Below, one piece after another: positions 1 through 37,538 of a stretch of 37,538 nt of DNA. The notes beneath the pieces were generated by a model, which worked only from the letters and a program-made list of their open reading frames with translations, did not search any database and was not told the DNA's origin. The position numbers and the translations under genes are program-made. This stretch comes from Blastococcus sp. (lineage in GTDB: Bacteria; Actinomycetota; Actinomycetes; Mycobacteriales; Geodermatophilaceae): NCBI GenBank assembly GCA_025465355.1, contig JAODNN010000059.1:1-37538 (forward strand), written 5' to 3'. Within the stretch, counting starts at the first letter, position 1, and each line of letters begins with the position of its first letter.

Positions 1-1
1 G

Positions 2-763
2 CCGCCGTGGGTGCCGGGCATGGACGTCGCCGGGGTGGTCGACGAGATCGGCGAGGGCGTGGACACCGGCCTGACGGTGGGCGACGCCGCCATGGGCATC
101 GTCATGCCCACCGGCGCGCACGGCGGCTACCGGGAGAGTCTGGTGCTGCCGGCGGATTCGGTCGTCCGGTCGCCGAAGGGATACGACGACGTCGCGGCGT
201 CGACCCTGCCGATGAACGGGCTGACCGCACGCCTCGCACTCGACCAGCTGGGGCTGCGGCCAGGGCAGGTCCTCGCCGTCACCGGTGCCGCCGGTGCCTT
301 CGGCGGCTACGTCGTCCAACTGGCGAAGGCCGACGGGCTCACCGTCGTCGCCGACGCCTCCGAGGCCGACGAGCAGTTGGTCCGCGAGCTCGGGGCCGAC
401 GTCGTGGTACGGCGTGGGGACGACGTCGCCGTGCGGATCCGCGAGCGCTTCCCCGAGGGCGTCGACGGGCTGGCCGACGGCGCGGTGATGGACGCCCTGG
501 TGCTGCCCGCCGTCCGCGACGGCGGGAGGGTGGCGACCGTGCGCGGCTACCGCGGGGACGGACAGGACCGCGTGGCCGTGATCCCGACGCTGGTGCGCCG
601 GGTCGCGCAGGACCGGGCGGCCCTGGACCGGTTGCGGGAGCAGGCCGAGCAGGGAGTGCTCACGCTGCGGGTCGCCCGCACCTTTCCGGCCGAGCAGGCG
701 GCCGAGGCGCACCGTCTCCTCGCCCGGGGCGGCGTGCGCGGCCGGCTGGTGCTCACCTTCTGA
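2..763 (+). CDS. NADPH:quinone oxidoreductase / zinc-independent alcohol dehydrogenase, 5' end outside window
   Basis: This is the C-terminal part (about 253 residues) of a medium-chain dehydrogenase/reductase; the frame is open from the first bases, so the start lies upstream of the window. The visible part begins with PGMDVAGVVDEIGEGV, the end of the GroES-like catalytic domain. It continues into a Rossmann fold with the nucleotide-binding stretch TGAAGAFGGYVVQLAK (about residues 95-110 of the visible part) and ends with the family's usual EAHRLLARGGVRGRLVL tail. No structural-zinc Cys cluster is present, which fits the quinone-oxidoreductase branch: NAD(P)H-dependent reduction of quinones or enones in the cytoplasm. 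The next gene starts about 90 bp downstream on the same strand, so co-transcription is possible. Substrate not determinable. Confidence 0.85.
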   Translation, partial: PPWVPGMDVAGVVDEIGEGVDTGLTVGDAAMGIVMPTGAHGGYRESLVLPADSVVRSPKGYDDVAASTLPMNGLTARLALDQLGLRPGQVLAVTGAAGAFGGYVVQLAKADGLTVVADASEADEQLVRELGADVVVRRGDDVAVRIRERFPEGVDGLADGAVMDALVLPAVRDGGRVATVRGYRGDGQDRVAVIPTLVRRVAQDRAALDRLREQAEQGVLTLRVARTFPAEQAAEAHRLLARGGVRGRLVLTF

Positions 764-852
764 CAGCCCGGCGACGTCCACCGCAATGGCCGTTGTCGTG
801 GATGTCGGCCTGAATTCGCCGGGCCCGTCCGCCCGTGCGAGGGTCGGGAGCC

Positions 853-2406
853 GTGAACGGCGCACAGGCACTCATCCGCACGCTCGTGGGCTCCGGCGTG
901 GACGTCTGCTTCTCCAACCCCGGGACCTCCGAGATGCACTTCGTCGCTGCCCTGGACGACGTGCCCGAGATGCGGGGGATCCTGACCCTGTTCGAAGGGG
1001 TCGCCACCGGTGCCGCGGACGGGTACGCCCGGATGGCCGGGCGGCCGGCCGCCACTCTCCTGCACCTCGGCCCCGGGCTGGGCAACGGGCTGGCCAACCT
1101 GCACAACGCCCGCCGCGCCCGCACGCCCATCCTCAACGTCGTGGGCGACCACGCCCGCACGCACAAGCGGCTGGACGCGCCTCTGGAGTCCGACATCGAC
1201 GCCGTCGCCGGCACGTTCTCGCGGTGGGTCCGGCGCTCGCTGTCGCCGGAGGTCGTCGGCGCCGACGCGGCCGATGCTGTGGCCGCCGCCCGCACGGCGC
1301 CCGGTGGCATCGCGACGCTGGTCCTGCCCGCCGACGTCTCGTGGGAGGAGGGCGCCGCGGTCGCCGGCCCCGTCCGCGTGCGACCCCCGTCGCGCGTGGC
1401 GCCGGAGCTCGTCGAGGAAGCCGCCGCCGCGCTGAGGTCCGGTGAGCCCGCGGTGCTCTTCCTGGGCGGCGACGCGGTGGGGGAGGAGGGGCTGCTCGCC
1501 GCGGCGAAGGTCGCCGAGGGCGCCGGTGCCCGGCTGATGAGCGAGACCTTCCCGGCCCGCATGGCCCGCGGCGCCGGCCTCCCCGACGTCCCGCGGCTGC
1601 CCTACCCCCCGGAGATGGCGATCTCCGCGCTCGCCGGCACCAGGCACCTGGTCCTCGTCGGCGCGACCGCGCCCGTGCACTTCTTCGCCTATCCCGGCGT
1701 GCCCGGCCAGCCGGTGCCCGAGGACTGTGAGGTGCACGTGCTCGCCGAGCCCGGCGAGGACGCCGTCGCGGCGCTGCAGGCCCTGGCCGAGGTGGCCGCT
1801 CCGCACGTCCGGCCGCAGCCCCTCGAACCGGAGCGACCCGAGATCCCCACCGGAGAGCTCGACGGCCGATCGCTGTCCGCCGTCGTCGGCGCGCTGCTGC
1901 CCGAGGGCGCGATCCTGGTCGACGAGGCGCTGACGTCGGGCGTCGGCCTCCAGGAGATGACCGCCGGCGCGCCCCGGCACGACTGGCTGTCGCTGACGGG
2001 TGGCGCGATCGGCGACGGCCTGCCGATGGCCGCGGGCGCCGCGGTCGCCGCGCCCGGCCGGCCGGTGGTCGGCATTCAGGCCGACGGCAGCGCGATGTAC
2101 ACGATCTCGGCGCTGTGGACCTACGCCCGCGAGCAGCTCGACGTCACGACGGTCGTCTGCGACAACGGCTCCTACGCGATCCTCGAGGGGGAGCTGACGC
2201 GGGTGGGCGCCGACGGGGAGGGCACGCGGGCCGCTCAACTGCTGGAGCTGGGCAGCCCGGACCTCGACTTCGTGGCCCTCGCCCGGGGCATGGGTGTTCC
2301 CGGCACCCGGGCGACGACGGCCGAGGAGCTCGCCGACCAGCTGCGGCGGGCCCTGGCCGAGCCGGGCCCACACCTGATCGACGCCGTCCTCCCCCGGCGG
2401 AAGTAG
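853..2406 (+). CDS. thiamine-pyrophosphate-dependent enzyme, acetolactate synthase / benzoylformate decarboxylase-like
   Basis: A 517-residue protein with the three-domain TPP-enzyme layout. The N-terminal pyrimidine-binding domain has the catalytic Glu in LFEGVATGAADGYAR (E48) and the GPGLGNGLANLHNA stretch. A central domain follows, then a C-terminal TPP-binding domain with ADG (411-412) and the matching CDNGSYAIL about 27 residues later, the classical metal/TPP motif. Family members perform decarboxylation or carboligation of 2-oxo acids. The set resembles the 'acetolactate synthase large subunit-like' proteins that lack a regulatory subunit, and no ilvN-like gene is near, so a biosynthetic IlvB role is unlikely. 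I chose GTG at 853 over GTG at 835 because GAGGG (839-843) lies 9 nt before it. A hairpin directly after the stop (2410-2426) probably terminates transcription. Confidence 0.85.
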   Translation: MNGAQALIRTLVGSGVDVCFSNPGTSEMHFVAALDDVPEMRGILTLFEGVATGAADGYARMAGRPAATLLHLGPGLGNGLANLHNARRARTPILNVVGDHARTHKRLDAPLESDIDAVAGTFSRWVRRSLSPEVVGADAADAVAAARTAPGGIATLVLPADVSWEEGAAVAGPVRVRPPSRVAPELVEEAAAALRSGEPAVLFLGGDAVGEEGLLAAAKVAEGAGARLMSETFPARMARGAGLPDVPRLPYPPEMAISALAGTRHLVLVGATAPVHFFAYPGVPGQPVPEDCEVHVLAEPGEDAVAALQALAEVAAPHVRPQPLEPERPEIPTGELDGRSLSAVVGALLPEGAILVDEALTSGVGLQEMTAGAPRHDWLSLTGGAIGDGLPMAAGAAVAAPGRPVVGIQADGSAMYTISALWTYAREQLDVTTVVCDNGSYAILEGELTRVGADGEGTRAAQLLELGSPDLDFVALARGMGVPGTRATTAEELADQLRRALAEPGPHLIDAVLPRRK

Positions 2407-2430
2407 CGCGTTCCGGCGGCCGGAACCGCG
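2407..2430 (+). terminator. hairpin terminator after the TPP-enzyme gene
   Basis: GTTCCGG-CGG-CCGGAAC forms a perfect 7-bp stem with a 3-nt loop (2410-2426) beginning 4 nt after the stop codon, with flanking CGCG strands that can extend it across one bulge. There is no T-run, as is usual in high-GC actinobacteria. Confidence 0.55.
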
Positions 2431-2567
2431 GTCGCGAGCGGTACCGCGCCGCGCTGAGCGCTACCCCGTCCGGCGTTCCCCGGGAGGACGGGGTGAAGCC
2501 GCGGATCCGCGTCGGCCGCAGGTTCCGCTGCAACGTCCTGTGGTGCCACGAGACTCCGGCGGCGTGA

Positions 2568-2711
2568 TCAGCCGTTCTGTTTCCTCGGGTGCATGAGCCG
2601 GTCCATCTGGGCCGTGGTGTCCGCCTTCTCCTTGCGTTCGGCGCGCTTCACCTTGAGCGCCTTTCCGGACTTCTTGGCGGAATGCGTGACGTGCGGTGAC
2701 TTGTCGGCCAT
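2568..2711 (-). CDS. small basic conserved-type hypothetical protein (47 aa)
   Basis: A 47-residue Lys/Arg-rich protein: begins MADKSPHVTHSAKKSGKALK and ends MDRLMHPRKQNG. It has about 15 basic and few acidic residues and no membrane segment or Cys. A strong Shine-Dalgarno GAGGGAG (complement of 2719-2725) sits 7 nt before the ATG, so translation is likely even though the gene is very short. It is divergent from the acyltransferase gene (114 bp apart) and convergent with the TPP-enzyme gene. I do not recognise a functional family. The charge suggests nucleic-acid or ribosome association, which is inference only. Confidence 0.65.
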   Translation of the reverse strand: MADKSPHVTHSAKKSGKALKVKRAERKEKADTTAQMDRLMHPRKQNG

Positions 2712-2812
2712 GGCGCTGCTCCCTCGAAGGTGAACGCACGCTACGCCGGAAAGGGCTCCCTGCGGGGCCGGCCGTCGCGGCTGCCGATTCGCTCCCCGAT
2801 CGGCGGCGTCCG

Positions 2813-2818
2813 TAGCCT
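2813..2818 (+). promoter_or_regulatory. -10 element for a leaderless acyltransferase transcript
   Basis: TAGCCT matches the actinobacterial TANNNT -10 and ends 6 nt before the GTG at 2825. No Shine-Dalgarno precedes that GTG, so the mRNA probably starts at the start codon. Confidence 0.4.
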
Positions 2819-2824
2819 CATCCA

Positions 2825-4942
2825 GTGCAGCCGAGGGCGCCGGGGCGGCGGTTCCGCCCCGACATCGAGGGCCTGCGGGCGGTCGCGGTCCTGGCCGTGG
2901 TCCTGTTCCACGCGGCCGTTCCGGGGGTCGGCGGCGGCTTCGTCGGCGTCGACGTCTTCTTCGTGCTCTCGGGCTTCCTGATCACGCGGATGCTCTGGCG
3001 GGAGGTCGAGGCCAGTGGCCGGCTCGGCCTGGCCCGCTTCTACGCGGGCCGGGCCCGCCGCCTCCTCCCGGCGGCGGTCACCGTGCTCGTGGCCACGACG
3101 GCGGTGGCGACGGCGGTGCTGCCCCCGTTGCAGGTGCGGGCCGTGCTGGGGGACGCCGTCGCCAGTGCCCTGTACGTCGGCAACTACCGGCTGGCCGTAC
3201 AGGGCACCGACTACCTCGCCGCGAACGGGCCGCCTTCGCCGTTCCAGCACTACTGGTCGCTGGGGGCCGAGGAGCAGTTCTACCTGTTCTGGCCGGTGCT
3301 GCTGGTCCTCGCCGCCTGGCCGGCCCGGCGGGCCGGGGGGCGGGCCACCCCGGTCGTGGCACCCGCGGTGGCGCTGGCGCTGGTGGCGGCCGGTTCGTTC
3401 GCGGTCTCCCTCGCCTGGACCCGCAGCAGCCCGCCGTGGGCGTACTTCTCGCTGCCCTCGCGGGCCTGGGAGCTGGCTGTCGGCGGCCTCGTGGCCGTGG
3501 GGGCGCCGTGCTGGCGCCGGCTCCCGGCGGTCGTCGCCGGACTCGTGGGCTGGGCCGGGTTGGCCGTCGTCGTCGGCAGCTGCCTCCTGCTCGGGACGTC
3601 CACCCCGTTCCCCGGGACCGCCGCCCTCGCACCGGTGCTCGGCACCGCGGTGGTCGTCCTGGCCGGTTCCGCCGCACCGCGGTGGGGCGTCGGTGCGGTG
3701 CTGGCGCTGGCGCCGCTGCGGTGGGCCGGACGGCTGTCCTTCCCCTGGTATCTGTGGCACTGGCCGGTCCTGGTGCTCGCGCCGCTGATCGTGGGGCACG
3801 CCCTGCCACTACCTGGGCGGCTGGCCGCCGCGGGCGTCTCGGCGCTGCTCGCCGCGGCGACGCTCCTGCTGATCGAGAACCCGGTGCGGTTCGCCGCTCC
3901 GCTGCGCCGCTCCTCCGGTCGCAGCCTCCTCCTCGGTGGCGCCCTCACGGCCGCCGGAGTCTGCGTCGCCCTCGTCGCCCTCGCCGTGGCCCCCGCGACG
4001 GTCGGGCACGGGACGGCGGTGGCGGCTCCCCGGCTGGCCGCGCCGGCCGCGCCCACATCGGGCCCCGACCCCGCGGCTGAGCGGCTGCGGGCACTGACGG
4101 CGCAGGTCCAGGCCGCGGTCGCGGCGTCGGCCGGCATGCGGGACGTTCCCGCCACCCTGAGTCCGCCGCTGGACCGGGTGTCCTCGGACACGGCTCTGCC
4201 GTTCCAGAACGGTTGCGACCGCGGCTTCACCCAGGCGACCCAGCCGCCGTGCGTGTTCGGTGACCCCGCGGGGACGGCGACGGTGGCGCTCATCGGCGAC
4301 TCGCATGCCGCCGCGTGGTTCCCGGCGGTCGAGCCGCTGGCCGAGCAGCGGCACTGGCGCCTCGACGTCCTGGCGAAGGCGACCTGCCCGTTCCTGCTCG
4401 ACCTGCCGACCCGGAGCCCCTACCTCGGCCGGCAGTTCACCGAGTGCGCGCAGTGGCGGACGACGGTCCTCGCCCGCCTGCAGGCCGAACATCCGGCGCT
4501 GGTGCTCCTTGCGATGTCCCGGCGGTACGGCGCCGACTTCGACTTCACCGCCTACGACGCCTCCTGGCTCGCGGCGCTGACCCGCAGCGTGGCCACGCTC
4601 CGGGCTTCCGGCGCGACCGTCCTCGTGCTGGGACCGCTGCCGGACCCGCACACGTGGGCGCCGAGCTGCCTGTCCGACCACCTGGACTCCGCGGCCGCCT
4701 GTTTCCCGGCCCGCGCCGCCGCGGTCAACGCCCGGGGGGTCGCGGCGGAGACGGCGGCGGCGCACGCCGGCGGGGGGCGGTACGCCGACCTCACGGACCT
4801 GTTCTGCACCGCCGACCGCTGCCCGCTCATCGTCGGGAACGTCCTCGTCTACCGCGACGACAACCACGTCTCGGTCGAGTACGCGTCGCTGCTCGGGCCG
4901 GTGATCGCCGCGGAGATCGCGCAGGTCCTGCCCGGCGGCTGA
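2825..4942 (+). CDS. membrane O-acyltransferase, acyltransferase-3 (OafA/OatA type) with C-terminal SGNH domain
   Basis: A 705-residue, two-part membrane enzyme. Residues 1 to about 370 are a polytopic acyltransferase-3 domain: the opening FRPDIEGLRAVAVLAVVLFH contains the E-G-L-R-A motif and the catalytic His29, then GVDVFFVLSGFLIT, and several hydrophobic helices follow. After a Pro/Ala-rich linker, residues about 480-705 form an extracytoplasmic SGNH hydrolase-like domain with ALIGDSHAAAWF (nucleophile Ser493) and DDNH (His681) near the end. Such fusions move an acetyl group across the membrane and place it on peptidoglycan, cell-wall glycan or exopolysaccharide. The length is normal for the fused family. 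No glycan cluster is adjacent, so the acceptor is unknown. Start is GTG 2825, apparently leaderless. Confidence 0.9.
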   Translation: MQPRAPGRRFRPDIEGLRAVAVLAVVLFHAAVPGVGGGFVGVDVFFVLSGFLITRMLWREVEASGRLGLARFYAGRARRLLPAAVTVLVATTAVATAVLPPLQVRAVLGDAVASALYVGNYRLAVQGTDYLAANGPPSPFQHYWSLGAEEQFYLFWPVLLVLAAWPARRAGGRATPVVAPAVALALVAAGSFAVSLAWTRSSPPWAYFSLPSRAWELAVGGLVAVGAPCWRRLPAVVAGLVGWAGLAVVVGSCLLLGTSTPFPGTAALAPVLGTAVVVLAGSAAPRWGVGAVLALAPLRWAGRLSFPWYLWHWPVLVLAPLIVGHALPLPGRLAAAGVSALLAAATLLLIENPVRFAAPLRRSSGRSLLLGGALTAAGVCVALVALAVAPATVGHGTAVAAPRLAAPAAPTSGPDPAAERLRALTAQVQAAVAASAGMRDVPATLSPPLDRVSSDTALPFQNGCDRGFTQATQPPCVFGDPAGTATVALIGDSHAAAWFPAVEPLAEQRHWRLDVLAKATCPFLLDLPTRSPYLGRQFTECAQWRTTVLARLQAEHPALVLLAMSRRYGADFDFTAYDASWLAALTRSVATLRASGATVLVLGPLPDPHTWAPSCLSDHLDSAAACFPARAAAVNARGVAAETAAAHAGGGRYADLTDLFCTADRCPLIVGNVLVYRDDNHVSVEYASLLGPVIAAEIAQVLPGG

Positions 4943-4948
4943 GGCCGG

Positions 4949-5125
4949 TCAGCCCCCGATCCGGCGCGGGTAGTGCCACCGCTCGAGCAGGAAGCCGACC
5001 CAGGCCGCCAGTGCGCGCGTGAGCCCCAGGGCCGCGCCGAAAGAACGGTCGACAGCACCGACCCCCGCGATCGGATCGACAGCAGTGAGTCCGACGACCA
5101 GAGGGACAACCGGGAACTCCCTGGC
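4949..5125 (-). pseudogene. possible remnant: C-terminal end of a membrane protein
   Basis: On the minus strand this stretch reads ...FPVVPLVVGLTAVDPIAG, then AALGLTRALAAWVGFLLERW and a basic tail HYPRRIGG before a stop. It has GC-rich third positions and two hydrophobic segments, like the tail of an inner-membrane protein. No ATG, GTG or TTG start exists between this segment and the upstream in-frame stop (5210-5212), so it cannot be an intact gene. Family not recognised. It may be chance coding-like sequence. Confidence 0.25.
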
Positions 5126-5269
5126 CGAGCCATGACGGAATGGTGGTGCCTCCCCATGGGGACGCCGCGTCCTCGCGGGCTCACCCTTTCGGGGAATGCC
5201 TGCGCGCCATTAGCGCGACAAGTCGACACGGCAGGAACGGTTGATGACTCCTTCGGACGGCAAAGTCCG

Positions 5270-5275
5270 TAATTT
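5270..5275 (+). promoter_or_regulatory. candidate -10 of the C40 peptidase gene
   Basis: TAATTT lies in the most AT-rich patch of the 463-bp intergenic region (taattttcttcacaaag). A start near 5282 would give a leader of about 120 nt holding the two hairpins. No convincing -35 is seen, so this is tentative. Confidence 0.25.
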
Positions 5276-5320
5276 TCTTCACAAAGAGGCTTCAGCGTTC
5301 ACCCGATTGAGCCGATGAGT

Positions 5321-5384
5321 CATTCAGTTCACCGGAATCGGTGAACCGAATGGCCGAGACCGGTGATTCCGAAAGGAATGCCGG
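5321..5384 (+). promoter_or_regulatory. structured 5' leader with two hairpins and an alternative pairing
   Basis: Hairpin 1 (5321-5352) has 14-bp arms with one mismatch (CATTCAGTTCACCG / CGGTGAACCGAATG) around a GAAT loop. Hairpin 2 (5360-5384) pairs CCGG and ATTCC with GGAAT and CCGG around a GAAA tetraloop. CGGAATC (5333-5339) from hairpin 1 is also perfectly complementary to GATTCCG (5365-5371) from hairpin 2, so the two folds can exclude each other. The leader ends just before the Shine-Dalgarno AAGGAG (5391-5396). It could be a riboswitch-like element or, for hairpin 1, a protein-binding dyad. Confidence 0.5.
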
Positions 5385-5405
5385 CCAACGAAGGAGTCGG
5401 GTTTC

Positions 5406-6692
5406 GTGAGCGACCGGGTCGAGAGCACGCTCGGAACGGGACGGACGGCGGGCCGCCGGTGGATGGTCCGCGCGGCCGGTGTCACCGCGATTGCCGCGGT
5501 GGCCCTCGGTGTGGCCCCCGGGGTCGCCGATGCGCAGCCGCAGAACCCCTCGAACGGCGACATCAGCGCCGCGCAGCAGGCCGCGGACGCCGCCGCCGCG
5601 CAGGAAGGGCAGATCAACGGCCAGCTCGCCGCGGCGCAGGCCAAGGTGGACGATGCCAACGCCCAGGCCGCCCTGGCGCTGGACCAGTACTGGAGGAAGC
5701 AGCAGGCCTACGACGACGCCGTGGCCAGCGCGCAGAAGGCCAAGGCCGCCGCCACCAAGGCGCAGGCCGATCTGACCGCCGCGCGTGCCGCCGTCGCCTC
5801 GTTCGCCCGCGACAGCTACATGTCCGGCAGCACCAGCTCGCGCATGACGAGCATGGTGACCTCCGGCAGCCCGGCGCAGCTGCTCGAGCGCATGGCGCTG
5901 CTCAGCGCCGCCGGCGACCACCGCTCGCAGGTCGTCACCACCGTCACCGTGGTGGAGAAGCAGGCCGCGAGCGCCGACACCGCCGCGCAGACCGCCATGA
6001 ACCAGGCCGGTCAGCTCAAGCAGCAGGCCACCGCCGCTCTCGACTCCGCCCGTGCGGTCCGTGCCGATGCCGTCGCCCAGGCCGCGGCGTTCCAGACCCA
6101 GGAGACGGCCGCGCAGGCCCAGCTCCAGCAGGCACAGCAGACCGTGTCGACCCTGCAGAGCCAGCGGGCCGCCGCGACCCAGTTCGACCAGCAGCAGGCC
6201 GCGGCCGCCGCAGCCGCCGCAGCAGCCGCGCGGGCACCGGCACCCGCACCCGCGCCGGCCCCCGCCGCCAATGGCTCCTCGGCGGTCGAGACGATGATCG
6301 CGGCCGCCTCCCGGTGGATCGGCACTCCGTATGCATGGGGCGGCGGTTCGCTGACCGGCCCGAGCATGGGCTTCGACATCGACTACGGCGTCGTCGGCTT
6401 CGACTGCTCCGGGCTGACCCGCTACGCCTTCGCCCAGGCCGGGATCACGATCCCGCGGGTGGCGGCGGACCAGTACTGGGCCGGGCCGCACGTGTCGCGG
6501 GCCAACCTGCAGCGCGGTGACCTCGTGTTCTGGGCGACCAACACCAGCGACCCGTCGTCCATCCACCACGTCGCGATCTACCTGGGCAACAACCAGATCC
6601 TCGAGGCGCCCGAGAGCGGCTCGGTGGTCCGGGTGGCGTCCATGACCTACCGCTGGAACGGCTTCATCGGCGGGGCGCGGCCCACCGCCTGA
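5406..6692 (+). CDS. secreted NlpC/P60 (C40) peptidoglycan endopeptidase with coiled-coil N-domain
   Basis: A 428-residue exported cell-wall hydrolase. Residues 1-43 are a signal peptide: Arg-rich start, hydrophobic AAGVTAIAAVALGVAPG, cleavage after ADA. Residues about 50-270 are Ala/Gln/Lys-rich helical repeats, a coiled coil like that of RipA/PcsB-type enzymes that holds the catalytic domain inactive. A Pro/Ala linker (APAPAPAPAP) follows. Residues about 292-428 are the C40 domain with the catalytic Cys334 in FDCSGLTRYAF and His388 in HHVAIYLG. The family cleaves D-Glu/m-DAP stem-peptide bonds, typically during septation. GTG 5406 is preceded by AAGGAG at 9 nt. Structured leader upstream and a strong terminator downstream make it a single-gene unit. 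Confidence 0.93.
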   Translation: MSDRVESTLGTGRTAGRRWMVRAAGVTAIAAVALGVAPGVADAQPQNPSNGDISAAQQAADAAAAQEGQINGQLAAAQAKVDDANAQAALALDQYWRKQQAYDDAVASAQKAKAAATKAQADLTAARAAVASFARDSYMSGSTSSRMTSMVTSGSPAQLLERMALLSAAGDHRSQVVTTVTVVEKQAASADTAAQTAMNQAGQLKQQATAALDSARAVRADAVAQAAAFQTQETAAQAQLQQAQQTVSTLQSQRAAATQFDQQQAAAAAAAAAAARAPAPAPAPAPAANGSSAVETMIAAASRWIGTPYAWGGGSLTGPSMGFDIDYGVVGFDCSGLTRYAFAQAGITIPRVAADQYWAGPHVSRANLQRGDLVFWATNTSDPSSIHHVAIYLGNNQILEAPESGSVVRVASMTYRWNGFIGGARPTA

Positions 6693-6708
6693 CCCGCCCG
6701 GCCTCCGA

Positions 6709-6748
6709 GACGGCCGCGCACCTCCCGACAGGGCGGGGCGCGGCCGTC
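6709..6748 (+). terminator. strong GC hairpin terminator after the C40 gene
   Basis: GACGGCCGCG (6709-6718) pairs perfectly with CGCGGCCGTC (6739-6748): a 10-bp stem starting 16 nt after the stop codon. No T-run follows, typical of actinobacterial terminators. Confidence 0.6.
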
Positions 6749-6823
6749 CCGGTTTCGGCCGTCCCGGCCCCGGCGATCCGCCGCCGCACAGCCGGCCGGG
6801 GGGCCGAGCACCGTGGACGCGCG

Positions 6824-6973
6824 CCGGCGGCCGAGGTCGCCCGTCACTCGGGAGGCGGTCACCTGATCGGGTGGTCCGTCGCTCAGCGTGTCCACAGGTC
6901 GGCTGAACGCCGCCCCGCGGACGGTCCAGTTCTCATACAGTCCCAGCTTCTTGCCGGCGTCTTTCAGCGACAT
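6824..6973 (-). pseudogene. possible 5' remnant of a small actinobacterial protein gene
   Basis: The minus strand opens with MSLKDAGKKLGLYENWTVRG followed by AAFSRPVD and, after a less natural stretch, QVTASRVTGDLGRR. Then the frame continues as low-complexity Arg/Pro/Gly sequence antisense to the intergenic region. The opening looks like a true N-terminus (I recall similar 'LGLYENW..RGA.FSRPV' starts in actinobacterial proteins of unknown function, not verified). What follows does not look like protein, so the gene appears cut off after about 45 codons. No good Shine-Dalgarno. The rest of the 6693-6990 gap holds only the terminator. Confidence 0.3.
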
Positions 6974-6990
6974 GGAGCAGCGGGGGTGCG

Positions 6991-7866
6991 GTGGCGACTG
7001 CCCTGGACGTCGTGGACAGCGAGGTCCGTGAGCTGATCCGTCGCCGCGGCCTGGACCCGTTCACCGACCCGGGTCCGGTGCGGGTCCTGGTGCGTGACGT
7101 CGTCGCCGACTACTCCGAGCGCTCGCTGACCTCAGCGCTGCCGCCGATCGGCGACGCCGATTCGGTCGTGCGCGACGTGCTGGACCGGGTGGCCGGCTTC
7201 GGGCCGCTGCAGCGCTACCTCGACGACCCGGAGGTCGAGGAGATCTGGATCAACGAACCGGGCCGCGTGTTCGTGGCCCGGCATGGGCGCAGTGAGCTGA
7301 CGACGACGATCCTGTCCGCCGGTGAACTCGCCGACCTGGTCGAGCGGATGCTGCGCACCTCGGGTCGCCGTATCGACATGTCGACCCCGTTCGTCGACGC
7401 GATGATGCCCGACGGCTCGCGGCTTCATGTGGTGATCCCGGATATCACGCGGCGGCACATGGCCGTCAACATCCGCAAGTTCGTGCTGTCGGCGCACAGC
7501 CTCGACGAGCTGGTCGCACTCGGCACACTGACCGCCCAGGCCGCCCGGTTCCTGGAGGCAGCGGTCGCCTCGGGTCTGAACATCCTCGTCTCAGGCGGCA
7601 CGCAGGCAGGCAAGACAACTCTCTTGAACTGCCTCTGCTCGGCCATCCCCGCCCGCGAGCGGGTGATCACGGCGGAGGAGGTCTTCGAGCTCCGGATCCC
7701 GCTCCCTGACGTCGTCTCGATGCAGACCCGCCAGCCCAACCTGGAGGGTGCCGGGGAGATCCCGCTGCGCCGGCTGGTGAAGGAGGCGCTGCGGATGCGG
7801 CCCTCCCGGATCGTCGTCGGCGAGGTGCGGCAGGAAGAGTGTCTCGACCTGACGCAGTTGGCCTGA
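6991..7866 (+). pseudogene. cpaF: CpaF/TadA-type secretion ATPase, C-terminally truncated
   Basis: A 291-residue product that matches the front three quarters of CpaF/TadA, the ATPase that drives Flp/Tad pilus assembly at the inner membrane. Visible are the N-terminal helical region, GFGPLQRYLDDPEVEEIWIN, the Walker A SGGTQAGKTTLLN (about residues 208-220), an Asp-box-like ITAEEVFELRIP and the Walker-B-like RIVVGEVRQEECLDL. The reading then ends abruptly in TQLA-stop, where normal members continue for about 100 residues with the His-box (TIHANS-like) region. The break is at about 7853. No other tad/flp genes are nearby, so this is probably a relic; a shortened ATPase with a new role is less likely. 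The following 7867-8092 holds no recognisable gene. Confidence 0.75.
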
Positions 7867-8092
7867 GCACATACGGGCTGTCGGTGCGTTGGGGGCATGT
7901 CGCCTGGTCATCGGGTCGACGTTGCGCTCCGCTGCGCCAGCACGGGTGCCGTGCCATCCGCCCTATCCGGTGTCGACGTCACGCTGCGGCGTGCCCAGAC
8001 GCCGGGTGCCTTCGACCCTGGTGACGCAGATGCTCGGCTTCTACGGTGACGGGGGTGTGGGCGACAACTGCCCGACCGTCCGGCAGGCCGTG

Positions 8093-9748
8093 ATGAGCGT
8101 CCCTCTGTTGGTAGCCGTCGATGACGACCGCGACCTGCTGCGAAGCATCGAGCGCGAGTTGCGCAATCGGTACGAGCCGGACTACCGGGTCTGCTGCCTG
8201 CGCTCGACGAGCGACGCGCTGGCCACGCTGCAGGAGCTGGCCGCGGCCGGCGAGCAGGTAGCCCTGGTGCTTGCCGGCGAGGTGCTCTCGGGCGCATCCG
8301 GTACGGAGGTGCTGGCGGAGGTACGCCGCACGTTCCCGCACGCCCAGCGCGTCCTGCTCATCGGATGGGGCCATCTCGGGGACTCGACGACCGGCGACGA
8401 GATCTTCGAGGCGATCTCCCGCGGACGCATGGACCACTACGCGCTACGGCCTGCACAGCCCCCGGACGAGCAGTTCCACCTGGCGATCTCGAGCTTCCTG
8501 CTGACGTGGGCCGAAGCGCGGCGCTGCGTCCCGAACACGGTGAACGTGGTCGGGGAGTCCTGGTCCGGTCGGGCGTACGAGCTGCGCGAGGTGCTCGAGC
8601 GCTGCGCGATTCCCCACCGGTTCCTGCTGGCCGGGTCCGACGAGGGGCGTGCCCTGCTCGCCGGGGGAGGCGCGAGGAGGTTCCCGCTCCTCGTCATGCC
8701 CGACGGGAAGATCCTGGAGGACCCCAGTGATGCGGAGCTCGCGAGGGCGTCGGGGGCCGCGGTCGACCCGGACCGGGACCACTACGACCTCGTGATCGTC
8801 GGCGGTGGACCGGCCGGCCTGTCCGCGGGCGTCTACGGCGCCTCCGAGGGGCTGCGCACCCTGGTCATCGACTCGGGCGGCGTCGGCGGGCAGGCCACGT
8901 CGAGCTCGGCGATCCGCAACTACCTCGGCTTCCCCCGTGGCGTCAGCGGCGGGGAACTGGCCCGGCGGGCCTACGAGCAGGCCTGGGTCTTCGGCGCCCG
9001 CTTCGCCTTCATGCAGCGGGTCACGCACCTGGAGCGGGAGCATGACGGCATCGTCGTGGCCCTGAACACCGGCGGGGTCGTGGTGGCTCGCGCGGTGGTC
9101 CTGGCGATGGGCGCCAGCTACAGCCGCCTCGGCGTGGAGCCGCTGGAGGCGTTGCGCGGGGCCGGCGTCTTCTACGGCGCCGCTGCCTCCGAGGCGCCGC
9201 TCGTGTCCGGGGAGGAGGCCTACGTCGTCGGGGGGGCGAACTCCGCCGGGCAGGCCGTCGTCTACCTGGCCCGCTACGCCCGGCGGGTCACGCTGGTGGT
9301 CCGGGCGGCGTCGCTCGACGCCGGGATGTCGCACTACCTGGTCCGGCAGATCGAGGCGACCCCGAACATCGACGTTCGGACGGAGACCGAGGTCGTCGAC
9401 GGCGGCGGCGACGGCTGGCTGGACCGCCTGGTGCTGCGCGACCGCGGGAACGGCAAGGAGGAGACGGTCAGCGCCCACGCCCTGTTCCTGATGATCGGCG
9501 CCCGGCCGCACACCGAGTGGCTGCCCCCGACAGTCGAGCGGGATCCCGCCGGCTTCGTCATGACCGGGTCGGATCTGAGCGCCGACGCGCTCCGGGCGCT
9601 CGGTCGACCTCCGCTGGCGCTGGAGACCAGCCTCCCGGGAGTCCTCGCGGTCGGAGACATCCGACACGGGTCTGTGAAGCGCGTGGCGTCGGCCGTCGGC
9701 GAGGGCTCGATCGCGATCCAGCTCGTCCACCGCCTGCTCGCCCAGTGA
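8093..9748 (+). CDS. three-domain flavoprotein: degenerate receiver + thioredoxin-like + thioredoxin-reductase-like
   Basis: A 551-residue cytoplasmic protein. Residues 1 to about 150 have the fold pattern of a response-regulator receiver (acidic VAVDDDRDL). However, the phospho-acceptor Asp position reads LAGEVLSG, the Thr position IGWG and the Lys position LRP, so phosphorylation is unlikely. Residues about 160-230 (VNVVGESWSGRAYELREVLE... PLLVMPDGKIL) look like a thioredoxin/glutaredoxin-like domain without CxxC. Residues about 232-551 are a thioredoxin-reductase-type domain with FAD motif VIVGGGPAGLSAGVYGASEG and NAD(P) motif VVGGANSAGQA. The redox CxxC site is replaced (FYGAAASEA). Such fusions are annotated as thioredoxin reductase-like; without the Cys pair it more likely reduces a small molecule or acts as a sensor. 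ATG 8093 is chosen because the receiver begins right there; the frame is open further upstream but without family-like sequence. Confidence 0.85.
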   Translation: MSVPLLVAVDDDRDLLRSIERELRNRYEPDYRVCCLRSTSDALATLQELAAAGEQVALVLAGEVLSGASGTEVLAEVRRTFPHAQRVLLIGWGHLGDSTTGDEIFEAISRGRMDHYALRPAQPPDEQFHLAISSFLLTWAEARRCVPNTVNVVGESWSGRAYELREVLERCAIPHRFLLAGSDEGRALLAGGGARRFPLLVMPDGKILEDPSDAELARASGAAVDPDRDHYDLVIVGGGPAGLSAGVYGASEGLRTLVIDSGGVGGQATSSSAIRNYLGFPRGVSGGELARRAYEQAWVFGARFAFMQRVTHLEREHDGIVVALNTGGVVVARAVVLAMGASYSRLGVEPLEALRGAGVFYGAAASEAPLVSGEEAYVVGGANSAGQAVVYLARYARRVTLVVRAASLDAGMSHYLVRQIEATPNIDVRTETEVVDGGGDGWLDRLVLRDRGNGKEETVSAHALFLMIGARPHTEWLPPTVERDPAGFVMTGSDLSADALRALGRPPLALETSLPGVLAVGDIRHGSVKRVASAVGEGSIAIQLVHRLLAQ

Positions 9749-9842
9749 GTCCGGCCGCCTCGACGGTCCAGCCCGTGCGGTGACCCCGGTGCGGCCGACG
9801 TCACGTGTGGGAGGGGTGACCGAACGGGTACAGGGCGCCGCC

Positions 9843-11345
9843 GTGACCCTGCATCTGTTCCGCACCAAGCCGGTCGAAGCCATCGGTGCGTCCGAGGACG
9901 ATGCCGCCGGCGTCGGCACCCTCCGGAAGAACCTCTCCGCCCGGCACCTCGTCGGCTTCGGCATCGGCGTGGTGATCGGCACGGGCATCTTCACGCTCAC
10001 GGGCGTCCAGGCGAGGAACACCGCCGGCCCGGCGGTGGTGATCTCCTTCGTCATCGCCGGCGTCGTCGCGCTCCTCGCCGCTGTCTGCTACGCCGAGCTG
10101 GCCTCTTCGGTGCCGACGGCGGGCAGCGCCTACTCGTATGCGTTCGCGACCGTCGGCGAGCTCGTCGCCTGGATCATCGGCTGGGACCTCTTCCTGGAGT
10201 TCGCGCTCGGCGCCGCCGTGGTTGCCCGGGGCTGGTCGGGCTACGTGGGCAACCTGCTGCACCTGCCGACGTCGCTGTTCGGCGAGGACTCGACGGTGAA
10301 CCTGGGGGCGGTGCTCATCGTCGTCGTCCTCACCGCCGTCGCCGTCCTCGGCATCCGCGAGTCCGCACGGGTCACCGGCGCACTCGTGATCGTCAAGGTG
10401 GCGATCTGCGTCTTCGTCATCGTCGCCGGCGCCTGGTTCGTCACCGGGGCCAACCTCACGCCGTTCGTGCCCGCGGGCAGGCCGGCGGACAGCGGCGGCG
10501 GCCTCACCCAGCCGCTGATCTCGGCGGTCGCCGGGCTGCACCCGGCCGCGTTCGGCATCGGCGGCATCCTGACCGCCGCGGCCGTCGTCTTCTTCTCCTA
10601 TACCGGCTTCGAGGCCGTGGCGAATCTCTCCGAGGAGACCCGGCGCCCTGGCCGCGACCTGCCGCTGGGCCTGCTGGGCACGCTGGTCCTCTCCACCGCT
10701 CTCTACGTCGGCGTCTCGTTCGTCGTCGTCGGCATGGTGAAGTACAGCCGTATCGACGAGGGCGCGCCGATCGCCGATGCCTTCGGCCAGAACGGCCTCG
10801 GCTGGGCCTCGGCGCTCGTCTCGCTCGCCGCGGTCGCGGGGCTCACCTCGGTGATCCTGGTCGACCTGATCACCGTCAGCCGGATCGGCTTCGCCATGGG
10901 GCGCGACGGGCTGCTCCCCCCGGGGATAGCCAGGGTGAGCCCGCGGACCGGGACGCCGGTACGCATGACGCTGGCCTATGCGGCGGTCGTCCTGGTCCTG
11001 GCGGCGTTCGTGCCGCTGAGCACACTGGCCGATCTGGTGAGCATCGGCACGCTGTTCGCCTTCGTCCTCGTCTCCCTGGCGGTGCCGCTGCTGCGTCGCA
11101 CACGGCCGGACCTTCCCCGCAGGTTCCGCGTGCCGTGGTCACCCGTGCTGCCGGTCGTCTCGGCGCTCGCCTGTCTCTACCTCATGGCGAACCTCACCGT
11201 GGAGACCTGGCTGCGCTTCCTCGCCTGGATGGTCCTCGGACTGGTCTTCTACTTCGCCTACGGCTACCGGCACTCACGCATGCGGGCGGCCGGCACACCT
11301 CCGGAGGTCGGCGGCCCGAGAGCTGAAGTGATGGGCGAACGGTAA
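9843..11345 (+). CDS. APC-superfamily cationic amino-acid transporter (CAT family)
   Basis: A 500-residue inner-membrane permease. The N-terminus LFRTKPVEA...LRKNLSARHLVGFGIGVVIGTGIF is the standard CAT-family opening, with TM1 carrying the G-[IV]-GTGIF substrate-binding break. About 12-13 hydrophobic segments follow, including FSYTGFEAVANLSEET (TM6 region) and the late FRVPWSPVLPVVSALACLYLM. Family members import arginine, lysine or other amino acids by proton or sodium symport. GTG 9843 has AGGG 7 nt upstream and gives the family's usual start; upstream GTGs at 9816 and 9780 are in frame but poorer. The short gap to the MFS gene (76 bp) allows co-transcription. Specificity unknown. Confidence 0.88.
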   Translation: MTLHLFRTKPVEAIGASEDDAAGVGTLRKNLSARHLVGFGIGVVIGTGIFTLTGVQARNTAGPAVVISFVIAGVVALLAAVCYAELASSVPTAGSAYSYAFATVGELVAWIIGWDLFLEFALGAAVVARGWSGYVGNLLHLPTSLFGEDSTVNLGAVLIVVVLTAVAVLGIRESARVTGALVIVKVAICVFVIVAGAWFVTGANLTPFVPAGRPADSGGGLTQPLISAVAGLHPAAFGIGGILTAAAVVFFSYTGFEAVANLSEETRRPGRDLPLGLLGTLVLSTALYVGVSFVVVGMVKYSRIDEGAPIADAFGQNGLGWASALVSLAAVAGLTSVILVDLITVSRIGFAMGRDGLLPPGIARVSPRTGTPVRMTLAYAAVVLVLAAFVPLSTLADLVSIGTLFAFVLVSLAVPLLRRTRPDLPRRFRVPWSPVLPVVSALACLYLMANLTVETWLRFLAWMVLGLVFYFAYGYRHSRMRAAGTPPEVGGPRAEVMGER

Positions 11346-11421
11346 CGACGCTCGCGGATCCCGGCAGGACTGACGAAACGTCGCGTCTCGACAGCACGGC
11401 CGGGCAGAGGGACCTTGAGTC

Positions 11422-12951
11422 ATGACGACACGAGGGCCGAGCGGTGCCGAGATCGGCCTGCGGTACGGCACTCCGGCCGGACGTTGGGTTCTCGTGGCGA
11501 CGGTCCTCGGCTCGGGGATGGCGTTCCTCGATGCCACCGTCGTCAACATCGCGCTCCCGGCGATCGGCAGGGACCTGGGCAGCGGCGCGGCCGGCCTCCA
11601 GTGGGTGGTCAACGCCTACACGCTGACGCTGGCCGCGTTCATCCTGCTCGGTGGGTCGCTGGGGGACCGCTTCGGCCGGCGGCGGGTCTTCCTCACCGGC
11701 GTCGTACTCTTCGCGACCGCATCGGCATTGTGCGGCGCCGCGCCCGACATCGGCACCCTGATCGCCGCCCGGGCGGTGCAGGGCATCGGCGGAGCCCTGT
11801 TGGCGCCGGGCTCGCTGGCGATCCTCCAGTCGTCCTTCGCGTCCGAGGACCGCGGACGGGCCATCGGGGCCTGGTCGGGGCTGGGGGGTCTGACCGGGGC
11901 GATCGGGCCGCTGCTGGGCGGATGGCTGGTCGAGGTGGCGACGTGGCGGCTGATCTTCCTCGTCAACCTCCCGATCGCCGTCGCCGTCGTGCTGGTCACC
12001 GTCCGGCACGTCCCGGAGTCCGCCGATCCCGGTGCGGTCCACCGCATCGACGTGGCCGGCACCGCGTCCGCCGCGGTCGGCCTCGGGGCGCTCACCTACG
12101 GACTGACGGCGTGGTCGGCCGGTGGACTCTCCGATCCGCTCGTCCTCGGCTCGCTCGGGCTCGGCGTGGTCGCCCTGCTCGCCTTCGTCGTCGTCGAGCG
12201 GCGGTCCAGCGCACCGATGCTGCCGTTGTCCCTGTTCCGGATCAAGGCATTCAGTGCGGTCAACGCGGTCACCTTCGTGGTCTACGCGGCCCTGTCGGGC
12301 GTGTTCTTCTTCGTCGTCGTGAACCTGCAGGTCGTCGCCGGGTTCACGCCTCTGAGGGCCGGCCTCGCACTGGTGCCGGTCACGCTGCTGATGCTGGCGC
12401 TCTCCTCACGGGCGGGGGCGCTGTCGACCCGGATCGGGCCGCGGATCCCGATGACCGCGGGCCCGCTCGTGTGCGCGGTCGCCTTGCTCCTGCTCTCCCG
12501 GGTGGGACGGGGCGCCGACTACCTGACCGACGTCCTGCCCGCGGTCGTGCTCCTCGGACTCGGGCTGTCCCTGACCGTCGCCCCGCTGACGTCGACAGCC
12601 CTGGCCGCCGTCAGTGACCGCCATGCCGGACTCGCGAGCGGCGTGAACAACGCCGTGGCCCGGACCGCCGGTCTACTGGCCATCGCGGTGCTGCCGCTGG
12701 TCTCCGGGGTCGGGTCGCGGCTCACCGATCCGAGCACGCTGGCCCCGGCCTACCGCACGTCCATGCTGATCTGTGCGGGTCTCATGGCGCTGGGCGGACT
12801 GCTGGCCTTCGCGACGATCCCGTCCAGCTACGCGGCCGTCCGGCCGCCGGACGCCGGGGGGGCCCCCGCGGCGGGGGAGCGCCGGCCGAGCCCTGTCCGC
12901 ACCCATTGCGCCGTCGGCGCACCGCCCCTGCATCCGTCCTCCACCGGGTGA
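11422..12951 (+). CDS. MFS drug/metabolite exporter, DHA2 (14-TM) family
   Basis: A 509-residue integral membrane protein with motif A GGSLGDRFGRRR between TM2 and TM3, FLDATVVNIALPAI (motif D1) in TM1 and the antiporter motif C in GLTGAIGPLLGGWL of TM5. Length and motif order match the EmrB/QacA-type 14-TM proton antiporters that export drugs or metabolites. ATG 11422 follows GAGGGA at about 9 nt. No adjacent TetR/MarR gene is on this side, so regulation is not apparent. The C-terminal 30 residues are Pro/Gly-rich and cytoplasmic. Confidence 0.9.
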   Translation: MTTRGPSGAEIGLRYGTPAGRWVLVATVLGSGMAFLDATVVNIALPAIGRDLGSGAAGLQWVVNAYTLTLAAFILLGGSLGDRFGRRRVFLTGVVLFATASALCGAAPDIGTLIAARAVQGIGGALLAPGSLAILQSSFASEDRGRAIGAWSGLGGLTGAIGPLLGGWLVEVATWRLIFLVNLPIAVAVVLVTVRHVPESADPGAVHRIDVAGTASAAVGLGALTYGLTAWSAGGLSDPLVLGSLGLGVVALLAFVVVERRSSAPMLPLSLFRIKAFSAVNAVTFVVYAALSGVFFFVVVNLQVVAGFTPLRAGLALVPVTLLMLALSSRAGALSTRIGPRIPMTAGPLVCAVALLLLSRVGRGADYLTDVLPAVVLLGLGLSLTVAPLTSTALAAVSDRHAGLASGVNNAVARTAGLLAIAVLPLVSGVGSRLTDPSTLAPAYRTSMLICAGLMALGGLLAFATIPSSYAAVRPPDAGGAPAAGERRPSPVRTHCAVGAPPLHPSSTG

Positions 12952-12967
12952 CGACGGAGACCCGTCG
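12952..12967 (+). terminator. short hairpin in the convergent gap
   Basis: CGACGG-AGAC-CCGTCG: perfect 6-bp stem with a 4-nt loop immediately after the MFS stop codon, in the 65-bp space facing the acetamidase gene. It could serve either strand. Confidence 0.35.
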
Positions 12968-13016
12968 GCCACGGCCGCCGTCACCGCACGACCGACGGCC
13001 ACGGCGCTCGCAGGTG

Positions 13017-14051
13017 TCAGCGCTGCGCCAGGTACGCGGCCGCGGTCTCCCGCAGCCGGGCGTGCACACCATCGGCGACCGTTCCAGCGCCGGCCTGCCG
13101 GCCGAGGTACTGCTTCGCCAGTTTCGCGACCATCGTGTAGTTGGTGTCCACGACGTTCCCCGCCGGGGCCAGGCCGGCCTGACTGACCAGCTGGTAGGCG
13201 TCGAGCATGTCCCACCCGCTGAGCTCGGCCGCCCAGGTGACCAGGTCGTGCTGGCTGATCCGGTAGGCGTCCTCCAGCGGTCGGGCCGAGCCGGTCGACA
13301 TCAGGAAGTCGTCGGTCTCCAGCCGCGGCCAGGCCGGTCCGCCACCCTTGATCAGGTCGACGACGACGACGGTCCGCATCGCCGCCTCGACAGCGGTTCC
13401 GCAGACTTCGCCCTCGCCCTGCCGGCAGTGTCCGTCGCCGAGGGAGAGGTGGCCGCCGGGGACGTTGACGCCGAAGTAGGCCGTCGTCCCCGCCCGCATC
13501 TCGGGGGTGTCCATGTTCCCGCCGTGGGCGCCGGGAGTGATGCTGGCGAACACCTCACCAGCGGCCGGGGCGACGCCGACCGTGCCGTGCATCGGGTCGA
13601 GCGGAAGCTCGACCTCCGGCCCGCCACGGCGGGGCCGGAACAGGCAGGTGCCGCGCTCCCGGTCCACTTCGTAGACCCAGACGACCTCTTCCAGCGGGTC
13701 GTGCAGCATGGCCGTCGAGTGCGTGGCGGTCAGCGCCCCGAAGTGCGGGAATGTCGCCGACACGGCCCAGTCGCGGGCCGGCGCGACCTCGACCAGGTGC
13801 ACCGCGAGGGTGTCACCGGGCTCGGCGCCCTCGACGTGGATCGGACCGGTCACGGGGTTGAGGTACGGGAACTTACACACCCGGCTCGGCAGGTCGTCGG
13901 CGCTGCGCACCCGGCCGCCGAAGCAGTCCTCGGTGGTGAGCTCCACGACGGTGCCCGGCTCGACCCGCAGCAGGGGTTCGCCGCCGCCGAAGGTGTACCG
14001 AAGCTGATCGGGGGTCGGCTCCAGCCGGACGACCTCGAGAGCCGCGGTCAC
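13017..14051 (-). CDS. fmdA: acetamidase/formamidase (FmdA/AmdA family)
   Basis: A 344-residue enzyme of the acetamidase/formamidase family, which hydrolyses short-chain amides to the carboxylate and ammonia in the cytoplasm. Family features seen: GTVVELTTEDCFGGRV near residue 35, NPVTGPIHVEGAEPGDTLAVHL, the HGTVGVAP...TPGAHGGNMD block and the metal/active-site segment LSLGDGHCRQGEGEVCGTAVE. Length is close to the usual 310-400 residues. The GTG start overlaps the stop of the upstream permease gene by 4 nt (GTGA), showing translational coupling: the permease probably brings in the amide or a related amine. Regulation is probably through the AmiC-like and MarR genes at the other end of the unit. 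Exact amide not determinable. Confidence 0.9.
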   Translation of the reverse strand: MTAALEVVRLEPTPDQLRYTFGGGEPLLRVEPGTVVELTTEDCFGGRVRSADDLPSRVCKFPYLNPVTGPIHVEGAEPGDTLAVHLVEVAPARDWAVSATFPHFGALTATHSTAMLHDPLEEVVWVYEVDRERGTCLFRPRRGGPEVELPLDPMHGTVGVAPAAGEVFASITPGAHGGNMDTPEMRAGTTAYFGVNVPGGHLSLGDGHCRQGEGEVCGTAVEAAMRTVVVVDLIKGGGPAWPRLETDDFLMSTGSARPLEDAYRISQHDLVTWAAELSGWDMLDAYQLVSQAGLAPAGNVVDTNYTMVAKLAKQYLGRQAGAGTVADGVHARLRETAAAYLAQR

Positions 14052-15475
14052 AGGGCCTCCTCCGTCGTCAGCTCCGGCTCGCGACCGGCCACCTTGAGGC
14101 CGACGAGCAGCACGACCCCGATGCCCAGCCAGACGAAGCCGAGCCGCTGAGCTGCCACCTGGGCGTTGATGACGACGTAGAGCAGGATGCCGAAGCCGAC
14201 GACCGGGACGACGAGGTGCCGCCAGTAGTCCCGGCTCTTCTTCCGCACGATGAAGTGGACGACCACCGACACGTGCAGCAGGAGGAACGCGGACAGTGCG
14301 CCGAAGTTGACCAGGGTGGACAGCAGCGTGATGCCGTCGGCCCGGCTGTTCATGTACAGGCCCAGGGCGATCGAGATCGCCGCGACGAGGAAAGTGGCGT
14401 TGACCGGCACGCGACGGGTCGGGTGGACCTTGGCCAGGAAGCCGGGCAGCTGGCGGTCGCGTGCCATCGCGTACAGCAGCCGCGACGTGGCCGCCTGGGC
14501 GACGAGGGAGTTGGCGAAACCCCATGCGATGGCCGTAGCGACGGCGGTGAGCACGTAGAGCCAGTGGCCGCCGGCCACCTCGGCGGCGGAGTAGAACGCG
14601 GTGCCCGCGGCGTCGCCCTCGGCGATGAGCTTGCCGGGGTTGGGCACGAGCAGTGCGGCGATCCAGGTCTGCACGATGAAGAGGACGCCGGCCAGTGCGA
14701 GCGCGGCGATCATCGACCTGCCGATCGAGCGAGCCGATTCCCGATTCTCCTCGGCGAGCGTGGAGATGCCGTCGAAGCCCAGGAAGCTCAGCACCGCGAT
14801 GGAGACCGCACCGAACACCAGCTTCAGCGAGAACGTGTCGCTGTCGTAGATCGGCGAGAAGTCGAACCCACGGCCGGAGCCGCCGATCAGCGCGGCGATG
14901 CCGATGACCAGGAAGAGCGCCAGCACGATCAGCTCGCCGATCAGCATGATCTTGTTGACGCGGGCGGTGAACTCGATGCCGAGGTAGTTGACCACGGTGT
15001 TGAGGACGACGAAGCCGATGAGCCACAGCCAGATCGGGATCGCGGGCAGGATCGAGTTCATCGCGACCGACGCGATCAGGTACAGCAGGCCCGGGACGAG
15101 CACGTAGTCGAGCAGGATCATCCAGCCGGCGAGGAAGCCGACCGGCTGGGCGATGCCTCGACCGGCGTAGGTGTAGACCGAGCCGGCCATCGGGAAGGCC
15201 CGCGACATCTGCGAGTACGAGGCCGCGGTGAACCCCATGGCCAGCATGCCGATCGCGTAGGCGAGGGCGATCATCCCGCCGGAGGCCTGGAAGACGCTGC
15301 CGAAGATGCCGAACGGAGCGATGGGCACCATGAAGATCAGCCCGTAGACCAGCAGGTCGGTGAAGCTGAGGGAGCGCTTGAGCTCCTGGTGGTACCCGAA
15401 GGCCTCCACACCGCGTTCGCCGGCCGCCGTGATGGGCCCGCGCGCGGGGTCGTCCGTGGAATTCGGCTCGCTCAT
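14048..15475 (-). CDS. APC-family amino-acid/amide permease
   Basis: A 475-residue, about 12-TM permease. It opens with a hydrophilic tail, then LKRSLSFTDLLVYGLIFMVPIAPFGIFGSVF (TM1), and carries SYSQMSRAFPMAGSVYTYAGR, the loop typical of the putrescine/amino-acid branch of the APC superfamily. SFLGFDGISTLAEENRE is the TM6-TM7 region. ATG 15475 is preceded by TAGGAGCAGGA. It lies between the AmiC-like gene (81 nt upstream) and fmdA (4-nt overlap), so it most likely carries an amide or amine for the amidase. The 81-nt gap has an AT-richer patch that may hold a second promoter. Confidence 0.88.
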   Translation of the reverse strand: MSEPNSTDDPARGPITAAGERGVEAFGYHQELKRSLSFTDLLVYGLIFMVPIAPFGIFGSVFQASGGMIALAYAIGMLAMGFTAASYSQMSRAFPMAGSVYTYAGRGIAQPVGFLAGWMILLDYVLVPGLLYLIASVAMNSILPAIPIWLWLIGFVVLNTVVNYLGIEFTARVNKIMLIGELIVLALFLVIGIAALIGGSGRGFDFSPIYDSDTFSLKLVFGAVSIAVLSFLGFDGISTLAEENRESARSIGRSMIAALALAGVLFIVQTWIAALLVPNPGKLIAEGDAAGTAFYSAAEVAGGHWLYVLTAVATAIAWGFANSLVAQAATSRLLYAMARDRQLPGFLAKVHPTRRVPVNATFLVAAISIALGLYMNSRADGITLLSTLVNFGALSAFLLLHVSVVVHFIVRKKSRDYWRHLVVPVVGFGILLYVVINAQVAAQRLGFVWLGIGVVLLVGLKVAGREPELTTEEAL

Positions 15476-15556
15476 TCCTGCTCCTACGTCTCTGGCCGCG
15501 GCACCGAGCCGGGCGGGAAGAGACTAAGACCAACTGCTTTCAGATGGAAACAACGG

Positions 15557-16603
15557 TCATCGATTCGACGGCGAGGCGAGCTCGCGGAAGGCCAGTCCAT
15601 CTGCCTGGGCCAGCCTCGGCCGGCGTCGTCCGGGACGCCGGGGCCGTCTCCCCTCCGCCAGGGCCGCGGCGACGCGGACCCCGTCGTACACGCCCCGGGC
15701 ATAGGCGCAGACCACCGGAGCGTCCGGTCCCGACCGCAGGGTGTGCCGCTCCTGCAGCGCCAGCTGGCCCTCGTCGACCGCGTCGTCCGCCGCGGCGAAC
15801 GAGGGCATGCAGGCGAACAGCGCGCCGGTGCCGTCGCCGCCGAGCGCGTACAGCCCGTTCTCCTCGAGTGCGCCCGAGAGCCGCACCACCCGGCGGTCCA
15901 GCCCGGCGCGGGTGAATTCCCGGTTGAACGCGACCAGGTCCCGTCCGACGAGGCTCAGCAGCACCGCGTCGGCGCGGGTGCGGAGCACCAGGTCGAGCAG
16001 TGCGGTCGGGTCGCCGGGGCCGAAGGGGACCAGCGCCTCGGCGACCACCTCGGCGCCGGCCCCGGCCAGCACCCGTGAGGCGGCCCGGTGCACTGCCCGT
16101 GGCCAGACGTAGTCGGTACCGAGCAGCACCCAGCGCCGGGCGCGGCGGTGACCGACCAGCCAGGTCAGGGCGGCCGCGTGCTGTTCGAGCGGCGAGGCAC
16201 CGATCCGCAGCACGCCGGCACGGGTACGGCCGCCCTCGTGCGGCGGGGTGAAGACGTAGGGCACCCGGCCGGCCACCGCCGCCTCCAGGGCCCGGTGCAC
16301 ATCGCTGGTGTGGAATCCGACGAGCAGGTCGAACGCACCCATGCTGTGCAGCGCGGATGCCTCGGCGGCGACGATCCCCGCCGACCGCCCTGAGTCCAGT
16401 GCCACCAGCTCCGCCGGCCGGCCGCCGATCCCGCCCGCCGCATTGACCTCGTCCACGGCCAGCCCGGCCAGATCGAGGGCGGAGGGGGCGGTCATGGCCA
16501 GCGGCCCCGACAGCGGCACGGCGAGGCCCACGCGGACGACGTCCGGGCTCGGGCCGGTCAGCGCCGCGTCCCAGGCGTCGCGCGGACCGATCGGGCTGGG
16601 CAC
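15557..16603 (-). CDS. AmiC-like ligand-binding protein (periplasmic-binding-protein fold, no signal peptide)
   Basis: A 348-residue type-1 periplasmic-binding fold protein related to LivK and AmiC. The ligand-binding core starts at about residue 22 (VVRVGLAVPLSGPLAM), followed by AGLAVDEVNAAGGIGGRPAEL, VPYVFTPPHEGG and LGTDYVWPRAVH. The first 20 residues are not a signal peptide and have no lipobox, so it should stay in the cytoplasm, as AmiC of Pseudomonas does (AmiC senses amides and controls the amidase operon through AmiR). Its place at the head of an amidase-permease operon supports a sensor role. No AmiR is present; the divergent MarR gene, 20 bp away, is the likely DNA-binding partner. 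The C-terminal 40 residues are Arg-rich. Start is GTG 16603 with no Shine-Dalgarno. Confidence 0.75.
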   Translation of the reverse strand: MPSPIGPRDAWDAALTGPSPDVVRVGLAVPLSGPLAMTAPSALDLAGLAVDEVNAAGGIGGRPAELVALDSGRSAGIVAAEASALHSMGAFDLLVGFHTSDVHRALEAAVAGRVPYVFTPPHEGGRTRAGVLRIGASPLEQHAAALTWLVGHRRARRWVLLGTDYVWPRAVHRAASRVLAGAGAEVVAEALVPFGPGDPTALLDLVLRTRADAVLLSLVGRDLVAFNREFTRAGLDRRVVRLSGALEENGLYALGGDGTGALFACMPSFAAADDAVDEGQLALQERHTLRSGPDAPVVCAYARGVYDGVRVAAALAEGRRPRRPGRRRPRLAQADGLAFRELASPSNR

Positions 16604-16609
16604 GGGATG

Positions 16610-16617
16610 AGTATGGT
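16610..16617. promoter_or_regulatory. overlapping divergent -10 elements between the amiC-like and marR genes
   Basis: The whole intergenic space is 20 bp. TATGGT (16612-16617) fits TANNNT and ends 6 nt before the MarR ATG. On the other strand CATACT (complement of 16610-16615) ends 6 nt before the GTG of the AmiC-like gene. Both genes would then be leaderless and their -10 boxes overlap, so one bound regulator or polymerase would block the other. Confidence 0.4.
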
Positions 16618-16623
16618 GCGGCC

Positions 16624-17094
16624 ATGTTGCCGGCCACGGGGATTGTCACCGAGCCGACACCCGGTCGGGTGGCGGAGGACCTGGTCGAGTTGCTGACGGC
16701 CACCCAGCGGCGGGTCGCCCGCGGGGTCGCGTCCGTGTTGGCTGAGGACGGCGCCACGCTGGACAGCTACCGGCTGCTGCGGTCCCTCGCGCACTCCGGA
16801 GGTCGGTCGATGGGGGAGCTCGTCAGCCACCTGCACCTGCCCGGGCCGACTCTCACCCGGCTGGTCGACGGCGCGGTGGACAGCGCGCTGGCCTACCGAC
16901 TGCCCGATCCCGCCGACGGCCGCAAGGTCGTCGTCCATCTGTCGGAGGTGGGCCGGACCCGGTTGCGGCGGCTGGAGGCCCTGGTGGCCGGCCACCAGTC
17001 GGCCCTCGCTGCCTCGCTCGGCGGCGACCGGGTAGCCGCCCTGGTGCGGGCGCTGGCCGAACTGGCGGCTGCGGAGGGATCGTCCGAGGGCTGA
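16624..17094 (+). CDS. MarR-family transcriptional regulator
   Basis: A 156-residue winged-helix regulator. Residues about 48-110 hold the DNA-binding part: LDSYRLLRSLAHSGGRSMGELVSHLHLPGPTLTRLVDGAV (helices 3-4) and the wing with the diagnostic DPADGRKVVVHLSEVGR. Flanking helices form the dimer interface. It is divergent from the amide-utilisation operon with 20 bp between, so it very probably regulates that operon and itself. Ligand unknown; an amide or a partner interaction with the AmiC-like protein is possible (inference). The gene ends 7 bp from the convergent hydrolase gene. Confidence 0.9.
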   Translation: MLPATGIVTEPTPGRVAEDLVELLTATQRRVARGVASVLAEDGATLDSYRLLRSLAHSGGRSMGELVSHLHLPGPTLTRLVDGAVDSALAYRLPDPADGRKVVVHLSEVGRTRLRRLEALVAGHQSALAASLGGDRVAALVRALAELAAAEGSSEG

Positions 17095-17101
17095 GCGCGG
17101 A

Positions 17102-17893
17102 TCAATCCTCGGCGGGGAACAGGGTGCCCAGGCCGAACCGGGTGGGGCGCCGGAACGGGCGCCAGTCGTCGCGAGGCTGGGCGAGCCGGTCGGCCACCAG
17201 CCACAGGACCGCCGGGTCGTTCCCCATCCCGAGATGACTGCTGCGGACGGCGACGTTCTCACTCCGTGGGCCCGGCTGCTGCCGGCAGTGCCGCCAGTCG
17301 ACGACGCCGTCCCACCGCGAGTAGACCGACGTGCTCGGCACCGGTAGCGGCTCGGCCAGAGAGCCCCGGGAGAGGGAGATCCGATTTGCGCTGTGCACCG
17401 GCGCGAGGCGCCGGTAGACGCGGGCGCCGGGGCTGTCGTCGACCGGCCGCCCGGCAAGCGCGAACGGCGACCCCAGCGAGATGACCTGGCGGACCTGCGC
17501 GGGAGCGCGGAGCGCGAGCCGGCGGGCGAAGATTCCGCCGAGGCTCCAGCCCACGATGCTCACCGGCGTCCCGTGCTCGTCCGCCAGCCGGTCGACGAGG
17601 GCCGGCAACGCCGTGACGACTTCCTCGGTCGGCCCGCGGTTGCGTCCCAGTGCCCAGCCGACGACGGGGTAGCCCAGCCGGCGCAGCCAGCCGCGGAGGA
17701 CGCGCGTCGAGAGGTCCGAGGCCATCAGCCCCGGCAGGACGAGCACCGGATGGGGCTCGCCGCGCGGCGCCAGCCCGGACAGCGGGAGGCCGGCCGCGAA
17801 CGCGCCGAGGCTGACCAGGGTCCGCGCGGGCTCGGTGACAGCGAGGAGGGTGCGGCGGCGCCGGTCAGCGGCGGGTGCATCGCGTGCAGTCAC
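17102..17893 (-). CDS. alpha/beta-hydrolase, lipase/PGAP1-like
   Basis: A 263-residue alpha/beta-fold hydrolase. Visible are PVLVLPGLMASD (oxyanion region), SIVGWSLGGIFARRLALR with the nucleophile Ser in G-W-S-L-G, VISLGSPF, and SSHLGMGNDPAVLWLVADRL with the catalytic His. The acid is likely the Asp in WDGVVDWRH. The enzyme resembles triacylglycerol-lipase-like esterases; substrate unknown. There is no clear signal peptide, though the first 40 residues include a mildly hydrophobic stretch. GTG 17893 is chosen because it lies 10 bp after the stop of the upstream small gene, with which it forms an operon; the frame is open further upstream but runs antiparallel over that gene. Confidence 0.8.
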   Translation of the reverse strand: MTARDAPAADRRRRTLLAVTEPARTLVSLGAFAAGLPLSGLAPRGEPHPVLVLPGLMASDLSTRVLRGWLRRLGYPVVGWALGRNRGPTEEVVTALPALVDRLADEHGTPVSIVGWSLGGIFARRLALRAPAQVRQVISLGSPFALAGRPVDDSPGARVYRRLAPVHSANRISLSRGSLAEPLPVPSTSVYSRWDGVVDWRHCRQQPGPRSENVAVRSSHLGMGNDPAVLWLVADRLAQPRDDWRPFRRPTRFGLGTLFPAED

Positions 17894-17903
17894 GGGCGCC
17901 CGG

Positions 17904-18206
17904 TCAGTCGGTGGGGGGGAGAAGGCGCGGCAGGAACACCTCGTCGATCGGCCGCGGCCCCACGTACTGCCGGCAGGTGCAGGGCACCCAGGTGTGGCCG
18001 GCCCAGCGGCCGCGGCGGTCGAAGGTGTCACGACGCAGTTCGGCGTAGCAGGTGGAGGTCTCGACGTCGTGCTGGCTCAGCGCGTGGCCGCACCCGCACA
18101 GCGGGGTCATCTGTGGGGGAGGGGTCGGCTGTCGACGTCCCCACCGACCGGCCGCGAAGCCCACGGCAAGCAGCACCGCTCCCACGAGCAGACTCACAGG
18201 CTCCAC
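17904..18206 (-). CDS. small membrane-anchored Cys-rich hypothetical protein
   Basis: A 100-residue protein. Residues 1-25 (MEPVSLLVGAVLLAVGFAAGRWG) are a single N-terminal transmembrane anchor. The rest is hydrophilic with possible metal-ligand clusters: PLCGCGHALSQHDVETSTC, then WVPCTCRQYVGP near the end, i.e. five Cys plus two His. The GTG start is supported by GGAAGGAG 6 nt upstream. It heads a two-gene operon with the alpha/beta-hydrolase and is divergent from another small Cys-rich gene (18374). I do not recognise the family; a zinc- or iron-binding role is inference. Confidence 0.7.
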   Translation of the reverse strand: MEPVSLLVGAVLLAVGFAAGRWGRRQPTPPPQMTPLCGCGHALSQHDVETSTCYAELRRDTFDRRGRWAGHTWVPCTCRQYVGPRPIDEVFLPRLLPPTD

Positions 18207-18373
18207 CGCGGGCTCCTTCCGATCCTGTTGCCCCCCGACGGTAACCCGGCGACGGCCCGGGCGGTGGAGTCGGTCGTCGCTCGTACCGGGCCCCGGGACC
18301 ATCCGGCCGATGTCGTCCGAAATTCGGCTGCCACGCGTGATTGACCAGCGCAGACGCGGGGAACAGGGACGTC

Positions 18374-18634
18374 GTGGACATGTATGCCGTGGGGTTCGCT
18401 CGTCCTGACCGGTGGTCCCGGGGACGGCCTGCGGAGGACGCCTGTCCGTGGCACGCCGTGGAGGCACACCGCCCTCCGGTGGAGCTGGACGGAGAGGTGG
18501 AGCTGGCCGTCTGCGGGGCCGTCGTCCAGGTCTGGGGATCCCAGAAATGGGAGCGCGTGGGCGCCGGCCGTACCGCGTGCCCGGCCTGCCGGCAGATCAC
18601 CGCCGGCAACAGGCACCTGAGCCGAGCCGGCTGA
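18374..18634 (+). CDS. small Cys/His hypothetical protein
   Basis: An 86-residue soluble protein with DACPWHAVEAH, a β-rich middle VELDGEVELAVCGAVVQVWG and a C-terminal TACPACRQIT CxxC. The order C-H-H...C...CxxC suggests a small zinc-binding fold. GTG 18374 follows AGGGAC at 6 nt; ATG 18380 is an alternative start. Divergent from the other Cys-rich gene and convergent with the acyl-CoA dehydrogenase gene. Function unknown. Confidence 0.6.
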   Translation: MDMYAVGFARPDRWSRGRPAEDACPWHAVEAHRPPVELDGEVELAVCGAVVQVWGSQKWERVGAGRTACPACRQITAGNRHLSRAG

Positions 18635-18651
18635 GCCGGGACCGACCCGGC
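18635..18651. terminator. convergent-gap hairpin
   Basis: GCCGGG-ACCGA-CCCGGC: 6-bp perfect stem, 5-nt loop, filling most of the 21-bp gap between two convergent genes; likely bidirectional. Confidence 0.45.
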
Positions 18652-18655
18652 CAGA

Positions 18656-19843
18656 TCAGCCGCGGTCGGGCTTCCGGCCGCTGATCGCCGACATCCCGGT
18701 GATCTCCCGGCCCACGATCAGGGCCTGCACCGAGTCGGTGCCTTCGAAGGTGAAGATCGCCTCCATGTCGGCGTGGTGGCGGGCCACGTGGTTGTCCAGC
18801 AGGATGCCGTCGCCGCCGAGGATGTCGCGGGCGTCGGCGACGATCGCCCGCGCCTTCGCGGCGTGATTCATCTTGGCCAGCGAGGCCATCGCCGCGGTCA
18901 TCCGGCCGGCGTCGGCGAGCTTCGACAGCCGCCAACACATCAGCTGCATCGAGGTGATCTCGGCCAGCATCCGCGCCAGCTTGTCCTGCACGAGCTGGAA
19001 GCCGGCGATGGGCTGGCCGAACTGCTCGCGCTGCAACGCGTGGGCCAGCGCCAGCTCATAGGACGCTGTCGCCAGGCCGAGCGCCCGCCACGCCACCGTG
19101 TAGCGCGTGCGGTCGAGGACCTGCGAGACGTCCTTGAACGAGTGGCAGTCGGCCAGCTTGTTCTCCGCCGGTACCCGCACGTCGCTGAGGGTGATCTCGG
19201 CCTGCCACACCGCCCGCAGCGCTGTCTTCCCGGTCATCACGGTCGCCTCGTAGCCGGGCGTGCCCTTCTCGACCACGTAGCCGCCGACGGCGCCGTCCTC
19301 ACCGCGGGCCCAGATGATCACGTAGTCGGCGATGGAGCCGTTGCCGATCCACTTCTTCTGGCCGTTGAGCACGTAGGAATCCCCGTCGCGGCGGGCGGAG
19401 GTCTCCAGGCCCACGGCGTCCGAGCCGTGCTTCGGCTCGGTGAGGCCGAACGCGCCGATCTTCTCCATGCGCGCCATCTCGGGGAGCCAGCGTTCGCGCT
19501 GCTCCTCCGACCCCAGCAGGGCGATCGACTGCATCGCCAGGAAGCTGTGCACGCCGTAGAAGGTGCCGACGCTGCCGTCGGCCCGAGCCCATTCGGCGGC
19601 GACCAGGCCGGCCGCGACCGCGCTCATGCCGGGAGAGCCGTACCCCTGCACCGTGCCGCCGGAGATGCCCAGCTCGGCGATCTTGGGCACCAGGTCGAAC
19701 GGGAACTCGGCGCGCTCCCAGTACTCGTTGATCCGCGGGGTGACCTCCTTCTCGCAGAAGGCCCGCACCCGGTCGCGGATCGCGATCTCCTCGGGCTCGA
19801 GGAGCTCCTCGATGGCGTAGAAGTCCGTGCTCGGCTGGCTCAC
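18656..19843 (-). CDS. acyl-CoA dehydrogenase, glutaryl-CoA dehydrogenase-like
   Basis: A 395-residue FAD enzyme. N-terminal helices (RDRVRAFCEKEVTPRINEYWE) lead to the β-domain with GAFGLTEPKHGSDAVGLETSA and GDSYVLNGQKKWIGNGSIADYVIIWAR, then the C-terminal helical domain with REQFGQPIAGFQLVQDKLA. It closes with HADMEAIFTFEGTDSVQALIVGREITG. The Glu in FTFEGT is at the position of the catalytic base of glutaryl-CoA dehydrogenase, and the overall pattern matches that branch. It oxidises a short acyl-CoA (glutaryl-CoA-like), passing electrons to ETF. No ETF, CoA-transferase or hydratase genes are adjacent. GTG 19843 has no Shine-Dalgarno but a -10-like TAGCGT 7 nt upstream. Confidence 0.9.
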   Translation of the reverse strand: MSQPSTDFYAIEELLEPEEIAIRDRVRAFCEKEVTPRINEYWERAEFPFDLVPKIAELGISGGTVQGYGSPGMSAVAAGLVAAEWARADGSVGTFYGVHSFLAMQSIALLGSEEQRERWLPEMARMEKIGAFGLTEPKHGSDAVGLETSARRDGDSYVLNGQKKWIGNGSIADYVIIWARGEDGAVGGYVVEKGTPGYEATVMTGKTALRAVWQAEITLSDVRVPAENKLADCHSFKDVSQVLDRTRYTVAWRALGLATASYELALAHALQREQFGQPIAGFQLVQDKLARMLAEITSMQLMCWRLSKLADAGRMTAAMASLAKMNHAAKARAIVADARDILGGDGILLDNHVARHHADMEAIFTFEGTDSVQALIVGREITGMSAISGRKPDRG

Positions 19844-19850
19844 GTCCGCG

Positions 19851-19856
19851 ACGCTA
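19851..19856 (-). promoter_or_regulatory. -10 element for leaderless acyl-CoA dehydrogenase mRNA
   Basis: On the minus strand TAGCGT (TANNNT type) ends 7 nt before the GTG start, and no ribosome-binding site is present. This fits a leaderless transcript. Confidence 0.35.
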
Positions 19857-19886
19857 AGGGGCCGCTCCCAGTTCCGCTCGCCGTGC

Positions 19887-20396
19887 TCACCCGTCGGTGA
19901 GCAGCCCGCGCAGGAACGCGGCCTGGCCGACGTGCTGCAGATCGTCGGAGAGCACGCTGACCAGCCGGACGCCGAGGGTGACCGGGGGATCCCAGCGCCT
20001 GTCGACGACGGTGTCCAGGTCGTCGTCGGACAGGCCGCGCAGGAACTGCTCGGTCCGGTCGTGGACGGCGTCGGCGTACTCGAGCAGCAGGTCGGCCGAC
20101 GGCGGGCGGACCTGCGCCACCTGCTCGGAGCTGAAGCCGAAGCCGGTGGCCGCGGTCGGGAAGGGGAGGCCGAACCGGCCGACCCAGTCATCAGCCGTCC
20201 AGACCTGCTCGCGACCGGCGACCTCGGCGATGTGGTCGTCCTGCACCCGCACCAGGTGCCACGCCAACCACGCGATCGTGTTCGCCTCGGGACCGATCCG
20301 GGACGTGAGCTGGTCCGGCGTCAGCCCCTCGACCGCCCGGTGGAGTGTCTGCTGGATCTGCCCGTAGGCGTACTGGAGCAGTTCGTTGCTGTGCAC
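19887..20396 (-). CDS. DinB-family protein (putative metal-dependent, mycothiol-type transferase fold)
   Basis: A 169-residue four-helix-bundle protein. The metal-site pattern of the DinB superfamily is present: His in TIAWLAWHLVRVQDDHIAEV and a second His in LVSVLSDDLQHVGQAAFLRGLL, the usual C-terminal D..QH..Q..F.RG signature. In actinobacteria many DinB proteins are mycothiol-dependent transferases or isomerases; the substrate cannot be told. The GTG start at 20396 gives the usual family start (HSNELLQYAYGQI). The gene ends about 40 bp before the acyl-CoA dehydrogenase start on the same strand. Confidence 0.85.
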   Translation of the reverse strand: MHSNELLQYAYGQIQQTLHRAVEGLTPDQLTSRIGPEANTIAWLAWHLVRVQDDHIAEVAGREQVWTADDWVGRFGLPFPTAATGFGFSSEQVAQVRPPSADLLLEYADAVHDRTEQFLRGLSDDDLDTVVDRRWDPPVTLGVRLVSVLSDDLQHVGQAAFLRGLLTDG

Positions 20397-20544
20397 GGCG
20401 CCATCGTGGCCTCCGCTCGGCGACGGCCGCACGGCGTAGTGCTCGGCGGACGGCCACGAGCGGGCGGTCTCCGTCGCGATCCCTTCGCGCTGCGCTCGCC
20501 GGCCGGTACCGTGCGCCGCGTGGCCGACCGGCGCCGGGCGGATC

Positions 20545-20769
20545 GTGCGCGTCGTCGCTGACGCCGTGCAGCGGCACCGGCTGCCGCCGCCCGAGGAGTC
20601 GGTCCGCGCCGAGGCGCGCCTGACCTCGACCGAGCGCCGCATCCTCTCGCTGATCGACGGCGGCGCCAGCGTCCACGAGGCGGGCCAGACGCTGTTCCTG
20701 ACGCCCAGCACCGTCGAGCGGCACCTCGCCTCGGCCCGCCGGCACCGCACCGTCCCGTTGCCCGACTGA
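20545..20769 (+). CDS. short LuxR-type helix-turn-helix protein, possibly a remnant
   Basis: A 74-residue product whose residues about 28-68 (LTSTERRILSLIDGGASVHE then AGQTLFLTPSTVERHLASAR) match a LuxR/GerE DNA-binding domain. No receiver or sensor domain precedes it; the frame continues upstream without a start codon until the DinB promoter region. It could be a stand-alone HTH protein or the C-terminal end of a broken regulator. The next segment downstream is a clear gene fragment, which favours decay in this patch. Confidence 0.5.
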   Translation: MRVVADAVQRHRLPPPEESVRAEARLTSTERRILSLIDGGASVHEAGQTLFLTPSTVERHLASARRHRTVPLPD

Positions 20770-20799
20770 CCTGCGCGGACTGCCGGCCGCCGGCGACAC

Positions 20800-21120
20800 G
20801 TGGACGTCGACGCCGTCTTCGCCACCCGTTTGGGGACGGCGGTCGTCGAGCTGGCCGTCGCCGCGGGACTCGGCCTGTTCGCCGTCTCTGCGCCGCTGAC
20901 GGCCACCACCCGTGGTGCGGGTGAGCTGATCCTGGCTGCTCTCGAGACGGGTGCCTGGCGGATCGTGCTCGGCATCGGCGGCAGCGCGAGGACCGACGGC
21001 GGCGCCGGAATGCTGGAGGCGCTCGGCGTCCGGCTGCTCGACGCCGCCGGAGCGGAGCCGGCGCGCGGTGGAGCGGCCCTGGCGGACCTGGACCGGGTGG
21101 ACGTCTCCGGCGCCGACCGC
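20800..21120 (+). pseudogene. glycerate kinase fragment
   Basis: About 105 residues matching the middle of a type-I glycerate kinase (GlxK/GarK family, normally about 370-380 residues). The match includes GTAVVELAVAAGLGLF, LTATTRGAGELILAALETGA, the hallmark RIVLGIGGSARTDGGAGMLE and GGAALADLDRVDVSG. The N-terminal 60-80 residues and the C-terminal 200-plus are missing and nothing similar continues after about 21120. The fragment cannot be a working kinase. Confidence 0.75.
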
Positions 21121-21175
21121 CCTTCGACGACGCAGGACTCTGGTCGGACGACGCGGGGGAGCGCATCATCCGCGC

Positions 21176-21501
21176 ATGGCGGAGCAGCCCTTGGTGCTCG
21201 TCGACGTGCGGCCGACCGAATGTGGCTACCGCGCCCTGCTGTGGGCGCTTCATGAAGCCGAGCGCCGGGACGCGCTCCTGCTCGCGGTCACCGTCTGGCC
21301 GGGCGATCCCGCGCAGCTCGACGAGGGTCGCGCCGAGATGGAGCAGGCGCTCACCTCGATGGTGGAGTGCGCTGTCGAGGAGACCGGCGTGCACGGGCGC
21401 ACCCGCGTCGCGGCGCTGACCCACCCGGTGACGGTCGCCGAAGTCGCCCACCGCACCGGCGCCGAGTTGCTGGTCATGGGCTCCGAGCAGGCCGGCGCCC
21501 G

Positions 21502-21505
<4 letters not shown>
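21176..21505 (+). CDS. short universal-stress-protein-like protein
   Basis: A 109-residue protein with the UspA-fold opening PLVLVDVRPTECGYRALLWALHEAE, a helical middle and VAEVAHRTGAELLVMGSEQAG. Typical members have about 140 residues and go on to a G-x9-G-S/T ATP-binding segment after VMGS; here it stops, so the ATP site is absent. Either a shortened family member or another decayed gene. ATG 21176 is preceded by GGGGGAG at a long 13-nt spacing. Its TAG stop lies in a CTAG palindrome shared with the convergent kinase gene. Confidence 0.6.
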
Positions 21506-22716
<1,211 letters not shown>

Positions 22717-22742
22717 GGCGCCCCCAGTACCCGCGCCGGCGG

Positions 22743-22865
22743 TCAGGACTCGTCGTCGCCGGGATGGGGGTCGCTCTGTGCCTCGAGTTCGGCCGCCTGC
22801 TCCGGGGTCTCCTGCTCGAGGGCGATGTCGCGTGGCTGAGGGGTCGCGGGCTCGGGAACGCTCAT
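22743..22865 (-). CDS. possible 40-residue acidic peptide
   Basis: Reads MSVPEPATPQPRDIALEQET and ends AQSDPHPGDDES; strongly acidic, no Cys or hydrophobic segment. It lies 26 bp upstream of the kinase gene on the same strand and could share its transcript. The ribosome-binding site is weak, so coding status is uncertain. Confidence 0.35.
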   Translation of the reverse strand: MSVPEPATPQPRDIALEQETPEQAAELEAQSDPHPGDDES

Positions 22866-22986
22866 GGGGCGAGCCTGCCGCAGGTCGCGCCCACCTGCGC
22901 GCGGTGAGGGAATGGCCCTCGACTGGATGGCGTACGGCCATCGGCCGGCACATCGGGAACCGCGGCCGCGGACAGCCGATTGCGTA

Positions 22987-23002
22987 CCGCAACCGTTTGC
23001 CG
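22987..23002. promoter_or_regulatory. LacI-type operator A (auxiliary, upstream)
   Basis: CCGCAACCGTTTGCCG, 14 of 16 identical to the reverse complement of operator B, with the central CG. It lies about 350 bp upstream of operator B and about 375 bp before livK, with no gene of its own. The rest of the roughly 510-bp interval 22866-23376 holds only the livK promoter and operator B. Confidence 0.5.
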
Positions 23003-23294
23003 TCAGTCATTGCCCACCGGGCCTGCCGCGGCTTCCCGGCCGCCGGAGAGCCGGAGCTCCGCCACCAGTCGGCGCCCGACCGGCCGAAGGTCACGATTCG
23101 ATCACCGCGGCCGGCCGTGGCGCGACGTCTCCGCGGTCGTTCGGTGGACAGATGTGCCGGAACTCGGCGCATTCTCACGTTCGAGCAGTGGTCGACGGCG
23201 GCACTTTTTCACCGAAAGACAGCTCCTGACTACTCTCCGTATTCAGCCCAGCTCGTCCCGTACGAGACCGCCGCGACGGATGTGGCGAGGTCCC

Positions 23295-23324
23295 TTGACA
23301 CCTGTGAGGCGAACCACACAGGAT
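23295..23324 (+). promoter_or_regulatory. sigma-70-like promoter of the ABC transporter operon
   Basis: TTGACA (23295-23300), 18-nt spacer, CAGGAT (23319-23324). Operator B begins 11 nt after the -10, so a bound repressor would cover the transcription start. Confidence 0.5.
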
Positions 23325-23335
23325 TGCCGCCACGT

Positions 23336-23351
23336 CCGCAAACGATTGCGG
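23336..23351. promoter_or_regulatory. LacI-type operator B
   Basis: CCGCAAACGATTGCGG: 6-bp perfect arms around ACGA with a central CG, the typical architecture for LacI/GalR regulators. It sits between the promoter and the livK start. The same core recurs at 33134, 34309 and 35092. Confidence 0.65.
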
Positions 23352-23376
23352 CGGTTGGATCGGGAACGGAGCTTCG

Positions 23377-24639
23377 ATGGCGAGGCAGCACGATTCTGGG
23401 AACTTCGCACGCCACGCACGGTCGGTCACACCGATCCGGGCGATCGCGACCGGCGTAGCCGTCCTTCTCGCGGTAGGAGCCTGTGGCACCGCCCCGAGCA
23501 AGACCGCCGCGGCGGACAACAGCAAGCCACTGGTGGTCGGGATCTCGCTGCCGCTCACCGGCGACTTCTCGCAGCCCGGTGGCGAGGCCCGCAAGGGCTA
23601 CGAGATCTGGCGAGACCAGGTCAACGCGGACGGTGGTCTGCTCGGCCGGAAGATCGAGCTGAAGATCACCGATGACGCCAGCAACCAGGACACCGTCGTC
23701 ACCGACTACACGAAGCTGATCACCCAGGACAAGGTCGACCTGCTGCTCGGCACCTTCTCGACGCTCCTGAACTTCCCGGCGTCCGCGGTCGCCGAGAAGA
23801 ACAAGATGCTGTACGTGGAGCCCGCCGGCGGTGCGCCGAAGATGTTCGACCGCGGCTTCACCAAGCTGTTCTTCGCCCAGCAGGCGACGGCGTCGCACCA
23901 GCCGGATGTCTTCGTCGACTACATCAAGAGCCTGCCCGAGTCGGAGCGGCCCAAGACCGCGGCCTACCCGACGCAGGACGACCCGTTCACCACCCCGGTG
24001 ATCGAGTCCATGCAGAAGCAGCTCGAGGCGCTCGGCGTCAAGACGGTGTACACGACCACGTACCCGGCCGACGCGACCAACTTCCAGACGATCGCCAGCG
24101 CGATCGCCGCGAAGAAGCCCGATCTGATCGCCCAGGGCGCGGTGTTCGAGGACGGCGTCGGTCTCGTCCGCTCGCTCCAGCAGCTCAACTACACGCCGAA
24201 GGTGCTCTTCCAGACGTCGGCACCGAGCAACGCGGGCCAGTACAGCGACGGCATCGGGAAGGCCAACACCGAGGGTGTCTTCTACACCGTCAGCTGGAAC
24301 GAGAAGGCGAAGACCCCCAACAACGCCGAGTTCGTCGCCGAGTACGCCAAGCGGTACAACGGCGGGATCCCGGCGGAGGACGCCGCCGACGCCTACGCGG
24401 CCGCGCAGGTGGTCCAGGCCGCCGCGAAGGCGGTCGGCAAGATCGACCAGGACGCGATGGCCACGTGGCTGCACGCGAACAAGGTGGAGACCATCCTCGG
24501 CACCCTCGCCTGGGACCAGACCGGTGCCCCGACGTCGCAGTTCCTGCTCGCGCAGTGGCAGAACGGTGCACCCGAGGTGGTGGCACCCAAGGAGGCCGCC
24601 ACGGTGGACAAGGTCGTCACCAAGACGCCCTGGCAGTGA
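23377..24639 (+). CDS. ABC transporter substrate-binding lipoprotein, branched-chain amino-acid (LivK) family
   Basis: A 420-residue lipoprotein. The signal region ends in a lipobox LAVGACG with Cys36 as the lipid anchor. The mature part is a type-1 periplasmic-binding fold: LVVGISLPLTGDFSQPGG, GYEIWRDQVNADGGLLGRKI, DLLLGTFSTLLNFPASAVAE, MLYVEPAGG and a C-terminal VETILGTLAWDQTG. Members of this family outside true Leu/Ile/Val transporters often bind aromatic acids, urea or amides. It heads the importer operon and lies under two LacI-type operators. ATG 23377 is preceded by CGGAG 6 nt upstream. A strong hairpin after the gene probably gives it extra mRNA stability over the permease genes. Confidence 0.9.
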   Translation: MARQHDSGNFARHARSVTPIRAIATGVAVLLAVGACGTAPSKTAAADNSKPLVVGISLPLTGDFSQPGGEARKGYEIWRDQVNADGGLLGRKIELKITDDASNQDTVVTDYTKLITQDKVDLLLGTFSTLLNFPASAVAEKNKMLYVEPAGGAPKMFDRGFTKLFFAQQATASHQPDVFVDYIKSLPESERPKTAAYPTQDDPFTTPVIESMQKQLEALGVKTVYTTTYPADATNFQTIASAIAAKKPDLIAQGAVFEDGVGLVRSLQQLNYTPKVLFQTSAPSNAGQYSDGIGKANTEGVFYTVSWNEKAKTPNNAEFVAEYAKRYNGGIPAEDAADAYAAAQVVQAAAKAVGKIDQDAMATWLHANKVETILGTLAWDQTGAPTSQFLLAQWQNGAPEVVAPKEAATVDKVVTKTPWQ

Positions 24640-24645
24640 CATGTT

Positions 24646-24679
24646 GCCCGGTGGCCCGTGTTCGCACGGGCCACCGGGC
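24646..24679 (+). terminator. intercistronic hairpin (15-bp stem, UUCG loop) between livK and livH
   Basis: GCCCGGTGGCCCGTG pairs perfectly with CACGGGCCACCGGGC around a TTCG tetraloop, starting 6 nt after the livK stop. No T-run follows and the operon continues, so it fits an attenuator or 3' stabiliser that raises binding-protein levels over permease levels. Confidence 0.7.
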
Positions 24680-24721
24680 GCCTCTGCGCCTGGCGCACCC
24701 TGAACTCCGGAAGAGGACTGC

Positions 24722-25603
24722 ATGACCCAGTTGGTCCAGGCACTGGTGCTCGGCTTGCTGATCGGCGGCGTCTACGCGCTGATGGCAAGCGGGCTGACGC
24801 TGATCTTCGGCGTCATGAACATCATCAACGTCGCCCACGGGGCGTTGCTCATCCTCGTCGCATTCCTCACGTGGAAGACCTGGTCGGTCACCGGAATCGA
24901 CCCGATCCTGCTGGCCGTCGTGATGACGCCGCTGATGTTCGGCGTCGGCTGGCTGCTCTACAAGGGCGTGCTCTCGCGCATCAGCGGCAGCTCACCCGGG
25001 ATGTCGGTGCTGCTGACGTTCGGTATCGCGATCACCATCGAGGGCATCCTGAACGTCACGGCGGGCAACAAGTTCCGGTCCGCGACGCCGTCCTACTTCT
25101 CCCAGTCCTTCCGGATCCTCGGCATCTCGCTGCCCAAGGCGCAGGTGTACGGCTGCATCGCCGCGGTGCTCGTCCTCGGCCTGCTGTACGTCGTGCTCGC
25201 GAAGACCTGGACCGGCCGCGCGATCCGGGCGACCGCGCAGAACCCGTCCGGCGCCGCGCTCATCGGCATCCAGGCCTCCGGCGTCGCCGCGCTCGCGTTC
25301 GCGATCGGCACCGCCACGACGGGGGTGGGGGGATCGGTCCTGTCGGTCTTGTACCCCTTCTTCCCGGCGTCCCACTACGACTGGATCTCCCGGCTGCTCG
25401 GGATCATCGTCCTCGGTGGCATGGGCAGCCTCGCCGGTGCGCTCGTCGGCGCGATCGTCCTGGGGCTCGCCGAGACGCTGACCGCCACCTACGTCTCCCT
25501 GCAGTGGTCCACCCTCATCTTCTACGCGGTGATCATGATCGTCCTGCTCTTCCGTCCGCAGGGTCTGTTCGGATCGCGGCTCCGTCAGGACGTGATGGCA
25601 TGA
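24722..25603 (+). CDS. ABC transporter permease, LivH type
   Basis: A 293-residue, about 8-TM permease. Family marks: LLIGGVYALMASGLTLIFGVMNIINVAHGAL at the start, the coupling region TGRAIRATAQNPSGAALIGI (EAA-like loop contacting the ATPase) and IIVLGGMGSLAGALVGAIVLGLAE near the end. It forms the channel with the LivM half of the next protein. ATG 24722 follows GGAAGAGG. Its TGA overlaps the next ATG (ATGA, 25600-25603), so the two membrane subunits are translationally coupled. Confidence 0.92.
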   Translation: MTQLVQALVLGLLIGGVYALMASGLTLIFGVMNIINVAHGALLILVAFLTWKTWSVTGIDPILLAVVMTPLMFGVGWLLYKGVLSRISGSSPGMSVLLTFGIAITIEGILNVTAGNKFRSATPSYFSQSFRILGISLPKAQVYGCIAAVLVLGLLYVVLAKTWTGRAIRATAQNPSGAALIGIQASGVAALAFAIGTATTGVGGSVLSVLYPFFPASHYDWISRLLGIIVLGGMGSLAGALVGAIVLGLAETLTATYVSLQWSTLIFYAVIMIVLLFRPQGLFGSRLRQDVMA

Positions 25604-27486
25604 CGACGCTCGGCCGCATCCGCGCGCTGACCAGTGGTCGCTCCGGCCGGCTGGTCCCGTTGCTGCTCTTCGTGGTGCTCGTCGGGTACCCGGTCGTGTT
25701 CCCGTTCGCCATCTACGAGCAGGGTGTGCTGCTGCTCGCCTTCCTGCTGGCGCTGATGGCCGTGAGCTGGAACATCGTCTCGGGCTTCGCCGGCTACGTG
25801 TCTCTGGGGCACAGCGTGTTCCTCGGCCTCGGCGCCTACACCGGCGGTCTGCTCGCCGAGCACTTCCAGGTGAACCCGCTGTGGTTCATGCCGGTGGGCG
25901 GCCTCGTCGCCTTCGTCGCCGCCACGCTCGTCGGCATGGTCGTCCTGCGCGCCCGGGGCCACGCGTTCGTGATCATCACGATCGCCCTGCTGCTGGCGAT
26001 GCAGGTGCTGGTCAACAACTTCTCGCAGGTCACGCACGGCTCCAACGGCGTCAACGTGCCGTTGCCCACGTGGTCGTCGGACTACCAGAACATGCCCTTC
26101 TACTACATGTTCCTGGCGCTGCTGGCCGCCACGGTCGGCTTCGCGGCCTGGGTCCGCCGGACCAAGTTCGGCACCGGCCTGCTGGCGATCCGCGAGGACG
26201 AGGACAAGGCCGCCGCCATCGGGGTCAACACCACGCGCTACAAGGTGCTCGCCTACGCGGCCAGCGCGGTCCCGATCGGTGTGGCCGGCGTCGTCTACGC
26301 CTACTTCCTGTCCTTCCTCAACCCGATCGGCGCGTTCAGCCTGCTGACCAGCGTGACGATCGTGCTGTCGGCCCTGCTCGGTGGCCGGGGCACGCTCTGG
26401 GGGCCGGTGCTCGGCGGCTTCGTCGTCACGATCGTCACCGAGGTGGCCAACGTCTACGGCGGGGGAACGGACAGCCGACTGCTCGTCCTCGGGCTCGCGC
26501 TCGTCCTCGTCGTGCTCTTCCTGCCGCGAGGTGTCCTGCCGGCCATCTCGGCGCGGCTGGCCCGTCGCCGGGCGGCTGCGCAGACCGTCGAGTACACCGA
26601 CCAGGCGGGTGTCGCGAGCGCGCGGACGCCGATCGTCGTCTCGCCCCGGTCGGCGCCCGCGGCCCAGACGCCGGGACGCACGGCGGCCCCGCTGCTCGAG
26701 ATCCGCGGCGCGGCGAGGAGCTTCGGCGGTCTCAGGGCCGTGGACGGCGTCGACCTCACCGTCGAGGCCGGTTCGATCACCGCGCTGATCGGTCCGAACG
26801 GCTCCGGGAAGACGACGCTGTTCAACCTGGTCACCGGCGCGATGTCGCTCGGCAGCGGCGAGATCTGGTTCGACGGCACCCGCATCGACCAGCTCCCGCC
26901 GTGGGAGCGCGCCCACCTGGGCCTGGGCCGCACGTTCCAGATCACCCGGCTGTTCAAGAGCATGACGGTTCTGGAGAACGTCGTGGCCCCGCTGCCGACG
27001 GCTGGCTGGGGACTCATGGCGAAGGACGCCGTCAGCGGCCACGAGGCGGAGCGGGCGCGCGAGCTGCTCGACTTCGTCGGCCTCGGCCGCTTCGGGGCGC
27101 AGCAGGCCGGGTCGCTCTCCTACGGGCAGCAGAAGCTGGTCGAACTGGCCCAGGTGCTCATGCTCGAGCCGAAGATGATCCTGCTCGACGAGCCGGCCGG
27201 TGGCATCAACCCGACGCTGATCAACCGGATGGTCGAGATCATCCGGGATCTGAACCGGCAAGGGATCGCCTTCCTCGTCGTCGAGCACAACATCCCGCTG
27301 GTCCTCGACCTGTGCGACCCCGTCGCCGTTCTCAGCCGGGGGCAGGTGATCGCCCAGGGGCCGCCGTCGATCGTGCGTGCCGATCCCGCGGTGCTCGAGG
27401 CGTACCTCGGCCCGGAGTGGCTGCCGGCCGACCCTGTTCCCGGCCCGGTCCTGAAGCCGGCCGACCTCTCCGTGAAAGGCGGCTGA
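25600..27486 (+). CDS. ABC transporter permease-ATPase fusion, LivM-LivG
   Basis: A 628-residue fusion. Residues 1 to about 320 are the LivM permease (SWNIVSGFAGYVSLGHSVFLG, GTGLLAIREDEDKAAAIGVN coupling loop, LLGGRGTLWGPVLGG). An Ala/Pro/Arg linker of roughly 45 residues follows. Residues about 365-615 are the LivG ATPase: LLEIRGAARSFGGLRAVDGV, Walker A GPNGSGKTT (398-406), LGLGRTFQITRLF, signature LSYGQQK (from 506), Walker B MILLDEPAGG and the H-loop VVEHN. In most importers these are separate genes; here membrane and nucleotide-binding subunits are one chain, paired with LivH and LivF. The start overlaps livH by 4 nt; livF begins 4 nt after its stop. Confidence 0.9.
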   Translation: MTTLGRIRALTSGRSGRLVPLLLFVVLVGYPVVFPFAIYEQGVLLLAFLLALMAVSWNIVSGFAGYVSLGHSVFLGLGAYTGGLLAEHFQVNPLWFMPVGGLVAFVAATLVGMVVLRARGHAFVIITIALLLAMQVLVNNFSQVTHGSNGVNVPLPTWSSDYQNMPFYYMFLALLAATVGFAAWVRRTKFGTGLLAIREDEDKAAAIGVNTTRYKVLAYAASAVPIGVAGVVYAYFLSFLNPIGAFSLLTSVTIVLSALLGGRGTLWGPVLGGFVVTIVTEVANVYGGGTDSRLLVLGLALVLVVLFLPRGVLPAISARLARRRAAAQTVEYTDQAGVASARTPIVVSPRSAPAAQTPGRTAAPLLEIRGAARSFGGLRAVDGVDLTVEAGSITALIGPNGSGKTTLFNLVTGAMSLGSGEIWFDGTRIDQLPPWERAHLGLGRTFQITRLFKSMTVLENVVAPLPTAGWGLMAKDAVSGHEAERARELLDFVGLGRFGAQQAGSLSYGQQKLVELAQVLMLEPKMILLDEPAGGINPTLINRMVEIIRDLNRQGIAFLVVEHNIPLVLDLCDPVAVLSRGQVIAQGPPSIVRADPAVLEAYLGPEWLPADPVPGPVLKPADLSVKGG

Positions 27487-27489
27487 CCG

Positions 27490-28266
27490 GTGCTGACCCT
27501 CTCGGGAATCTTTGCGGGATACGGCGGCGGTGACGTCCTCCAGGGCCTCGACCTCGAGGTGCCCACCGGAGCGATCACCTGCATCGTGGGCCCGAACGGG
27601 GCGGGTAAGTCCACCGTCCTCCGGGTCGTCAGCGGCCTGCTGCGGCCCCGCCTCGGAACGATCGAGCTGGACGGCACCCGCTTGGACCGGCTGGGCTGCG
27701 CCGGTGTGCTCGGCAAGGGGGTGGCCCAGGTGCCACAGTCCCAGGCGCTGTTCCCGCAGATGTCCATCCGGGAGAACGTGCTGCTCGGCGGGTTCACGCT
27801 CCGCCGTGACAAGCGGCTGCTGAACCAGCGCTTCGAGCGGGTGGCCGACCTCATTCCGATCGTGCGGGAGCGCAGCCACGACAAGGCCGGGAACCTCTCC
27901 GGCGGTCAGCGCCGCATGGTCGAGATCGCCCGCTGCCTCATGGTCGAACCGACCGTGCTCCTGCTCGACGAGCCGTCGCTGGGCCTGGACCCGATGAGTC
28001 TCACCGGCGTCTCCCAGCTCGTCCGGGACGCCAACGCGGCCGGGACGACTGTGCTCCTGGTCGAGCAGAACGTGCGCCTCGGCCTCAGCATGGCGACCCA
28101 CGGCGTCGTCCTCGAAGGGGGGCGGGTCCGGCTCGAGGCCCCGGCACACGAGCTGATGGCCAACCCGGAGGTCGCCGAGCTCTACCTGGGTGGGGCGCCG
28201 GCGACGCACGGTGCCGGCGCTCATCCCACGGTGCCGCAGCCGGTGGACAGCGGCACCGTCGGATGA
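27490..28266 (+). CDS. ABC transporter ATPase, LivF type
   Basis: A 258-residue ATPase: GYGGGDVLQGLDLEVPTGAI, Walker A GPNGAGKST (about residues 36-44), Q-loop VAQVPQSQALFPQMS, signature LSGGQRRMVEIAR, Walker B VLLLDEPSLGLDP and H-loop-equivalent LLVEQN (Gln instead of His, common in LivF). It pairs with the LivG half of the fusion. The last 20 residues (AHPTVPQPVDSGTVG) extend past the usual end. GTG start 27490; its TGA overlaps the ATG of the oxidoreductase gene (28263-28266), placing that enzyme in the importer operon. Confidence 0.92.
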   Translation: MLTLSGIFAGYGGGDVLQGLDLEVPTGAITCIVGPNGAGKSTVLRVVSGLLRPRLGTIELDGTRLDRLGCAGVLGKGVAQVPQSQALFPQMSIRENVLLGGFTLRRDKRLLNQRFERVADLIPIVRERSHDKAGNLSGGQRRMVEIARCLMVEPTVLLLDEPSLGLDPMSLTGVSQLVRDANAAGTTVLLVEQNVRLGLSMATHGVVLEGGRVRLEAPAHELMANPEVAELYLGGAPATHGAGAHPTVPQPVDSGTVG

Positions 28267-29816
28267 GCGACGGCAGCGCCGACGTCGTCGTCATCGGCGC
28301 GGGGCACAACAGCCTGGTCGGCGCGGCCTACCTGGCCGCGGCCGGGCTCGAGGTGGTCGTCCTCGAGGAGCAGCCGATCGTCGGCGGCAACACCGTCACC
28401 GAGGAGCTGACCCTCCCGGGGTTCCAGCACGACTCCTGCTCGAGCGCTCACGTGCTGATCCAGACGAACCCCGTCATCCGGGACGACGAGCTGGGGCTGC
28501 TGTCCACCCACGGGCTCCGGTACGTGCGCACCGATCCGGCCGTGGTGCTGCCGCTGCCCGACGGGGATGCCGTGGTCATGTCGCGGGACCGCGCCGAGAC
28601 GGCGGCCGAGCTGGCGCGCTGGGACGCCGCCGACGGTGACGCCTACCTGCGGCTGCTCGCCGACTGGGAGGGCGGCCTGTCCGCGGCCCACGGACGCTGG
28701 AATGCCGGGCGCCTCGACCCGGCTTCCTCCGGCGACGACGCCCGTTACGAGGCGCTGCGGTCGCGCACGGCGCACGAGGTGATCGCCGAACGGTTCGCGT
28801 CGGACCGTGCGCGGGACCTGCTGACGTGGCTCTCCTTCGCCACCATCACCGATCCGCGTCGTCCCGGCACCGGGATCCTGCCGTTCTCCATCACCGCCGG
28901 CCGGTCGCAGTTCGGCTGGGCGACCCCGATCGGCGGGTCCGGCGCGCTGCCCGCGGCGCTGGTCGCCTCGATCGAGTCGCACGGCGGTCGGGTGCTCGTC
29001 GATCGGCCGGTCGAGCGTGTGCGGGTGGAGAAGGGACGTGCGGCCGGCGTCGTGACCGCCGGCGGCGAGCACTGGGAGGCGCGCCGCGCCGTCCTCTCCT
29101 CGGCGCACCTCACCCAGCTGGCCGGGATGCTCGACGGCATCGAGCCACCGGCCGAGCTCCGCCGCGCGGCGGAGAGCTGGCGCTCGGGGCTGACCCTGTT
29201 CGCCGTGCACATCGCGACAGAAGGGCAGCTCGTCTACGACACGCAGAAGGGCCCCCTGCCCGCGGTCGCCGGGGGCATCGGCTCGGCGGCCGGCCTCTAC
29301 GCGCAGCTCGATGCCTTCGCGCGCGGCCAGACGTACGCCGTCGACCCGTGGGTGCTCATCGTCTGCTCGACGGTCGTGGACCCCGACCGCGCACCGGACG
29401 GCCATGGTCTGGCGAAACTGCTCACTTTCGCCCCGCGGAACCTCGCCGGGGGAGGGAGCTGGGAGACGGAGCGCGACCGCTACGCCGCGCAGCTCGTCGA
29501 GCGGACGGCGGAGCTCGTCCCGGGGCTCCGGCCCGATCAGCTGCTGGCAGTGCGCGGCGAGGCGCCGGTCGATCTCGAGCGGCGCAACCGGCACAACGTC
29601 GGCGGGTCCTGCCACGGCGGGGAGTTCCTGGGCGCCTCCGGTGAGGTGCTCGTCGGCTGGCCCTCGTACGGCCTGCCGGTTCCCGGGCTGTACCAGACCG
29701 GCGCGACGGCGCACCCCGGTGGCTCCGTCTCCGGCCGGGCCGGCCGGAACGCCGCGCGAGCCGTGCTCATCGACCTCGGGATCGATCCGGCCACCGTCAT
29801 GGGCCCCGGCGGCTAG
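28263..29816 (+). CDS. FAD-dependent oxidoreductase, phytoene-desaturase (CrtI)-like
   Basis: A 517-residue flavoprotein of the amine-oxidase/CrtI superfamily. The N-terminal dinucleotide motif VVVIGAGHNSLVGAAYLAAAGLEVVVLEE is at residues 8-37, followed by QPIVGGNTVTEELTLPGF. The C-terminal FAD-closing motif GLYQTGATAHPGGSVSGRAGRNAA is near the end. It probably oxidises, desaturates or isomerises a hydrophobic substrate in the cytoplasm. No carotenoid genes are present, and the ATGA overlap with the importer ATPase indicates it acts on the imported compound. It ends in a CTAG shared with the convergent LacI gene. Confidence 0.85.
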   Translation: MSDGSADVVVIGAGHNSLVGAAYLAAAGLEVVVLEEQPIVGGNTVTEELTLPGFQHDSCSSAHVLIQTNPVIRDDELGLLSTHGLRYVRTDPAVVLPLPDGDAVVMSRDRAETAAELARWDAADGDAYLRLLADWEGGLSAAHGRWNAGRLDPASSGDDARYEALRSRTAHEVIAERFASDRARDLLTWLSFATITDPRRPGTGILPFSITAGRSQFGWATPIGGSGALPAALVASIESHGGRVLVDRPVERVRVEKGRAAGVVTAGGEHWEARRAVLSSAHLTQLAGMLDGIEPPAELRRAAESWRSGLTLFAVHIATEGQLVYDTQKGPLPAVAGGIGSAAGLYAQLDAFARGQTYAVDPWVLIVCSTVVDPDRAPDGHGLAKLLTFAPRNLAGGGSWETERDRYAAQLVERTAELVPGLRPDQLLAVRGEAPVDLERRNRHNVGGSCHGGEFLGASGEVLVGWPSYGLPVPGLYQTGATAHPGGSVSGRAGRNAARAVLIDLGIDPATVMGPGG

Positions 29817-30883
29817 CGGGAGGGGGGAGCGGTCGAGCCGCGGACGACGAGGCTCACCGGCAGGAGAACCACGCGCGCGGTCGGTGTGCGGCCGCTGAGC
29901 CGGTCCAGGAGCAGGCGCGCGGCCTCCACGCCGAGCTCGTACTGCGGCACCCGGACCGACGTCAGTGGGGGCCGGAGCCGGGAGACGAGCGGCATGTCGT
30001 TGAAGCCGACGACGCTGACGTCGTCCGGACAGCGGAGCCCCGACTCCTCGAGCGCGTCGTAGCAGCCGATCGCGAGCAGGTCGTTCCCGGCGACCACGGC
30101 CGTCGGCGGTTGTCCGGCCAGAAGCTCGAGCGCGGCCGTGCGCCCCGCCGCTTCCGAGTAGCTGTCGGCCACGACGATGCGGTCGTCCGGCAGTCCGTGG
30201 TGCTGCATCGCGCTACGGAAGGCGCGTAGGCGGACGGCGCCGGTGGAGACGGTGAGCGGTCCGGCGACGTGCGCGATGTCGCGGTGCCCGAGCTCCACGA
30301 GGTGGTCGATGGTGCGCGCGATACCGGTCGCGTCGTCGCCGGCCACCACCGAGGCGTCCAGGTGCTCGGTCTGCCGGTTGACCAGCACCATGGGCACGCC
30401 GCGCTGGGCCGCTTCGTGCACGAGCGGGTCGTCCAGCAACGCGGTGGCGATGATGAAGCCGTCGACCTGCCGGGCCTGCATCACCGCGAAGCTCGACGCC
30501 GTGCGCGCCGGGTCGTTGTCCGTGTTCGCCGTGAGCGCGGTGTACCCGGCCTCGGCCAGCGCATCCTCGATGCCCCGCACGATCGGCGGGAAGAGCGGGT
30601 TGGTCAGGTCGGGGACGAGCACTCCGACCGTCTCCGAGCGGCTGGTCTTCAGGCTGCGGGCGATCGGGTTGACCTGGTACCCCAGAGCGGCCGCGACCTC
30701 GCGCACTCGCTCCACGGTGGCCGGCCGCACAAGGACGCGGGTGGCCTCGTTCAGCGCCCGGGAGGCGGTCGCGGGGTGGACGCCGGCGGCGGTCGCGACG
30801 TCGCGGAGCGTCGGACGTGGGGCCACGGCCGGGAGCGTATGCGGGGACGCTGAGAAATTGGCGGTGGGGCGCCGGGAGGTCAT
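29813..30883 (-). CDS. LacI/GalR-family transcriptional regulator
   Basis: A 356-residue repressor. Residues about 24-80 form the DNA-binding head: PTLRDVATAAGVHPATASRALNEA (HTH), then YQVNPIARSLKTSRSE with the hinge helix whose Leu inserts at a central CpG. Residues about 85-356 are the periplasmic-binding-like effector domain (VGVLVPDLTNPLFPPIVRGIEDAL, VVGFNDMPLVSRLRPPLTSV). ATG 30883 follows AAGGGG and overlaps the stop of the MFS gene (ATGA), so it is the last gene of the binding-protein-MFS-regulator operon. The palindromes with central CG at 22987, 23336, 33134, 34309 and 35092 are its most likely operators (inference). The ligand is probably the island's substrate or an early intermediate. 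Confidence 0.92.
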   Translation of the reverse strand: MTSRRPTANFSASPHTLPAVAPRPTLRDVATAAGVHPATASRALNEATRVLVRPATVERVREVAAALGYQVNPIARSLKTSRSETVGVLVPDLTNPLFPPIVRGIEDALAEAGYTALTANTDNDPARTASSFAVMQARQVDGFIIATALLDDPLVHEAAQRGVPMVLVNRQTEHLDASVVAGDDATGIARTIDHLVELGHRDIAHVAGPLTVSTGAVRLRAFRSAMQHHGLPDDRIVVADSYSEAAGRTAALELLAGQPPTAVVAGNDLLAIGCYDALEESGLRCPDDVSVVGFNDMPLVSRLRPPLTSVRVPQYELGVEAARLLLDRLSGRTPTARVVLLPVSLVVRGSTAPPSR

Positions 30884-32076
30884 CAACGTCCCCTTCGTGT
30901 CGTGAGATAGGTACGACGGGTGACCGCCGAGACGGCGGTCAGGGGAACGAACAGGACGGCGGAGAGCGCAAAGAGCGGGCCGTAGTGGCCGGCGCCCGCG
31001 AACAGGCCGCCCAGGGCGGCGCCGGTGGAGCCGCCCAGGAACAGGCAGGCCGAGAACAGGGGCACGACCTGCGCCCGTGCCTGCGGCGCAACCGACGTCG
31101 CCCAGGTCTGCAGGGTCGAGTGCATGAAGGCCCAGGCTGCGCCGAGCAGCACGCACGCGGCGACGCCGGCAACGAAACCGCGCTGCACGGCGAGCACACC
31201 GAAACCCAGCACGCCGCAGACCCCGCCGATCACGAGCAGCGTGGGGGTCGTGAGGCGGGCTGAGAGCGGCCGCACCACGCGGCTGAAGCCGAGGACGGCG
31301 ATGCCGTAGACGGCCACGACCGTGCCGGCGAGCCCGGCCCCCGCGCCGGTGGCGTGTTGCACCCCCGGTGCCACGAAGGTGAACGAGCCGGTGAGCGCCG
31401 CGCCTTCGACGAAGGCCAGCAGGAGCACGAGCAGTACCCAGCGGTTCGCCGCCGCCTTCGCGAGGGCCCGCACGGGGCGGCGCTGAACCGGTTCGCGGGC
31501 GGGCTCGGGAAGGCGGCGCAGGTAGAGGGCCAGACCGGCGCTCGCCAGGGCCGTCGCCGCGAACATGACGCGCCAGGTGGCCAGCTCGGCCACCCAGCCC
31601 GCGGCCACGGTGGCGACCGCCATGCCGACGGCGACACCGGCCATCAGGTCCGTCAGCGGCTGTTGCCGCCGCTCGACGGGGACGGTGGCACCGACGTACA
31701 CGAGCGTCGCCGGCACGGCCCCGCCGAAGAAGCCTCCGGCGAAGCAGCGCAGTACGGCGAGCACGCCGACGCCGGGGGAGAGGGCGGAGAGTGCCCCCGC
31801 CGCGGCGGCGCCGAACAGGGACACGCGCAGCGTGCGGATCGTGCCGAGCCGGGCCGAGACGATGCCCCAGACCGGCTGGAGCAGCCCGTAGCTGAGGTAG
31901 TAGAGACTGGCGGCAACGGTGACGGCGGCGACGGAGCGGTGCAGGTCCGCCGCCATCACCAGCAGCATCGGCGCCACCGCAGACCGGTCCAGCATGCTGA
32001 CGGTGTTGACCGCCTGCAGCGCCCGCAGGTGCCCGCGCGGAAGGTCGGTCGGAACGGCCGTCTCGGTTCCCGTCAT
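30883..32076 (-). CDS. MFS transporter
   Basis: A 397-residue, 12-TM major-facilitator protein. The loop after TM2 is a loose motif A (WGIVSARLGTIRTLR); TM4-TM5 reads GGAVPATLVYVG...GVAVGMAVATVAAGW and the second half contains LGGSTGAALGGLFAGAG. It resembles uptake or efflux carriers of the AraJ/YnfM-like group. It lies between the binding-protein-like gene (15 nt upstream) and the LacI gene (4-nt overlap), so it should carry the island's substrate or a product. Direction of transport cannot be told. Confidence 0.88.
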   Translation of the reverse strand: MTGTETAVPTDLPRGHLRALQAVNTVSMLDRSAVAPMLLVMAADLHRSVAAVTVAASLYYLSYGLLQPVWGIVSARLGTIRTLRVSLFGAAAAGALSALSPGVGVLAVLRCFAGGFFGGAVPATLVYVGATVPVERRQQPLTDLMAGVAVGMAVATVAAGWVAELATWRVMFAATALASAGLALYLRRLPEPAREPVQRRPVRALAKAAANRWVLLVLLLAFVEGAALTGSFTFVAPGVQHATGAGAGLAGTVVAVYGIAVLGFSRVVRPLSARLTTPTLLVIGGVCGVLGFGVLAVQRGFVAGVAACVLLGAAWAFMHSTLQTWATSVAPQARAQVVPLFSACLFLGGSTGAALGGLFAGAGHYGPLFALSAVLFVPLTAVSAVTRRTYLTTRRGR

Positions 32077-32091
32077 CTCAGGATCGCCACG

Positions 32092-33003
32092 TCAGGTGCG
32101 GGACGGCCGGATCAGCCCGCCGCCGGGACGCGCCAGCGCGCTGAGGTCGTGGTCCTGTTCGAAACCGCCCTGCTCGGCGCGCAGGCGCAGCACCGACTCG
32201 AACGCCGCCGGCTCGACCCCGCCGCCGACGCACAGGCCGTGCTCCGGGTCGAGGAGCGTCGCGTACATCTGCTCGGCGGTCTCCCGGTCGGTGTCGGGCT
32301 GTGCCTCGAGCAGGGACAGGACGTCCTCCCGGCGTTCCGGGGCCACGACGGCGCGTTCGGCCTCGTCCCAGGCGTCGAGCAGCGCGGCGACCGCCGGGGT
32401 GTCGACGTCGCCCCGGGTGGCCAGCACCGAGCCGAGGTAGGGGCGGATCACGTCGCTGACGGTCCCGAGCAGCTGTGCCCCCGCGCGGATCGCGCGCGTC
32501 TCGTGCCCGGCGTTGAGCAGCGTGGCCTCGAAGTCACCGTCGGCGAGCGACTGCCGGCGGCGCGGCGTCGAGCCGGCCGTCACCACCGTGTAGTCGCGGC
32601 CCGGCTCGAGGCCGGCGCTTCGGAGCAGCGCGAAGCCGACGTAGGCGAAGCCCGACGTCGGGACGTCGACCCCGAACCGGCCGCCCGCGAGGTCCGCGAG
32701 CCGGTCGACACCGGGCCGCCCGACCAGCGACAGCCGGCCACCGCGGTCGACCGCGCGCAGGATCTGCAGATCCAGCCGCTGCCCCAGCGGATTGCCCTTG
32801 TTGAGCACGTAGGTGGCGACGTTGTCGGGGGACGTGAGCACCACGTCGTACTCGCCGGCCATCAGCGACCTGAACTGCTGGGGGGACGACGTGACGGGGA
32901 TCTGCTCGACGGCGAGGTCGTGCGTGGCGAACGTGCCGTGCCGCTCGGCCCAGCTCGCGACGACGTTGGCACTGAAGATGCCGAGCCGGAGGGGCTGCGT
33001 CAT
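32092..33003 (-). CDS. substrate-binding-fold protein (NMT1/SsuA-like) without signal peptide
   Basis: A 303-residue protein with the type-2 periplasmic-binding fold: LRLGIFSANVVASWAERHGTFATHDL, EYDVVLTSPDNVATYVLN, RLSLVGRPGVDRLADLAGGRFGVDVPTSGFAYVGF and a Gly-rich segment GLCVGGGVEPAAFE. It has neither a signal peptide nor a lipobox: the very strong AGGAGGAA 5 nt before ATG 33003 fixes a start immediately before the fold. No matching permease/ATPase genes are nearby. It may therefore be a cytoplasmic ligand-binder or an enzyme; 4,5-dihydroxyphthalate decarboxylases share this fold. First gene of the operon with the MFS and LacI genes. Confidence 0.75.
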   Translation of the reverse strand: MTQPLRLGIFSANVVASWAERHGTFATHDLAVEQIPVTSSPQQFRSLMAGEYDVVLTSPDNVATYVLNKGNPLGQRLDLQILRAVDRGGRLSLVGRPGVDRLADLAGGRFGVDVPTSGFAYVGFALLRSAGLEPGRDYTVVTAGSTPRRRQSLADGDFEATLLNAGHETRAIRAGAQLLGTVSDVIRPYLGSVLATRGDVDTPAVAALLDAWDEAERAVVAPERREDVLSLLEAQPDTDRETAEQMYATLLDPEHGLCVGGGVEPAAFESVLRLRAEQGGFEQDHDLSALARPGGGLIRPSRT

Positions 33004-33104
33004 GGCTTTCCTCCTGTCGTCGAGGCCGGCGGGAGCCACCTACCGGGCGCCGGTGGGCGTACCTCTCGTCGGGATCGGGCTCCCGTCGTGGACGTTCGTC
33101 GTCA

Positions 33105-33133
33105 TTGACAACGACCCGATGCTGCCTGAGCAT
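33105..33133 (+). promoter_or_regulatory. promoter of the C-C hydrolase gene
   Basis: TTGACA (33105-33110), 17-nt spacer, GAGCAT (33128-33133; weak -10). Operator C follows without a gap. The minus-strand promoter of the binding-protein operon probably also lies in 33004-33150, with TTGCAA of the operator as a possible -35. Confidence 0.4.
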
Positions 33134-33145
33134 GCAGTCGTTTGC
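33134..33145. promoter_or_regulatory. LacI-type operator C (divergent intergenic region)
   Basis: GCAGTCGTTTGC, reverse complement GCAAACGACTGC: one base from the core of operator B. It sits between the divergent hydrolase gene and the operon that encodes the LacI protein, allowing control of both and autoregulation. Confidence 0.55.
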
Positions 33146-33171
33146 AAGACACCGCTGACCCGGGAGAGTGC

Positions 33172-34230
33172 ATGGACGAGAGAGTCGCGAGCGCGGTGCG
33201 GAACTGGGCGCCACGCTTCACCACCAACGGGGTCGCGGTGGCGGACTTCCAGCGGGTCACCTCCGGTCTCGAACGGTGGGACGACTGGTGCTCGGCGTGG
33301 TCGGCCGCGGCCGAGGTGCACGAGGATCTCGGCCGTGAGGCGCTGCGGGAGGGGCGGACCCGGTCAGCCGGCGCGCACTTGTCGACGGCAGCGGTCTACT
33401 TCCACTTCGGCAAGTTCCTGTTCGTGGACCATCCGGACGAGATGCGGGTGGCGCACCAGCGGGCGGTCGCCTGCCTGACCGACGCGCTGCCCTACCTGGA
33501 CCCGGCGGGGGAGCGGATCGAGATCCCCTTCGAGGGCAGCCGGATGGTGGGGATCCTCCGCCGGCCGAGCGGGTCGGGGCCGCACCCCGTCGTCGTCATG
33601 GTGCCCGGCCTCGACTCGACCAAGGAGGAGTTCCGGTCGACCGAGGCGCTGTTCCTCGAGCGCGGGCTCGCGACCTTCTCCGTGGACGGTCCCGGGCAGG
33701 GCGAGGCCGAGTACGACCTGCCGATCCGCGGCGACTGGGAGGTCCCCGGACAAGCCATCGTCGACGCTGTGGCCGCCCAGCCGGGCATCGATCCCGAGCG
33801 GATCGGCGTCTGGGGCGTCAGTCTCGGCGGGTATTACGCACCGCGCCTGGCCAGCGGGGTCGAGCAGGTGCGCGCGTGCGTCGCACTGGCCGGCCCCTAC
33901 AACTTCGGGGAGTGCTGGGACCAGTTGCCTCCGCTGACGCGCGCCGCCTTCACCGCACGCTCGTTCAGCACCGACCAGGAGCAGGGTCGCGAGCGGGCGC
34001 TGGAGCTGGACCTGAGCTCCGCGGCCGCGCGGATCCGGGTCCCTCTGCTCGTCGTCGCCGGAAAGCAGGACCGGCTCATCCCGTGGCAGCACGCCGAGCG
34101 GCTGGTGGCCGAGGCGGGCGGCCCGACGGAGCTGATCATGCTCGAGGACGGCAATCACGGGAACATGAACGTCGCCGCCAAGCACCGGTACAAGACGGCG
34201 GACTGGATGGCCGCGCAGCTCGCCGGGTAA
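33172..34230 (+). CDS. alpha/beta-hydrolase, 2,6-dihydroxypseudooxynicotine hydrolase-like C-C hydrolase
   Basis: A 362-residue enzyme with a helical N-terminal lid (about residues 1-125) and an alpha/beta core. Nucleophile Ser217 in GVWGVSLGGYYAPR, Asp300 in VVAGKQDRLIP and His329 in EDGNHGNMN form the triad; an acidic residue lies at 247 (NFGECWD). As I recall, 2,6-dihydroxypseudooxynicotine hydrolase of Arthrobacter nicotinovorans, a β-ketone C-C hydrolase of similar length, has its triad at the same numbers; that match needs checking. The oxyanion region is VMVPGLDSTKEEF. It probably cleaves a C-C bond next to a keto group, though esterase activity is possible. ATG 33172 follows GGGAGAG. 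Controlled by operator C. Confidence 0.85.
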   Translation: MDERVASAVRNWAPRFTTNGVAVADFQRVTSGLERWDDWCSAWSAAAEVHEDLGREALREGRTRSAGAHLSTAAVYFHFGKFLFVDHPDEMRVAHQRAVACLTDALPYLDPAGERIEIPFEGSRMVGILRRPSGSGPHPVVVMVPGLDSTKEEFRSTEALFLERGLATFSVDGPGQGEAEYDLPIRGDWEVPGQAIVDAVAAQPGIDPERIGVWGVSLGGYYAPRLASGVEQVRACVALAGPYNFGECWDQLPPLTRAAFTARSFSTDQEQGRERALELDLSSAAARIRVPLLVVAGKQDRLIPWQHAERLVAEAGGPTELIMLEDGNHGNMNVAAKHRYKTADWMAAQLAG

Positions 34231-34308
34231 GAACTCAGCGGACCAACTCGGCGGACCTGCCTGGGCTCGTGACGCCCGCGTGAGACCCCGTGATTCCCGG
34301 CCGAAGAA

Positions 34309-34320
34309 GCAATCGATTGC
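34309..34320. promoter_or_regulatory. LacI-type operator D
   Basis: GCAATCGATTGC is a perfect 12-bp palindrome with the central CG, 79 bp before the next start codon. No clear -35/-10 pair is visible near it. Confidence 0.6.
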
Positions 34321-34399
34321 GGCGACATCTCCCGGTGCGCCGTCTGCACCGATCCCGTTGACTGCCGCATCGACGCGGCGCAACCTCCTGGAGGAAGCC

Positions 34400-35035
34400 A
34401 TGGGCACCAACCGCATCAGCTACGTCCCGCTCGAGGAGATGGACGAGCGCATGCAGGACGAGATGCACCGCTGCGCGCGTGAGGGGACGCCGCGACCGGA
34501 GAGCTCCGCGGTGCGGGCGCACGCGCCTCACGCGTTCTGGGCCTTCGCCGATTCCTGGAAGTCGTTGTTCCACGGCGGGGTGTGCGACCACGCGATCAAG
34601 GAGCTGTGTCGCGTTTACATCTCGCGGACGGTGAAGTGCGAGTTCTGTGGCAACCAGCGGTCGATCAAGGCGGCGGCGAGCGGGCTCGAGGAGCAGCAGT
34701 ACGACGAGCTGCTGAATTTCGAGCGCTCCGAGAGGTACGACGACCGGCAGAAGGCGGCGCTGGCCTATGCCGAGGCGATCGCCTGGCGGCTCGAGCCCTC
34801 CGACGAGCTCTGGGACCGGCTGCACCGGCACTTCTCCGAGCCCGAGCTGGTCGAGCTCGGCTGCTGCATCGCGCTCACCTTCGGGCAGCAGAGCTGGATC
34901 CGGCTGCTCGGGATCGACCACCACGAGTACCTGGCCGGCACCGACGCGTCGATGGCACCGGGTTTCCGCAGCGCTGAGGAACTGGCCGCCAGCAAGGCCG
35001 CGGCCGACTACTGGGCGGCCGGCACCGACCGCTGA
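34400..35035 (+). CDS. carboxymuconolactone-decarboxylase-family (AhpD-like) protein
   Basis: A 211-residue helical protein. The family core is at about residues 55-100: KELCRVYISRTVKCEFCGNQ with the CxxC of AhpD-like proteins, followed by RSIKAAASGLEE. The His that follows CxxC in AhpD is Arg here (CGNQRS), as in many uncharacterised relatives. A second all-helical part follows (ELVELGCCIALTFGQQSWIRLLGID). Possible roles are peroxidase-like redox chemistry or a lyase/decarboxylase step. ATG 34400 has GGAGGAA 4 nt upstream. It has its own operator (D). Confidence 0.82.
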   Translation: MGTNRISYVPLEEMDERMQDEMHRCAREGTPRPESSAVRAHAPHAFWAFADSWKSLFHGGVCDHAIKELCRVYISRTVKCEFCGNQRSIKAAASGLEEQQYDELLNFERSERYDDRQKAALAYAEAIAWRLEPSDELWDRLHRHFSEPELVELGCCIALTFGQQSWIRLLGIDHHEYLAGTDASMAPGFRSAEELAASKAAADYWAAGTDR

Positions 35036-35063
35036 TCGGCGTCCCGCGATGCCCCGGGGTTCC

Positions 35064-35091
35064 TTGACACCGGGTGTGCTCGCACTAGGCT
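35064..35091 (+). promoter_or_regulatory. promoter of the dehydrogenase-M24 operon
   Basis: TTGACA (35064-35069), 16-nt spacer, TAGGCT (35086-35091). Operator E starts at the very next base, so repressor binding would block the transcription start. Confidence 0.6.
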
Positions 35092-35103
35092 ACAAACGAT
35101 TGC
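35092..35103. promoter_or_regulatory. LacI-type operator E
   Basis: ACAAACGATTGC, 11 of 12 identical to operator B's core, directly downstream of the -10 and 26 bp before the start codon at 35130. Confidence 0.6.
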
Positions 35104-35129
35104 ATCAACGACCCGGATGAGGCAGCTCG

Positions 35130-36077
35130 ATGACACGTACGGACCTCCCAGCCCTGACCGTCGGCTGGATCGGCACCGGCCACATGGGCGGTGCGCTCGC
35201 CGGACGCATCGGTCGCGCAGGCATGGATCTCACGGTCTGGAACCGCACGCGCAGCAAGGCCGAGCCCCTGATGAAGGTCGGCGCGAAGGTGGCCGACCAC
35301 CCGTCGGAGCTGGCCGACCGCGACGTCGTCTTCACGATGGTGTCCACCTCGGCCGACCTCGAGCAGGTCATCGGTCAGCTGCTGAGTGACCCCGAGCGGT
35401 CGCCGCGCATGATCGTCGACTGCTCGACGGTGTCCACCGAGGCCTCGGCCCGGGTCCGCGCGGTTGCCGAGGAGCGCGGGGCGGCCTTCCTGGCCTCGCC
35501 GGTGAGCGGCAACGGCAAGGTCGTGGCGGCCGGCATGCTGAGCCTGGTCTGCTCGGGCCCGCAGGAGGCCTTCGACGAGGTCGCCCCGGTCCTGGACCTG
35601 CTGGGCCGGCACGTCACCTACGTCGGTGACGGCGAGAAGGCCCGGCTCGTGAAGATCTGCCACAACATCCTGCTGGGTGTCGTCGCGCAGAACCTCGCCG
35701 AGATCACCGTGCTCGCCGAGAAGGGCGGGGTGTCCCGTGCCGCGCTGCTGGACTTCATCAACAACAGCGTCATGGGCTCGGTCTTCTCCAAGTACAAGTC
35801 GCCGGCGTACGTGAACCTCGACTTCACGCCGACGTTCACGCCCGTCCTGCTGCGCAAGGACCTCGACCTCGGGCTGCGCGCGGCCGACGAGCTCGGCGTC
35901 CCGATGCCGGTGACCTCGGCGGCGCGTGAGCCGGTCCAGGCGGCGATCGCCCAGGGGCGGACGACGGAGGATTTCGCGGTGCTGCTGGAGCTGCAGGCTC
36001 GCGCCTCGGGGCTGGAACTGGTGTCCGAGGACGTCGCGGTCGACGACGGCCTGGGCGCGGCGGACGAGGGGCACTGA
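35130..36077 (+). CDS. NAD(P)-dependent oxidoreductase, 3-hydroxyisobutyrate dehydrogenase family
   Basis: A 315-residue β-hydroxyacid dehydrogenase. The N-terminal Rossmann motif VGWIGTGHMGGALAGRIG lies at residues 11-28, followed by VWNRTRSKAEPL. DCSTVSTEASARV and ASPVSGNGKVVAAGML form the substrate loop. The catalytic Lys is in ARLVKICHNILLG, and the C-terminal helical domain contains PVLLRKDLDLGLRAADELG. The usual K-x-x-x-N reads KICHN, so the catalytic pair is kept. It oxidises a β-hydroxyacid to the semialdehyde, or the reverse. The M24 gene follows after 2 bp. ATG 35130 may be read with GGAUGAGG upstream. Confidence 0.9.
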   Translation: MTRTDLPALTVGWIGTGHMGGALAGRIGRAGMDLTVWNRTRSKAEPLMKVGAKVADHPSELADRDVVFTMVSTSADLEQVIGQLLSDPERSPRMIVDCSTVSTEASARVRAVAEERGAAFLASPVSGNGKVVAAGMLSLVCSGPQEAFDEVAPVLDLLGRHVTYVGDGEKARLVKICHNILLGVVAQNLAEITVLAEKGGVSRAALLDFINNSVMGSVFSKYKSPAYVNLDFTPTFTPVLLRKDLDLGLRAADELGVPMPVTSAAREPVQAAIAQGRTTEDFAVLLELQARASGLELVSEDVAVDDGLGAADEGH

Positions 36078-36079
36078 GC

Positions 36080-37336
36080 ATGACGACGACGGGCGTGCCC
36101 TCCACTCCCATGGCGGCGCCGGGGCACATGGGCGTCGACTACGAGCAGCGGGTGGACTTCGGCCGGCTGCGCGAGTATCGGCTGGCCCGCGCCAAGGAGT
36201 CGCTGGAGGCCAGCGGCTGCGGGGCGTTCCTGCTCTTCGACTTCTACAACATCCGCTACACGACGCAGACCTGGATCGGCGGTGCCCTCGGGGACAAGAT
36301 GACCCGCTACGCGCTGCTCACCCGTGGCGGCGAGCCGATGCTCTGGGACTTCGGTTCCGCTGCCCGTCACCACCGGCTGTACTCGCCGTGGCTGGCGCCG
36401 GAGAACTGCCACGCCGGCATGCTCGGCCTGCGGGGGGCGATCGCCCCGACCGCCGGGCTGATGGAGTCCGCCGTCCGGCAGATCAAGGGTCTGCTCGAGG
36501 ACGCCGGGGTGGCGCACGAGCCGGTCGGCGTCGACATCGTCGAGCCGGCCTTCCTGTTCGAGATGCAGCGGCAGGGCCTGACGGTCGTCGACTGCCAGCA
36601 GAACATGCTCGATGCGCGGCAGATCAAGTCCGGCGACGAGATCATGCTGCTGACCCAGGCGGCCGCCATGGTCGACGGCGTCTACCAGGACATCGTCGAC
36701 GTGCTCAAGCCCGGCATCCGTGAGAACGAGATCGTGGCGCTGGCGAACAAGCGGCTCTACGAGATGGGTTCGGACCAGGTCGAGGCGGTCAACGCGGTGT
36801 CGGGGGAGCGGTGCAACCCGCACCCGCACAACTTCTCCGACCGCATGATCAGGCCCGGCGAGCAGGCGTTCTTCGACATCATGCACTCCTACAACGGGTA
36901 CCGGACCTGCTACTACCGCACGTTCAGCGTCGGCCGGTCCACCCCGGCGCAGCGGGACGCGTACACCAGGGCGCGGGGGTGGATGGACGCCGCGATCGCC
37001 GCGATCAAGCCGGGCGTGGCCACCGACCAGGTGGCCAGGCTCTGGCCCACCGCGCAGGACATCGGGCTGGCTGACGAGAAGACCGCGTTCGGGCTGCAGT
37101 TCGGCCACGGCCTGGGGCTCGCGCTGCACGAACGGCCGATCATCAGCAGGCTCACCTCGCTGGAGGCGCCGATGGAGATCGAGCAGGGCATGGTGTTCGC
37201 GCTGGAGACGTACTGCCCGGCCAGCGACGGGATCTCCGCGGCCAGGATCGAGGAAGAGGTCGTCGTCACCGCCGACGGCGTGCAGATCATCACCCGGTTC
37301 CCCGCCGAAGAACTCTTCGTCACCAACCCGTACTGA
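36080..37336 (+). CDS. M24-family (creatinase/Xaa-Pro peptidase-fold) enzyme with an altered metal site
   Basis: A 418-residue 'pita-bread' protein. Residues about 20-170 are the creatinase N-domain (LLFDFYNIRYTTQTW). Residues about 180-410 are the M24 catalytic domain. Expected metal ligands: Asp266 (FFDIMHSYNGY) is kept; the second Asp (position +11) is Cys277 in GYRTCYYRTF; His343 (FGHGLGLALHE, with His350), Glu376 (VFALETY) and Glu391 (ARIEEEV) are kept. Loss of a ligand argues against a normal aminopeptidase. M24 proteins with non-peptidase roles are known: creatinase, ectoine hydrolase DoeA, DMSP lyase DddP. In this island a C-N or C-S cleaving catabolic role is plausible (inference). 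Confidence 0.85.
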   Translation: MTTTGVPSTPMAAPGHMGVDYEQRVDFGRLREYRLARAKESLEASGCGAFLLFDFYNIRYTTQTWIGGALGDKMTRYALLTRGGEPMLWDFGSAARHHRLYSPWLAPENCHAGMLGLRGAIAPTAGLMESAVRQIKGLLEDAGVAHEPVGVDIVEPAFLFEMQRQGLTVVDCQQNMLDARQIKSGDEIMLLTQAAAMVDGVYQDIVDVLKPGIRENEIVALANKRLYEMGSDQVEAVNAVSGERCNPHPHNFSDRMIRPGEQAFFDIMHSYNGYRTCYYRTFSVGRSTPAQRDAYTRARGWMDAAIAAIKPGVATDQVARLWPTAQDIGLADEKTAFGLQFGHGLGLALHERPIISRLTSLEAPMEIEQGMVFALETYCPASDGISAARIEEEVVVTADGVQIITRFPAEELFVTNPY

Positions 37337-37340
37337 TGAG

Positions 37341-37401
37341 CCTTTTTCATCCCCACCAAGAACGTCCGCATACTGCTGGCGGGACGGGCGGATGGAAAAG
37401 G
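37341..37401. repeat. long imperfect inverted repeat in the M24-E1 intergenic region
   Basis: CCTTTTTCATCC (37341-37352) pairs with GGATGGAAAAGG (37390-37401), one G-U pair in RNA. An inner CGTCC/GGACG pair (37363-37367 / 37382-37386) lies inside. It could be the terminator of the upstream operon or a dyad for a second regulator of the next operon. The LacI-type motif is absent here. Confidence 0.4.
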
Positions 37402-37430
37402 TTCAGTGACCCAGGCACGGAAGGCAGCTC

Positions 37431-37538
37431 ATGACCACGATCCGGCCCGCGGAACTGGCGGAGGAGACCGCGCTCGGCATGTACCGGACCATGACCGAGA
37501 TCCGGCTATTCGAGAAGCGCGCCTACGACCTGTTCCTG
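37431..37538 (+). CDS. 2-oxoacid (pyruvate/acetoin) dehydrogenase E1-alpha-like, 3' end outside window
   Basis: The first 36 residues, ending at the window edge. After a short tail, the segment ALGMYRTMTEIRLFEKRAYD is the characteristic first helix of TPP-dependent E1-alpha subunits (pyruvate, branched-chain 2-oxoacid or acetoin dehydrogenases). ATG 37431 follows GGAAGG at about 7 nt. E1-beta and E2 genes would be expected next. Its place after the dehydrogenase-M24 operon suggests it processes a 2-oxo or acyloin intermediate from the island, although it may have its own control region. Confidence 0.7.
   Translation, partial: MTTIRPAELAEETALGMYRTMTEIRLFEKRAYDLFL

Follow-up and report, generated by a model that had tools for sequence, protein, structure and literature searches.

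The LacI-type protein encoded at 29813-30883, on the minus strand of the 37.5-kb stretch of Blastococcus DNA analysed here (the window), would repress a multi-operon regulon, made up of the island around its gene and of satellites on other contigs, through the palindrome GCAAWCGWTTGC. We give this reading, taken as a whole, a probability of about 0.8. A dimer of the regulator would bind the palindrome at the -10 box or immediately behind it, blocking transcription until a small molecule released the repressor; the likely candidates for this molecule are the compound taken up and its early breakdown products. The island targets would be an importer, an FAD oxidoreductase, a DHPON-hydrolase-like enzyme, an AhpD-like protein and a dehydrogenase-M24 pair; the satellite targets would be two importers (contigs C185 and C71), an M24 protein (C169) and two Amidohydro_3 genes (C6 and C19).

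A pattern scan of the window located this CG-centred palindrome at all five places where LacI-type operators had been predicted, with 0-1 mismatch each. Operator 1 (GCAACCGTTTGC, 22989-23000) is distal, 376 bp before the importer gene, and operator 2 (GCAAACGATTGC, 23338-23349) lies 13 bp behind a -10 box; the 16-bp ranges originally given for these two enclose the cores. Operator 3 (GCAGTCGTTTGC, 33134-33145) abuts the -10 box of the hydrolase promoter and also lies upstream of the divergently oriented regulator operon, 130 bp before its first gene. Operators 4 (GCAATCGATTGC) and 5 (ACAAACGATTGC) are at 34309-34320 and 35092-35103, the latter abutting a -10 box. All five are intergenic, as proposed, given ATG starts at 33172 (hydrolase) and 34400 (AhpD-like gene); longer mechanical ORFs with TTG or GTG starts overlap several of them. 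As claimed, a TTGACA promoter stands directly before three of the copies, operators 2, 3 and 5. All three promoters are on the plus strand: that of the importer operon (23295..23324) has TTGACA, 18 bp and CAGGAT, that of the hydrolase (33105..33133) TTGACA, 17 bp and GAGCAT, and that of the dehydrogenase-M24 operon (35064..35091) TTGACA, 16 bp and TAGGCT. No TTGACA promoter was seen in this genome at operators 1 and 4; CTTGACA precedes operator 4 in all six aligned relatives.

At up to one mismatch there is no sixth copy in the window, and the motif is indeed absent from coding DNA and from the first 22.9 kb, as had been noticed; at two mismatches this breaks down, one extra copy appearing in coding DNA at 19521. 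At up to three mismatches the single pattern shows no excess in the window (21 matches against a shuffle mean of 16.9, reached by 22 of 100 shuffles), and the signal is therefore confined to near-exact palindromes, which are far above controls: a scan of the whole genome gave 17 near-exact places against 1 for the reversed pattern. The Poisson probability of five sites in 37.5 kb is about 5e-8 with the rest of the genome as background and about 5e-12 with nine regulator-less congeners, values that are optimistic because the pattern was written after the sites were seen. Likewise, the site matrix is partly circular, its sites having been chosen at up to one mismatch.

The operators are conserved in related genomes, as a regulon would demand. 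In alignments of orthologous Geodermatophilaceae clusters, operators and promoters are retained while the flanking DNA has diverged. All five operators stand at the same places in G028, G031, G035 and G036, and fewer are conserved in other clusters, where contigs end or genes differ. Operator 2 and both boxes of its promoter are invariant across seven aligned genomes. The 12-mer of operator 1 is identical in five of six aligned relatives, G031 having a one-base variant; operator 3 is kept in seven relatives, differing there at positions 4 and 5, operator 4 has counterparts in the same interval in six, and operator 5 is kept in six. Conexibacter, which has a regulator orthologue (57-58% identity) and four intergenic sites, carries GCAAACGTTTGC as its version of operator 5, a type of core that is common in the LacI family; PurR/MalR-type GCAAACGTTTGC sites share the core palindrome but serve other regulators and genes. 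The spacings between operators 1 and 2 (349, 361, 272, 342, 370, 361 and 352) do not follow one helical phase, and strictly phased looping between the two is therefore unlikely.

Genes were called with a simple GC3-based script in place of a trained gene finder. On the plus strand, the importer operon encodes a branched-chain-type (HAAT) solute-binding protein (23377..24639; PF13458), a LivH-type permease (24722..25603; NCBIfam UrtB/LivH, below cut-off), a LivM permease fused to a LivG ATPase in one frame (25600..27486; of its 628 residues, 102-313 match UrtC and 363-604 match LivG), a LivF-type ATPase (27490..28266; profile match) and a CrtO/amine-oxidase-type FAD oxidoreductase (28263..29816; profile matches). 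The fusion frame has full-length tblastn matches, 87% identical, in relatives. The regulator operon, on the minus strand, comprises the regulator gene, an MFS transporter (30883..32076; PF07690) and, as its first gene, an NMT1/SsuA-fold protein (32092..33003), recognised by profile and by a fold search of its model, with a start read from sequence and no obvious signal peptide. This model (pLDDT 76.3) matched the whole SsuA/ThiY/Thi5 fold class, which leaves room for both a binding protein and an enzyme, and therefore no substrate follows.

Beyond it, again on the plus strand, comes an alpha/beta hydrolase (33172..34230) whose closest solved relative, aligned over most of its length, is 2,6-dihydroxypseudooxynicotine hydrolase (2jbw, 148.7 bits); no other part of the nicotine pathway was seen here. 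It is followed by an AhpD/CMD-like protein (34400..35035; PF02627 just under cut-off; 2ijc, 2o4d), a beta-hydroxyacid dehydrogenase of the HIBADH superfamily (35130..36077; PF03446, PF14833) and an M24-fold protein (36080..37336; PF00557). The last shares the fold and most of the usual ligand positions with DddP and with creatinase/prolidase-type M24 proteins, but has Cys at what we take to be one of the metal-ligand Asp positions, and scores 98.1 bits against a cut-off of 600 with the DddP model NF043017. Its GYRTCYYRT stretch recurs in G002, G031, G036 and Conexibacter (row cre_G033, in a wrong frame, was left out of the alignment). A nicotine-like ring, DMSP, a creatine- or ectoine-like amide and the thiamine pyrimidine were considered as substrates; behind each lies only distant similarity, and none was adopted.

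The regulator itself matches PF00356 (40.7 bits, cut-off 27) and PF13377 (151 bits), that is, a LacI-type helix-turn-helix and a ligand-binding domain, in keeping with its original assignment. An AlphaFold model of it, built from 8 sequences with a mean pLDDT of 47.4, was set aside. Thirty-four further homologues, 49-61% identical, were found in 32 genomes of Actinomycetota, some with a stop counted inside the match that was neither read through nor mended. All 31 members measured have a DNA-binding domain lengthened by a two-residue insertion: the stretch from the recognition helix to LGY has 25 residues in each of them and 23 in 21 of 22 other LacI proteins, the one exception, L026, being the sister of the subfamily in the tree. 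The helix mostly reads GVHxxT[AV]SRALN. In the tree, 35 members fall on one branch (support 92/95, under the tool's star); L150, L153 and L155, three of the 34 loci, are not in it, and the row labelled L151_sub_7972 is in fact another LacI protein, unrelated to the subfamily. Both tree and insertion suggest an actinobacterial LacI subfamily, recognisable by this insertion, of which the window regulator is a member.

The operator recurs with the subfamily. It is present at 32 of the 34 loci, exactly at 24 of them, and absent from L141 and L151; the loci hold 83 sites, against a mean of 4.08 for 59 permuted palindromes, none of which reached 83. Counted on whole flanks, 26/34 subfamily genes have a site no further than 1.5 kb away, against 2/26 of the remaining LacI genes in those genomes, and in a set of 38 loci 91 of 100 sites fell outside the genes of the simple finder. 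As to autoregulation, the regulator gene itself stands directly behind a site at 10/32 loci. The seven close orthologues of the window regulator have none within 1.5 kb. The operators at these loci adjoin cassettes that also occur in the Blastococcus genome: in G706, G120 and G523, those of C71 and C185 have sites and a subfamily regulator next to them. Since the phylum as a whole retains the operator, with varying cassettes behind it, regulator-less cassettes could join one resident repressor. We tentatively extend this to a phylum-wide LacI subfamily with an extended DNA-binding domain, whose near-constant operator would act as a plug-in address through which newly gained, regulator-less breakdown modules for various nitrogenous or ring-bearing compounds come under one resident repressor and make up a network with a non-sugar inducer, a generalization that is possible, if somewhat less than evenly favoured.

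Within the genus, the seven genomes with the regulator (one of them a fragment) among the 16 compared have 7-17 sites and the nine without it 0-3. Much of this contrast is the island itself.

The original prediction described a regulon around the island. The five copies in the island are confirmed, but the regulon is probably not confined to them, as seven further copies precede genes on five other contigs. These encode, on C185, a second branched-chain-type importer, whose solute-binding protein is only 39% identical to that of the island; on C71, in one operon, an SsuABC-type importer and two LVIVD proteins; on C169, an M24 protein that lacks some metal ligands, differing at three of what are presumably the five usual ligand positions; and, on C6 and C19, the two Amidohydro_3 proteins. 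The proposal of a single substrate is weakened because the operator is carried by three different ABC importers, as well as by both Amidohydro_3 genes and by M24 proteins of two kinds. Site C71:58111 falls where the solute-binding protein gene begins, and G706 has one at the same place; coding conservation may explain this, because the peptide RNRLL is common to both. Most Blastococcus relatives have few convincing satellites, and so wide a regulon may therefore be peculiar to this genome.

It is rather unlikely that the regulator controls the island only and that the satellites are governed by further LacI-type proteins with the same operator, or by one that the assembly lacks. In G034 an exact site precedes a different LacI-type gene (39% identity), and the motif is therefore not exclusive to the regulator; another subfamily member could be absent from the assembly, which is 95.35% complete, and no LacI gene was found on the satellite contig stretches, whose cassettes have a subfamily regulator of their own in the three genomes named above. 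However, among the eight LacI-type genes of the genome only the window regulator has a GCAAWCGWTTGC site on its contig stretch (stretches as fetched); the other seven have none within 1.5 kb, one of them having a different palindrome, TTGCAACGTTGCAA, and in G033 operators also precede the orthologues of the C169 and C6 genes. The presence of those seven genes, together with the frequent likeness of LacI motifs noted in a LacI survey (PMC4052901), could suggest that one of them is the main binder. This is very improbable: the sites track the island regulator in the genus and its homologues in the phylum, not the other LacI genes.

We also regard it as improbable, though less so, that this is a LacI regulon of the ordinary sugar type whose enzymes have been misread. 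The nearest NCBIfam models of the regulator are RbsR, CytR and UriR, the dehydrogenase family includes tartronate semialdehyde reductases, and in the same survey carbohydrate regulators make up 176 of the 182 LacI groups to which a pathway was assigned, Actinobacteria being under-represented (PMC4052901). But the regulator scores far under the three cut-offs (230.3 vs 382, 217.5 vs 436 and 204.5 vs 550 bits), and the window genes are unlike ribose or nucleoside operons. The regulated genes include HAAT, SsuABC and family-5 importers, M24 and Amidohydro_2/3 proteins, a DHPON-hydrolase relative and AhpD-like proteins, a content that, judged from families, looks non-carbohydrate and points to a non-sugar substrate. 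Chance repetition, to which the lack of excess at three mismatches might lend colour, is practically negligible, being contradicted by the footprints, the dependence on the regulator and the permuted controls.

The multi-operon regulon of the preferred reading resembles the LacI regulons of RegPrecise in its LacI helix-turn-helix and sugar-binding-type domain, its sites before operons and its several operons per regulator; the even palindrome with a central CG, by which the family is defined there, is found in the window near operon promoters (PMC4052901). It differs in its gene content, of a kind rare among LacI regulators (PMC4052901), in the two-residue insertion and in a phylum-wide operator with changing cassettes; the carbohydrate transport and breakdown genes usual in sugar regulons were not recognised in island or satellites, on the evidence of families. 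Footprints, co-occurrence and recurrence support a coherent regulon, and literature searches, with most subscription papers outside their reach, found no description of it. It is apparently undescribed, as had been supposed. Operator and protein signature together offer a handle for finding unannotated catabolic genes in actinobacteria, any gene behind the operator being a candidate for one pathway network, and a system in which to test whether a conserved operator can bring new modules into a regulon that is already in place.

Some remaining sites appear to lie outside the regulon. In this genome those of C102 and C113 are inside predicted genes, and those of C62 and C122 are outside them but have no TTGACA or recognised related gene; all four were treated as chance. 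Other remote sites examined in relatives are inside predicted genes or have no recognisable regulon gene, in a survey that left out several (e.g. G035 C26, G036 C222, G060 C83, C319 and C417, G031 C42:32543 and C47). One site, TCAAACGATTGC, is intergenic before an acyl-CoA dehydrogenase gene in G028, G031, G033 and G034; the block around it is conserved and also contains AACGGAG...CTCCGTT, and the site may belong to another regulator.

The LacI-type regulon around the regulator gene at 29813-30883 (minus strand) is real and conserved. The five operator cores of the original prediction, at 22989 and 23338 (sites 1 and 2, importer), 33134 (site 3, hydrolase), 34309 (site 4, AhpD-like gene) and 35092 (site 5, dehydrogenase-M24), were borne out in position, and all are intergenic given the likely gene starts. 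Loose matching of the motif in the window gave no excess, which appears only among near-exact palindromes. With one mismatch allowed, the pattern GCAAWCGWTTGC occurs at 17 palindromic places in the host genome (4.90 Mb in 195 contigs, 95.35% complete, the window being the entire contig C93), five of them in the window, against a single place for the reversed pattern, and the sites persist in the orthologous clusters of relatives.

Site 3 abuts the -10 element of TTGACA-17-GAGCAT, site 5 abuts that of TTGACA-16-TAGGCT, and site 2 follows the -10 element of TTGACA-18-CAGGAT at a distance of 13 bp. A protein bound at these sites would obstruct initiation or the early phase of elongation. No good -35 element goes with site 4 in this genome, and CTTGACA is found there in 6/6 aligned relatives. 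Site 1 stands 376 bp ahead of the importer gene, its position being kept among relatives and its spacing to site 2 variable.

Orthologues of the regulator (76-86% identity) were found in 7 of the 111 other family genomes searched; in G034, it is seen only as a fragment at a contig end. Syntenic clusters carry all five sites in G028, G031, G035 and G036, four in G033, three in G060 and in G002 (where one precedes a different importer), and two in G034. In aligned relatives, TTGACA and the operator are kept amid diverging flanks; positions 4 and 5 of the hydrolase site are variable, and alignment is poor in the AhpD region. Within the genus, the genomes with the regulator or its fragment (7/16) contain 17 (host genome), 8 (G028), 9 (G031), 9 (G033), 8 (G034), 9 (G035) and 7 (G036) sites, versus 2, 2, 0, 3, 3, 1, 2, 1 and 2 in the nine without it and 0-3 for reversed-pattern controls, the island itself accounting for much of the contrast and just two of the eight sites of G034 belonging to its broken cluster. 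Beyond the genus, G060 has nine sites (reversed control, 4) and G002 three.

The cluster has several further features. A single 628-aa frame (25600-27486) encodes a LivM permease fused to a LivG ATPase, with full-length matches at 87% in relatives. Relatives have an extra M24 gene (L030:10393-11469) separating the importer from the FAD oxidoreductase; the host genome lacks it at that place, and a gene on its contig C169, behind an operator of its own, is a 53% homologue. At the contig end (37432-37538), a frame starting MTTIRPAELAEETALGMYRTMTEIRLFEKRAYDLFL follows the M24 gene and reads like the start of a dehydrogenase E1 alpha subunit; the corresponding place is taken by an aldehyde dehydrogenase in G028 and G031.

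The regulon probably extends past the island. In the host genome, two sites precede a second complete branched-chain-type importer on C185; two others, on C71, precede an importer operon of the SsuABC type, after which two LVIVD-repeat proteins are encoded. A third, operator-like site on C71 (L001:8112-8123) overlaps codons 4-7 of the solute-binding protein gene within the operon, as it does in G706. The C169 site lies ahead of an M24 protein deviating at 3/5 usual metal-ligand positions, and C6 and C19 each have a site ahead of one Amidohydro_3 gene. The C19 frame (L004:4785-5489) stops early and departs from the C6 paralogue in the manner of a frameshift or an assembly error. In G033, too, sites lie upstream of the C169 gene's orthologue (89%) and the C6 gene's (68%); among the other 15 genus genomes, the thresholds used gave no close homologue of the C71 ATPase or of the C185 binding protein. 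None of the host genome's seven other LacI-type genes has a site within 1.5 kb. An operator adjoins a nitrile-hydratase-alpha-type gene (L002:6766-6777 and L039:7848-7859), and G034 apparently lacks the M24 gene that separates the operator from the phosphoglucomutase gene. A G060 site (L086:192-203), accompanied by a TTGACA-like sequence on the minus strand, faces outwards at the edge of a 3.1-kb contig, its target lying out of view. A conserved block, ACAACGGAGNGCAATCGTTTGA, which also contains the inverted repeat AACGGAG/CTCCGTT, lies ahead of a gene for an acyl-CoA dehydrogenase in each of four relatives (L044:5163, L045:8023, L046:1582, L189).

The regulator falls in what appears to be an undescribed subfamily. 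A tree of 61 rows puts 35 members on one branch, at 92/95 support. The stretch from recognition helix to LGY measures 25 residues in 31/31 measured members and 23 in 21/22 others, the exception, L026, being sister to the subfamily. The helix reads exactly GVHxxT[AV]SRALN in 21/34 homologues and varies in the others (e.g. GVDVSTVSRALN). These 34 further homologues (E <= 1e-80) come from 32 genomes of overlapping phylum (396) and class (394) samples. A site occurs in 32/34 of their loci, and an exact one in 24. Over 544,620 bp the loci hold 83 sites (38 exact); 59 permuted CG-centred palindromes average 4.08, their maximum of 32 coming from close motif variants. A site lies within 1.5 kb of the gene in 26/34 subfamily loci, versus 2/26 loci of other LacI genes in the genomes concerned; the figures are 1/4 for family matches at 42-46% and 0/7 for the close orthologues, whose sites stand further off. 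G034 has an exact operator (L040:10195-10206) in the interval that separates another LacI gene (39% identity) from a divergent MFS gene.

In a 38-locus set, 91/100 sites fall outside script-called genes, and the solute-binding-protein family immediately follows a site (at no more than 350 bp) in 15/15 loci, as the dehydrogenase family does in 10/10. Amidohydro_2 enzymes and family-5 binding proteins also follow sites in phylum loci; E1-type dehydrogenases are present, not directly behind one. The orthologue in Conexibacter (57-58%) has four sites, all intergenic, next to homologues of the FAD oxidoreductase, the M24 protein and the dehydrogenase. Cassettes that are scattered in the host genome have a subfamily regulator and sites next to them in other genomes. 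This is so for the C71 operon in G706 (67-82%) and G120 (41-64%), and for the C185 importer in G523 (75-84% over four genes). The dehydrogenase-M24 pair lies beside a subfamily regulator in G842, G522 and G731, accompanied by a site in the first two but not in the third.

What had been read as a coherent, apparently undescribed single-substrate regulon stands as a conserved LacI-type regulon, while the single substrate is unsupported. No carbohydrate-specific gene was recognised among the regulated genes. This content is unusual for the LacI family because, in PMC4052901, carbohydrate regulators make up 176/182 of the LacI groups that have an assigned pathway, and the named exceptions concern nucleosides and purines, plus a single antibiotic-related case. 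We infer that the network deals with nitrogenous or ring-bearing acids or amides. Judged by sequence, the window hydrolase is nearest to the C-C hydrolase of nicotine breakdown. The window M24 protein (36080-37336) resembles prolidases and DddP but has Cys where one metal-ligand Asp is usual, a replacement also kept in Conexibacter. Across the phylum, M24 is better conserved than the regulator where both are found (66-80% versus about 50-60%), two loci being at 37 and 55%.
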